NCBI GenBank assembly: GCA_017405115.1
Contig: JAFRBA010000188.1
Location: 1 to 47,323 of the forward strand
DNA: 47,323 nucleotides
Origin: Kiritimatiellia bacterium
GTDB taxonomy: Bacteria; Verrucomicrobiota; Kiritimatiellia; RFP12; UBA1067
Direction: 5' to 3'
A program made the translations under genes and the position numbers. Within the stretch, counting starts at the first letter, position 1; the number at the start of each line of letters is the position of its first letter. The notes beneath the pieces are model-generated. The model made no database searches. It saw only the letters and a program-made list of their open reading frames with translations, and had not been told where the DNA came from. Shown here piece by piece: positions 1 through 47,323 of the stretch.

Positions 1-217
1 CGCGGAACGGCACCTGGACGACTATGTGGAAGTGGTTGTCCATGAGGGCGAACGCCCCCACATTCACCCCGCTGAACTCCGCCGCGCGCTCCAGCGCGTC
101 GAGCATGTCGTCCTTGACGTCCGCGCCAGCGAGCAGCATCTGCCTGCCGGACACCCTCGAGGTGACGTGGTGCAGCGCGTCGCGGTCCGCGAACTTGATC
201 CTCCTTGTCCTTGCCAT
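1..217 (-). CDS. REP-associated tyrosine transposase (RAYT / Y1_Tnp), N-terminal part, runs off the left edge
   Basis: Reading the minus strand from the ATG at 217 gives 72 residues starting MARTRRIKFADRDALHHVTS, with the family's early HHVTSR segment and the metal-binding HUH-type motif N-H-F-H (His62 and His64) in the context MDNHFHIVVQV. This is the N-terminal third of Y1 transposases of the RAYT branch, which act on single-stranded REP palindromes. The catalytic tyrosine lies outside the window. A ribosome binding site AGGAGAG (224-230) sits 6 nt before the ATG and fixes the start. The gene points away from a cluster of GGGGACAGTCCCC palindromes at 334-381, the expected RAYT-REP arrangement. 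The family call is firm; completeness and activity cannot be judged. Confidence 0.85.
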   Translation of the reverse strand, partial: MARTRRIKFADRDALHHVTSRVSGRQMLLAGADVKDDMLDALERAAEFSGVNVGAFALMDNHFHIVVQVPFR

Positions 218-333
218 CTTGTTCTCTCCTTACGCTTGTCGTTGTGTTCGCCCGCCGGGGACAGCCCCCGCATGACGGGAGCATAATACCACAATCTTGG
301 GAGAGAATTATTTCCGTACGATTAGCACCCTGG

Positions 334-381
334 GGGGACTGTCCCCGGCTTGCGTGAGGGGCTTGCGTGGGGACAGTCCCC
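334..381. repeat. Pair of REP-like palindromes in inverted orientation
   Basis: GGGGACTGTCCCC (334-346) and its reverse complement GGGGACAGTCCCC (369-381) lie 22 bp apart. Both are near-perfect hairpins, and a partial copy GGGGACAGCCCCC sits at about 257-269. GGCTTGCGTG is repeated between the two. With the adjacent transposase this resembles a REP doublet. I see no coding potential between 218 and 573. Confidence 0.75.
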
Positions 382-450
382 GCGAAGGGGGGGGGAACAG
401 GCCGAAAACATTAGTTTCTGCGGGGTTTCAGCCGGAATTCGCCACTGCCG

Positions 451-573
451 CTACTGCGGATTCAAGGGAGTGTCCCCATCAAGTCCCCGCTACTGCGGAT
501 TCAAGGGAGTGTCCCCATCAAGTCCCCATCAAGTCCCTACTGCGGATTCAAGGGAGTGTCCCCATCAAGTCCC
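451..573. repeat. Three-unit tandem repeat carrying GGGAGTGTCCCC cores
   Basis: Three head-to-tail units start at about 451, 490 and 538. Each begins TACTGCGGATTCAAGG, continues into GGGAGTGTCCCC and ends with CATCAAGTCCC, which is doubled in the middle unit. Unit lengths are about 39, 48 and 36 bp. The core GGGAGTGTCCCC is the same family as the palindrome at 28766-28786. The array abuts the truncated end of the GH2 gene at about 574. Units touch one another, so this is not a spacer-type CRISPR array. Confidence 0.8.
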
Positions 574-956
574 TCAAACTCCGCGAAGACGCGCTTCCCC
601 TTCCATATCGGATCGGTCTTGAAGTGGCGGCGGTACCACGCGACCTTAAGCGGCTTGTAGCCGTGTGCCGGACGCGCCCCCTTGTCCCAGGGAAGCTCGA
701 ACTGGAAGTCATGCGGAAGGTCGAGCCAACGCCACTTCGCGTCATCGCAGTCCACGGAAGCCCACGAGGCGTCGTCGCCGAGCCGGAACTGCCACGCGCG
801 GTTCATCAGCGTGTCGCTTCCCTGAAACTCCTCCAGCGCCAGGCTTTTCCCGTCGACGGCCTTAGAGGCATTTGGCCCTCCGTCCGCAAACGCGAAGACA
901 GAGACGGAAACCGCGGCAATCGCGGAGAGACACAGACGGCAAAGTTTGATTTTCAT
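574..956 (-). pseudogene. GH2 beta-galactosidase-like gene, 5' stub truncated by the repeat array
   Basis: The frame from the ATG at 956 encodes a signal peptide (MKIKLCRLCLSAIAAVSV, ending near residue 24) and the first ~100 residues of a GH2 sugar-binding domain. Recognisable features are W-x-F-x-L-G-D-D, the W-x-x-L-D-L-P-H-D segment, the W-Y-R-R-x-F strand and a final F-A-E-F-E-G. At about 574 the sequence enters the tandem repeat and reads a few repeat-derived residues to a stop at 537. GH2 enzymes are usually over 700 residues, so the catalytic barrel is missing. The promoter is intact (-10 TAGAAT at 963-968, 6 nt before ATG; operator at 992-1005), so the stub may still be expressed. 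Confidence 0.8.
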
Positions 957-962
957 GCCGCC

Positions 963-1005
963 ATTCTACAAAACCTCGCCCCCGCCGAAAATACCCAGTC
1001 GGGTA
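963..1005 (-). promoter_or_regulatory. Promoter with TACCC-N4-GGGTA operator upstream of the GH2 stub
   Basis: The -10 is TAGAAT (minus strand, 963-968), 6 nt before the ATG at 956. The palindrome TACCCAGTCGGGTA occupies 992-1005 with 23 bp between it and the -10, so it abuts the expected -35 position. The same palindrome with the same 23-bp distance recurs at 5919-5932 and 12168-12181. It lies just downstream of the fusion glycosidase stop codon at 1015. Confidence 0.7.
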
Positions 1006-1014
1006 CTATGGAAT

Positions 1015-4000
1015 TTATATCCCAATTTTACCGGAAACGGGATTCCACGTTTCGGTTCGACCGTCGGGGAAAACGACTTCGAAAAGCGATTGCTCCGTAA
1101 AGCGGATGCACGTGCCGTCGGGAAGTATGCGCGTATCGGTGCGGCCGTCCGCCGGACGGCCCTGCTGCAGCATGAAGTTGCAGCGCCGTAGATATGGGAC
1201 GAGCTTCTTCATCTCGGCGGCATTTCTGCTGCGCCTGTCGAAGAACGTGCCGAACCAGGGCCTGACCGGCGGCTCGGTCTCATCGCCCGGCTGGGAGATG
1301 ACCACGTGCAGAATAGTCGCGTTGACGCCCTTCCTGAAGAACTTGTCGGCGTATGGCTTAAGCGACGCGAACGACCAGTCGTCCTTCGCGAATTTCGTCC
1401 AGCTTCCGGCCGTGAAGCTCTCCGCGTAGATCTTGTTCTTTCCGCCAAGGCGCGCCGCGCCAAGCGCCGCCTTGACCTCCTTCGCGCGCTCGTTCTTCGG
1501 CTCGCCCGCCCAGAACTCGGCGGACACCTCATCCGCCGCCGCGCCGTATGTCGCCGAATCGCCGTCCCATCCACCGCGCGAATGCGAATACGGCTCGCAC
1601 CACGTGATGAGTCCGTTCTCGTGCGCGCACCGCGTCAGCTCGCCCATGTACTCCTCGACGATTATGTCCGAGAGTTTTCGCGGATCGCCTTCCGGCTTCA
1701 CGACACGTCCGCGCTCCCAGCTGTCAACGACGACGGTAGTGAGCGTCGGACGCTCGGCAGGCGGTATGCGGCGGAGTATGTCGCCGACGAAGGCGTCGAA
1801 GTGACGCCGCACAGCCGAGCGATTCGTCTTGTCCACCTCATAGCCCGTGGCGGCTGGCGAGCAGGGTCCGTTCTCGGGATACGTTCCGTCGGGCGCGATC
1901 TGCGCGTCTTCCTTCGTGACCCACGGTCCGCCCGACTGCGACCAACCGGGACAGTTGAAGACGCCCATCTCGATGCCGAGCTCGCCGGCGGTCTTGAACG
2001 CCGTCCTTAGGCAGCGCCACCATTTCTCGCTTCTGAACGTGCAGTCGCCGAACTGCTGCCCTTCCCACGGATCCTCGAACCGCGTGCGGTTGCGGATGTC
2101 CGTCGCGAGAAAGGCGCGCGTAATGCCGTTCTCCTTCATCCACTTAAGGTCCTTCTTCACCCCTTCCTCATCGACGCGCTCGTTCACCCAGTAGTAGTAG
2201 CAACCGATCTTCACGTCCGGCGGCGGATTCGCAAACCCCTCCCTAAGCGCAGTTTCGCATGGCGAAGAAGCCTGCTTTATGGAGACTTTCGCCTCGCCGT
2301 CATCGTATGACTTGAAGAACGGACGGAACGGCTGTGCGGCACCCGGATGGCACGTTACCGGAACAAGCGTGAAGCCGCCGCGCAGTTTCCCGCCCGCGAC
2401 TATTTCATTGGGAAGCCCCGCTCCCGCTTTGGCGGCAATCAGGCTGACATCGTCTATCCGGCAAGGCGCGGTTGCCACGAATTCCACCACATGCGTTCCG
2501 TTTGTCACGCAGACGGATTCTTCATGCCTCTGCCATCCCTTCCCGTCATCACGCCAATAGCGCAGCATGTAGTTCCCATTTGGAATGTCTTCTATTTTCT
2601 GAAAGGCCCTGCGCGGGAACGGCGCGCCCAGACTGAGGGCGAACTTGCCGGTCACAAACGCCTTGTCACAGGTCTTGTTCGTCGCGTTGAGAAATCCGCC
2701 CGCCGGTTCTACTGTCCAGCCGGAAACGAAATCCTGATCGGGCTTATGATGAATCGGAATCTGCCGACGGTCTGCATCGAACGAGCCGTTGCGCACGTAG
2801 TTGTTTCCCGAACCAACCGCCCAGCGACCTGTCGCGGCATCTAGCGTCCACTCCGACAGCGAATTGAACACCGGCTCGTCTCCGTCGAAGGAAAGCGGCG
2901 TCCAGACGTTGAAGCCGATTCCGTTGTCCGCGAACTGAGTCCAGCGGTCTCCGCAGAACACCACCGTTTCCTGTTCCGCGCCGCGCACCGTCACGAAAAA
3001 TCCAGTCTGAGAGACGTGGCAATAGTCCTCTACGGCATTGCGCATGAGAAACATATCCCCGTCCGACGACTTGCGATACGGCCCCATCGGCGAATCCGCA
3101 ACCATCCAGTAGGCGCGCGAACCATCCCAGCCGTAGAGATCGGAGGCGCAGAGGTAGTATTTGCCGCGATGCATGAACATGCAGTTCCCTTCGCGCCCGT
3201 GCCCGGCGAAGACAAGCCGCGGGGCACCCACGAATGCGCGTCCGTTCCGATAGCCAAGATCCGCGACATAAGTCTTGTCGCGTCCATGTGGCTTGGAAAA
3301 GACGAGATAGCCCTTTCCGTGGATGTCGTCGTAGAAGACGGACTGGTCGCCGGTCGTTCGGTAGCCGGTGCTCGCGCTCATGTCAACGCCTTCCTGAAAG
3401 ACGAACGGTCCGCGCGGCGAATCGGCAACCGCCAGCAGCACGCCGCCCATGTATTGCATCGCGAGGACGAACTTCCCCTCGGACGGAACGGCTGCGACTC
3501 CGACGCGACCGAACCAGCGGCCGTGCGCTTCGCTCTCCGTCCCCTCGCCGGCATAGACGATCCCCTCGTCGCGCCAGTTCGCCAGATCGTCGCTTGAATA
3601 GCACGTCACGCCGACAAATGTCGTATGCAGCCCACCGACATCGACCCGAAACGCCGAGTCGAACCGCACACGCTCGGCTTCTTCGTACCTGCAGCCGTAC
3701 CAGTACCATCGACCTTCATAGAAATAGCATCCGCCGCCATTCGAATAAATCGGCTTGCCATCGACCGTGTTCCACCATGCGTCATTGCGAATGATACGCG
3801 CGACATCACCGCTTTCGGATTTCTGTGCAGACTCCGCTGTACTTGCGACTTTTACAAAACGGCTTTCGCCGGGAGGGATGACGACGGACGATTCTGTAGT
3901 CTGGCAGCGCGTCCAGGGATCGATAACGACAGCTGACTCTCCGCCGAGATCGACTTTGACCTCATGCTCGGTATCATTCGCGATAAATGCAAGTTCCTCT

Positions 4001-5883
4001 CCGCTCGGGAGGAGGCGCGAGATGTGCGGCAGATTAAGCCGACGCGCGGGCGGCGTTCCTGCGAGTGTGCGTCCTTCGCTGTCAACGACATAGCCGTAGC
4101 GTATTCCCTCAGGCGTCGTCCAGGCTTCCGCCGTCTTCGTCATTCGCGCGGCGGCATCGCCCGTCGCAAAATCCCAGTCAAGTCCGTCCAGCGCCTTCGG
4201 CACTTTGGACGCGATGATCTTGACCGGAACATCGTCGCCCGCGTAAAAGAGCGCCTCGGGCGCAGGCTCGCCCTGGCGCAGCATCCACGAGCAGAAGGCG
4301 ATATAGTCCCAGAACGGACGCGACCCCTCCCACCACGGATTGCTTCTGTTCAGACCGTATTCGCGCGGACCCGTCAGCGCCTTCACGCCGCAGTCCTTCT
4401 TCGGCAGATGCGGAACGGCGCAGGCCGTCATTGCATTCACGCCGAAGGCGAATGCAAGGTCGCAGCGGCGGCGCAGCTCGGGAATGGTCATCTTGTACGG
4501 AGCGTCCGTCATCGCCTCCGCGCTTGCGATCTTCTTCCCGTAGAGATGCGCGGCACTCGACGTATCCTTCACATCGTATGAGCCGAATTTCTGGTAGCCC
4601 CAGAACTCCCCTTCCGGAATCGACACGTATTTCTTCGAGAACACGGAATCCGCGATCATGAACATGCCTCCGCCCGTCTGCGCGGTGAACGACAATCCCT
4701 CGTCGCGGCAGAGGCGGTCGAATGTTCCGTAGTAGCGCTCGGCGATCAGTTCCACACACGTCCTGCGGAAGTCGGCAAGAACATCCTCGGCGTTCTCAGC
4801 AACGCAATAGCCCGCCATCAGCGGCAGATACGGGCGGAAGTCGTACCCACGCCGCCGCGCGAATTCCTTGAGCATGTCGTCCGTCCAGTTCTGCGCACCA
4901 GCCTCGTGGCTGTCTAAGATTATGCCGGCGAGCGGAATCCCTTTCGATTTTAGCCTGTCTATGATGCGCTTCGTATACGACTTCCAGTGCAGTTCCGCCG
5001 CCGCGACGCTCATCTTGTCGCATTCAAGCCCCATAGCCTCTGGACGTCCGTGCTTTGTGCGTCCGCCCGTCGGCACTGCGACAAAACGCAGCACCTTCCA
5101 GCGTCCCGCAGGCAGTTCGCATTTGAGCCTGCTATCGGACTCGTCGAAGCACTCCGTCACGTCGCACACGGTCTTTGGATCGATGCAGACCGGCGTGTCG
5201 CCGCGCGGGACGAAATCGACGACCGCCGCCGTCTTCGCCTGCCAGCGCGGAATCTTCGGAAGTGAATTTGTGACGGCCTTGAACGTCTTTTCACGATAGC
5301 CGTACATTCCGCCCGGATGCTGCATCGTGCTGGCGAGCCCCTTTTCGTGTCCGGCATACTCCATATCGACGAACATTCCGTCTGCTTCCGGTAGTGGAAT
5401 CGCGAGCACGGCGACGGTCTTTTGCCAGCCGCGATCCTTCGCGACAGGGAGCGAGAGCGTCACCTTGCCGCCGTTCGTGTCGCGGTCGATTACGACGAGC
5501 GTTTTCATGGCGTGCGCTGGATCGATCCACGGGCCGCCTGCAACATATCCGTTACCCACAGCCGTCTCGAATGTCAGCCCAAGCCGAGACGCCTCGGACG
5601 CGGCGAATTCGAGTCCGTCCCACCACGCATCGCTCCACAGCTTTTCCGCGTTCGGATTCTCCCCATGATACTGGTCGTAGTACACAACTCCGCCGAAACC
5701 GACGCGCTTCATCGCCTCTGCGTCCGCCGTGATCCCCTCGTGTGTCGTCTCGGTCTGTCCGAAGAACCACCACGCCTTCGGACGGCAGTCGTCGGGGATA
5801 TGGCCTGCGCGCTGCGCCTCAGACGCCGCGATTGCCGCAGCGGCAATTACGACAAAGTATGCGCATGAAAGAATCTTATTCAT
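1015..5883 (-). CDS. Secreted three-module glycosidase: GH106 - GH43 - GH106-like
   Basis: One uninterrupted frame of 1622 residues with a signal peptide (MNKILSCAYFVVIAAAAIAA). Residues ~25-680 match GH106 alpha-L-rhamnosidases: K-A-W-W-F-F-G-Q-T, G-G-V-V-Y-Y-D, D-S-H-E-A-G near 324 with N-W-T following, and S-A-E-A-M-T near 453. Residues ~695-1025 match GH43 of the galactanase-like group (D-G-K-P-I-Y-S-N-G-G-G, then W-Y-W-Y-G). Residues ~1030-1165 look like a carbohydrate-binding beta-sandwich (N-Y-V-R-N-G-S-F-D). Residues ~1213-1622 are a second, shorter GH106-like domain that keeps both motifs (D-S-W-E-R-G near 1387, A-E-S-F-T near 1486). Together they imply attack on a rhamnose- and galactose/arabinose-containing plant polysaccharide. 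It is divergent from the AraC gene and shares its operator; the start is supported by a -10 6 nt upstream. Exact linkages are not predictable. Confidence 0.85.
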   Translation of the reverse strand: MNKILSCAYFVVIAAAAIAASEAQRAGHIPDDCRPKAWWFFGQTETTHEGITADAEAMKRVGFGGVVYYDQYHGENPNAEKLWSDAWWDGLEFAASEASRLGLTFETAVGNGYVAGGPWIDPAHAMKTLVVIDRDTNGGKVTLSLPVAKDRGWQKTVAVLAIPLPEADGMFVDMEYAGHEKGLASTMQHPGGMYGYREKTFKAVTNSLPKIPRWQAKTAAVVDFVPRGDTPVCIDPKTVCDVTECFDESDSRLKCELPAGRWKVLRFVAVPTGGRTKHGRPEAMGLECDKMSVAAAELHWKSYTKRIIDRLKSKGIPLAGIILDSHEAGAQNWTDDMLKEFARRRGYDFRPYLPLMAGYCVAENAEDVLADFRRTCVELIAERYYGTFDRLCRDEGLSFTAQTGGGMFMIADSVFSKKYVSIPEGEFWGYQKFGSYDVKDTSSAAHLYGKKIASAEAMTDAPYKMTIPELRRRCDLAFAFGVNAMTACAVPHLPKKDCGVKALTGPREYGLNRSNPWWEGSRPFWDYIAFCSWMLRQGEPAPEALFYAGDDVPVKIIASKVPKALDGLDWDFATGDAAARMTKTAEAWTTPEGIRYGYVVDSEGRTLAGTPPARRLNLPHISRLLPSGEELAFIANDTEHEVKVDLGGESAVVIDPWTRCQTTESSVVIPPGESRFVKVASTAESAQKSESGDVARIIRNDAWWNTVDGKPIYSNGGGCYFYEGRWYWYGCRYEEAERVRFDSAFRVDVGGLHTTFVGVTCYSSDDLANWRDEGIVYAGEGTESEAHGRWFGRVGVAAVPSEGKFVLAMQYMGGVLLAVADSPRGPFVFQEGVDMSASTGYRTTGDQSVFYDDIHGKGYLVFSKPHGRDKTYVADLGYRNGRAFVGAPRLVFAGHGREGNCMFMHRGKYYLCASDLYGWDGSRAYWMVADSPMGPYRKSSDGDMFLMRNAVEDYCHVSQTGFFVTVRGAEQETVVFCGDRWTQFADNGIGFNVWTPLSFDGDEPVFNSLSEWTLDAATGRWAVGSGNNYVRNGSFDADRRQIPIHHKPDQDFVSGWTVEPAGGFLNATNKTCDKAFVTGKFALSLGAPFPRRAFQKIEDIPNGNYMLRYWRDDGKGWQRHEESVCVTNGTHVVEFVATAPCRIDDVSLIAAKAGAGLPNEIVAGGKLRGGFTLVPVTCHPGAAQPFRPFFKSYDDGEAKVSIKQASSPCETALREGFANPPPDVKIGCYYYWVNERVDEEGVKKDLKWMKENGITRAFLATDIRNRTRFEDPWEGQQFGDCTFRSEKWWRCLRTAFKTAGELGIEMGVFNCPGWSQSGGPWVTKEDAQIAPDGTYPENGPCSPAATGYEVDKTNRSAVRRHFDAFVGDILRRIPPAERPTLTTVVVDSWERGRVVKPEGDPRKLSDIIVEEYMGELTRCAHENGLITWCEPYSHSRGGWDGDSATYGAAADEVSAEFWAGEPKNERAKEVKAALGAARLGGKNKIYAESFTAGSWTKFAKDDWSFASLKPYADKFFRKGVNATILHVVISQPGDETEPPVRPWFGTFFDRRSRNAAEMKKLVPYLRRCNFMLQQGRPADGRTDTRILPDGTCIRFTEQSLFEVVFPDGRTETWNPVSGKIGI

Positions 5884-5889
5884 GGCTCC

Positions 5890-5961
5890 ATTATACCAAA
5901 CCCTACTTCGTCATTGCTTACCCAGTCGGGTACCATTCAAGACACACATTTCTGATATACT
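5890..5961. promoter_or_regulatory. Symmetric divergent promoter with one shared operator
   Basis: The operator TACCCAGTCGGGTA is at 5919-5932. Leftward, the -10 TATAAT (minus strand, 5890-5895) follows after 23 bp and lies 6 nt from the glycosidase ATG. Rightward, the -10 TATACT (5956-5961), in TGATATACT context, also follows after 23 bp and lies 6 nt (5962-5967) from the araC ATG. Both expected -35 positions therefore flank the palindrome directly, so one bound regulator could act on both promoters. Confidence 0.75.
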
Positions 5962-5967
5962 GTTTTC

Positions 5968-6813
5968 ATGTCTGTGACACCAGAGAAAGATCCGAACTAC
6001 ATCTACGCGCATCCGTACGCGACGCTGATCGCGGACGAATACCGTATGCGCGGCGGCTACTGCATCGTGCGCCCGGGCGGCACGGACGACCATCTGATGC
6101 TGCTGACGCGCGCCGGGCGCGGCCTCTTCCGCACGCCGCGCGGCGACGCCGTGCCGCTCGCGGCGGGCTCACTCGCGGTCATTCCGCCGGGCGTTCCGCA
6201 CGACTACGGCACGGACCCGACCGTGGGAAAATGGCACTTCCTCTGGGTCCACGTCCACGCGCCGAAGGACTGGCAGCCCTTCCTCGGCATCCCCTTCGGC
6301 AGCGGACGCCTGACCGTCTTCGCTCGCGGTGCGCACGGCCTCGCGCCGGACGCCTTCGGCCGGATCCAGTCCCTCTTCCGCGACGTCGTCGCGCACACGC
6401 GGCGCGGCACGGCGCTCGACCGCGCCTTCGCGATGAACGTGCTGGAGAACATCTGCCTCAGGCTCTGCGCCGCGATCCGGCGCAAGGACACGCGCCCCGA
6501 CGCGTTCATCGACACAGTCAACGCCTTCATCCGCGAACATCTTTCCGAACGGCTGACCGTCGCGCGGCTCGCCGCCGCCACGGGCGCGCTCTCGCCGTCA
6601 CGCTTCGCGCACAAGTTCACCGCCGCTTTCGGCGTCTCGCCGCAGGCGTACGTGGAAAGCTGCCGTCTGGAATACGCCAAGCGGCTCCTGGAGACGACGA
6701 ACGCCTCCGTGAAGGAGGCGTCGTACGCAGCCGGATTTGCCGATCCGCTCTACTTCTCGCGGCGATTCCGCCGCGCCTACGGTCTGCCGCCGCGCGAGAT
6801 TGCAAAGCTTTGA
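5968..6813 (+). CDS. AraC-family transcriptional regulator of the glycosidase island
   Basis: A 281-residue protein with an N-terminal cupin-type ligand domain (about 20-150; P-P-G-V-P-H-D-Y-G is the conserved turn) and a C-terminal AraC double helix-turn-helix (about 180-280; L-T-V-A-R-L-A-A-A-T-G...F-G-V-S-P-Q-A-Y, then A-G-F-A-D-P-L-Y-F-S-R-R-F-R-R). It is the usual length for the family. It is transcribed divergently from the GH106-GH43 fusion. The intergenic palindrome, also present at two other glycosidase promoters, is its likely binding site. Activation is inferred because the sites abut -35 positions and no consensus -35 is evident. The ligand is probably a sugar released by the island's enzymes. 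Confidence 0.9.
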   Translation: MSVTPEKDPNYIYAHPYATLIADEYRMRGGYCIVRPGGTDDHLMLLTRAGRGLFRTPRGDAVPLAAGSLAVIPPGVPHDYGTDPTVGKWHFLWVHVHAPKDWQPFLGIPFGSGRLTVFARGAHGLAPDAFGRIQSLFRDVVAHTRRGTALDRAFAMNVLENICLRLCAAIRRKDTRPDAFIDTVNAFIREHLSERLTVARLAAATGALSPSRFAHKFTAAFGVSPQAYVESCRLEYAKRLLETTNASVKEASYAAGFADPLYFSRRFRRAYGLPPREIAKL

Positions 6814-6862
6814 CAGTCTTTGGAGACGCGGCTGGAAGCCGCGTCATGCCCCATCAATTCTT

Positions 6863-9800
6863 TTACTTTCCTTCAATCACAGACAGTCCCTTCCCGGCGA
6901 GAGCCCTGAGGTTTTCCATCTGTGCGTTCTTGACGGCTTCAAGATCGTCCTCGAAGATCAAGAGGAGCGGCAGCGACGTCGCGAAGTAGTCGATCTTGAA
7001 CGGCGTGGCGAGCCCCTTCTCGGCGAAAGCGAGCATTCCCTCGAAAAGCGCCTTCGCATCGTCCTTGCGTCCGAGTTCGGCAAGGGCGAGTCCGCGATAA
7101 TACGAGAGCTCCGAATACGCGGTCACGGCCATAGACTGGAAGTCGCCCGCTTCCGCCGCGCACGCCTCGAAAGCGGCTTTAGCCTCGTCGATGCGCCCGA
7201 GTCCCTGAAGTGCCTTCCCGCGCAGATAATTGACGTCCGCCTTCGCCTGCAAGAGGTGGTACGCCTCGCCGAGATTCTGCGGCGTCGCGAAGCTCTTTCC
7301 GGCATGCTCGAGCGCCGCGGCAAACGCGCCGCGTTCAAGCGCCTTGAAGCCGAGTTCGAGGTGCGCGCGGGTGTACTGTTTGAGTACCTTGCCTTCGCCG
7401 CCTTCCCACGGATGGAAGCGGTGCTTCGAAAGAACGTCCAGCGCCTCATCGTGGCGGCCGAGATCGTTGAGGCACGTCACGTACTGCACCGTCGCGTCGT
7501 CGCGCAAAAGCACAAGGTCCATGTGCGACGCAAGGAACGCAAGCCGTTCGGACACGGCGACCTTGCACTTCTCGCGCAGCTGGTCGTATTCCGCGACAAG
7601 GCGCGCATCGGAAGAGTCCGCCTTGATCGCGTTTTCATACGCCGCCATCGCAGACTTTCCGTCGCGACGGACGTTCCAGAGCGCGACGCCCAGGTTGCGC
7701 CATGCTGTAGGGAATCCGGGCGCAAGCTTCGTCGCGCGCTCCCAGCAAACGAGCGCCTCTTCGTGGCGCTTGCGGTCGTAGAGCCAGTTGCCGAGCGCGT
7801 AGGCGACCTTGTAGTCCTTGAAACCGCTCGCCTCGTCCGCCCATTTGAGCGCCAGGTAGTCTTCGAGGCGGGACGGGAAGAAGTAGTCTGCCGAGCCGCG
7901 GGCGGAAGCCTCTGCAAGGAGCGACTTGTCCTGTGCGATGTATGCGAGGACGTAGAGTCCGAGCGTGTTCAGCTTCGTTGTCTTCAGCTTGGCAATCGCC
8001 AAAGACTGTTGCCCCATCTCGACGAGGTCGTATGCGGCGTCTAACGCCATCTCCTGGTCGAACGGCTTCTTGACGAGCGCGGAAAGATCGCGCGTCGCCA
8101 GCATCTTCGCCTTCTCGTTGCGCGCGTCGGAGACGAGCGATTCGGCGGCGTGTTCGCGCGCCTTGGCCCAGTCGCCGCGGCGAGCGTCTACCGTCGCGAG
8201 GCGATAGTAGCCTGCCGCGCGGAACTCTCCGTTCCAGGTCGCCTTGAAATAGCACGGATAGGCGCTGTCGAGCTTGCCCTGCAAATCGCGCGCGAGTCCG
8301 AGGTAGTAAAGCGCTTCGCCGGTATATGGGTTCGGATGGCGGCGCGTCTGGCGCTTCACGGCGCGGACGAGATGCCGCTCGGCCTCGGCGAGGAGTCCGC
8401 GCTGGATGAGGCGCTTGCCGTAAAGCGTGTGAGCGCGGCTGTCTTCGGGGTCGCGCCTCAGAAGCTCGTCCAAGTACGCTTCCGGCATACGCGTCGGATG
8501 GCGGTACTGGTCGAGGTGCTCTGCCGTGATGAAGAGTTCATCCGCGCTCGCAATGTCGGCTGGTGCGGGCGGCTCGGTGGCGACGTCGCGCATGGGCACG
8601 TCTCCCGGTTCTGCCCACGACTGGTTGATGGGCTGCTCGGTCGGCGCACGATTGGCGAAAAATGAAATCAGTTCCGCGCCGTCCCTGCGCACGATGATCG
8701 ACGGCGCGTCCGTCGTGAATACGACCGGCGCGCCGATCCTGAGATCGGCCGTGCGTACTTCGCCGCCCAGAACGACTTCGACTTCACCGAGATTCTCCGC
8801 CGCGACAACGCCAGCCCTGCCGCCGCCGAGCGACACGGCGAGGCGCGTATTCGCGTTCTTCACGGGGCCGAGGTTCTTGTACGGCCACCAGTACTGGCTG
8901 AACACCTTCGTCTCGTAGGGGAGCAGATAGGTAAAGTCGGGCTGGTTGTCGGTATAGACGCCGGCCATCAGCTCCACGTAGGGTCCGCTGTCGTCGGTCA
9001 GCTCGCGGTCCCACGCATACCCGAACGGATGGTTGCCCCACGTCCACTGCTTCTTGCCGGGCGCGATGTGGCGGTCGGCGACATGGACGAATCCGCCGTG
9101 CGCCGCGTGGTCGTAGCCGCCGAAGAAATCATATTCCGTCGCGCAGACCATGTAGGAGGTCGGGACGGGGATGTTTTTGTACCACGCGAGGTTGTTCGCG
9201 CCCGGACGCTTCGTGTAGTCGACGCCGTAGTAGAAATTGTTCGCCTCCGGGAAACTCGACGTCGCGCGCACGGCATGGTCCGCGACGTAGGTGACATCCG
9301 CCGGGAAGAAGCTTTCGTACTGGTCGTGCACCTTCGCCGCGACGTTCGCCCACCAGAGGAACGTCTGCGTGAACGGCGTACGGTTGTAGAGCCGCGCCTT
9401 GAGCTCGACGACGGACGAATCCGGCCTGAGGCAGATGCCGTGGCGGCCCTCCAGCCGGTTCAGCGGATCGTGGTCGCTCATCCACACCGTGATGCTGCCA
9501 TCTTCGCCGTGCTCGATCTCCACCGCAGTCGGCATGAACGTCGCCGGGCGGTGGTGCTGCGGCCAGTTGAATTCGACGCCGCCCGAAATCCACGGCCCCG
9601 CAAGGCCGACGAGCGCGGGCTTGATGACGTCGTTGCGGTAGAAGAAGTCGTAGTCGTTGTTCGTCTTGTCCTGTCCGATATAGATGCGCCCGCCTAGCTC
9701 CGGGAGAAGAACTACGCGCGTGTAGTCGTTCTCGAGCGTCACCGCGTCGTATTCCTTCATCACAGGTTCGTCCATCACCTTGTCGATGAACGGCACGGGG

Positions 9801-9979
9801 TAGACCTTGCCGCACGAGCCCTGATAGACGCGCTTCTCGAAGAACATCGGGTTCTTCTCCGGCGCGCCGACGGGATATGTCTTGAGCGCCATCGGGCCCC
9901 GCGAGACCGTGACCGCCGCCAGAACTTCGGCAGCCGCACAAGCGAAAGCCGCCGCCAACAGGAATTTGTCGTGTTTCAT
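6863..9979 (-). CDS. Secreted DUF5107 protein with C-terminal TPR repeats
   Basis: From the ATG at 9979 the protein has 1038 residues. This start was chosen over an upstream one because it begins a signal peptide (MKHDKFLLAAAFACAAAEVLA) and follows a -10 TATAAT by 6 nt. Residues ~40-345 match DUF5107: M-F-F-E-K-R-V-Y-Q-G, L-P-E-L-G-G-R-I-Y, G-G-V-E-F-N-W-P-Q-H-H, and later W-G-N-H-P-F-G-Y-A-W. The fold resembles sugar mutarotases. Residues ~510-1000 contain many TPR-like helix pairs (A-x-x-L-Y-G, A-W-R-N-L-G-V-A-L-W). Family members commonly lie among plant-polysaccharide genes, but I know of no proven reaction. It sits between the araC gene and the GH43/GH95 pair. Confidence 0.85.
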   Translation of the reverse strand: MKHDKFLLAAAFACAAAEVLAAVTVSRGPMALKTYPVGAPEKNPMFFEKRVYQGSCGKVYPVPFIDKVMDEPVMKEYDAVTLENDYTRVVLLPELGGRIYIGQDKTNNDYDFFYRNDVIKPALVGLAGPWISGGVEFNWPQHHRPATFMPTAVEIEHGEDGSITVWMSDHDPLNRLEGRHGICLRPDSSVVELKARLYNRTPFTQTFLWWANVAAKVHDQYESFFPADVTYVADHAVRATSSFPEANNFYYGVDYTKRPGANNLAWYKNIPVPTSYMVCATEYDFFGGYDHAAHGGFVHVADRHIAPGKKQWTWGNHPFGYAWDRELTDDSGPYVELMAGVYTDNQPDFTYLLPYETKVFSQYWWPYKNLGPVKNANTRLAVSLGGGRAGVVAAENLGEVEVVLGGEVRTADLRIGAPVVFTTDAPSIIVRRDGAELISFFANRAPTEQPINQSWAEPGDVPMRDVATEPPAPADIASADELFITAEHLDQYRHPTRMPEAYLDELLRRDPEDSRAHTLYGKRLIQRGLLAEAERHLVRAVKRQTRRHPNPYTGEALYYLGLARDLQGKLDSAYPCYFKATWNGEFRAAGYYRLATVDARRGDWAKAREHAAESLVSDARNEKAKMLATRDLSALVKKPFDQEMALDAAYDLVEMGQQSLAIAKLKTTKLNTLGLYVLAYIAQDKSLLAEASARGSADYFFPSRLEDYLALKWADEASGFKDYKVAYALGNWLYDRKRHEEALVCWERATKLAPGFPTAWRNLGVALWNVRRDGKSAMAAYENAIKADSSDARLVAEYDQLREKCKVAVSERLAFLASHMDLVLLRDDATVQYVTCLNDLGRHDEALDVLSKHRFHPWEGGEGKVLKQYTRAHLELGFKALERGAFAAALEHAGKSFATPQNLGEAYHLLQAKADVNYLRGKALQGLGRIDEAKAAFEACAAEAGDFQSMAVTAYSELSYYRGLALAELGRKDDAKALFEGMLAFAEKGLATPFKIDYFATSLPLLLIFEDDLEAVKNAQMENLRALAGKGLSVIEGK

Positions 9980-9985
9980 GCGACC

Positions 9986-9994
9986 ATTATACCA
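9986..9994 (-). promoter_or_regulatory. Extended -10 promoter of the DUF5107 gene
   Basis: TGGTATAAT on the minus strand, with its hexamer (9986-9991) 6 nt before the ATG at 9979, suggests a leaderless transcript. The TACCC-N4-GGGTA operator is absent. A different 11-bp palindrome, AACCGGCGGTT, is at 10032-10042. The 124-bp interval to the GH43 stop holds no gene. Confidence 0.55.
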
Positions 9995-10103
9995 CACGAC
10001 GGCGTTCCGGCAGAACCGCGAAAACATGCACAACCGGCGGTTTCACATGGATTATTCTGCTACGGCGCGTGGTCCCGCCCGCACGACCGACCCGGACACG
10101 GAC

Positions 10104-11375
10104 TCAGAGACGCAGTTCGGATAGCGATTCGCCATCAAGCGAAAGCGTTTCGCGCATGCCAGCGGACTTCTGCCCGTCTGCGACACGGAGGCGGATTGAA
10201 AGCGGCGCCACGACGGTTGCCCGGCGTGGCGGAGTTGCCGCGAGCGCCGCGCAGAAGCGGAATGGTATGTCGGGATAATCGACGCGACCGGCGAGGTCGC
10301 GCACCTTGACGTAGCGCACGGGATCGTCAGGACGGTCCAGAAGCGAATAGCGCGTCGCAGCATGATCTGTCCAGTCGCCGGCGATCAGCCCTTTGCGGCG
10401 GAAACGCGTCGGCAGGCCGTCGCTGTCAAGGTCGACGCGGCAAGAGAACGTCTCGCGTCCGAGCGGACACTTCTTGCCTTCATCCGTCATTCGCATGCCG
10501 AGGAAAACGGCGCGCCATTCGCCGTCCGCCATCTGCACGAGATCGGCGTGTCCGAACGCCTGGAGTGGCGAACTGCGTCCCCAGTCTTTGGCGGTCAGGA
10601 CAGGATTCCCCGCGACATGAGTGTACGGCCCTGTCACGCAATCGGAGACAAGGGCGATTTCCATGTGTCCCCATGCGGTTCCGCCCTGCGCATGCAAGAG
10701 CAGATACTTTCCGCCGATTTTGTAAAGGTGGGGACCTTCCGCAAAAGCGGCACCTTCGCCGAATCCGTCGGTAAGGACGTGCCTGTCTCCGAACAGACGC
10801 CCGGTTTCGAGGTCTATGCGCTGCATCCATATCTGGCAGTGTCCGCGCCACTTCTGCTTTGACGGCTGCTGGTTCGAGAGATACCACGCATCTTCGCCGT
10901 CGAAGAAGAGCGAGCCGTCGATGCCGGCATCGGCGTCGATTTTCAGCGGTTTCGACCACGGGCCAGCCGGGTCCTTGGCGGTCAGCAGATAGTTCTCGGC
11001 CTTTTTGAATCCGTCGTGCCACGTGACGGTCAGATAGAAAACGCCGTTGTGATGGCGCAGCGTCGGCGCCCAGATGCCGTCGTCCGGCGTTTTGCACGGC
11101 CACGATTCTCGCCAGGCGTGGGATATGACTTCCCAGTTCACCATATCCGTCGAACGATAGACGGGCAGCCCCGGCGAAAGCGAAAAACTCGATGTTGCAA
11201 TATAATATTCGTCACCTACGCGGCAGATCGTCGGATCCGGATTTCCGCCCGAGAGGAGGGGCTGGACGGCGAACGGTGCGGCATCGCCGGCGGCGAGCGA
11301 ATGTGCCCACCCGCAGGCGGCGAAGATGGCGAGCGCCGCGACTGCGGACATTGTTTTTGCATGTTGCATAATCAT
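10104..11375 (-). CDS. Secreted GH43 glycosidase (beta-xylosidase / alpha-arabinofuranosidase type)
   Basis: A 423-residue protein with a signal peptide ending near residue 29. It carries the five-bladed GH43 signature: G-G-N-P-D-P-T-I near 43 (general base Asp), the G-L-P-V-Y-R-S-T-D-M-V-N-W strand, D-A-G-I-D-G-S-L-F-F-D near 150 (pKa-modulating Asp) and F-A-E-G-P-H-L-Y near 213 (acid Glu). The S-S-F-S-L-S-P-G-L-P segment is typical of the xylosidase/arabinofuranosidase subfamilies (GH43_11/12-like). The ATG overlaps the TGA of the GH95 remnant (ATGA, 11372-11375), so the two form one operon driven by the promoter at 12139-12181. Exact specificity is not determined. Confidence 0.88.
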   Translation of the reverse strand: MIMQHAKTMSAVAALAIFAACGWAHSLAAGDAAPFAVQPLLSGGNPDPTICRVGDEYYIATSSFSLSPGLPVYRSTDMVNWEVISHAWRESWPCKTPDDGIWAPTLRHHNGVFYLTVTWHDGFKKAENYLLTAKDPAGPWSKPLKIDADAGIDGSLFFDGEDAWYLSNQQPSKQKWRGHCQIWMQRIDLETGRLFGDRHVLTDGFGEGAAFAEGPHLYKIGGKYLLLHAQGGTAWGHMEIALVSDCVTGPYTHVAGNPVLTAKDWGRSSPLQAFGHADLVQMADGEWRAVFLGMRMTDEGKKCPLGRETFSCRVDLDSDGLPTRFRRKGLIAGDWTDHAATRYSLLDRPDDPVRYVKVRDLAGRVDYPDIPFRFCAALAATPPRRATVVAPLSIRLRVADGQKSAGMRETLSLDGESLSELRL

Positions 11376-12132
11376 TTCCTAGTGACGGTCACAGAGCCGT
11401 CGGGATGGAGAAGCTCGAGTTCATAGCTGTCGCCCTGCCAGGACAGATTCTTCACCTTTATTCCGCCAGGGAGGAGAAGTCCCGATATGCTGCCCTTCTT
11501 CCATGACGCGGGCTTGGCGTTGAGCACCTTGAAACCTCCGTCAGGGCCCTTTGTGATGAGCGCGTCGGCGATGATTCCAGGGAAGCCGCCCGATATGTCG
11601 ATGTTGAAGAGCCAGCCCGGACGGTGCATTCGCCGCGCTCGAAGTCCGTCATGCGGCGATAGCCCGGCGCATCGCTCCACTTCGGCAGGTCCGGCGTGTC
11701 GACGACAAGGCTGACCGCACCCATGAACGGATCGCGCTTGAAAGAATAGCCGCTTTCGTCCGACGCCTTCTGGATGACTTCGCCCCAGATTTCCTTTTCG
11801 CGTCCGGCGAGCGCCAGCTCGCGCGCCTTGTCGCGGTACTTCCCGAGCTCGAAATAACTTCCGTTCATGGCGCGCGGCAGAAACAGCCGCGCGTGCGAGA
11901 GGAACATCTCCTCGTGCGCAAGTTCGCCCGGAACCATCGCGCCCATCGCGCCGTTGCCCGTCAAAAGCGACTGCTCCCATGCGCGGCTCTTGGCGACGCC
12001 CGGCCTCACCTGCGCCGGCGTCTCGCACACGACGCCGAGCCTCGGCGCGCGAAACTCGTCCGCGGAAGCATTGAAAGAAAGGCCCGCTACTGCAATCGCG
12101 GCAACGCATACGCATGGATTAATAGTTTTCAT
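11372..12132 (-). pseudogene. GH95-type glycosidase with a large internal deletion and frame change
   Basis: From the ATG at 12132 one frame encodes a signal peptide (MKTINPCVCVAAIAVAGL) and a GH95 N-terminal domain (L-L-T-G-N-G-A-M-G-A-M-V, F-L-S-H-A-R-L-F-L-P, ...M-T-D-F-E-R-G-E-C-T-V), ending near residue 170. The next recognisable GH95 segment (W-L-F-N-I-D-I-S-G-G-F-P-G-I-I-A-D-A-L ... G-S-I-S-G-L-L-L-P-G-G) is in another frame and represents the extreme C-terminus. The join is at about 11615-11625. Family members are about 750-800 residues; about 500, including the catalytic (alpha/alpha)6 barrel, are missing. GH95 covers alpha-L-fucosidases and alpha-L-galactosidases. The promoter and operator are intact, and the remnant is translationally coupled to the GH43 gene. 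Confidence 0.85.
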
Positions 12133-12138
12133 GCCGAC

Positions 12139-12181
12139 ATTCTACCAAACACCGCCCCCGCTGAACATACCCAGTCGGGTA
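12139..12181 (-). promoter_or_regulatory. Promoter with TACCC-N4-GGGTA operator upstream of GH95/GH43
   Basis: The -10 TAGAAT (minus strand, 12139-12144), preceded by TGG, lies 6 nt from the ATG at 12132. TACCCAGTCGGGTA occupies 12168-12181, again 23 bp from the -10. The intervening bases strongly resemble those at 969-991, so these two promoters look like recent duplicates. Confidence 0.7.
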
Positions 12182-12202
12182 CTATAGGCGCTGACGAAAC
12201 TT

Positions 12203-12239
12203 TCGGCCGACCCACTATTGCAAATTGTGGGTCGGCCGA
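12203..12239. terminator. 13-bp perfect inverted repeat, probable terminator hairpin
   Basis: Arms 12203-12215 (TCGGCCGACCCAC) and 12227-12239 (its exact complement) enclose an 11-nt loop. It lies downstream of the toxin gene (stop at 12295) and upstream of the GH95 promoter, so it could insulate the two. There is no long U tract on either side, so intrinsic termination would be imperfect. Confidence 0.5.
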
Positions 12240-12244
12240 TTGCG

Positions 12245-12310
12245 CTACTCCACCCTTACGCGCAGGAAGAACGAGGCCGACGCGCCGTCGGGCTTTATAT
12301 CATCGTCCGC
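12245..12310 (-). pseudogene. C-terminal tail of an unidentified gene overlapping the toxin 3' end
   Basis: A frame different from the toxin reads A-D-D-D-I-K-P-D-G-A-S-A-S-F-F-L-R-V-R-V-E and then TAG (12245-12247). It looks like the final strands of a secreted protein rather than random sequence, with no upstream partner in the window. It may be the 3' end of a gene displaced when the toxin-antitoxin pair arrived. Speculative. Confidence 0.25.
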
Positions 12311-12609
12311 CAATCGCTTGGAGCATAGACAAAGCGTCGGACTTCCACGACTTTCCCGATTACGCAGTAGAGGACAAGATAGTTCCCGACTGCTATGCGA
12401 TAGTATGGATGTTCGCGATCTTTCTCAGTTTGCACAGGCTCAAAGGATTCTGGTGCGAACAACCGATCTGTTATCGCCCTCTCAACATCATTAACAAGTC
12501 TCGCAGCCGCATCAGGACTCCTCAATTCAACAGAAATGTATCGGACAGCCTCTGATAGTTCTTCGTCGAAGAGCGGAAGATACTCAAGCGTGTACTCTTC
12601 GCCCAGCAT
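12295..12609 (-). CDS. RelE/ParE-family toxin
   Basis: A 104-residue protein from the ATG at 12609, preceded by GGGAGG 6 nt upstream. An in-frame ATG at 12645 has no such site and would enlarge the overlap with the antitoxin. The L-F-D-E-E-L-S-E-A-V-R-Y-I helix, the central P-Y-Y-R-I-A-V-G-N-Y-L-V-L-Y-C strands and the C-terminal V-E-V-R-R-F-V-Y strand are typical of the ParE/RelE fold, which covers ribosome-dependent mRNases and gyrase poisons; motifs alone do not settle which. The start lies inside the antitoxin gene (26-bp overlap), a standard coupling. Confidence 0.85.
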   Translation of the reverse strand: MLGEEYTLEYLPLFDEELSEAVRYISVELRSPDAAARLVNDVERAITDRLFAPESFEPVQTEKDREHPYYRIAVGNYLVLYCVIGKVVEVRRFVYAPSDWRTMI

Positions 12610-12880
12610 TTGCAGCCTCCCGCGCATGTCCAAACACTTGCGCATGCGACAGCCGCTCAGAATGCGAACGGCAGTATTCGTCCGTCTCGTCCATTACAGT
12701 CTCCAGGCTATGGCTCACGACAGGGCGGCGGCGCAGGCTGAACGGTATGCCCTGATACATCACCACTTCGTTTATAAATACATTTATCGCCCCCGAAAGC
12801 GTCATGCCGATGTCATTGAAGATTTCCTCCGCCTGCCGCTTTTTCTCGGAATCTACACGTGCTGTTATTGTTGCCGTCAT
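12584..12880 (-). CDS. RelB/DinJ-family antitoxin
   Basis: A 98-residue protein whose N-terminus, T-A-T-I-T-A-R-V-D-S-E-K-K-R-Q-A-E-E-I-F-N-D-I-G-M-T-L-S-G-A-I-N-V-F, is the ribbon-helix-helix DNA-binding motif of RelB/DinJ. The C-terminal part (S-L-E-T-V-M-D-E-T onwards) would wrap the toxin. It is upstream of and overlaps the toxin gene. It probably represses its own promoter through the inverted repeat at 12895-12917. Confidence 0.85.
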   Translation of the reverse strand: MTATITARVDSEKKRQAEEIFNDIGMTLSGAINVFINEVVMYQGIPFSLRRRPVVSHSLETVMDETDEYCRSHSERLSHAQVFGHAREAANAGRRVHA

Positions 12881-12894
12881 GCTTTATGCCCTTT

Positions 12895-12921
12895 ATTGTG
12901 TTCTGAGCGCACACAATTATA
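12895..12921 (-). promoter_or_regulatory. relBE-type promoter and operator
   Basis: A perfect inverted repeat with 7-bp arms ATTGTGT (12895-12901) and ACACAAT (12911-12917) overlaps the minus-strand -10 TATAAT (12916-12921), itself preceded by TGG. Binding of the ribbon-helix-helix antitoxin here would block transcription, the classical conditional autoregulation. Confidence 0.65.
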
Positions 12922-12990
12922 CCATAATCGCTGCATTTTGTGTTGCCGCATTGTCCTCGACCGCCCCGCTGGACGCAGCGGAGAAGAAAA

Positions 12991-13704
12991 TCACGCCTCC
13001 CTCAATCGTCCCTCGACGCCGTCTAGCAGGTCGGGGCGCTCCGCCTCAGTCAGCCGCCGCGCCTGCGCCTTGCGCCACGCCTCGATCCTGCGGTGGTCGC
13101 CAGAAAGCAACACGTCAGGGACGCGCATCCCGCGGAACTCCGGCGGGTGCGTGTACTGCGGAGCCTCGAGGAGCCCATCCGCCCCGAAGCTCTCCGACGC
13201 TGTCGCGGCGGGCCCTCCGCCGAGCACTCCCGGCAGCAGGCGCACAATCGCGTCGGTCATCGCCGCGGCCGCGAGCTCGCCGCCCGTCATGACGAAGTCG
13301 CCTACCGAGAACTTGTCGGTCGCAAGCGTCTCTATGCGCGCGTCGAACCCCTCGTAGTGACCGCACATGAAAACGACATGCCCGGCCGCGGACAGGTCTG
13401 CGGCGTCGCGCTGCGAGAACCGCCGCCCGGCAGGCGACGTAAGCACCACGCGCGGCGCGGGGCTCTCGTCCTTCCCGACCACGGACTCCACGGCGGCGAA
13501 CCACGGGCCGCACGCCATCAGCATACCGGGGCCCCCGCCGTAGGGACGGTCGTCGACCTTGCGCCACCGGCCCCGTCCGAAGTCGCGCAGATCGACGATG
13601 TTCACGCGGCAGGCGCCCTTCCGCACCGCGCGCGCCACGATCGACTCCGTGAGGAACCCGGAGAACATCGTGGGCTGCACGCTTATTATGTCAATCGTCA
13701 GCAC
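12991..13704 (-). CDS. trmD: tRNA (guanine-N1-)-methyltransferase TrmD
   Basis: A 237-residue protein of normal length with the whole TrmD signature: I-D-I-I-S-V-Q-P-T-M-F, D-D-R-P-Y-G-G-G-P-G-M near 54, V-V-F-M-C-G-H-Y-E-G-F-D near 112 (SAM-binding trefoil knot), S-V-G-D-F-V-M-T-G-G-E-L and V-L-L-S-G-D-H-R-R-I-E-A-W-R near 200. It methylates N1 of G37 in tRNAs reading CNN-type codons, which prevents frameshifting. The start is a GTG lying only 6 nt from a perfect extended -10, implying a leaderless mRNA. It is divergent from skp-lpxD-aroQ. Confidence 0.96.
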   Translation of the reverse strand: MLTIDIISVQPTMFSGFLTESIVARAVRKGACRVNIVDLRDFGRGRWRKVDDRPYGGGPGMLMACGPWFAAVESVVGKDESPAPRVVLTSPAGRRFSQRDAADLSAAGHVVFMCGHYEGFDARIETLATDKFSVGDFVMTGGELAAAAMTDAIVRLLPGVLGGGPAATASESFGADGLLEAPQYTHPPEFRGMRVPDVLLSGDHRRIEAWRKAQARRLTEAERPDLLDGVEGRLREA

Positions 13705-13710
13705 TCGCGT

Positions 13711-13735
13711 ATTATACCAAAATTTGTGGTATAAT
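13711..13735. promoter_or_regulatory. Mirror-image divergent extended -10 promoters (trmD / skp)
   Basis: TGGTATAAT on the minus strand (13711-13719) serves trmD and TGGTATAAT on the plus strand (13727-13735) serves skp. Only 7 bp separate them, so each -10 lies within the other's spacer/-35 region and polymerase occupancy should be mutually exclusive. The trmD hexamer ends 6 nt before its GTG; the skp leader is about 50 nt with AAAGGAT before the ATG. Confidence 0.7.
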
Positions 13736-13791
13736 AAGGGCGTTTGCGGGTTCCGTTCCGGTTCCCGGACAAGAAAGGATAACTGACAACG

Positions 13792-14355
13792 ATGAAGAAA
13801 CTAGTCGCTCTCGCCGTGGCCGCCGTCGCCGCGGTCGCCTCTGCGGAAATGAAGCTCGGCACGGTTGACATGGTGCTGCTCGTCCGCAACCACCCCAACT
13901 ACGACTCGAACAAAGAGCTTCTGTCCTCCACAGACAAGGACTACCAGAAGAAGCTCGGCGTCATAAAGTCCGAAGGCGAGAAGATGCAGGCCGAGGGCAA
14001 GCAGATCGCAGAGCAGTTGCGCAACCCGATGCTCGCCGACAAGGCGAAGGCCGACCTCGAGAAGCAGCTTATCGACCTGCAGCAGAAGCTGATCGGCATC
14101 GAGCAGCGCTACCGCGCCGAGGCCATGCGCTGCCGCCAGGACCTGCAGGACCTCGAGGGCCGCCTCCTGAAGACGACGACCGACGACCTCAAGCGGCGCA
14201 TAGCCAAGTTCGCAGAGGAAAAGGAATACGATCTCATACTCGACAAGAGCGCCGCGCCATTTGCAAAGCCATCCTTCGAAGTGACCGACGCGGTGCTCAT
14301 CACCATGGGCGTGGACCCGAAGGACGCAAAGGGCCGCGACGATGAAGGCAAGTGA
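13792..14355 (+). CDS. skp: Skp/OmpH-family periplasmic chaperone
   Basis: A 187-residue protein with a signal peptide (MKKLVALAVAAVAAVASA), the V-D-M-x-x-L-x-x-N-H-P-N-Y start typical of OmpH and a long charged helical region (about 35-150) forming the coiled-coil tentacles. Skp holds unfolded outer membrane proteins for the BAM complex. It lies directly before lpxD (14-bp overlap) and near bamA, matching the conserved bamA-skp-lpxD neighbourhood, except that bamA has been turned to the opposite strand downstream. Confidence 0.9.
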   Translation: MKKLVALAVAAVAAVASAEMKLGTVDMVLLVRNHPNYDSNKELLSSTDKDYQKKLGVIKSEGEKMQAEGKQIAEQLRNPMLADKAKADLEKQLIDLQQKLIGIEQRYRAEAMRCRQDLQDLEGRLLKTTTDDLKRRIAKFAEEKEYDLILDKSAAPFAKPSFEVTDAVLITMGVDPKDAKGRDDEGK

Positions 14356-15391
14356 GCTCGCACGTGTCCTCGGCGGAACGCTGGAGGGAGACGACGTCGA
14401 GCTCGCGGCCTGCGGCGGGCTTGAGGAGGCCCGCCCAGGTGACCTGAGCTTCTGTAAGGACACAAAGCACGTCAAGCTCGTCGAGTCCACGAAGGCATCC
14501 GCAGTGCTTCTGCCGCCGGAATGGGACCGCGGTGCCCCGTGCTCCGTCATCCGCGTCGCCGACCCGGACCGCGCCTGCATGGCCGCCGCGCGCATATTCG
14601 CGCCGCCAGAGCCGGTGCGCACGCCCGGAGTTCACCCGACGGCGATCGTAGACCCGTCAGTTCGCCTCGGATCCGGCGTCCACGTGGGCGCCCTTACCGT
14701 CATAGAGAAAGGCGCCGTGATAGGCGACAACGCCGTGATAGAGGCCCAGGTCTTCATAGGCGAGGGCTGCAAGGTCGGCGCGGGGACCCATGTCTATCCG
14801 CAGGTGACGCTGCGCGAGGGCACGGTCGTCGGGCGCGACTGCATCCTCCACTGCGGCGTGCGGCTCGGCGGCGACGGCTACGGCTTCACGAACGGACGCC
14901 GCGAGGACGGCTCCATATTCATCGAGAAGATTCCCCAGCTCGGCATCGTCGAAATCGGGGACGGGGTGGAGATCGGCTCGAACACGACAATCGACCGCGC
15001 GCGGATTGGCCGCACATACATCGGCCCGATGACGAAGATCGACAACCTCGTGCAGGTCGGCCACAACGTAAAGATCAAGGGCTACTCCGGGCTCATAGCC
15101 CAGTCCGGCGTCGCCGGCTCCACGGAGATCGGGGCAGGATGCCTCATCTGGGCGCAGGCCGGGATATCCGGGCACATCAAGATAGCGGACGGCGTGCAGG
15201 TCGGCCCCCAGGCGGGCGTGCCGCAGTCTCTCGACGGCTCGCTCAAGTACGTCATAGGCGCGCCTGCGATGTCAATGAAGGACCTCGCCGCAATCACGCT
15301 CGCCCCGAAGATGATTGCCAAGCTCAAGGCCGAAGTCAAGGCGCTCAGGGCGGAGCTCGCGGCGCTTGGCAAGGCGCAGGGGGCTACATGA
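14342..15391 (+). CDS. lpxD: UDP-3-O-acylglucosamine N-acyltransferase LpxD
   Basis: A 349-residue protein. The N-terminal uridine-binding domain (1-100) contains G-G-L-E-E-A-R-P-G-D-L-S-F. The left-handed beta-helix of hexapeptide repeats (about 105-310) includes the catalytic-His region V-Q-V-G-H-N-V-K-I-K near 240, and the C-terminus is a helix. It adds the N-linked acyl chain in lipid A synthesis, so the organism makes lipid A. It overlaps skp by 14 bp and aroQ by ATGA at its end, indicating one operon. Confidence 0.95.
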   Translation: MKASELARVLGGTLEGDDVELAACGGLEEARPGDLSFCKDTKHVKLVESTKASAVLLPPEWDRGAPCSVIRVADPDRACMAAARIFAPPEPVRTPGVHPTAIVDPSVRLGSGVHVGALTVIEKGAVIGDNAVIEAQVFIGEGCKVGAGTHVYPQVTLREGTVVGRDCILHCGVRLGGDGYGFTNGRREDGSIFIEKIPQLGIVEIGDGVEIGSNTTIDRARIGRTYIGPMTKIDNLVQVGHNVKIKGYSGLIAQSGVAGSTEIGAGCLIWAQAGISGHIKIADGVQVGPQAGVPQSLDGSLKYVIGAPAMSMKDLAAITLAPKMIAKLKAEVKALRAELAALGKAQGAT

Positions 15392-15816
15392 GGCTCCTGG
15401 TCGTCAACGGGCCGAACCTCAACCTGCTCGGCGTGCGAGAACCCGACCTCTACGGACGCGGCACCTACGCGGAGCTTGTGGCGTTCGTCAGGGGCGTCGC
15501 GGCCGAGTCCGGCGTCGAGGTCGAAGTGCGCCAGTCGAACCACGAGGGCGACATCGTGGACTGGATCCAGGAGTGCCCCGGGAAGTTCGACGCGCTCGTC
15601 CTAAACGCCGCGGCGTACACCCACACGTCCGTCGCGATACTGGACGCCATAAAGGCGGTTCGGGTGCGCACGGCAGAAGTGCACCTCACGGAGCCGAAGG
15701 AGCGCGAGGACTTCCGCCGCGTATCCTTCGTAGGAAAAGCCGCGGAGCGGACTTTCTCCGGCCGCGGCTTCGATTCGTACGCCGACGCGATCCGCTACTT
15801 CGCTCAGAAGTCGTAG
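15388..15816 (+). CDS. aroQ: Type II 3-dehydroquinate dehydratase
   Basis: From the ATG at 15388 (overlapping the lpxD stop as ATGA) the protein has 142 residues, the usual size. It starts L-L-V-V-N-G-P-N-L-N-L-L-G-V-R-E-P-D-L-Y-G (N-P-N-L-N-L-L signature with the catalytic Tyr), continues with R-Q-S-N-H-E-G-D-I-V-D-W-I-Q, then N-A-A-A-Y-T-H-T-S-V-A-I and the His-containing E-V-H-L-T-E-P. It performs the third shikimate step. Its 3' end overlaps the convergent bamA by 13 bp. Confidence 0.95.
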   Translation: MRLLVVNGPNLNLLGVREPDLYGRGTYAELVAFVRGVAAESGVEVEVRQSNHEGDIVDWIQECPGKFDALVLNAAAYTHTSVAILDAIKAVRVRTAEVHLTEPKEREDFRRVSFVGKAAERTFSGRGFDSYADAIRYFAQKS

Positions 15817-18239
15817 CCGACGGAGAAGGAGAATATCTCCTTGTCGGTGTGGTCGGGCTCCACGAACGGCACGCCGAAGTCCAGCCGTATCGGGAACATG
15901 GGGATGTCCAAGCGGAACCCGATGCCGCCCGTCCATGCGAACGTGTCGTCGAAGTCAAGGTCGAAGACGTCCTCGCCGACCGAGCCGGCGTCCGTGAAGA
16001 GGGCGAAGCGGAACATCTTTACGATCGGGATCGTGTACTCGACGTTCATGCAGAGGAGCGACTGGCCGCCCCACGGAGCATAGTCGCCCTTGCCGTTCCA
16101 CTTCGCCTCCTTGACCATCGGAGCCACGTAGCGGTAGCGGATGCCGCGGATCGACTTCGGGCCGCCCAGGAACATGCGGTTGTAGATCGGCACGTCGCCG
16201 TCGAAGCCGTCGATGGTCTCGCCGCGCAGGCCGACCATGAGCACGTGGTCGAAGCGCTTCCAGATGTTGAAGTAGCTGCGGTGGTTGAAGCCGAGCCTCC
16301 AGTACTCGTTGTCGCCGGCCGGCGCAAGGTCGAGGAACAGCTTGGTGCGGTGGCCGCGCGTCGGGGTGCGGAAGTTGTCGCGGCTGTCCTTGGCCCAGAA
16401 GAAATGGAGCACGGGCTCCATCGCGTCACCGTACTCCTTCTCCTCCTCGCGGAAGACCTGGCGGTAGCGGTATCTGCCTGGATAGTAGCTCTTGCCGACG
16501 TCGTAGTAGCCCTTGTCAACGTCGTCGAACTCGATGTACTCGCCCGAGAGGCCGACGCCGAGGCGGCCGAACGGCTCCCATGTCGGCCAGAACTTGACCG
16601 GGTACGTGAGCGAGGCGAGCGCGCCGCTGCGGATGAGGTCGTACTCGTCGTACCAGCGCAGGCGACGGTACACGTCTACCGAGAGCTCGAGGAGGCGGTC
16701 GAAGAGGTGCGGCTCCACTATGCCGACCTCGGCCGACTGGTAGCGTGGACCCCAGGCCACGTAGACGCGGCCCTTCTGGCCTGCGCCGCGGAAGAGCTTG
16801 GTGGGCGCGAAGAGGTCGAAGTTGTTCTGGTTGACCTCGGCCGAGATGTACACGGAGTCGACCGTGGACGCGCCGACGCCGACCATGAACGACCCGGTGT
16901 TCTTCTCCTCGACCTCGTAGACCAGGTCGCGGTACTCGGCGCCGTTCTCGTCCTTGCCGCGGTCGGTCGGCTCCAGGTAGTAGCGCACGCGCGAGAAATA
17001 GTCGAGGTTCTCGAGGCGCTTCTGCGAGCGCTCGGCGCGATCGGCGAGCATGCGGTCGCCGGGACCGAGGGCGATTTCGCGGCGGATCACCTTGTCCTTC
17101 GTGTAGTCGTTGCCGCGGATGCGAACCTCGTTCAAGACAACCGGCACGCCCTCGGTGACCTGGTACACGATGTTGACCACGGACTCGTTGTCGGTCGGAA
17201 TGCGCTTGATGGCGACGCGCGTGTCGGCAAGGCCGGAGTCGCCGGAGCCGACGACGACCTCGATGCGGTGCGCCGCGTCGTCGAGCGTCTTCTGCCCCGC
17301 GACGGTGCCGGCCGCCGGCAGCTCGCTCTTCTCGCGCACCACCTCCTCGGGGTACCGGGTGAGGCCCTTGATGCTCGACTCGCCTATCGTGTACCGCGTG
17401 CCCTCGTCGATGCGGAACACGACGTTCACCTTGCCGTCGGAGACAGGGACTCGCTCAGGCACGTCGACCTTGACGTCGAGATAGCCGTAGTTGCGGTAGA
17501 CGCCGGCGATCTTCTCGCAGCACTGCGCGAGCTGGTCGCGGGTCGCGGGGCTGTCGGTGAACCAGCCGACCGGGTTCCACCACGGCAGGTCGTCGATTGC
17601 CTGGTGGAGCTCGGCCACGTCGAACTCGCCGTCGGCCAGCGGAGAGCCGGGCATCAGCGACGAGATCGCCGAGACGTCGACCGCGTGCTCCGCGCCCTCG
17701 AACACGTAGTCGGCCACCTTCTGGCGCTTCCCCTCGTCGATGACGAAAGTGACGTTGACGTCGTTGCCGCCTACAACAGTGGTGGTGAATACGACCTTCG
17801 CGTCGGGATAGTACTTCTTCTGGTATGCAAGGCGGACCTTCGCCGCCGCCGCCGCGAGGTCTGATTCGCCGTAGAGGTAGCCGTCCTTCAGCTCAGACTC
17901 CTTGGCCACCTTCGACTCGCTGAACTCGTCGTTGCCCTGCACGATGAGCGGACCCGCGAAGCGCATCTTGCGCTTCACGAGGAACGTTACCTCCACCCCG
18001 GACGCCACGCGCTTCGCGTCGGCGGTGATGTCCTCGAACTCGCCAGAGTCCTTGAGCGAATTGACATCGCGCGTGACGGTTACCGGATCGTACGGCTTGC
18101 CGGCCTTCGTCTGGCATCTGCTTGCGACCAGCGAAGTGTCGCCGCCGAACCCGTCAAGCGCCTTGACCCTCACCTCCGTCACGTCCGCGGCAAAGGCCAC
18201 GGACCCGGAGACCACGAGAACTGCGATGAGCTTTTTCAT
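15804..18239 (-). CDS. bamA: Outer membrane protein assembly factor BamA
   Basis: From the ATG at 18239 (MKKLIAVLVVSGSVAFAA signal peptide; an upstream ATG at 18260 would spoil it) the protein has 811 residues. Several POTRA domains fill about 25-430, with the typical L-N-E-V-R-I-R-G-N-D-Y-T-K-D-K-V-I-R-R-E. The C-terminal 16-strand barrel follows, including L-G-G-P-K-S-I-R-G-I-R-Y-R (the V-R-G-F/Y loop motif) and a final aromatic strand S-F-S-V-G-Y-D-F. It inserts outer membrane proteins. A minus-strand -10 TAAAAT preceded by TTGG is 12 nt from the ATG. It is convergent with aroQ. Confidence 0.95.
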   Translation of the reverse strand: MKKLIAVLVVSGSVAFAADVTEVRVKALDGFGGDTSLVASRCQTKAGKPYDPVTVTRDVNSLKDSGEFEDITADAKRVASGVEVTFLVKRKMRFAGPLIVQGNDEFSESKVAKESELKDGYLYGESDLAAAAAKVRLAYQKKYYPDAKVVFTTTVVGGNDVNVTFVIDEGKRQKVADYVFEGAEHAVDVSAISSLMPGSPLADGEFDVAELHQAIDDLPWWNPVGWFTDSPATRDQLAQCCEKIAGVYRNYGYLDVKVDVPERVPVSDGKVNVVFRIDEGTRYTIGESSIKGLTRYPEEVVREKSELPAAGTVAGQKTLDDAAHRIEVVVGSGDSGLADTRVAIKRIPTDNESVVNIVYQVTEGVPVVLNEVRIRGNDYTKDKVIRREIALGPGDRMLADRAERSQKRLENLDYFSRVRYYLEPTDRGKDENGAEYRDLVYEVEEKNTGSFMVGVGASTVDSVYISAEVNQNNFDLFAPTKLFRGAGQKGRVYVAWGPRYQSAEVGIVEPHLFDRLLELSVDVYRRLRWYDEYDLIRSGALASLTYPVKFWPTWEPFGRLGVGLSGEYIEFDDVDKGYYDVGKSYYPGRYRYRQVFREEEKEYGDAMEPVLHFFWAKDSRDNFRTPTRGHRTKLFLDLAPAGDNEYWRLGFNHRSYFNIWKRFDHVLMVGLRGETIDGFDGDVPIYNRMFLGGPKSIRGIRYRYVAPMVKEAKWNGKGDYAPWGGQSLLCMNVEYTIPIVKMFRFALFTDAGSVGEDVFDLDFDDTFAWTGGIGFRLDIPMFPIRLDFGVPFVEPDHTDKEIFSFSVGYDF

Positions 18240-18293
18240 ATGTGATGTGTATTTTACCAAATTTCGGGCGTCAGCGGGGAAATAATGGGCGAC

Positions 18294-18860
18294 TCAGCCT
18301 ACAAGAGACAGGAACTCCTGGCGCACCCTCACGTCCTCGCGGAACGAGCCCAGCACGGTGGACGTCACCATTTCCGAGTTCTGTTTCTCGACTCCTCGCA
18401 TCATCATGCACAGGTGCCGCGCCCGCACGACGACGCCGACGCCCTCCGCCTCGGTCTCGTCAAGCACGGCCTGCGCGATCTGCTCGGTGAGGCGCTCCTG
18501 TATCTGGAGCCTGCGCGCGAACATGTCCACTATCCTGGCGAGCTTGGAGACCCCCAGCACCTTCCCCGTGGAGATGTAGCCTATCGCGCAGCGGCCATAG
18601 AACGGCAGGAGGTGGTGCTCGCAGAGCGAATAGAGCTCGATGTCCTTCAAGATCACCATGTGGTTGGTGCCGCTGACGAACTTCGCTCCGTTGACGACGC
18701 GCCGCAGGCTCTGCCTGTAGCCGCGCGTTAGGAACGCCAGCGAGCGCGCCACGCGCTGCGGCGTCTTCGCTAGCCCGGCGCGGTCCGGGTCCTCGCCGAG
18801 CTCGACGAGCAGGCTCTTCACAAGCGCCGCAATGCGCTTCTCGTTAGGCTGTCCTCGCAC
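18294..18860 (-). CDS. folE: GTP cyclohydrolase I
   Basis: A 188-residue protein with a GTG start preceded by GGAGG. It shows the FolE signature: T-P-Q-R-V-A-R-S, the zinc and catalytic segment [37 protein letters not shown] and the second zinc Cys in [11 protein letters not shown]. It makes dihydroneopterin triphosphate for folate or queuosine-type pterins. It sits 54 bp upstream of bamA on the same strand with its own promoter and a long leader. Confidence 0.95.
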
Positions 18861-19009
18861 CTCTTACCCTCCACGGCTACTGCTTCAGGCCCGTCGATGA
18901 ACACTCACTTTGCTTCCACGTCCCCGAGCAACCTTTCTTCCCATCCCGGCACCATGCCGATTCAACGGCCGCGAACTCCGTCGCCGCCGAGACTTCGCAT
19001 ATTATATCA
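18861..19009 (-). promoter_or_regulatory. folE promoter and ~135-nt leader
   Basis: An extended -10 TGATATAAT (hexamer 19001-19006, minus strand) lies well upstream of folE, giving a 5' leader of roughly 135 nt. The leader can form local hairpins (for example TTGCT...AGCAA), but I could not match it to the tetrahydrofolate, preQ1 or other folate-linked riboswitch consensus. No gene is apparent between 18861 and 19107. Confidence 0.4.
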
Positions 19010-19107
19010 TAAATAGCGGGAATCACGCGCCCTGCAAGTGGAAACCGCCATAAGACGACGTGGCCATCGCGACTGCGGCAGGGACGCAAAGAATCCTCTC
19101 CAACGCG

Positions 19108-20220
19108 CTACTGTGCGCACGTGCTTTTCTCCTTCCAATGCACAGGGATTGCTACGGCCGAAGGCCTAGCTTCCCTCCTAAGCCAGGCAAGCACGCCGTC
19201 CGCCAGCATTTCGCCGGCCGTAAAGGGATCAAATTCAAAGCAGCCGAAGACTCCGGGGATCACAGGGTGGTTGCCCCGATTAGACAATGTAGCGATGCGG
19301 ACATCCTTCGGGAATCTAACCCCCGCCTCCAGCAGCGCAGCGACGGCGCCGGTGGCGAGATAGTCGTCTGTGAACACAAACGCATCCGGCAACCATTCAC
19401 TGCCTTCGACGATGCGCGACGCAAAGGCGCGATACGCCGTGTCCCTCAGTATCTCAAGCCGCCCTTCGCCTTGTCTCCTGGGCGAAAGGTTCCACTCCTC
19501 ATCCTCGATTCCCTCGTCGTCAAGGATTCTGGAAAGCTGCTTCCAGTGCCCCGTCATCTTCGCAACGCGGATGACGCGCTTCACACCGCATTCGCGACAC
19601 GACAACACGAATGCGCGGAACGCATCCTCAAAGTCATGCCGAAAAGTCCCGATGCATGTGCCGCCGCACTCCCCGTCGACGTTCACAAAGGGGATCTCCG
19701 CTTTGGTCAGCCGCGAACAGAGGCGCTTGTCGTCGTCCAGCAGTACGGCGATGTCGACAGGCTGGCGGAAGTGGTAGTCGAGGACGCCCATGTCGAGATG
19801 CCCCGACTTCCCCCTCGGAACGGTCACCTGCGTAAAGAGGTAGTTCGCCCGAAAGATCACCGTGCGGATGCGTTCAACCATCATCATGATGCCATAGCTG
19901 AAGTCACCCGAGGGGACGATGCACATCACATGTCCCTTCCAGTGGGGCATTCTGGCGTGGCGGACGACGCACCCGTTGCGCGGCGCTGCATCCACAAGCC
20001 CTTCTTCGCATAGCTTCTTGATTGCCGCGACAGGAACACGGTTGGAAACGCCGAAATGCGCCACCAGCTCGCGCACGGACGGAAGCCTGTCGCCAGGTTT
20101 GTAGAAGCCCGTGCGTATCGCCCGCCTAAGCCCATCGGTCATCTGGTCGACGAGCGCCCCCCACTGGGATCTGTCAATTGTAAATGGAACGCGTTTCATT
20201 CGCATCCAACGTACATTCAC
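19108..20220 (-). CDS. GntR-type HTH / LacI-type sensor transcriptional regulator
   Basis: A 370-residue protein. Residues ~15-85 are a GntR winged helix (G-F-Y-K-P-G-D-R-L-P-S-V-R-E-L-V-A-H-F-G-V-S, ...E-G-L-V-D). From ~95 it is a periplasmic-binding-type ligand domain as in LacI/AraR regulators (I-A-V-L-L-D-D-D, A-F-V-F-T-D-D-Y-L-A-T-G-A-V-A-A-L). Such hybrids sense sugars. The GTG at 20220 overlaps the ATPase stop as GTGA; an in-frame ATG at 20199 is an alternative start. A likely target is the GH42-like gene upstream of the ATPase, but no operator is proven. Confidence 0.82.
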   Translation of the reverse strand: MNVRWMRMKRVPFTIDRSQWGALVDQMTDGLRRAIRTGFYKPGDRLPSVRELVAHFGVSNRVPVAAIKKLCEEGLVDAAPRNGCVVRHARMPHWKGHVMCIVPSGDFSYGIMMMVERIRTVIFRANYLFTQVTVPRGKSGHLDMGVLDYHFRQPVDIAVLLDDDKRLCSRLTKAEIPFVNVDGECGGTCIGTFRHDFEDAFRAFVLSCRECGVKRVIRVAKMTGHWKQLSRILDDEGIEDEEWNLSPRRQGEGRLEILRDTAYRAFASRIVEGSEWLPDAFVFTDDYLATGAVAALLEAGVRFPKDVRIATLSNRGNHPVIPGVFGCFEFDPFTAGEMLADGVLAWLRREARPSAVAIPVHWKEKSTCAQ

Positions 20221-21536
20221 ATATCGCGCATGGAAAGTCCCAAAAATGAAACTTCCCTGCTTTTCAAATCAGGATTCTTCTGAAAGAATGCGTCCGACTT
20301 CTCCTGCAGCCGCTTCAGGTCGATGCGCGTCTCGTCTCTTTTGACTTCATAGAAGTCAAGTCGCCCGCCAACAGAATCGTCGCACACCAAGTCGATTTCG
20401 TTTTCGCCGCGTCTGTCCCACCAGCCGCCGATCTTAGTGTATCTACGCTCCTCCGCGAATTTCTGCCTGAAATACCCCTCAAGCGCAATGCCGGAGAATG
20501 TCTCGTAGTCCCTGCGGAGTATGTCGCGCAGCAAGTCAAAACGCTTGAGTTCTATCAGGTCCGCGTTCTTGAACACAAACCTGAACCAGAACGCGAAGAA
20601 ATTGTCCGTTATCCTGTAGCGGCTCAATTTGCTGGTGCTGCCCTCAAACAGCGGCTGCCGCCTGGCTACAAGCCCGTAGTCGGTTTCCAGCCGCGTCAGG
20701 TAGCCGCCAACAGAGGTGCCGACGATCTGCTCTATCTCGTTGCGCGTGGTCACGCCCCTCGCGATTGCGGAAAGGATTGAGAAGTACGTCCCGTACTCCT
20801 TGCCGAACTCCTGCACCAGCACCGACTTGCCCTCGTCGAAGAAGTAGGAATGTTCGCCGAGGATGCCGTCGATCATCGCATCCCTAATGACGAATCCGCG
20901 ATCCATCAGCTCCTCGACATATCTGGCGACGCCACCGGTGAACGTCCAAAGCGCAAGCAGGTCGTCAGGCGTCCAGTTCTTGTTGTATGACGAAAGGATT
21001 TCCCTGAGGACAGGCAAAGCGAACGGATCGACGTGCAGACGAGAAGTGCTGCGGCCGTAGAGAGGCTGTCCGTCGTCAAAGAATATCCGGTTCATCATCG
21101 TGTTGACGCTACCGCACATGACAAGATTTATCTTCGACTTGGCATGAAATCTGTCCCACTGCTCCTGGATGTCGCCGAATATCCCCTCGTCCACCTTCCA
21201 GAACTCCTGAAGTTCATCTATGACAAGCGTGAACGGACGCCGACACGATTCTTCCATCAATGCCTTGAAAAGGGTTCCAAATCTGATGCCGTTTCCATAG
21301 AGCGAAATCGGAAGAACCTCCTTTGTCTTTTCGATGAAGTCGGCGCACTGGTCGGCTTCCGCCCTGCGCGTAACCAAAAAGTACAGATATGGCTCATCAT
21401 TCATTGCATGCTGGATAAGCTGGGTCTTGCCAACCCGCCTACGCCCCGTCACGACAGTCATCCGCGCAACCCTTTTTGAAAGGTCACGCTCCTTTCGCAA
21501 GTATTCAATCTCGCTCTTTCTGTCGAAGAAATCCAT
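20217..21536 (-). CDS. Archaeal-type ATPase with C-terminal PD-(D/E)XK-like (DUF234) domain
   Basis: From the ATG at 21536 the protein has 439 residues. Walker A is V-T-G-R-R-R-V-G-K-T-Q near 30 and Walker B is T-L-V-I-D-E-L-Q near 110. A winged-helix region follows (about 260-320), then a C-terminal segment N-E-I-D-L-V...D-F-Y-E-V-K near 395 with the spacing of a restriction-type nuclease core. This is the PF01637/DUF234 architecture found widely in anaerobes; the function is unknown and mobility or defence have been suggested. The DNA looks more AT-rich than the core genes. It is translationally coupled to the regulator. Confidence 0.85.
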   Translation of the reverse strand: MDFFDRKSEIEYLRKERDLSKRVARMTVVTGRRRVGKTQLIQHAMNDEPYLYFLVTRRAEADQCADFIEKTKEVLPISLYGNGIRFGTLFKALMEESCRRPFTLVIDELQEFWKVDEGIFGDIQEQWDRFHAKSKINLVMCGSVNTMMNRIFFDDGQPLYGRSTSRLHVDPFALPVLREILSSYNKNWTPDDLLALWTFTGGVARYVEELMDRGFVIRDAMIDGILGEHSYFFDEGKSVLVQEFGKEYGTYFSILSAIARGVTTRNEIEQIVGTSVGGYLTRLETDYGLVARRQPLFEGSTSKLSRYRITDNFFAFWFRFVFKNADLIELKRFDLLRDILRRDYETFSGIALEGYFRQKFAEERRYTKIGGWWDRRGENEIDLVCDDSVGGRLDFYEVKRDETRIDLKRLQEKSDAFFQKNPDLKSREVSFLGLSMRDM

Positions 21537-21658
21537 GTTTACTACACTTTCCTCTGCAACCCACAGTTCCGAACTGTCGGTTGCAGTGAATGATACCATA
21601 TCTCATCGGGTTTGGCAATAGCGCAGATCATCGGCCATGGAACATCCGCGTAAGAATC

Positions 21659-24600
21659 TCATTTCTCCAAACCCACCTCAACGATCTCCCTGGCTCGACG
21701 CGCAACAGAACGGACTTCCTCGGCGTCGCCGATGAAAAAGAGCCGTGTGTCTCCATAGGCCATATCCACGGGAATCTCCTCGGTCGCAAAGTGGCATTTC
21801 CCCGAATATAGCTCGACTGCCGAGAATCGTCCGGGAAGGCGAATCGCCCCAACCGCAGACTCGACAGGGCAATAGACGGAAATGCAACGACCGCCAGACC
21901 CGACATTCACAGGCAAATCGGTGCAGATGCGAAGTCCGCACGTCCTTCCAACGCACTCCAGCACTTCACCCTGCGGATAGGCAGCCGGCAAGTAAACGGA
22001 CGTCCAGTCGCCATGATGTTTCATCGCCGCCGCGACACGGCCGTCCGCATATCGGCCAAGAACAGTCGCATTGCCGTCAACCACGTTGAATCGCTTGGCT
22101 TTCGGTCCGCGCTGCGGCCTGTCGGATCCGTCAGCCGTCCAACTCCACGTCATGTCGGAGAAAACCTGCCCCGGCCTGTCGTCGGCGACTTCGATTCCCA
22201 CCGCCTTCGACACGTTCTCGGCAGAAAGCGTGCGCATGTTTGAGTAGCCGGTCGCATGCGTGAAGACCAACACGTTTCCATTCGACTTGAACCGATCAAG
22301 CGTCCGGAGGTCTGCCTCTCCAAGAGCATAGAGGTCGTCGAAGAGGTAGACGCGATAGCCAAGTTCGCCCGGCGTATGCTCTTCCAGATTCCTCCAGACC
22401 AGCGTGTCCATCGCGAAATGGGGCTTCGTCTGCGACTTTCTCGGAAAATGCACCTGACCGAGGTCTTCCTGCGTATTGATGCGCTTGTGCAGATTAGTGC
22501 CTATCTTGCGCACCTGCGCAATGTCAGCCCCAAGACTCCGCAGCGGCAGATACTCGCCCAAGAGCGCCATCAATCCATGCTCGCGGCGAATTGCCCTCTG
22601 AATCGACGGAGAATCGAACCAGTGCCCGTGTATATCCAGAAACCAGTGCGCTCCGCCAGATGTAAGTCGCTGCGCGATGTTGCGCCTGAACCCGGCCAGC
22701 GTGCCGAACGCCGTCGGATTCCCCCATCGCGGATTGTACGGCTGGCTGCGGAACGTGCGGGTATCGTCCTCGCCGACGAAAAGACGTCCCGAAAGGCGCT
22801 GTAGACGGCTGTAGCCGTTCAACCCCGTGCCACCTTGCGAGAGTCCATGGCAATCATAGCCGAGGGGCGACGCGGCAAAGGAATAGGCCTTGCAGTCGTA
22901 GATTCCCTCCTCGCATGGACGCTGAACCTGCCCGTAGAAATAAGTACACTCGCTGGGGATGTGGTAGGTTCCGCCAGGAACAGGACGCCCGAGCCCTTCG
23001 GAAATCGCATTCATGAACTTCCCGATGACCTCGTCCGTCAACGCCGCCACCGAGCGCAGGAAATCAATGGACGGGCGATCTCCGACCGGGTCAAGGTAGT
23101 AGGGACGATTCTCGACACGTTCTTTCCGCGACGGAATCTCAACCGTTTCAAACGAAGCTATGTGCCGTCCCCACGCGGCAGACAACCGCTCAGGCGTCTT
23201 GTATTCGCGTTGCAGCCATGCACGGAAATGGTCGCGCTGCTGTGGACTATAGTCGCTATATCGGTAGGGAGGACGACGCTCCGTCGGCTGAAACCACTGG
23301 CCGTCATAGCCGGCCACAAGGAAGAACAGCGCAACACGATCGCCCCAGAAGCTGTTGCGTACATGTGCCGTCATGTCCCGCATCGCCTTTGCCGTCTCGT
23401 TCTGCCAGAGCGTACTCGCATACGACGTGAAGTCAAACCGCGTTCCGTCGTCCAGCACAACCGATTCGCCCGGATGCGATTTGCGCCACCAGTCAGGGAC
23501 GTCAGCGTTCACGTTAAGGATGATGTAGGCGTCCGGGCAGACGGAAAGAATCTGCCGTGCATACTCGTCAAGCTGACTGAAGTCGTATTGCCCGGGCCCC
23601 TTCCAGACAAGGGCATCCGAGGGACCAGATCCTTTCACCGTATCAATGCCAAAGAAAACCTTGAGACTGAAGATTCGATATCCGCTTCGGGAGAATTGAT
23701 AAATGTCGTCTTCGACACCTCGAGGAATTGTCGCCGAGTAATATGGAGCAGAATACAAGGCGGCCATCGGCATTTCCCGACCGTCGATTCGAACGAGGTC
23801 AACGGCTTTGTCCACGACGAACTCCGCCTTGACGGGCTTCGATGCAGAGGGTCCGACGACAACTTCCGCCAATCCGTCCATCTTACCGGCAGACAGCCGT
23901 CCATCCAGCCGAAGCGCATAACGTCCAGGCTTGACATAACGCGTAGAAAGCTCAAAAGGAGCCGACACCCGCGTCCCGACCTTAGCTGAGCGCAGGTCTG
24001 CCTCGGGGAACACCCACTGGTACCAGACGACCTCGCCATCCGCCGTCACCAATTCGATTTTGAACCTGTTGGAGGTAAAATATGGCAGCGACTTGAAATT
24101 CAGCTCGACACGGCCCCGCACTGGCTCGCCATCGCGGACTACAACGCGGACCAAGCTAATTTTCGCATCAACGTCCCATCGCCGCGAGAACAACGCATGC
24201 GGCAACTCCGCCGGCGCAACCCACGGCCGGTCGAACAGGGTCTTGTTGTACCAGCTCGGCGCAACCTCGGTCACGGCAGTCCAGTCGCCGCCATTTAGGG
24301 GACGGGCCTCCCACTTGCCGTCGCTACCGAGAATGACCTCATAGGAACCGTCCGCATGGCGAAACTGGATGTCGGCGTTCAGCTTGGCGAACGCATTGCT
24401 GGCGACAGAGTCCGTCGAACTGATCTCAATTGTATTCTCACCAATCCTAAGCCTCGGCTGGATGTTGAAGTAGTTGTCGTTGACGTAGCTGCCGACACTC
24501 TTCCCCAGCTCCTGCCCGTTGATCAAAACCGATTCCCTCCAGACACGCAAAAACGCATATTCAGGGAGGCGGTTCAGCACGAAACGACGGCGGAACACGG

Positions 24601-24968
24601 CTGGTCCCGCGAAATTCGCCTTCATCGCCCAGGCATTCCAGTCCTTCCAGTTGAAGTCCTGCGGTGCATCCGCAACCTGTTCGATGCGCAACGACCCAGT
24701 CGACGCAAATCGCGCCTCGAGCCGAGCCCGCATCGTCTGGGCCGGGACGATGAAACTGCCTCCGTTGGCGACCTGAATGCGGTCAATCGGCCTCCCGTCC
24801 TGATCGGAGAACTTTATCCCGGCCGCGGCGGCGCCGACGACTGAAACCGCATACGTCTTCTCGGGAAGAAGATCCACATATTCGTCTACTGCATTCGTGC
24901 AGGCACAGTCGAACGCCAGATACGGCGACCGACGCCGCCAGCGCGGCGACAAGTGTGCAACTGTTCAT
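21659..24968 (-). CDS. GH42-like secreted glycosidase with frameshifted signal peptide
   Basis: The long frame (21659 to about 24930) encodes ~1090 residues. An N-terminal beta-rich region, including a galactose-binding-like part (R-R-R-F-V-L-N...W-R-E-S-V-L-I-N-G-Q-E-L), is followed by a TIM barrel of the GH42/GH-A type from ~400 (A-L-Y-S-A-P-Y-Y, Y-I-I-L-N-V-N-A-D-V-P-D-W-W) and a C-terminal trimerisation-like Rossmann region (L-F-D-D-L-Y-A-L...L-V-F-T-H-A-T-G-Y). E-D-D-T-R-T-F near 690 resembles the nucleophile segment of relatives; at the acid/base position the sequence reads V-A-G-Y-D-G-Q-W without a Glu. In its own frame this ORF can only start at a TTG (24952) without a secretion signal. 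A good signal peptide (MNSCTLVAALAASVAVS, ATG at 24968) lies in another frame and would join at F-D-C-A-C-T after a one-base change near 24915-24920. Confidence 0.75.
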
Positions 24969-25015
24969 TATCTGTGTATCCCTTTGTTTTATCTGATTAG
25001 CAGAAAACACTTGTA

Positions 25016-25068
25016 ATCATACCAAATTCCTTCTGCAGAATCAATCAGAAAACGAAAACATTGAAAAC
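25016..25068 (-). promoter_or_regulatory. Promoter of the GH42-like gene with GTTTTC repeats
   Basis: The minus-strand -10 TATGAT (25016-25021) is preceded by TGG. Three GTTTTC direct repeats (complement GAAAAC at 25048-25053, 25054-25059, 25063-25068) begin 26 bp upstream of it, where an activator would touch the -35. The binding protein is unknown; the regulator at 19108-20220 is a candidate. Confidence 0.4.
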
Positions 25069-25123
25069 AATGGACGCAGCAAAAATTCCACAATGGACTC
25101 CGCTGGAACTTGCGGCAGGCAGG

Positions 25124-26605
25124 TCAAACCCGATTATTCTCGACCCGAATCTTTCCGGACGACGTGCGCGGAAAGGGCTCCGCGCGGACGACCGTCCTGC
25201 TGATGCGTTTGTAGACGGGGAGCTGGGCGTTGAGCCGCGCAACGGCGCTCTCGACCATTCCCGCGGATATCACTCCGTAGACCTCGGCGGTCAGCTCGCG
25301 CGTCTCCCCGTTGCCGCAGACGACGGCCTCACGTATGCCGGGGATCGCCAGAAGCAGCTCCTCGAGCTCCTCGGGCGCCACCTTCTTGCCGGATGAAAGT
25401 ATGATCGTCCTGGAGGCGCGGCCTGTGATCCACACGAACCCGTCTTCGTCGATGCGCCCCAGGTCCCCGGTGTGGAACCAGCCGTCCGCGTCGATGACCG
25501 CTGCGGTGCGCTCCGGCATGCGGTGGTAGCCGCGCATGACGCACGGCCCGCGGATCAGCAGCTCCCCTTCGCCGGAGACCTTCGTCTCGACGCCCGAGGC
25601 AAGCGACACCCGCCCCTGCGCCCCCACGTGGGGGTCGCCGTCGATCGGCGTCATGGAATAGGCCGCGCAGGTCTCCGTGAGGCCGTAGCCAGTGACCGCG
25701 CGAACCCCGAGGGACGCGAGATGCTCGTAGGCCCGGCGCGGCAGGGGGGCGCCGCCGACGAGTATCCACTCGATCGGCTGGCCCAACGCATCTTCGGCGG
25801 ACTGCGCCTTGAGGCTGATCTTCTGGGCGAGTATCTCCGCGAGCGCGGGCACGAGGAAGGCGAAGTTGACGCGGAAGCGCTCGAACGCGTCGAAGATGCG
25901 GCGGAAGTCGGGGCACACGCCAAGTGCGACGCCCTTGGCCAGCATCAGATAGGTCGTGCAGACACCGAAGATGTGGTGGAGAGGCAGGAGCATCAGAGAA
26001 CGGTCGCCCTCGCGCATCGGCAGGCACTTGGCCGTCCATTCGCAGAACGCCTCGACCCCGGCGACGGTCAGCTCGGCCCCGCGCGGCTCGGATGTCGTGC
26101 CGGAGGTGAACACGATCATCGACGTATCGGCGTAGGTCGCGCCATGGTCCCACACGCTGTCGACGCCGAAGCGGAGCCTCCTCCTGGCAAGCTCCATGAA
26201 GATGTCGGTCTTGCGGGAGCCGAAGCCACCCACTATGAGACCCGGGGTGAGCCGCTCCACGTCGCGCGCCAGGTCGGCGTAGAGGGCGGAGTGGATAAGC
26301 GCTGCGGCGCCCACGAACTTGAGCCGCCGCGAGGCCTCCTCGGCCGTCAGGTTCACGTCGATCGGAACGACAGTCGCTCCGGCGAACATGGTCGCCGCGT
26401 GGGCCACCATCCACGCATAGGAGTTCTCGCCGAGAAGCCCGATCCTCGCGCCGGGCACGTACGTGTGGATGATGCTCACGATGACCGCGATGTCGTCCGT
26501 GAACTGCCGCCACGAGATAGGTAGCGAACGGTCGCCGCTGGCCACGAGGAACGCCGCGTCGTGCGGGCGCTCCTCGCGCATCCTCCTGAACGCCTCGAAG
26601 AGCAT
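25124..26605 (-). CDS. AMP-forming acyl-CoA synthetase/ligase
   Basis: A 493-residue protein with all adenylate-forming signatures in order: M-I-V-F-T-S-G-T-T-S-E-P-R-G (P-loop, near 165), G-Y-G-L-T-E-T-C (near 300), W-F-H-T-G-D-L-G-R-I-D-E-D-G-F-V (near 390) and the C-terminal lysine segment R-T-S-S-G-K-I-R. It activates a carboxylate with ATP, usually a fatty acid, forming acyl-CoA or loading a carrier; substrate not predictable. It follows the IMP cyclohydrolase gene by 9 bp, so the two are probably co-transcribed without an obvious metabolic link. Confidence 0.88.
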   Translation of the reverse strand: MLFEAFRRMREERPHDAAFLVASGDRSLPISWRQFTDDIAVIVSIIHTYVPGARIGLLGENSYAWMVAHAATMFAGATVVPIDVNLTAEEASRRLKFVGAAALIHSALYADLARDVERLTPGLIVGGFGSRKTDIFMELARRRLRFGVDSVWDHGATYADTSMIVFTSGTTSEPRGAELTVAGVEAFCEWTAKCLPMREGDRSLMLLPLHHIFGVCTTYLMLAKGVALGVCPDFRRIFDAFERFRVNFAFLVPALAEILAQKISLKAQSAEDALGQPIEWILVGGAPLPRRAYEHLASLGVRAVTGYGLTETCAAYSMTPIDGDPHVGAQGRVSLASGVETKVSGEGELLIRGPCVMRGYHRMPERTAAVIDADGWFHTGDLGRIDEDGFVWITGRASRTIILSSGKKVAPEELEELLLAIPGIREAVVCGNGETRELTAEVYGVISAGMVESAVARLNAQLPVYKRISRTVVRAEPFPRTSSGKIRVENNRV

Positions 26606-26614
26606 TTGCGGACG

Positions 26615-27295
26615 TCAGTGCAGGCTGTAGGTGCCCTCTACCTCCTCCCAGGTGCGGGAGGTGAAGAACGCCGCAATCGCAGTGTCGTACTGCGCCGTGT
26701 GAGCGAAGGCCTTCTTCATTAGGCGGAAGCGGGTGTCCAGGCCGATCGTGCCGCCGTGGGACTCCAGCTCCTGGACGATCCCTGCGTAGTCGAGGGGATC
26801 GGTCACGGACGCGACGCGGAGGTAGTTCTTCGCCGACGCGCGCACCATGCACGGTCCGCCGATGTCGATGTTGGTGCGGGCCATCTCGGGCGTCACGCCC
26901 TCCTTCGCGACCGTCGCCTGGAACGGGTACAGGTTCACGACGACCATGTCGATCGGCTGAGCCGAGAGTCGCTTCAGGTCGGCCTGGTGGGCGTCGTTGT
27001 AGGTCTCGGAAAGCAGCCCGAGGTAGATCTTGAAGTCGAGCGTCTTGACGAGCCCGCCCTGCATCTCGGGCTGGCCCGTGTAGTCCGACACCGCGACAAG
27101 CGTGCCCTCCGCGCCGGCGCCCAGCACTTCCTTGACCTTCGCGTACGTTCCGCCCGTGGAGTAGATCTTCACGCCGGGGCACGCCGCGACCAGGGCCGGA
27201 ACGAACGACTCGAGCCCGGTCTTGTCGCTCACGCTCATCAGCACGTTGCGCACCCGCACGCGGTTGTCTATGTCTGTGACTATGTTCAACGCCAT
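26615..27295 (-). CDS. purH: Stand-alone IMP cyclohydrolase (N-terminal half of PurH)
   Basis: A 226-residue protein matching only the IMP cyclohydrolase domain of PurH (bifunctional PurH is about 520 residues): S-V-S-D-K-T-G-L near 22, I-Y-S-T-G-G-T near 44, V-N-L-Y-P-F near 121 and I-D-I-G-G-P-C-M-V-R-A-S-A-K-N-Y near 143. The AICAR formyltransferase domain is absent and no separate gene for it is in the window. The loop that normally reads K-T-L-H-P-x-x-H-G-G is K-T-L-D-F-K-I-Y-L-G here, marking a divergent subfamily. AAGGAGGG precedes the ATG. Clean ends argue for a true short gene rather than a truncation. Confidence 0.85.
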   Translation of the reverse strand: MALNIVTDIDNRVRVRNVLMSVSDKTGLESFVPALVAACPGVKIYSTGGTYAKVKEVLGAGAEGTLVAVSDYTGQPEMQGGLVKTLDFKIYLGLLSETYNDAHQADLKRLSAQPIDMVVVNLYPFQATVAKEGVTPEMARTNIDIGGPCMVRASAKNYLRVASVTDPLDYAGIVQELESHGGTIGLDTRFRLMKKAFAHTAQYDTAIAAFFTSRTWEEVEGTYSLH

Positions 27296-27320
27296 CTCGG
27301 AACCCTCCTTGTGCCATGTT

Positions 27321-27352
27321 CCCCCGTCGCGGGGGTTTTGCGTATTATACCA
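27321..27352 (-). promoter_or_regulatory. purH promoter with GC hairpin at the 5' end of the leader
   Basis: The minus-strand -10 TATAAT (27344-27349, preceded by TGG) is followed almost at once by a perfect CCCCC-gcgaC-GGGGG type hairpin (27321-27335) at the very start of the transcript, then AAGGAGGG and the ATG at 27295. The hairpin may protect the 5' end. On the plus strand the same sequence ends in TTTT and could stop readthrough. Confidence 0.5.
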
Positions 27353-27372
27353 TATTCACGGCCACGTAGCGA

Positions 27373-28644
27373 TTACGCCTTCAAGGCCGTGAGCGGCAAC
27401 ACGTAGACTCCGTCTTCCTGCCGTCGGTAGGCAAGCCCAGACTTACCGACGATGACGCCAAGAGCAGTTGGCGGATTATGCTTGAACTTGGAGGCAATCC
27501 TGACGAGCGTCGACGCCGCCTCGTCAACTTGCGACGGGTCGAGCTTGACCTCGAAGGCGCTCCATCCATCGTCGGGCGTCTGGACGACGGCATCAAAATC
27601 GTCTCCGTCGTAGTCCTGATAATGGTACAGCTGCGCCTCCATTGACTCGGCGTATATCTCGAGGTCGCGAAGAGCCAGCGACTCGAACAGCAGTCCGAAC
27701 GTCCGAAGGTCTCTCAGCAGCATCCTGGGCGAAACGCCAAGCAAAGCCGCAGCAAGCGACGGATCGCAGAATCTGCGCTTACTCTGCTGCTTGATGCGCG
27801 ACGGCGACCTTGCGAACGTCGAAAATGGTCTGGTGTCTTGAAGAAGAAACAGTCGATTGAACGCCGCGATGTAGTCCGTCACCGTATTTATGCTCAGACT
27901 CGTATCGTCGAATTCGGCAATGTCGCTTCGTATGGTGTTTGTGCTGGCGGTCGTCGACTCGTTGCGCGCCAATGACCTCAGGCATTTAAGCACCTTCACC
28001 GGATCCCTGTCTATGCCGTCCAGCTTCTGCATGTCAACTTCAACGACGTTGCGGATGTAGTCGCGCGGAATGAGCAACGCCTGATGATGAGTCTTTTCGA
28101 TGCCGCCAGGCCAGCCTCCGCACATGACGAACCCTATCAAATCCTCCAGCGTAGGCTCACGAACCGACTGCACACCGACATCGCGGCCCTTGCACACGTC
28201 CGACAAAGAAACCGCGCATGCAGATGCACCGCTCTCCTGCAGAGACATGGGATGCATGGCAAGACGCGCAATTCTCCCCGTACCGGAATGCAGTACGCCT
28301 TTTTGCTTCGGCGTAGTGGAACCCGTCAGAATGTACCGTCCGCTCTCGGTGCTTTCATCTACTGAATATCGAACCGCATCCCAAATGGCGGGAACATCCT
28401 GCCACTCGTCAATAAGATGCGGAGCATCGCCTTCCAATGCTCGATTGACGTCAAGCGCTGCCAATTTCCGGTTTGCAAAATTTCCGGCAGGGTGCCCGAC
28501 TAGAAATTCACTTTTGGAATGCATTGTGCAAGTCCATGTTTTCCCGCACCACTTAGGGCCTTCCACACAAACTGCACCAAACGTGGAAAGGTAGAAATCC
28601 AGCCGTTTGTCGACAAGCCGTGCCTTGTATTTGTTTCTATCCAT
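27373..28644 (-). CDS. DUF4143-type AAA ATPase
   Basis: From the ATG at 28644 the protein has 423 residues. Walker A is V-E-G-P-K-W-C-G-K-T-W-T near 30, Walker B is H-L-I-D-E-W-Q-D-V near 75, and S-G-R-Y-I-L-T-G-S-T is the sensor region. The C-terminal DUF4143 part ends with D-D-F-D-A-V-V...A-F-E-V-K-L, again PD-(D/E)XK-like. These genes are scattered patchily in anaerobe genomes and their role is unknown. Upstream are a -10 (28666-28671) and a three-copy 23-bp repeat at 28697-28765. Confidence 0.85.
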   Translation of the reverse strand: MDRNKYKARLVDKRLDFYLSTFGAVCVEGPKWCGKTWTCTMHSKSEFLVGHPAGNFANRKLAALDVNRALEGDAPHLIDEWQDVPAIWDAVRYSVDESTESGRYILTGSTTPKQKGVLHSGTGRIARLAMHPMSLQESGASACAVSLSDVCKGRDVGVQSVREPTLEDLIGFVMCGGWPGGIEKTHHQALLIPRDYIRNVVEVDMQKLDGIDRDPVKVLKCLRSLARNESTTASTNTIRSDIAEFDDTSLSINTVTDYIAAFNRLFLLQDTRPFSTFARSPSRIKQQSKRRFCDPSLAAALLGVSPRMLLRDLRTFGLLFESLALRDLEIYAESMEAQLYHYQDYDGDDFDAVVQTPDDGWSAFEVKLDPSQVDEAASTLVRIASKFKHNPPTALGVIVGKSGLAYRRQEDGVYVLPLTALKA

Positions 28645-28696
28645 AATTTCTCCAAAACTGGTTAAATTATACCATATCCACCTCGCCCAAGTCAAC

Positions 28697-28765
28697 CACT
28701 GATATGGATTTTATATTTTCACTGATATGTTTTCTGCATTTTCACTGATATACTTTTACCGAACT
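28697..28765. repeat. Three 23-bp direct repeats, CACTGATAT, upstream of the DUF4143 gene
   Basis: CACTGATAT begins at 28697, 28720 and 28743, an exact 23-bp period, with TTTT preceding the second and third copies. The array starts 25 bp upstream of the DUF4143 -10, the usual place for an operator in this window. TTTTCACTGATA recurs at 46398-46409, at the border of a regulator pseudogene. Confidence 0.65.
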
Positions 28766-28786
28766 TTTTGGGGACACTCCCCAAAA
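28766..28786. repeat. REP-like palindrome GGGGACACTCCCC
   Basis: Nine-base arms TTTTGGGGA and TCCCCAAAA surround CAC. The core is the reverse complement of the GGGAGTGTCCCC unit of the array at 451-573, so it belongs to the same dispersed family. On the minus strand it lies just after the YhhN-DUF998 gene and could act as its terminator. Confidence 0.65.
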
Positions 28787-28801
28787 GAAACCCCAGTCTG
28801 T

Positions 28802-29905
28802 TCACGAAGCGGATTTGCCGCCCGTCCGCCAGGCGAGAGAGCCCGCCCAGACTGCGAAGGACACGATCAGTAGCTTCTGCGTCGTGGTGACATACGGGCT
28901 GAACGGGATCGCCTTCAGGTCGAGGCAAAGCGCAAAGACGATGACAAGCACGACGAACCAGACCGTCCAGGCGAGATCAACCCCCTTCCGGAACCGGGCG
29001 ACGAGGATTGCCGCGCCGCCGAATGTGGCAAGGTAGCATCCGACATTGTGTACCGTCCCGTTGGCGTCGAACGGCACGAACGCAATGGTGCACAGCCCCA
29101 CGACATTCACCGCACCGCCCCAGCCGACGATGATTCTTCGCCATCCGCCGCCGACCCTGCGCACGAGATGCGCCCACACACCAGCCACGCTCGCCGCCGA
29201 CAGGAACATGCCGGCCACGAACCAATAGTGACATGATGGATAGCGAACGCCTCGCACCTTGGTCTCGCCAAGTGCGCTGAGCATCTGCATGAGCGGGTTG
29301 TATCCACCGCCGGGGTAAAGCGTCATCGCCACGAAGAAACAGACGAACCCCGCCGCGCCGAGGGTCAATGCGTACCACCTGATGTCGATTCGCCCAGCGG
29401 CAATGCGCCATTCGCCGCTCCAGAAGAACGACACAAGCAGACACACTTCCGCCGTAATGTATGTCGGACCAATCAGGGCATTGCACCCAGGCATTCGAAC
29501 CAGCCCCCCGCCGATCATCAAGTCGGAAAAGAGCAAGAGCCCGATGCCGCAGACGTAGAATGCGCGGCGCGTCGCGAGCGCGGTGGCGAACGACAGAGCG
29601 GTCAGGACGGAGTAGACACACACGGCTGCGTTCGCCGCAGCGGGCAGGACGGGCGGATGCAGGCGGCAGATGACGAACAGAGAGAGCGGAACCGCCGCCG
29701 CGAAGAACACGCGGATGTCCGGCCTAGCCTCGCGCAGCTGCCCGAGCGTCCAGAACACCTGCGCCAGCGAGAAACCGGCCACGCCGTAGAGGAACTCCAC
29801 GGACGTCGTCGCCGCCCCGCGCACTGCGAGGAACATGTCGCCTATCAGGAACGCGGCGGCAAACCCCGCCAGCATCCAGCAGCGACGAAACGAATTGTAT
29901 TTCAT
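28802..29905 (-). CDS. YhhN-like / DUF998-like fused integral membrane protein
   Basis: A 367-residue, very hydrophobic protein with about 14 predicted membrane segments. The first half resembles YhhN lysoplasmalogenases: F-L-I-G-D-M-F-L-A near 18, Y-G-V-A-G-F-S-L-A-Q near 40 and L-L-L-F-S-D-L-M-I-G near 120, including the G-D and S-D acidic residues of the family. The second half (from ~173) resembles DUF998 (G-G-Y-N-P-L-M-Q-M-L-S-A-L-G-E with later H-Y-W-F-V-A-G-M-F). A lipid-related role is possible but unproven. It is downstream of the GH106 gene, with its own extended -10 (TGCTATAAT; hexamer 29963-29968). Confidence 0.65.
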   Translation of the reverse strand: MKYNSFRRCWMLAGFAAAFLIGDMFLAVRGAATTSVEFLYGVAGFSLAQVFWTLGQLREARPDIRVFFAAAVPLSLFVICRLHPPVLPAAANAAVCVYSVLTALSFATALATRRAFYVCGIGLLLFSDLMIGGGLVRMPGCNALIGPTYITAEVCLLVSFFWSGEWRIAAGRIDIRWYALTLGAAGFVCFFVAMTLYPGGGYNPLMQMLSALGETKVRGVRYPSCHYWFVAGMFLSAASVAGVWAHLVRRVGGGWRRIIVGWGGAVNVVGLCTIAFVPFDANGTVHNVGCYLATFGGAAILVARFRKGVDLAWTVWFVVLVIVFALCLDLKAIPFSPYVTTTQKLLIVSFAVWAGSLAWRTGGKSAS

Positions 29906-29908
29906 GAT

Positions 29909-29962
29909 TTATTCCTTCGAAGCCGTCACCGTCAATACGACCTTGCCACTGTTTTCGCCTGT
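29909..29962 (-). pseudogene. 3' tail of an MDR-type dehydrogenase gene
   Basis: The 82-bp gap between GH106 and the YhhN gene encodes G-E-N-S-G-K-V-V-L-T-V-T-A-S-K-E and a stop. This nearly repeats the C-terminus of the zinc-type dehydrogenase at 38534 (G-E-N-R-G-K-A-V-L-T-V-C). It appears to be all that remains of a related gene. Confidence 0.4.
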
Positions 29963-29987
29963 ATTATAGCAAAACGGCACGGAGTCA

Positions 29988-32684
29988 TCACTCGTTGGTT
30001 GTTTCCGTCCAGATGACTCTGACGGTGCCATATAGCCCAGATGGAAGAAGTGGATGATCCTTGTCGAATGGATTGACACTTGTGGATGTGTTGGCAATCC
30101 GTCTTTCAGGCGGAAGTGCGGCATCACCGATGAGCCGGTTTGGCCAAAGATTCACGACTTCTATCTCCAGCGCATTGCCCTTTCCCTTCAGCTTTGGCAC
30201 AGTAACGGCATAAGGCGGAGTCCATGCGATGCCCAGCTCCTGCCCATTGAGCGACACACGCGCAACGTCTCGAAGATTTCCAAGGTCGATTTCGACTGGC
30301 AAACCGACCGGGCAGCCATGAGGCGCATCGAATGTCTTGCGATAGATTGCCGTTCCAGAATAATGGCGAATGGCTGAGTCTTCATGCTGCGTCCAATCCA
30401 TAAGTAACTGGAACACGACCGGTCCTTGTGGTCCGCCCCACTTCGGATCAAAAAAGACACTCCAGTCACCAGGCAGCTCAGCCGACGATCTGCACGTGCC
30501 TTCCGCCGCTGGTGGCGACAGCATTGAAGCGGCTTCATGATTCAGAAACACGACGAATGTCGATCCGTTTGCGGGCAAGCGCAGATGAACACGCGTCGTG
30601 CGGCCAGAAGACACGGCATTCGCCAACACCCTTCTCCCGACAACAGCGTCCCAGCACTCCACGCGAGCAGCGGCAGACTGCCTGAAAGCGACTGTGATGT
30701 TCCGCAAAAGATTCGTCAGGTTTGCCACAAAGTAAACATCGCCTTCAGGAAGAATTCGGTGTATCCAATCTATGCAAGCCCTGCTGTCATCTTCTTCCAC
30801 CCGGAAGTCCTGGGGCAATGAACCAAGGTCCAAGAAGCGTTTCATGTCGCCGCGCGTCCGCAGGATGGTCGCACCGCTTCGTTCAAGCTCAGTCAGCTTG
30901 TGCACCGCCTCTTCAGGGATCGGATGGATGACTGGCGGCAACTTTTTTTCGAGAGGAGGCAGTCGTCCGGGCTTCATCCGTGCGTTCTTTGGGTTTGCGT
31001 CGGAGAGAAAAACGGCTTTATAGCGCATGCCTGACGGCAAGACGATTTCATTCCCTTCCACTCTGGCACGAAGAAGCATTTCCGTCGGACACAAATCGTA
31101 GTCATACCCAGGGCCAAATCCATCCTCTGGACGCTTCATGCCGAGAAACAGATTTATCGCGTCACCAGCGTAAAGCAGGCAATCTGCGGCGAAGCGCCCA
31201 CGGGAGAGCATCCACGAGCAGCGGGCGAAATAGCGATTCATGGGCGCCGAATACTTCCACCATGTCACCTTCGGGCTGTAGTAGGCTCCGGCGCGGCGCG
31301 TATCGCCGGGCAGTTCGTTCGGATTTATGGACATGAGCATGCCGTGGTAGCAGACACGCGTGAGTCCTTCGCAGAACGCGCGGTCCGCGCACGGCTTGAA
31401 CATCGCGGGCGACTCCTCCCAGTGTGTGCCCATCGTGGTGAACGCCTCGCTTTCCACCGCCGGTATGCCGTACACGTGCGCCGCAGTCGCGCTGTCGCGC
31501 AGCATGAAACGCTGGCTGTCTTCTGGACGGTGGGGACTCGGCATCCAGAACTCCCCCATGGCCACGTCCGCCCGCCCCTGGATCATCCTGGCGTCTCCGT
31601 GGTGGAGATGGGGTCCGCACCCTTCGGTGCTAGACAAAAGCCCATGTCGGTTCGCCACCTCCTTCTGGTAGGCGTAGTGGTTCTCGGCGATCAGTTCTCC
31701 GACGGTCACGTTCCAGTCACGGGCAAACTGCCTTGACCGCTTGCTGGAGATCATCTTCACGCCCGCCTTGACGGGCAACATCGGAAGGAAGTCGTACCCG
31801 CGGCGTTTGCGGAACTCCTCGGCGAAGTTCCATGTCCAGTTGATGGTTCCTGCCTCCCAGCTGTCGCACCAGACTCCCTTGATCGCCGAGCGATCCTCCG
31901 GGGTGAGCTTTTCCAGAAGAGGAGCCACGGTCTTCGACCAATGGTCGTCAAACGCCTCCCTGCTCATGTGGTCGATGAAGCATCCGGCGAAACCGAACTT
32001 CTTCGGCACCGCGCCTGCGCGGATGACCGTCCATTTGCCGGCGCGCGGCGGAGTCCAGACGAAATCGCCGGACGCCTTGTCCAGAAACTTAGACACGTCC
32101 ACGACATCCTCGACCGCCACGTAGCCTTCTTTCTCCGGCACGGCAAGCGCGACGACGTCCCAATACCGCATCGGCGAGCCGTCGGCGTTCTTGGGCGTCT
32201 CTTTCGCGGCCTTCTTCGGCAGCATGGCGCGAATGACACCGTCCGGGCCGGGCTCCACATGTACGCTCGTCAGCAGCAGCTCCTTCTGCGCATGCTCAAG
32301 AGGACAGTCGCTGTTGCCGCAGCCTCCGGGGCCGATCATGATCCACACCCCGAGCCCAAGCCGATGCGCCTCGCGAAGCGCCCATACGATCCGGTCGGCC
32401 CTGACGCCATGCATCTTCCCCTTGAGCGAGGTGTCGCCGTACGGGCTCTTCGCCGACATGTCGGCACCGATGCCTATCATCGTAAAGGCGGATATCCCGA
32501 CCTTCGCGAACTCCTCTAGATCGCTAGTGATGACCTCGCGGGAGCACTTCTCCCCGAGGTTGAAAACCCAGATCGACGGATAGTTGTCCTTCGGCGGCGA
32601 GATAAACCCGTCAAGCAGAGAAATATCGTCCGCCCGAAGCGACATCGCCGACAAAACAGCAATAAGCACGAACCGAAGCTTCAT
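29988..32684 (-). CDS. Secreted GH106 alpha-L-rhamnosidase
   Basis: From the ATG at 32684 (signal peptide MKLRFVLIAVLSAMSLRA) the protein has 898 residues, close to full length for the family. GH106 marks are L-E-E-F-A-K-V-G-I-S-A-F near 36, W-C-D-S-W-E-A-G-T-I-N-W-T near 273 and A-V-E-S-E-A-F-T near 410; the two Glu-bearing motifs are those holding the acid and base in the family. The C-terminal ~150 residues form a GH2-type jelly roll (I-Y-R-K-T-F, V-S-L-N-G-Q-E-L-G-I-A-W-T-P-P). It removes terminal L-rhamnose. It is the fifth gene of the operon starting at 38045, 86 bp after GH92 with no clear promoter between. Confidence 0.9.
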   Translation of the reverse strand: MKLRFVLIAVLSAMSLRADDISLLDGFISPPKDNYPSIWVFNLGEKCSREVITSDLEEFAKVGISAFTMIGIGADMSAKSPYGDTSLKGKMHGVRADRIVWALREAHRLGLGVWIMIGPGGCGNSDCPLEHAQKELLLTSVHVEPGPDGVIRAMLPKKAAKETPKNADGSPMRYWDVVALAVPEKEGYVAVEDVVDVSKFLDKASGDFVWTPPRAGKWTVIRAGAVPKKFGFAGCFIDHMSREAFDDHWSKTVAPLLEKLTPEDRSAIKGVWCDSWEAGTINWTWNFAEEFRKRRGYDFLPMLPVKAGVKMISSKRSRQFARDWNVTVGELIAENHYAYQKEVANRHGLLSSTEGCGPHLHHGDARMIQGRADVAMGEFWMPSPHRPEDSQRFMLRDSATAAHVYGIPAVESEAFTTMGTHWEESPAMFKPCADRAFCEGLTRVCYHGMLMSINPNELPGDTRRAGAYYSPKVTWWKYSAPMNRYFARCSWMLSRGRFAADCLLYAGDAINLFLGMKRPEDGFGPGYDYDLCPTEMLLRARVEGNEIVLPSGMRYKAVFLSDANPKNARMKPGRLPPLEKKLPPVIHPIPEEAVHKLTELERSGATILRTRGDMKRFLDLGSLPQDFRVEEDDSRACIDWIHRILPEGDVYFVANLTNLLRNITVAFRQSAAARVECWDAVVGRRVLANAVSSGRTTRVHLRLPANGSTFVVFLNHEAASMLSPPAAEGTCRSSAELPGDWSVFFDPKWGGPQGPVVFQLLMDWTQHEDSAIRHYSGTAIYRKTFDAPHGCPVGLPVEIDLGNLRDVARVSLNGQELGIAWTPPYAVTVPKLKGKGNALEIEVVNLWPNRLIGDAALPPERRIANTSTSVNPFDKDHPLLPSGLYGTVRVIWTETTNE

Positions 32685-32770
32685 TTTCGTTTTGTATTTT
32701 TTGCATCCCACTAACTTGTTCCTCGCCTATCCATCTTGCCACATAGACATTTCCGACTAAAGCAAGTGCG

Positions 32771-34726
32771 TCACCAAAACTCAAAGACGAGTTCGCCGCC
32801 GGATGCAATCTCGGAGTGACGCAGGAACAGCGGATCGTGGGGATGTCCGTTGAGCATGACGGACTTTACAGTGTCGCCGGTTCCTACAGTGCGAATAACG
32901 AACGTCTTTCCTTCCGCAAGCGCAATTGTGATTCGCGCATAGGCGCTTCCGTGCATGATGTAGACATCCTGTCCGGCAACCGGGAAGAAACCGAGCTTTA
33001 GAAAGATGTAGAGCGCACTCATCGCCCCTGAGTCGTTGTCGCCGGGGAGTTCATCGCCCTTGAATAGTCCTTCCACTTCTCGCGCCCACTTTGTGACTAG
33101 ATCGCCGCGCCCGACGTATGCGAAAAGCCAGGGAACAAGAAATCCTGGTTCGTTGCCGAAATCTACGATGCCGTTCTCAAGCGCATACAAAATGCGATCG
33201 CGGAAAGCGTCGTTCCCTCCGCAACGCACGACAATCTCCGCCATATCGTGCGGAGCGAAAAGCGAATACTCCCAGCAGCTGGCTTCATAGAAGTCAGTGT
33301 TGAATCCTTCGCGCGGTTTTGTAGCAAAGAACGAACCGTCCTTCCGACGTGCGCGGGCAAAACCATGAATGCCGCTTTGCATGTCAACGGCCGAAGAATC
33401 CCACACGTTCGTCCAGTTCCCAGACCGCTCGCGGAACCGAGCGGCAAGTTCGGACTTTCCAAGTCCGCCGAGAACCTCCGCGCAGCACCAGTCCTGATAG
33501 GCGAAGCTCATCGTTGCGGAGCCGGACTTGAATCGCCAGCAGTAGCCTTCTCTATCGCCATCGACGGCATACCCCTTTTCTCTGTATTCAAGCGTTCGCC
33601 CGTTCCATCGGCTTTCGAGAAGCGGAATGACGCGATTCCAGTCGATGCCGGGGATCTTCTTCGCCCATGCGTCGGCGATTACGCAGTCCGCCTCATCGCC
33701 GCCTTGCCCGACCTTGTAGTCCTTCCCCTGGGTGTAGCACGAGTCGCACAGTCCATTCCGCGCGAATCGATCTGCGAACGCATTGACGTTCGCCGATAGA
33801 GAATCGGGGTCGACAAGAGCCATAAGCGGAAAGAGAGTACGCCATGTGTCCCAGAGCGTGTATTGGTCGTCCCACCCAATTCCGTCAGCAGTCCTGTCTC
33901 TCGGCTGGATGAACGTCTGCGCGAGCTGCGAATAGAATCGGCGGCGCTCGGCATCGTCCACCCCCTCGATGCGGACGCGCGAGAGCGCGTCGTTCCATCT
34001 GCGCTTCGCCGCGAAAGAGATGTCGTCGACGCTTTTTCCCGCAAGCTCCGAATCGAAGTAGGCCCTTGCCTGCTCATCGCTCTTGAACGAGACCGCTATG
34101 CGGTGGACGCCCGACGTGACATCAGTCTCTTCATACGCATAGCACATATATGGCGCGGGATTCCAGTTTCCCGTGAACTCTCCGTCCTTGTTCACACAGT
34201 CGGCCACCGCAATCTTGCATCGCCGATTGAGCGGGAGAACGGCGGGCGAACCATCTGCCCTGCGGACATGATAGATCGCGCCATGCGCCGTGGCCGACAC
34301 GTCAACAAGTAGCCCAGACTGCTTCAGCTTGACTTTCAAGAAATATGGACGCGACTCGACAATCTCCATGTCGTCCGGCTCGAAGACATAGCGGAAGATT
34401 CCGTAACTCGGCGTTCCTCCCGTCCCCTGCGCATGGAGCTGCGAGAATCCGACCACCTTGTCGCCCGGCCACCATCCGCTTGTCGGAGGGCCGAAGCCGT
34501 GCTTGGCGTCCTTGGGGCGTTCGTGCGGCGAGGGCCATGCAGAGTCCGGCGAAGGATGCGCGGAGCCGTGCGGGACGCAAGGTCCGAGGACGTTGCTCCC
34601 GTTCGCCCGGGCGGTTCCGATGCGCATGTCCACCAGGTCGACTGCCTCCATCCGACTTCCCGCGCACACAGAAAATGCCGTGAACGACAAAGCCGCAGCA
34701 GCAAGAAACGCAAAGCAAGACCTCAT
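32771..34726 (-). CDS. Secreted GH92 exo-alpha-mannosidase
   Basis: From the ATG at 34726 the protein has 651 residues with a signal peptide (MRSCFAFLAAAALSFTAFSVCA). The start overlaps the GH26 stop as ATGA; the longer upstream frame only shadows GH26. GH92 marks are D-M-R-I-G-T near 33, the S-Y-G-I-F-R-Y strand, W-D-T-W-R-T-L-F-P-L near 290, D-F-G-N-E-P-G-F-L-V-P-W-L-F-A-Y near 520 (catalytic Glu region) and L-P-G-D-N-D-S-G-A-M-S-A-L-Y near 560 (Ca-binding and base region). It is somewhat shorter than the usual ~740. GH92 enzymes are Ca-dependent and cut terminal alpha-mannose. Confidence 0.9.
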   Translation of the reverse strand: MRSCFAFLAAAALSFTAFSVCAGSRMEAVDLVDMRIGTARANGSNVLGPCVPHGSAHPSPDSAWPSPHERPKDAKHGFGPPTSGWWPGDKVVGFSQLHAQGTGGTPSYGIFRYVFEPDDMEIVESRPYFLKVKLKQSGLLVDVSATAHGAIYHVRRADGSPAVLPLNRRCKIAVADCVNKDGEFTGNWNPAPYMCYAYEETDVTSGVHRIAVSFKSDEQARAYFDSELAGKSVDDISFAAKRRWNDALSRVRIEGVDDAERRRFYSQLAQTFIQPRDRTADGIGWDDQYTLWDTWRTLFPLMALVDPDSLSANVNAFADRFARNGLCDSCYTQGKDYKVGQGGDEADCVIADAWAKKIPGIDWNRVIPLLESRWNGRTLEYREKGYAVDGDREGYCWRFKSGSATMSFAYQDWCCAEVLGGLGKSELAARFRERSGNWTNVWDSSAVDMQSGIHGFARARRKDGSFFATKPREGFNTDFYEASCWEYSLFAPHDMAEIVVRCGGNDAFRDRILYALENGIVDFGNEPGFLVPWLFAYVGRGDLVTKWAREVEGLFKGDELPGDNDSGAMSALYIFLKLGFFPVAGQDVYIMHGSAYARITIALAEGKTFVIRTVGTGDTVKSVMLNGHPHDPLFLRHSEIASGGELVFEFW

Positions 34727-36012
34727 TTTCGCCAGCCTTTCGGCAAATCGGACAGAAGGTCGATTCCGCTTCTGTCGGTGATCACGCACGGGTCTTTCAG
34801 GACAGCCCTCATGTCGGCCCAGCCCGCCTCGTTGTGCGGATAGGTCCAGCCGCCGACGAACGTCTGAGCAAACGCGAACTTGACGCCCGGCGCGGTCATC
34901 ACCTTGCGCAGCTCGGAATAGAACGCGTCGACGCCTGCGTAGTGCCCGCCTGCGCTCATTATGCCGCACTCGAAGATGCCGCATATCTTGCCGCGCCTCT
35001 CGCCCTCGGCCGATATGAGCCGCATTCTGTTCGCAACGGCGGCGGACGACTTGGAGGCGTCGATGTGCTTGCCGTCCTTCGGGTTGCGGTCTTCGCCCAG
35101 CTCGTAGTCGTCATAGCCGATGACGTCGATGTAGCCGTCGCCTGGATAGCGTGCGAGGAACCCGCTCTTGCCCTCCTCTCCGATCTTGCCCCACTTGCGG
35201 TCCGTGCAGTAGCAGAAGAGCACGTTCTCGCGCCCCAGCTCCCGCCGCAGAACGTCGACCGTGAGCCGCCACGCGGCGATGTAGTCCTCCGGCGTGGAAG
35301 ACCCCGAGCCCCACCAGAACCAGTCGCACTCGCACTCGTGGAAAAAGCGGAACATGAGGGGAATGCGCTTTCCGTCCTTGCCGACAAGCGAACGGCAGAA
35401 CGCCGCGCCTTCCTTGAGATTCCACTCGTACCATGCCCTCGGATTCGGGAACGCTCTTTCGTTGGTGCTTCCGTCCTCCCGCCCAATGCCGCATTCGCCG
35501 CCTGTTCCCTCGACGATTTCGCGGAGAACCCAGCGATGCTCCTCTGGATAGGGCTTCTTCTGGCGATGGCCCTTCACGCCGTAGCGGTAGCGGAAAGGCT
35601 GCGAGCTTCTGGAATACGCCTTCCATCCGGGAGGAGTGTACGGATTGGCGAAGTGCCACGATATGATCGGCACCGCGTGCCGTTCGTCATACTCGCGCTT
35701 GATTATCGCCGCGAGCTTCGCCTGGTTCTCAGCATACCGCCCCGGAGAAAGGAACGTGCCGAAAACGTCGCGGAAATCCGCAGAATACAGTATCGGCGAA
35801 AGCCCGGTCTCGCGACGAAGCTTGCCGACGTCGACTGCCGCGCCGTCCTTCCAGTTCTCCTCGTAGATCGTGTTGCCCCAGACGAACCTAGAGCTTCTGC
35901 CTATCGCGAGGAGATTCTGCCGCAGACGCTCCGCGGATGAAACTCCGGCACCGGCGCAAAGCGATGTCGCCGCCATTACGGCAGCGGCAAGCATCGTTCC
36001 AAAAGCACGCAT
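34723..36012 (-). CDS. Secreted GH26 beta-mannanase-like glycosidase
   Basis: From the ATG at 36012 the protein has 429 residues with a signal peptide (MRAFGTMLAAAVMAATSLCAGA). GH26 marks are I-I-S-W-H-F-A-N-P near 115, the acid/base segment M-F-R-F-F-H-E-C-E-C-D-W-F-W-W-G near 225 (canonical R-P-x-H-E-x-x-G-x-W-F-W-W-G), D-V-I-G-Y-D-D-Y near 300 and the nucleophile Glu in G-I-F-E-C-G-I near 355. It is an endo- or exo-acting beta-mannosidic enzyme; the final substrate could be mannan or a glycan. It is in an operon, 10 bp after the previous stop and overlapping GH92. Confidence 0.88.
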   Translation of the reverse strand: MRAFGTMLAAAVMAATSLCAGAGVSSAERLRQNLLAIGRSSRFVWGNTIYEENWKDGAAVDVGKLRRETGLSPILYSADFRDVFGTFLSPGRYAENQAKLAAIIKREYDERHAVPIISWHFANPYTPPGWKAYSRSSQPFRYRYGVKGHRQKKPYPEEHRWVLREIVEGTGGECGIGREDGSTNERAFPNPRAWYEWNLKEGAAFCRSLVGKDGKRIPLMFRFFHECECDWFWWGSGSSTPEDYIAAWRLTVDVLRRELGRENVLFCYCTDRKWGKIGEEGKSGFLARYPGDGYIDVIGYDDYELGEDRNPKDGKHIDASKSSAAVANRMRLISAEGERRGKICGIFECGIMSAGGHYAGVDAFYSELRKVMTAPGVKFAFAQTFVGGWTYPHNEAGWADMRAVLKDPCVITDRSGIDLLSDLPKGWRK

Positions 36013-36022
36013 GCGCGAAGCC

Positions 36023-36706
36023 TCACCGCACGATAAGCGTGATTCCGCCACTGGCCATAATGTCGCCCGTAAGCGTGTCGAGATCGTTGGCGAGCGTAAT
36101 CGTCCACTTGCCGACGGTCTGCGGATTGAACGCCATCGCGCCAGTCCCGGTGAAGTTCGTCACTGTCGCGTTGCCGTCGGGATCCACCACCGTGACCGTC
36201 GACGCTGCGGAACCGTCGCCCACCCAGCGGTCGCCAGTGAAGGATATGCCCGGCCATGCGCCACGCACCCTCCCGCGCCTGTTTGGCCCGGCCTTGTACG
36301 TGTCCATGATGAACGGCAACGTAGCGGACTTCGCAAGCGTTCCGCCGCCGCCGAACACCGACCACGCGACGCCGAGCTTCACCGTGCCGTATGCGGGGTT
36401 GTAGAGATACCACACGCCGCCCTCATCGACAAACGACGAAGCCGTAGCCGAGCCGGACGACGCAGCGACGGACGCAAGATTAGTGGAAGTGCCGTCAGGC
36501 GCAGTCGCGACAGCGCTTTCTCCCTTGCTCCACCCTATGGACATGAGCGAGGCGAGGTCCTCCTGCGACGCAACGACAAAAGGCATCTCGTCGAGCGTAT
36601 TCAGGCTGAAGGCACACGCCGATGGAGACGACGCCATGAAGTCGCCGTCGGCTGCGGCAAGCGGCAAGGTCGCCGCCGCAAGAATTATTCCGCATAGCGT
36701 TCTCAT
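36023..36706 (-). CDS. Secreted protein of unknown function
   Basis: A 227-residue protein with a signal peptide (MRTLCGIILAAATLPLAAA) and GGAGGG before the ATG. The mature part is rich in Gly, Ser, Thr and Ala and looks all-beta, with a repeated pattern near the end (V-G-K-W-T-I-T-L-A-N-D) like an immunoglobulin-type or adhesin strand set. I do not recognise a family. It sits 19 bp after the SUMF1-like gene and 10 bp before GH26, so it is an operon member and may help display or bind substrate. Confidence 0.7.
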   Translation of the reverse strand: MRTLCGIILAAATLPLAAADGDFMASSPSACAFSLNTLDEMPFVVASQEDLASLMSIGWSKGESAVATAPDGTSTNLASVAASSGSATASSFVDEGGVWYLYNPAYGTVKLGVAWSVFGGGGTLAKSATLPFIMDTYKAGPNRRGRVRGAWPGISFTGDRWVGDGSAASTVTVVDPDGNATVTNFTGTGAMAFNPQTVGKWTITLANDLDTLTGDIMASGGITLIVR

Positions 36707-36725
36707 TTTGCTGCCCTCCAGAAGC

Positions 36726-38045
36726 TCACTTCACTATGAACGCGACACGAAACCCAAATCCGGAACCATTGCTGTTCCAGTCCGTCCCCGACCAATACGC
36801 TGGAGACATAACTTTATTAAACTCATTCTTGCTAGGATAATAAGCCCCATTGACGAAAAGCCGCTTTTTGTGACTACCGTCTGTTGCAGGGTCGTATGCG
36901 GGAGTCCACGGGTCCGGGGCGTCAGCACAGTTTGTCCGCGAGTTGAAATAATCGTCAAGCGCCCACTCCATCACGTTCCCCAACGTATCATAGAGACCGA
37001 ATCCGTTTGGTTGCTTGCTCCCTACGGCAACTGTTGTGTTCGTATTCACCACGGCATAGTTGACGTAGACGCCGCTGATATACGTGTCGCCCCATGGGTA
37101 CAGGGTGTCTGCACCTCCATGCGCCGCTATCTCGCCCATAATCTTCGTGGGTAGATCAAATCCCTTCACTCCAGAACCAGACTTCGTGAGCATGTTGAGA
37201 TGGCCGAGGAAACTTTTTGTGTTGCTGAGGTTTGCAGAATCCACGTCGACGACCTCGTTGGTGGTTATTGTTGTCCTGCGAGCCTCATACCAGCGGACTT
37301 TGTCCACAGGCCGATGCCAGTGGTTGTCTCCCTCGCCGTCAGCCTGGAAAGTAGAAGGGTTGGAGCCATAAAGCTTGTTGAACTGCCACTGAGTGACGGG
37401 GAACACGCCTATGTAGTAGTCTTTATAGGTGACCCAGTTGGCCCGTGAGTTGTGCGAAGCGAAGCTGCTACCGTTGTCTCCGGTGCGGTAGCCATTCGGA
37501 CACGGGCTGTCCGCCGTGCGCGGAATCTTCCGGAGGACGAGCTTGTCGGTCTTGTACGCGGCAGTGTTGTATCTGGCGTTGGACGCAGCCTGCGACGCCA
37601 GCAGTCCCTCGTAGGTGATTTTCCCCGTGTCAAGATCGACCACCATGTAGTCATCGCCGCTCGGGTTGTCGGCGGCGAGGAGCGTCGCCGTCATCGAGCA
37701 GTTGGCAGTCTTCACGCCAGACGGCGGATTCCACGTAATCGTGTGCGTGCCGCTCGAAGCGCTCGCGCCGACGTTCGTAACGCCGTCGATCACATACGTC
37801 TCGCCGTTGATGTTGGCGTTGAACACGAGACGGCAATATACGCCCGCCTCGACGTCCTGCCCATCGGTGACGGTGTAGGTGATGTCCACCTTGTTGTTCC
37901 ACGGCCAGCGCTGAATCACGCTGTCCACCGTCACGCCGGGTGAGGCATTCACCCCATAGGCAAAAACTGTAGCCACCAGAAGAGAAGCTGCTACCTTATA
38001 GGCAACTCTCTTCTGCGTCATTCTTGCGAGCATATCCATTTTCAT
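36726..38045 (-). CDS. Secreted SUMF1-fold (formylglycine-enzyme-like) protein, apparently non-catalytic
   Basis: From the ATG at 38045 (AGGAGAG upstream; the 38081 start lacks one) the protein has 439 residues. A signal peptide is followed by an Ig-like strand-rich region (about 35-130: W-P-W-N-N-K-V-D-I-T-Y-T-V-T-D-G) and then a SUMF1/C-type-lectin-like fold (about 180-439: Y-Y-I-G-V-F-P-V-T-Q-W-Q-F, R-P-V-D-K-V-R-W-Y-E-A, F-D-L-P-T-K, G-L-Y-D-T-L-G-N-V-M-E-W-A-L-D-D-Y, G-F-G-F-R-V-A-F). The cysteine pair needed for sulfatase activation is absent from the C-terminal W-S-G-T-D-W-N-S-N region, so binding or scaffolding is more likely. It is first in the GH26-GH92-GH106 operon. Confidence 0.82.
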   Translation of the reverse strand: MKMDMLARMTQKRVAYKVAASLLVATVFAYGVNASPGVTVDSVIQRWPWNNKVDITYTVTDGQDVEAGVYCRLVFNANINGETYVIDGVTNVGASASSGTHTITWNPPSGVKTANCSMTATLLAADNPSGDDYMVVDLDTGKITYEGLLASQAASNARYNTAAYKTDKLVLRKIPRTADSPCPNGYRTGDNGSSFASHNSRANWVTYKDYYIGVFPVTQWQFNKLYGSNPSTFQADGEGDNHWHRPVDKVRWYEARRTTITTNEVVDVDSANLSNTKSFLGHLNMLTKSGSGVKGFDLPTKIMGEIAAHGGADTLYPWGDTYISGVYVNYAVVNTNTTVAVGSKQPNGFGLYDTLGNVMEWALDDYFNSRTNCADAPDPWTPAYDPATDGSHKKRLFVNGAYYPSKNEFNKVMSPAYWSGTDWNSNGSGFGFRVAFIVK

Positions 38046-38097
38046 TTTACTCTCCTTTTTTTGGGTGTTGTCGCCAACCATGGCTTTGACAAGTTCA

Positions 38098-38145
38098 ATT
38101 ATACCACAGCGGCGAACGCAGCTGTCGAGCTTTATATAACGGTTT
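38098..38145 (-). promoter_or_regulatory. Promoter of the SUMF1-GH26-GH92-GH106 operon with AAACCGTTATATAAAGCT box
   Basis: The minus-strand -10 TATAAT (38098-38103, TGG before it) is followed 24 bp upstream by the 18-bp box AAACCGTTATATAAAGCT (38128-38145). The identical box at the identical distance occurs before rhaT (44069-44116). There is no consensus -35, consistent with activator control. The leader to the ATG is about 45 nt. Confidence 0.75.
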
Positions 38146-38500
38146 TTTGCGCGAAGACCTGTACGGGGCTGACTTTGCGGTTACCACCAGCGAGGACGGA
38201 AACGCCGCCAAGCTTGTGCCCGTCGCGCTCGTAGCGATACTGTAAAGCCTTGATGCGCTGTCCAAAGCGATTCCGCACAAGATCGAAGATCGCATCCGCA
38301 TGAACGCATACGTTTTCCAAATTCGGATAATAGGCGCGAACGGCCATCGGACACAGGAATGCAGAGCCGACCCAGTCCGCAAGCTGCAACATGGCGTGGT
38401 TCTCGCTATGGCCGAAAAGAGGCAACTCGGCACGGACGCGCCGTTGAACGCCACGATTGGCTCCTTCAGGTAAATGCGAGATTCGCAGTCTCCAAAAACA
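38132..38500 (-). pseudogene. 3' fragment resembling DUF3800
   Basis: The frame ending at 38132 reads L-P-L-F-G-H-S-E-N-H-A-M-L-Q-L-A-D-W-V-G-S-A-F, the conserved C-terminal patch of DUF3800 proteins (H-x-x-L-Q-L-A-D), followed by ~60 less diagnostic residues. It is closed upstream by a stop near 38500 and has no credible start (TTG at 38425). Its last codons overlap the promoter box at 38128-38145. Probably the remains of a gene interrupted when the neighbouring operons were joined. Confidence 0.4.
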
Positions 38501-38533
38501 ACAGCGACCTCATTCCCGCCTCTTTCGCTCCTG

Positions 38534-39496
38534 TTAGCACACCGTCAACACCGCCTTGCCGCGGTTTTCACCGCGTTCGAGGATTGCATGAGCCTCGGTC
38601 GCCTCGACGATGGGCATTACCTTGTGGACGAACGGCGCGAACTTCCGCGCCTCGAACGCCGGCCAGACGTCGCGGACGAGCCCGGCAAGAATCTGGGCTT
38701 TCTCCTCGCTCGTGCGGCTGCGCAACGTCGAGCCGATCACGCGCAGGTTATTGCGCCAAAGAAGATTGACATCAAGCGTCGTCTCGGGGCCTGCCATCGA
38801 CGCAAGTGATATCCACCTTCCGCGATACGGCATGGTCGCAATGCACTTGCCCATCAGCGGACCGCCCACCGGGTCGATGGCGACATTCGGCGGATTCTCC
38901 GTAAGCGTCTTCACAAGATCGTCCTTGAAGCGGTTGCTCACCACATCCGCGCCGACGCCTTTGCAGAACTCGCCGTTCTCGTCGGACGCGACCTGCGCTA
39001 CGACCTTTGCCCCGAACACGTGCTTTGCGAGCTGGATTGTCGCGACACCGAGTCCGCCCTCGCCGCCGTTGATGAAGAAGGTCTCGCCTTTCTTGATCTC
39101 GCCTACGATCTTGAGGTTGAGATATGCTGTTGCATACACCTCGGGGATGCCAGCCGCCTCCCAGAAGTCAAAGCCCTTCGGCATCGGCATTACCATTCCC
39201 TCTGGCACGACAACGCGTTCGGCATACCCGCCGCCGCCAAGGAGCGCGCATACACTGTCACCGATCTTGAAGCGTCCATTCACCGGGCACTCAAGGACTT
39301 CGCCTGCGCATTCGAGCCCAGGCCAAAGCGGCCAACCCTCCGGCGGCGCATAGACGCCCTGCCTCTGCATCAGGTCGGCGCGGTTCACTGCGCAGGCCTT
39401 CACCGCAATTTTCACGTTAAACTCGTCGTGGCATTCCGGCTCCGGCACATCCTGCCACACGAAGTTCTTATTCTCGTCAATGCACATCGCCTTCAT
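38534..39496 (-). CDS. Quinone-oxidoreductase-type MDR dehydrogenase
   Basis: From the ATG at 39496 (AAGGAGAG upstream) the protein has 320 residues. It has the PIG3/Qor-like pattern: V-K-A-C-A-V-N-R-A-D-L-M-Q-R-Q-G-V-Y near 40, P-G-L-E-C-A-G-E-V, the nucleotide motif I-N-G-G-E-G-G-L-G-V-A near 145 and the tail R-G-E-N-R-G-K-A-V-L-T-V-C. Zinc ligands are lacking, as in quinone/enone reductases that use NADPH. It is the last gene of the rhaT operon, 33 bp after the preceding gene, and may reduce or oxidise a keto or enone sugar intermediate. Confidence 0.85.
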   Translation of the reverse strand: MKAMCIDENKNFVWQDVPEPECHDEFNVKIAVKACAVNRADLMQRQGVYAPPEGWPLWPGLECAGEVLECPVNGRFKIGDSVCALLGGGGYAERVVVPEGMVMPMPKGFDFWEAAGIPEVYATAYLNLKIVGEIKKGETFFINGGEGGLGVATIQLAKHVFGAKVVAQVASDENGEFCKGVGADVVSNRFKDDLVKTLTENPPNVAIDPVGGPLMGKCIATMPYRGRWISLASMAGPETTLDVNLLWRNNLRVIGSTLRSRTSEEKAQILAGLVRDVWPAFEARKFAPFVHKVMPIVEATEAHAILERGENRGKAVLTVC

Positions 39497-39529
39497 TTCT
39501 AACTCTCCTTTGTTCAATGCTCACAAATC

Positions 39530-40576
39530 TTATCTCTCCCAGTCAAACTGCACTACCGGGAACGCCCCGCCTTTCGCGAGCCGCGAATACACTTCGCCGC
39601 ATTCCGCAGGGGAATGTACCTCTTCTACAAAGACGGAAAGGTCGATTCGCCCGAGCGCGACAAGCCGCAGAAACGCAGTCGCGTCGTCGCGCTGAGTCCA
39701 CCATCCTGGGGCAGACTCCACTTCCTTGCGTGCTATCGTGTGCGCACCAACGAGCGTCACTCCGCGCCCGTGCACCTTGTGGTAGTAGTCAATCGTGAAA
39801 TTGGAGTTCCGCGTGCAACCGAGAAGCGCGATGCGCCCGTATGGCGCGATTGCGTCAAGAACGTTGTCGAGCGCCTGGCCAACACCAGTCACCTCGATAC
39901 CGACGGCGGGGCCGGACTCCGACACGCGCCCGCCCATGACGAAACGATCAGAGCGGCACAGCGCCTTTGCCTTTTCCGCAAAGGCAGCTTCCGTCGGGTC
40001 AAGGGCGGCATCCGCGCCGAGTTCAAGCGCCCGCACGCGCTTTACCGCGTCCGGATCGGCGGCTATCACCGGCGCAGCTCCTGCTGTCCTTAGCAGCAAG
40101 ACCGCCATCTGTCCGAGTATCCCCTGCCCCATGACGATGGCACCTTCGCCGATTTCAAGCCGGCACTTGCGTATTGCAGCCATCGGGAAAGTCGCGATAT
40201 GCGCAAATGCGGCGTCAGCGAGGGAAACACCGTCCGGCACGGGATAGACGTCCTGCGCAGGGACGCAGACGAACTGCGAATGAAACGACCAGCTTGCGGC
40301 AACGCGGTCGCCGACCTTCAAGCCGCAAACTCCCTCGCCCACCTTGTCAACGACGCCTGAGCATGAATACCCGCTGCGCCTCGGCCAAGTCGTCGCATCG
40401 CCTTCGCCAAATATCCCGACGCCGCTGTCTGGAACTCCAACGAGTTTCGCGCGCTCCGTTCCGCTCGAAATGCAGCTGCGGACAAGGCGTATGCGCACTT
40501 GCCCCGGGCCTGGCTCCGGCATCGTCTCATCGACGAATTCCGCCGTATCCTTCTTTGTGAAAAGTATTGATTTCAT
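39530..40576 (-). CDS. MDR-family zinc-type alcohol/polyol dehydrogenase
   Basis: From the ATG at 40576 the protein has 348 residues. The ATG overlaps the TGA of the Gfo/Idh gene (ATGA). Marks are S-C-I-S-S-G-T-E-R-A-K-L near 35 (group often paired with Gfo/Idh oxidoreductases), V-G-D-R-V-A-A-S near 90, M-G-Q-G-I-L-G-Q-M near 150 (Rossmann) and G-R-I-A-L-L-G-C-T near 245. It probably oxidises a sugar or polyol hydroxyl with NAD(P). Substrate unknown. Confidence 0.83.
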   Translation of the reverse strand: MKSILFTKKDTAEFVDETMPEPGPGQVRIRLVRSCISSGTERAKLVGVPDSGVGIFGEGDATTWPRRSGYSCSGVVDKVGEGVCGLKVGDRVAASWSFHSQFVCVPAQDVYPVPDGVSLADAAFAHIATFPMAAIRKCRLEIGEGAIVMGQGILGQMAVLLLRTAGAAPVIAADPDAVKRVRALELGADAALDPTEAAFAEKAKALCRSDRFVMGGRVSESGPAVGIEVTGVGQALDNVLDAIAPYGRIALLGCTRNSNFTIDYYHKVHGRGVTLVGAHTIARKEVESAPGWWTQRDDATAFLRLVALGRIDLSVFVEEVHSPAECGEVYSRLAKGGAFPVVQFDWER

Positions 40577-41571
40577 AGTTCGCACATCCTCAGTGTTGTT
40601 TCATGCACCCTCAAGTCACGTTCGCTTTCCGCCGCGTCATACTTCCGTTCTCCGCGCACGATTGCCGCAAGTTCAATGAGCTGCGCGGCATAGCGGTCCG
40701 TCTGGACGCCAAACGCGACTTTGCGCGGCGCTTCGCCCTTGCGCGTCAGCGTGAGCGACAGTTCCTCGCCGTCAAAGCGCTCTATTGGACAGAGGTCAAT
40801 CGTCCCCTCCGTGCCGTCGATGCGCAACCGCCGTGTCATGAGCGCACCAGGCATGTGCGAAGACGTTCGGACGATAGAGTCCGTTCCTCCAAAGCGGAGA
40901 AACGCCGCGCCGGACGTCTTCGCCCAGGTTGGATCGCCCGAGGCCGGCCCGACGAACGCGTGCGTTTCCTTCAGTTCGCCGCGCACAACCGGCAGAACGA
41001 GATCGACCAGGTGGCAGCCGAGGTTGTAGAGAATGCCGCTCTTGAACGACGAGAGGTATTCGGCATATCCGGCGGAACCGTAGTCGTGGTTCATGTCCGC
41101 CTCGACAAACGCGACGTCGCCGACAATCCCCTTCGCCACGTTTTCCCAAATCCACTTCACGGCGGGATTGCCGCGATACATGTAGCCGATCTGTAACGGA
41201 ATGGATTTCTTGCGGCACGTCTCCACGATAGACGCATACGGCTCCATCGACTCGCCGCACGGCTTGTCGCAGTGCATGGGAATAGCGCGTGTCGCAAACT
41301 TCGCCGCGATCTCCATCAGGTCGGCGTTGGCTGTCTCGATGAAGGCAACGTCGATGTCCGTTATCGCGTCCGCTTTCTGTTCCGTCACGACACGAAATCC
41401 GCTCGCATCCACCGGACAGGCCGGATCAATGAAGTGCGGTGTCCCGCGCGGGCGATCATCGACGACGGCAACGACCTCGAAGTCGTCGCGCAGCTTGCGA
41501 AGCGTCGCGAGCTTCCCGGCGGCATGTTCGTGCGTCATGCCGTAGAACAGGGTCTTTAGCGGACGCTTCAA
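40573..41571 (-). CDS. Gfo/Idh/MocA-family sugar dehydrogenase
   Basis: A 332-residue protein starting at TTG (41571), which overlaps the stop of the dehydroquinase-like gene (TTGA) and is preceded by AAAGGAG at ideal spacing; no ATG fits as well. The N-terminal Rossmann part has the altered glycine motif Y-G-M-T-H-E-H. H-C-D-K-P-C-G-E near 100 replaces the usual E-K-P, and Y-N-L-G-C-H-L-V-D-L-V near 185 carries the catalytic-site His. These enzymes oxidise C1, C2 or C3 of sugars and inositols. Middle of the rhaT operon. Confidence 0.87.
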   Translation of the reverse strand: MKRPLKTLFYGMTHEHAAGKLATLRKLRDDFEVVAVVDDRPRGTPHFIDPACPVDASGFRVVTEQKADAITDIDVAFIETANADLMEIAAKFATRAIPMHCDKPCGESMEPYASIVETCRKKSIPLQIGYMYRGNPAVKWIWENVAKGIVGDVAFVEADMNHDYGSAGYAEYLSSFKSGILYNLGCHLVDLVLPVVRGELKETHAFVGPASGDPTWAKTSGAAFLRFGGTDSIVRTSSHMPGALMTRRLRIDGTEGTIDLCPIERFDGEELSLTLTRKGEAPRKVAFGVQTDRYAAQLIELAAIVRGERKYDAAESERDLRVHETTLRMCEL

Positions 41572-42230
41572 ACGTCACTCCTTTCAACGAAATCCCGGAT
41601 CAGCGGCTGATCATTCTTTCCGGGGAACGGACGGTGCAGGGCGAACGTCATCGCCGCGCCGTATTCGGGGCCGAGAAACCGCTGCTCGAAACCAAACGTG
41701 CCAAGTCCGAGATATATCCACGGCAAGTCGAAATCGTCGCACAGATGCGCCATGACTCGCTTCGCCTCCGCGAACTCGTCCGGCGTGTCCATGCGCGCGA
41801 CGAGCTTTGCAACATCTGCACCTGCATCACGTTGACGCCGGAATATCTTCATTGCTTCGTCGAATGGCGCAGACCGGTCAAGCAGATGTTCGCTGACAAT
41901 CACCTTCGCGCCGCGTTCCTTCGCCGCCGCAACTGCGGACGCGGAGACATCGACATACGCTGCGCCGCAGGCTGCGGCTTCCATCATCGGCCCGTCAATC
42001 GGCGGCAGACGCTTAGAATCCGAAAGGTAGTAGCAGCAGAACGAGACTGGCACGGCAACACATTCCACGAGCTTTCGATACGTGTCAGCCGTCAATGATC
42101 CCTTCGGCATTTCGCTCAGGTCGAAGATGACGGCATCCGCGCCATCGGCGACGCCAAGACGCGCCTCTTCCGCCGCTTCATCAGACGTTCGCTCCCGGAC
42201 AAGTGCAGATATTATCGTCTTGCTCTTCAC
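41568..42230 (-). CDS. Type I 3-dehydroquinate dehydratase-like Schiff-base enzyme (catabolic paralogue)
   Basis: Read from GTG at 42230 (AGAGAGG 8 nt before; begins V/M-K-S-K-T-I-I-S-A-L-V as in AroD) it has 220 residues, the AroD size. An upstream GTG at 42275 would add residues encoded by a TCTCTGCG repeat and overlap the SDR stop. AroD landmarks align in order: D-A-V-I-F-D-L, V-S-F-C-C-Y-Y, Y-V-D-V, K-V-I-V-S-E-H (catalytic His), G-A-D-V-A-K-L-V (Schiff-base Lys) and L-G-L-G-T-F-G...M-T-F-A-L...P-F-P-G-K. The R residues that bind the quinate carboxylate are not conserved (D-L-S-E for E-x-R-x-D). With AroQ present for shikimate synthesis and RhaT/dehydrogenases around it, a role on a keto-sugar acid is inferred. 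Confidence 0.75.
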   Translation of the reverse strand: MKSKTIISALVRERTSDEAAEEARLGVADGADAVIFDLSEMPKGSLTADTYRKLVECVAVPVSFCCYYLSDSKRLPPIDGPMMEAAACGAAYVDVSASAVAAAKERGAKVIVSEHLLDRSAPFDEAMKIFRRQRDAGADVAKLVARMDTPDEFAEAKRVMAHLCDDFDLPWIYLGLGTFGFEQRFLGPEYGAAMTFALHRPFPGKNDQPLIRDFVERSDV

Positions 42231-42240
42231 GCCAAACACC

Positions 42241-42264
42241 TCTCTGCGTCTCTGCGTTAAAAAA
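42241..42264. repeat. TCTCTGCG tandem element at the dehydroquinase-like gene start
   Basis: TCTCTGCG occurs twice head to tail followed by TTAAAAAA. This class of short repeat is usually intergenic. It falls between the SDR stop (42272) and the preferred GTG (42230). A degenerate relative (TTGCGCCTCGGCGTTAAAAA) is near 47115-47134. Confidence 0.5.
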
Positions 42265-42271
42265 CCCATCC

Positions 42272-43036
42272 TCACATGTCGCAGTTGTGAGGGCCCAGGA
42301 TGCGTCCGCCGTCAACCGGCATGTCTACGCCAGTCATATAGGCGGCGGTATCGGACGCGAGGAACAAAATCGCGCGGGCGATGTCGTCTGGCGATCCGCT
42401 CCAGCCCACCCACGTTCCGTCGTGCGGCCCAACGGTCTTCAGAATCATGCCCGGCGACACGCTGTTCACCGTGATGCCGCTCTTGGCGTTCTCCATCGCC
42501 AGCGTCTCGGTAAGCTCGATTACCGCAGCCTTGCATGCCGCATAGTCAGCGTATCCCGGAAGCCCCACTTCTCCGGCTATGGAGCCAAGGTTGACGATTC
42601 GCCCGTACTTGCGCTCCGCCATGTGCGGAATGACGGCCTGAAGACAGTGGACGACACCGTAGAAATTGATGTCTACCAGACGTTTGATCTCGTCGATGGG
42701 CATATCCTCGAACCGCTGGCGTCCCACAACGTCGCGATGCTCCCACACGCCCGCGTTGTTGACGAGGATGTCGATCTTCCCGAAATCGGCGAGTATTCTG
42801 CCGAACGTCTCGCGCACGGCCTCACGGTCTGTGACGTCCTGCGCGTATGCGCGAATGTCGAAACCTCGCTCCTTCAGAGGCGCGATGCGCGATTCAACGG
42901 TCTCTACTGAAATGTCCGTCGCCGCGATCTTCACTCCGGCCTCGCAGAACATCCGGCATGTCGCAAGGCCGATGTTGCCGGCCGCACCAGTCACGACCGC
43001 CACGCGGTCGTCGAACTTCAATGTCACTTCACTCAT
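42272..43036 (-). CDS. Short-chain dehydrogenase/reductase (SDR)
   Basis: From the ATG at 43036, overlapping the rhaT stop as ATGA, the protein has 254 residues. It has the classical SDR pattern: V-T-G-A-A-G-N-I-G near 16 (NAD motif), N-N-A-G-V near 90, catalytic Ser (G-S-I-A-G), Tyr and Lys (Y-A-D-Y-A-A-C-K) near 145-160, and S-P-G-M-I. It probably oxidises a sugar or sugar acid (by analogy, L-rhamnose 1-dehydrogenase or a 2-keto-3-deoxy-rhamnonate dehydrogenase); direction and substrate are inferred only from context. Confidence 0.88.
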   Translation of the reverse strand: MSEVTLKFDDRVAVVTGAAGNIGLATCRMFCEAGVKIAATDISVETVESRIAPLKERGFDIRAYAQDVTDREAVRETFGRILADFGKIDILVNNAGVWEHRDVVGRQRFEDMPIDEIKRLVDINFYGVVHCLQAVIPHMAERKYGRIVNLGSIAGEVGLPGYADYAACKAAVIELTETLAMENAKSGITVNSVSPGMILKTVGPHDGTWVGWSGSPDDIARAILFLASDTAAYMTGVDMPVDGGRILGPHNCDM

Positions 43037-44061
43037 GATGCTTTCCCCATCGAGATTATCGAAAACGCCGTGAGCAAAACAAATATGCCGCCGACAAGAT
43101 ACACTTTCGTTTTCCAACTCGTGCCCTTCCACTCGCCAGAGAAGACGCCGAACATGGTCGAGAAGAACACAGTAGAGGACATCACGACTGCGAAGGAGAT
43201 GTAGCGCATGTCGCCCATAAGAGGTTCGCCCACCTTCATCATCGTGGCGCTCATTGCCCAGACGATGCCCGCGAGCGCGGCGAAAAACCAGTTCATTCCG
43301 CCGCCCCTGAACTCGCCGAGCGATCCCTGGCGCCAGCCCTTCGCAAGACAGTACGCGGCGTTGACGAGAAAGCCGCCGCCGAGAACAAGGGACTGCACGG
43401 GAAGCCCGCGCCAGCGCGACGCGGTTCCGGCGGCCAGCGCGGCAGACTCAAGATCTATTCCGCCCTGGAGTCCAAAGTTCATTCCGGCAGACATGAGACC
43501 GGAGAAAACAGCAATCCAAATGCCTTTCTTGAAATCAAACTCCGCAACGGCCTTTCGCGCCGCCTCGCCTGTCAGTTCGCGGCTCTTGCGATGCCCCGCC
43601 GCGCCGACAAACGCAATGCCCACAAGCGTCGCCACGACGCCGGCGAGCGTAAGCACGGCATGGGCGTCTTTCACGAGGTCGGCGGCATGGCCAGACGCTA
43701 TCGGCGGAACGAGCGTCCCGACGGACGAGCAGATTCCGCATCCTATGGCGAGCCCGAGTCCGATTCCAAGATAGCGGATCATCAGCCCCCACGTAAGGCC
43801 GCCAACGCCCCACATCATACCGAACAGTGCACAGCGGACAACAATCTTCGGCGAGACTGACGAATAGACGCCAAACAGATCCGGCACAAACTCAAGAGAC
43901 AGGGCAAGAGGAAGTGCGACCATCCCGGCAACGGCATAGACGAGCCAATATGTCTCGTAAGCCCACCCCTTTACGCGGCGAAGCGGCACGGCAAAGAGCG
44001 CACCGCATAGCCCGCCAAAGGCGAAGCAAAAAGTTCCCAGCAATGGAGCAGATTCATTCAT
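43033..44061 (-). CDS. rhaT: RhaT-type L-rhamnose/proton symporter
   Basis: A 342-residue membrane protein with ten hydrophobic segments of the drug/metabolite-transporter type. It carries RhaT-specific stretches: W-G-V-G-G-L-T-W-G-L-M-I-R-Y-L-G-I-G-L-G near 90, G-T-L-V-P-P-I near 120, K-G-I-W-I-A-V-F-S-G-L-M-S-A near 185 and N-W-F-F-A-A-L-A-G near 255. Inner membrane, uptake of L-rhamnose or a related 6-deoxyhexose such as L-fucose or L-lyxose. First gene of the operon, 7 nt from a -10 (TATCAT), with the same upstream box as the glycosidase operon. Confidence 0.9.
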   Translation of the reverse strand: MNESAPLLGTFCFAFGGLCGALFAVPLRRVKGWAYETYWLVYAVAGMVALPLALSLEFVPDLFGVYSSVSPKIVVRCALFGMMWGVGGLTWGLMIRYLGIGLGLAIGCGICSSVGTLVPPIASGHAADLVKDAHAVLTLAGVVATLVGIAFVGAAGHRKSRELTGEAARKAVAEFDFKKGIWIAVFSGLMSAGMNFGLQGGIDLESAALAAGTASRWRGLPVQSLVLGGGFLVNAAYCLAKGWRQGSLGEFRGGGMNWFFAALAGIVWAMSATMMKVGEPLMGDMRYISFAVVMSSTVFFSTMFGVFSGEWKGTSWKTKVYLVGGIFVLLTAFSIISMGKAS

Positions 44062-44068
44062 GTCCGCT

Positions 44069-44116
44069 ATGATAGCACAACAGCGGACTTTGCGGAAGAG
44101 CTTTATATAACGGTTT
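44069..44116 (-). promoter_or_regulatory. rhaT promoter with AAACCGTTATATAAAGCT box
   Basis: The minus-strand -10 TATCAT (44069-44074) lies 7 nt from the rhaT ATG. The 18-bp box (44099-44116) starts 24 bp upstream, identical in sequence and spacing to 38128-38145. The box begins 5 nt after the stop of the GntR/LacI-type regulator gene, its likely ligand-responsive controller. Confidence 0.75.
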
Positions 44117-44121
44117 CTGCG

Positions 44122-45225
44122 TTACCGCGCTGTCGATCCGCGGACGACCAGCTGGGCGGCGAGCATGATGCGCCGCTTCTCTGCTTCGGGATTGTCAAAC
44201 CGCCAGAGAAGCGTCTCGAATGCGGCGCGGGCGATGTCCCTGCACGGCTGATGCACTGTCGTGAGCGCAGGCGAAACGATCGTGGCGATGTCGACATCGT
44301 TCACGCCCGTCACAAGAACGTCCTGCGGACATCTTTTCCCGATCTTCCTCAGTAGATTCAGCACATGCGCCGCGACAAGGTCGCTTGTGCAGACGACTGC
44401 ATCCGGCATAGAACCCTTCCATCGGCGCGACATGAGGACTTCATCGCTCTGCCACACATACTGCCCCGTCAGTTTCGCGCCGCGCTTCATGGCAATCGCA
44501 GAAACAAGTCCATCAAGTCTCCGCCTGACGTTGTCGTTCATGACAGACCATGTGACGAATACGATCTTCTTCGCTCCGCGTTCGATTACATGCCGCCCGG
44601 CGAACTGTCCGATTTCAAAGTTGTCGACACCAACGAAATCAAATCGATCTTCACAAGGTGTGGCCTCGACGTCGGCGTCAAGTATGACAACTGGGATGTC
44701 GGCAGACTTGAATATGCGAAGCACCTCCCAGTTCGTCTTCAAAGCGTCGTCGCCGAAATCGACTGGGTGGAACACGACGCCAGACACCTTGTCAGACACC
44801 ATTCGCCGGGCAGTCGCGACAACTACCGAATGCACCTTGTCGGAGCGGACCGACGAGATGTCGGCAAAATCTACGGAAACTCCTTTTTCCAGGCAGAGAC
44901 GCGAAAACTCCTGGCAGATCGGGGGAAATATCTCCACTTGCTTCAACATCGGCACTATGAGGCCAATGGACGTCATCCTACGCGCGACAAACGTGCCAAC
45001 GCCATTGCGGGACTTGACGAGCCGCATCTGCTTCAGGGATTCAATCGCCTTGACCGCCGTGAGATGCGACACTCCGAACCGGCGGCATATCATCTTCACG
45101 GACGGAAACGCAGAACCTGGCGCGTACTTGCCGGAAAGCACGTCCTCACGCAGCGTGTCGGCCACCTCGCGGTACTTGGGAAGTCCGCCTGAATCCTCAA
45201 CAACATCTGACCTTACCGTTCGCAT
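44122..45225 (-). CDS. GntR-type HTH / LacI-type sensor regulator of the rhaT operon
   Basis: About 367 residues. The winged helix is at ~15-80 (P-K-Y-R-E-V-A-D-T-L-R-E-D-V-L-S-G-K-Y-A-P-G-S-A-F-P-S-V, G-V-G-T-F-V-A). A LacI-type sensor starts at ~90 (I-G-L-I-V-P-M, F-V-G-V-D-N-F-E-I-G-Q-F-A-G-R-H-V, P-D-A-V-V-C-T-S-D-L-V-A-A-H-V, V-H-Q-P). The ATG at 45225 is preferred over 45234 because the -10 TATAAT covers 45233-45238. It is upstream of rhaT on the same strand. It resembles the sugar-responsive AraR architecture; the effector is likely the sugar imported by RhaT. Confidence 0.87.
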   Translation of the reverse strand: MRTVRSDVVEDSGGLPKYREVADTLREDVLSGKYAPGSAFPSVKMICRRFGVSHLTAVKAIESLKQMRLVKSRNGVGTFVARRMTSIGLIVPMLKQVEIFPPICQEFSRLCLEKGVSVDFADISSVRSDKVHSVVVATARRMVSDKVSGVVFHPVDFGDDALKTNWEVLRIFKSADIPVVILDADVEATPCEDRFDFVGVDNFEIGQFAGRHVIERGAKKIVFVTWSVMNDNVRRRLDGLVSAIAMKRGAKLTGQYVWQSDEVLMSRRWKGSMPDAVVCTSDLVAAHVLNLLRKIGKRCPQDVLVTGVNDVDIATIVSPALTTVHQPCRDIARAAFETLLWRFDNPEAEKRRIMLAAQLVVRGSTAR

Positions 45226-45232
45226 GCCGCGC

Positions 45233-45251
45233 ATTATACCGCAAACTGCGG
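45233..45251 (-). promoter_or_regulatory. Regulator promoter with CCGCA-N3-TGCGG palindrome
   Basis: The -10 TATAAT (45233-45238) directly adjoins the palindrome CCGCAAACTGCGG (45239-45251), a plausible autorepression site. The -10 lies 7 nt from the ATG at 45225. Between 45252 and 45421 I see only a twice-repeated TCATCCCCGCCGC (45280-45292, 45310-45322) and no gene. Confidence 0.5.
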
Positions 45252-45421
45252 AGGAAAAGCAACTGCCTGCCCACTTCCCTCATCCCCGCCGCGCATCCGC
45301 GCCAGTCCTTCATCCCCGCCGCATTCGCCCATGACCAAATGCGCAGAAGGTTTTTACCTGTATTGTTCGGCACGACGCCATGGATGCGTGGCAGCCCATT
45401 CCTTGATGTATCTCTCGCCTA

Positions 45422-46225
45422 TCATACGTCATCCGCCTCAACTTCCGCATTAACGCATATCTTCCAGCGTTCGTCCCGGCTCTTCGCCTCAGACGATGAT
45501 CGCAGGCTCAATGGGACGAAATGCGGCGCTTTGCATGTGCGTACCCATTCATGGTAAATAACCTCTCCCTGCAATTCATTTCTCAAGACCCTTTCGACAA
45601 CGTACCCAAGACGCTGTATTGCCGAATCCTTGCAAACGGCGAATGCGCCCTCGGAAGCATGGCTAAAATCACATGATTCAAGAAGTTCGCTCAACACGGT
45701 CGCAGCGACGGAAAGCCCCCCTATCCTCTGCTCATATTGAACGAGTTCGACAGCCGTCAGTTCCGCGCTGGAATAGCGCACATCACCTGCCTCGCCCTTT
45801 TTCGACTTTATCAAGTGCTCGGGGATTTTCGGACGCACAATCCATTCAACATCGCGTCTTTCTCGGGTACCAGCAAACAGGCGCTTGCCGTCGATCGTGA
45901 CAAAATCTACCTGCGGTCGCTGATGAGCCGCCCCCCAGAATGTTGCCGCACTGAGAAGACTAAAATAGTAGTTACGATGCACACTCTTCATGAAGTCATC
46001 CATGTAGAATGTAGGCGGAACCCCGCCACGTCGCACATATTCTGGTGGCAGAATCACATAGAAGCCACGGTAGGGGGAGCATATGCGCGACGACTTCCGC
46101 AAACGGTTCAGCGAATTCTTTGCGACCTGACAGGATAATTCGGGAACAGCGGATCGCAACTCTTCAAAAGTGAAGAATCGTCCACCAAACATTTCCTTCT
46201 CTCTTACCCACTCTCTAATTGACAT
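45422..46225 (-). CDS. AbiEi-family antitoxin-like protein, unpaired
   Basis: A 267-residue protein. The N-terminal winged helix (R-F-F-T-F-E-E-L-R-S-A-V-P...N-S-L-N-R-L-R-K) and the central Y-R-G-F-Y-V-I-L-P-P-E-Y, Y-Y-F-S-L-L-S-A-A-T-F-W-G-A-A-H-Q-R-P and R-Y-S-S-A-E-L-T-A-V-E-L-V match AbiEi antitoxins, which repress their operon and counter an AbiEii nucleotidyltransferase. No AbiEii follows: only 187 bp separate its stop from the next gene. The DNA looks more AT-rich than the neighbours, suggesting transfer. It may be an orphan antitoxin or regulator. Confidence 0.75.
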   Translation of the reverse strand: MSIREWVREKEMFGGRFFTFEELRSAVPELSCQVAKNSLNRLRKSSRICSPYRGFYVILPPEYVRRGGVPPTFYMDDFMKSVHRNYYFSLLSAATFWGAAHQRPQVDFVTIDGKRLFAGTRERRDVEWIVRPKIPEHLIKSKKGEAGDVRYSSAELTAVELVQYEQRIGGLSVAATVLSELLESCDFSHASEGAFAVCKDSAIQRLGYVVERVLRNELQGEVIYHEWVRTCKAPHFVPLSLRSSSEAKSRDERWKICVNAEVEADDV

Positions 46226-46285
46226 TAGTCTTTCTTGCCATGTAAGTAACCGCTTTTAGATTACCTACTCGTCCTTTTGGTGAGC

Positions 46286-46348
46286 ATTGTATCATATTCT
46301 GTGCGCATCGGTCAACCGTTCGGTGTTTTGTGGCGATTCCGTTCGGTG
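46286..46348 (-). promoter_or_regulatory. AbiEi promoter with CACCGAAC direct repeats
   Basis: Minus-strand -10 candidates TATGAT/TACAAT lie at 46286-46296. Two CACCGAAC copies (complement GTTCGGTG at 46318-46325 and 46341-46348) are spaced 23 bp and begin 21 bp upstream of the -10, as expected for an autoregulatory site. Confidence 0.45.
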
Positions 46349-46376
46349 ATTTGAGACAACCATGGATAACAAATTT

Positions 46377-46401
46377 TGGGCCCCCGCGAAAGGCCCATTT
46401 T
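46377..46401 (+). terminator. Hairpin TGGGCC...GGCCCA followed by TTTT
   Basis: Six-base arms (46377-46382 and 46392-46397) enclose a 9-nt loop, then TTTT. It could end plus-strand transcription or mark the edge of the element that contains CACTGATA at 46402-46409. Confidence 0.35.
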
Positions 46402-46410
46402 CACTGATAG

Positions 46411-46982
46411 ATTTTCGATGCGATTTTCGCCGCGTTTCACGACTTCTTATGTCATGGTCAATTCGCACCCGTCCCCGTCATCGAACTGCTGTGCAACTCA
46501 TCGCGTCCGACGCTCACCAGCATAAAGCCGGATCATGAGGGACTAGGACGTTTCGGAGCGAGGATTCTCGACTGCATGATGGCCAGGCGCAAGGTGCCGA
46601 AGAGCATCCCCGCACACGTCAAGAGCCTCGGAGTGGTCGAACGCGACTCTACCCGTACCGTCCCGCCGGCTACATCATGCGCGAAGCTCTTGCCTACATC
46701 CGCTCCAACGCCGCAAAAGGCATAGACGTTAACGATGTAGTAAAACATATAGGCGTCTCCAGACGGCTTCTTTATCTGCGCTTTCAGCAGATGAACGGAA
46801 AGTCGATACACGAGACCATACTTGACACTCGACTTGAAGTCGCAAAGCATAAATTGAAGCAGACAACAGCACCTCTCTCCCAGATTGCCGCAGAGAGTGG
46901 TTTTTCGTCGGCAAATCGGCTGTCGCATCTCTTCTTCGAACGATTCAACATCTATCCAAGCGACTTTCGCAAACATCAATGA
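46411..46982 (+). pseudogene. XylR-type (LacI sensor + AraC HTH) regulator, 5'-truncated and frameshifted
   Basis: Frame one (46411 to about 46665) encodes the end of a LacI-type sensor: A-I-F-A-A-F-H-D-F-L-C-H-G, V-I-E-L-L-C-N-S-S-R-P-T-L-T-S-I-K-P-D-H-E-G-L-G, L-D-C-M-M and the XylR hallmark L-G-V-V-E-R-D-S-T. After a one-base loss near 46661-46668, another frame gives P-A-G-Y-I-M-R-E-A-L-A-Y-I-R and a complete AraC DNA-binding domain (about 100 residues, ending at 46982: I-G-V-S-R-R-L-L-Y-L-R-F, A-A-E-S-G-F-S-S-A-N-R-L-S-H-L-F). About 250 N-terminal residues are gone. The C-terminal part from the ATG at 46677 might still be made as an isolated DNA-binding domain. Confidence 0.8.
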
Positions 46983-47019
46983 AAAAATGCCAAAAATCCG
47001 TTGTCCCCTGCGAATTCCT

Positions 47020-47045
47020 AGACCACTTATTATAATAAGTGGTCT
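47020..47045. promoter_or_regulatory. 26-bp perfect palindrome
   Basis: AGACCACTTATTA (47020-47032) is followed immediately by its exact reverse complement (47033-47045). The AT-rich centre and lack of a U tract argue for a protein-binding site or recombination site rather than a terminator. It lies 38 bp after the XylR-type pseudogene. The rest of 46983-47150 holds no gene. Confidence 0.5.
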
Positions 47046-47150
47046 GGCAACAAGGCAATCGGAGGAGAGTCACCTGCCCCTTCTACACCTCTTACACGGC
47101 TAATCTCTGCATCGTTGCGCCTCGGCGTTAAAAACGGCATTCCGCGGACT

Positions 47151-47323
47151 TCACCTCGATGATGGCGGTCGGGAAGCCGCAGTGCGCTCGCGGCGCCAGT
47201 TGCGCCAGTAGAGCGCCAGGTCGACCATGACAAGGAGCATGAGGACGCCTGTGGGGTCAGGCCGCGAAAGCCATGTAAAGCGGGTCTTTGCGCGTTTCGG
47301 CGGGATATAAACCTGCTGGGGAA
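47151..47323 (-). CDS. C-terminal part of an unknown membrane protein, runs off the right edge
   Basis: The minus-strand frame ending at the TGA of 47151-47153 is open to the window end and reads P-Q-Q-V-Y-I-P-P-K-R-A-K-T-R-F-T-W-L-S-R-P-D-P-T-G, then a membrane segment V-L-M-L-L-V-M-V-D-L-A-L-Y-W, and a basic tail R-N-W-R-R-E-R. It looks like a genuine protein C-terminus with one inner-membrane helix and a positive cytoplasmic end. No family recognised; the rest is beyond the window. Confidence 0.5.
   Translation of the reverse strand, partial: PQQVYIPPKRAKTRFTWLSRPDPTGVLMLLVMVDLALYWRNWRRERTAASRPPSSR

Follow-up and report, generated by a model that had tools for sequence, protein, structure and literature searches.

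The six genes that end at position 38534 of the 47,323-nucleotide stretch of DNA analysed here (the window) form a conserved, apparently undescribed and probably catabolic operon with a repurposed dehydroquinase. On balance, we read the block as a variant of a conserved pathway, oxidative and phosphate-free, for a sugar or sugar acid in Verrucomicrobiota-type bacteria, in which the AroD-like protein probably acts as a Schiff-base eliminase or lyase with a catabolic role. The genes lie on the minus strand in the order RhaT, SDR, AroD-like, Gfo/Idh, MDR1 and MDR2 (Table 1). The overlaps reported for this block in the first-pass annotation are present in the sequence as ATGA (RhaT/SDR), TTGA (AroD-like/Gfo) and ATGA (Gfo/MDR1), and short gaps separate the other genes. 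The AroD-like gene had been given a start at 42275; since its relatives begin at GTG 42230, the family alignment moves the start to that codon, 41 nt past the SDR stop. For MDR2, the most likely start is ATG 39496. A regulator gene is found upstream of the RhaT gene. The scan for promoters and terminators returned 2 and 7 sites, versus 2.4 and 8.1 in shuffles, and none of the inverted repeats sought as operators was convincing.

Table 1. Genes of the six-gene block and other features of the window.
Feature	Position	Strand	Evidence
Transcription regulator, GntR DNA-binding domain and LacI-type sugar-sensor domain	45234-44122	-	Pfam GntR 55 bits, Peripla_BP_3 108 bits
RhaT-family symporter	44061-43033	-	Pfam PF06379 158 bits
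Short-chain dehydrogenase (SDR)	43036-42272	-	Pfam; TGAAGNIG, NNAG and YAACK motifs intact
AroD-like, dehydroquinase-like putative Schiff-base enzyme, GTG start	42230-41568	-	Pfam DHquinase_I (PF01487) 55 bits
Gfo/Idh/MocA-family dehydrogenase, TTG start	41571-40573	-	Pfam; DKP and NLGCHLVD motifs
MDR1, medium-chain dehydrogenase without GHE zinc motif	40576-39530	-	Pfam ADH_zinc_N
MDR2, PIG3-type quinone-oxidoreductase-like reductase	39496-38534	-	ADH_zinc_N; TIGR02824 304 bits
AroQ, biosynthetic-type (type II) dehydroquinase, not part of the operon	15388-15816	+	ORF; PDB matches
GH106 alpha-L-rhamnosidase family protein, neighbouring locus	29988-32711	-	PF17132 293 bits
Second GH106 family protein with GH43 stretch	1015-5883	-	PF17132 550 bits

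The AroD-like protein has the predicted fold and the catalytic residues of a type I dehydroquinase, while several of the residues that contact the substrate are replaced. Its Pfam score lies above the gathering score of 22.2 bits, whereas against the NCBIfam equivalog TIGR01093 it reaches 32.7 bits and stays below the cut-off of 139.3. Structure prediction, proposed in the first-pass annotation, gave a model of dehydroquinase fold with a mean pLDDT of 91, and the nearest solved structures are type I dehydroquinases with their beta/alpha-barrel. Relatives numbered 35 in an initial protein search and 43 in a profile search. For the residue comparison, 78 members of the family were aligned with one canonical AroD (P0042); the loci L036, L037, L040 and L135-L138 are absent from this set because automatic gene choice gave no AroD-like ORF there. 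Asp114, His143, the Schiff-base Lys170 and Arg213 are each found in 78/78 members, which agrees with the earlier statement that the catalytic His and Lys are kept, and Gln236 is found in 77; the window protein has both Arg213 and Gln236. Neither Glu46 nor Arg48 occurs in any of the 78 sequences. An acidic residue (Glu or Asp) takes position 48 in 68 of them, position 82 is Tyr in every one, and the window protein carries Ile, Asp and Tyr at positions 46, 48 and 82. The earlier claim that the quinate-binding Arg pattern is lost holds for Arg48 and Arg82 of the window protein and fails for Arg213, which is kept throughout the family.

In the type I enzyme, Arg213 and Gln236 bind the C1 carboxylate of the substrate, and Glu46, Arg48, Arg82 and, by a water, Asp114 contact the C4/C5 hydroxyls, according to the accessible part of PMC9902378. 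By these roles and the residue pattern, the AroD-like protein appears to keep the residues for Schiff-base chemistry and for clamping the carboxylate, with changes where the far side of the ring is recognised; the specificity proposed for it here follows from these residues. An Arg follows directly after Tyr82 in 67/78 members, and in the wider family Arg82 may have moved along by one position instead of having disappeared. The window's subfamily and a few other members are without that Arg. This subfamily is also without a loop found in the wider family, and its substrate may therefore differ from that of the wider family.

Shikimate synthesis is most likely not the task of the AroD-like protein. 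The AroQ that had been noted in the same window is a type II enzyme that matches PDB type II dehydroquinases, 39 of whose sequences reach E <= 1e-10; almost all of these are named 3-dehydroquinate dehydratase. Type II AroQ is also present in 35 of the 41 genomes with the AroD-like family; no AroQ match was found in the other six (G567, G238, G190, G154, G155 and G283), where the AroD-like protein may have a biosynthetic role. These six genomes, together with the PF01487 membership and the dehydroquinase fold, would be expected if the protein were a biosynthetic dehydroquinase paralogue sitting by chance among sugar genes. We consider this very improbable, given the TIGR01093 score below its cut-off, AroQ in the window and in most genomes of the family, the replaced substrate residues and a dehydrogenase neighbourhood that is conserved.

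Clustering of partner genes with AroD-like genes is far beyond chance. Five partner families (SDR, Gfo, MDR1, MDR2 and X338) were searched for in 8 kb around the AroD-like gene at 74 loci from 70 genomes. L041 (from G034, canonical-looking) and L042 were excluded; the loci missing from the residue alignment are part of the 74 and are missing from a 67-locus table. At least one partner family is present at 56/74 loci, at least two at 36, at least three at 24 and all five at 5, counts that include L033 and L092, which supplied queries and match themselves. No partner family was found at 18 of the 74 loci and one only at 20, some of these being on short contigs. Of the 138 partner genes, 135 share the orientation of their AroD-like gene. 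The 26 control loci, of which 20 come from operon genomes and 6 are RhaT loci (0.40 Mb in all), gave one match, to MDR1. Thus, the gene set that the first-pass annotation had proposed to look for in other genomes does recur, and in the distant genome G267 the SDR, Gfo, MDR1, MDR2 and AroD-like genes stand together at 27-48% identity. The SDR family is common and for this reason a weak partner.

The flanks of these loci vary. A LacI-type regulator cluster has members at 21 loci, 19 times within six genes and in no case in the orientation of the AroD-like gene, and a PF00144 serine-hydrolase-type protein at 6 loci. The X338 protein tested gave weak extended-SDR matches only, and no PDB or NCBIfam match. 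The flank scan covered 71 of 121 candidate flanking proteins, and among the 25 of 91 families shown no glycoside-hydrolase family occurs in more than one protein. A fucosidase or rhamnosidase beside every operon was also considered and rejected, since the flanks vary.

Operon content is scattered across both large branches of the AroD-like tree, with the window subfamily nested inside. The window MDR2 shares 80-86% identity with certain copies whose neighbouring AroD-like proteins reach just 26-36%. Such a disparity could arise if one enzyme kit served several pathways, with a module of AroD-like protein and MDR2 reused for different sugars and a window substrate unrelated to the ancestral one. 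The variation of operon content along the tree and the absence of the loop and of the Arg after Tyr82 in the window subfamily would fit this too, whereas the cohesion of at least three partner families at 24/74 loci counts against it. We give the shared kit a real but clearly minor chance; it overlaps with the pathway favoured here, and the two do not exclude each other.

The partner enzymes include sugar-type dehydrogenases. The SDR and Gfo/Idh motifs (Table 1) are catalytic motifs and are intact, and GHE, which both MDR1 and MDR2 are without, is a zinc motif. The SDR is 72% identical to the copy that adjoins the AroD-like gene in L035, and its best PDB matches are xylitol dehydrogenase and acyl-carrier/hydroxyacyl types. 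PDB relatives of the Gfo/Idh protein include aldose-aldose oxidoreductase, L-glucose/scyllo-inositol dehydrogenase, DgpA and inositol dehydrogenases. MDR1 scores 52 bits against the scyllo-inosose 3-dehydrogenase IolM, and its L085 copy 89, with the cut-off at 450. MDR2 is above the TIGR02824 cut-off of 296.8 bits, and its PDB matches are quinone oxidoreductases.

The transporter belongs to the Pfam RhaT family and stays below the cut-off of the closest NCBIfam RhaT equivalog model (262.7 vs 468 bits). Compared with RhaT homologues, its identity is 60% for the one of L001 and 58% for that of L002, and the L002 homologue lies near a RhaA-like ORF and a second ORF that we take to be RhaD. Among the loci compared, RhaT is inside the block in the window only. 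The RhaT scan led to six loci, where no other operon gene was found at 1e-4, and the six genomes found in this way gave no AroD-like match.

We infer the following order of steps for the oxidative pathway. RhaT would import the sugar, here most likely an L-rhamnose-like 6-deoxyhexose, and SDR, Gfo/Idh and MDR1 would oxidise it to a keto acid. The AroD-like protein would then make a Schiff base on the ketone, with the equivalents of Arg213 and Gln236 holding the carboxylate, and would eliminate water, or cleave a C-C bond, beta to the ketone. Elimination is presumed here over lyase chemistry, and retro-aldol cleavage may be the alternative. The resulting enone would be reduced by MDR2, a relative of quinone/enone reductases, which is its presumed role. 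In a concrete version, an aldonate would be converted to a 4-keto-aldonate that loses its C2 hydroxyl, with the same geometry as in 3-dehydroquinate; the residues fit such a course, in which a Schiff base would form on a ketone near the carboxylate and the hydroxyl adjoining that carboxylate would then leave by beta-elimination. A further-reaching proposal is a tentative one: a descendant of dehydroquinase, with Tyr82 and an acidic position 48, would replace the metal-dependent aldonate dehydratase, so that the keto-aldonate is dehydrated via a Schiff base and the enone taken up by a PIG3-type reductase, in a pathway of a new type that spans the phylum.

Two other chemistries were considered. 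The Gfo/Idh protein might oxidise C3 of a glycoside, after which the AroD-like protein would eliminate the C1 aglycone via a C3 Schiff base and MDR2 or the SDR would reduce the product. With the ketone at C3, the proton at C2 and the leaving group at C1, this would repeat the geometry of dehydroquinate elimination, and aldose-aldose oxidoreductase, L-glucose/scyllo-inositol dehydrogenase and DgpA are among the Gfo relatives. The levoglucosan pathway likewise proceeds by oxidation, beta-elimination, hydration and reduction, as outlined in the accessible part of PMC7676230. However, the Arg213/Gln236 clamp would have no partner in a neutral 3-keto-glycoside, and the recurrent neighbour families include no recognised hydratase relative; we regard a 3-keto-glycoside lyase system as unlikely. 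Slightly more doubtful is the degradation of cyclitols or cyclic acids (inositol, quinate and relatives), in which the AroD-like protein would dehydrate a cyclic keto-alcohol. IolM among the MDR1 relatives, at a score far under its cut-off, and the inositol dehydrogenases among those of Gfo point in this direction, whereas the diol-binding residues of the quinate site are replaced and no inositol gene is found among the flank families shown (25/91).

For the proposed oxidative pathway, a 6-deoxyhexose is the single most likely substrate class of the window version, although we put its probability somewhat below even. This link is based on gene content at three loci and on a higher frequency of RhaA. 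The window combines RhaT with two GH106 proteins (GH92, GH26 and GH43 proteins are found elsewhere in it by Pfam scans of 27 of its ORFs), the operon of L125 adjoins RhaA and a GH78-cluster protein, and that of L033 adjoins GH29 and GH95. RhaA is present in 29 of 30 operon genomes and in 11 of 20 genomes without the AroD-like family, the latter being those listed without an AroD-like match, a non-random set of slightly smaller genomes (median 3.1 vs 3.5 Mb). The 30 operon genomes derive from 30 of 31 loci with at least two partners; G163 is omitted, and another count has RhaA present there. A second RhaA class, with a boundary (about 535-595 bits) that was drawn after the scores were seen, is found in 20/30 and 3/20 genomes, respectively. 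In another set of 13 genomes with the AroD-like family, of which G267 and G269 are common to the 30-genome set, 12 have RhaA and 6 a FucI-type isomerase. The contexts of RhaA paralogues were also considered as a clue to the substrate and set aside as too diverse.

Because RhaA is present in nearly all operon genomes, the classical rhamnose route is probably found in the same cells as the operon. The operon as a replacement of RhaA is rejected by the same count. Also counting against a 6-deoxyhexose are the FucI-type isomerase in 6 of the 13 genomes, the lack of a recurring hydrolase among the flank families shown, a RhaT gene that belongs to the block in the window only among the loci compared, and the missing AroD-like match in the six RhaT genomes. 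Within the window, the earlier report that RhaA and RhaD are absent agrees with our searches, as queries from L002 had no match among the chosen ORFs of positions 27001-47323, with the remainder of the window covered by Pfam scans of its larger ORFs, and the same applies to an enolase-superfamily aldonate dehydratase, which is absent from the Pfam matches of the 27 ORFs. Of the original reading, the non-shikimate, probably catabolic role, the central Schiff-base enzyme and the recurring dehydrogenases are supported, loss of the whole quinate-binding Arg pattern is not, and the 6-deoxysugar is a candidate substrate.

The AroD-like family was traced in a phylum that we infer to be that of Verrucomicrobiota-type bacteria. 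In the class of G001, 14 of 345 genomes gave a match to the AroD-like profile, one of them (G034) with the canonical-looking AroD. When a broader profile was run on 387 genomes from the phylum of G267, 71 matched: 62 reached E 1e-50 or better, including a few that had supplied rows of the profile, and 9 were weak matches. Profile search of genome contigs gave no close relatives of the window AroD-like protein, and when the class search was repeated on ten genomes the family was found in none of them. No description of this gene set was found in the open-access literature, a body that holds few subscription papers and no preprints; in the accessible part of PMC13174399, the sole mention of a 3-dehydroquinate dehydratase is in a figure legend, where it adjoins a pilus locus. 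The proposal provides a testable function for a distinct dehydroquinase branch whose members would be labelled shikimate enzymes by annotation at the Pfam level. If it is true, a sizeable share of the sampled genomes (62/387) encode the central enzyme of a sugar pathway that is undescribed and escapes standard reconstruction.

The block can be compared with known systems for similar sugars and with AroD itself. It shares a RhaT-family transporter with the RhaBAD pathway, but no isomerase, kinase or aldolase was recognised in it. Non-phosphorylated pathways for L-rhamnose and L-fucose use a dehydrogenase, a lactonase and an enolase-type dehydratase, followed by an aldolase or by a dehydrogenase and a hydrolase. 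The block resembles these in being led by dehydrogenases, in having no kinase and in its deoxysugar context. However, no enolase-type dehydratase, aldolase or hydrolase was identified in it, and it has an additional Gfo/Idh protein, two MDR proteins and the AroD-like protein instead. With the levoglucosan or 3-keto-glycoside pathway it would share an oxidation followed by a probable beta-elimination beside the ketone, while the eliminase of that pathway, as far as the accessible part of PMC7676230 describes it, is of a family other than that of the AroD-like protein. Type I AroD and the AroD-like protein have the fold, Lys170, His143, Asp114, Arg213 and Gln236 in common; they differ in that Glu46 and Arg48 are replaced and position 82 is Tyr in the AroD-like protein, whose gene lies among those of sugar-type dehydrogenases in a window that also contains AroQ. 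By equivalog score and three substrate residues, the AroD-like protein falls outside AroD, although it probably acts in the same manner.

The window MDR2, a PIG3-type reductase, shares 80-86% identity with the copies found in three other loci (L029, L028 and L037), while the AroD-like proteins encoded near these copies are just 26-36% identical to that of the window. Judged from these sequences, MDR2 would be either under strong constraint or exchanged between lineages. A distinct AroD-like branch, which also carries the Tyr82 signature, was seen by alignment and tree for proteins P0039, P0041 and P0043 and loci L139 and L140.

In the operon of genome G269, an aldo/keto reductase gene, broken across two frames, occupies the place of the SDR in other operons. 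In the window itself, the similarity of a 226-aa ORF to PurH is confined to the initial portion of that protein: it covers the MGS-like domain and, in AICARFT_IMPCHas, residues 1-64 out of 311.

Coordinates of the features discussed and of the genes flanking the window operon
Feature	Locus	Position	Strand	Remark
AbiEi-type antitoxin domain protein	window	45422-46225	-	Pfam; directly upstream of regulator gene
Formylglycine-generating-enzyme-like protein, FGE-sulfatase domain	window	36726-38081	-	Pfam; downstream of operon
226-aa ORF, matching the start of PurH only	window	26615-27295	-	domain matches
Aldo/keto reductase gene	L034 (G269 operon)	8540-9597	-	two frames
MDR2 copy	L029	7854-8798		high identity to window MDR2
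MDR2 copy	L028	12036-12803		high identity to window MDR2
MDR2 copy	L037	10823-11782		high identity to window MDR2

A second, lower-scoring class of RhaA, the isomerase of the classical rhamnose route, was found in 20 of the 30 operon genomes (G560, G496, G593 and 17 others), compared with 3 of 20 non-randomly drawn genomes without the AroD-like family, with the class boundary set after the scores were seen. The gene contexts of these second-class RhaA proteins are diverse.
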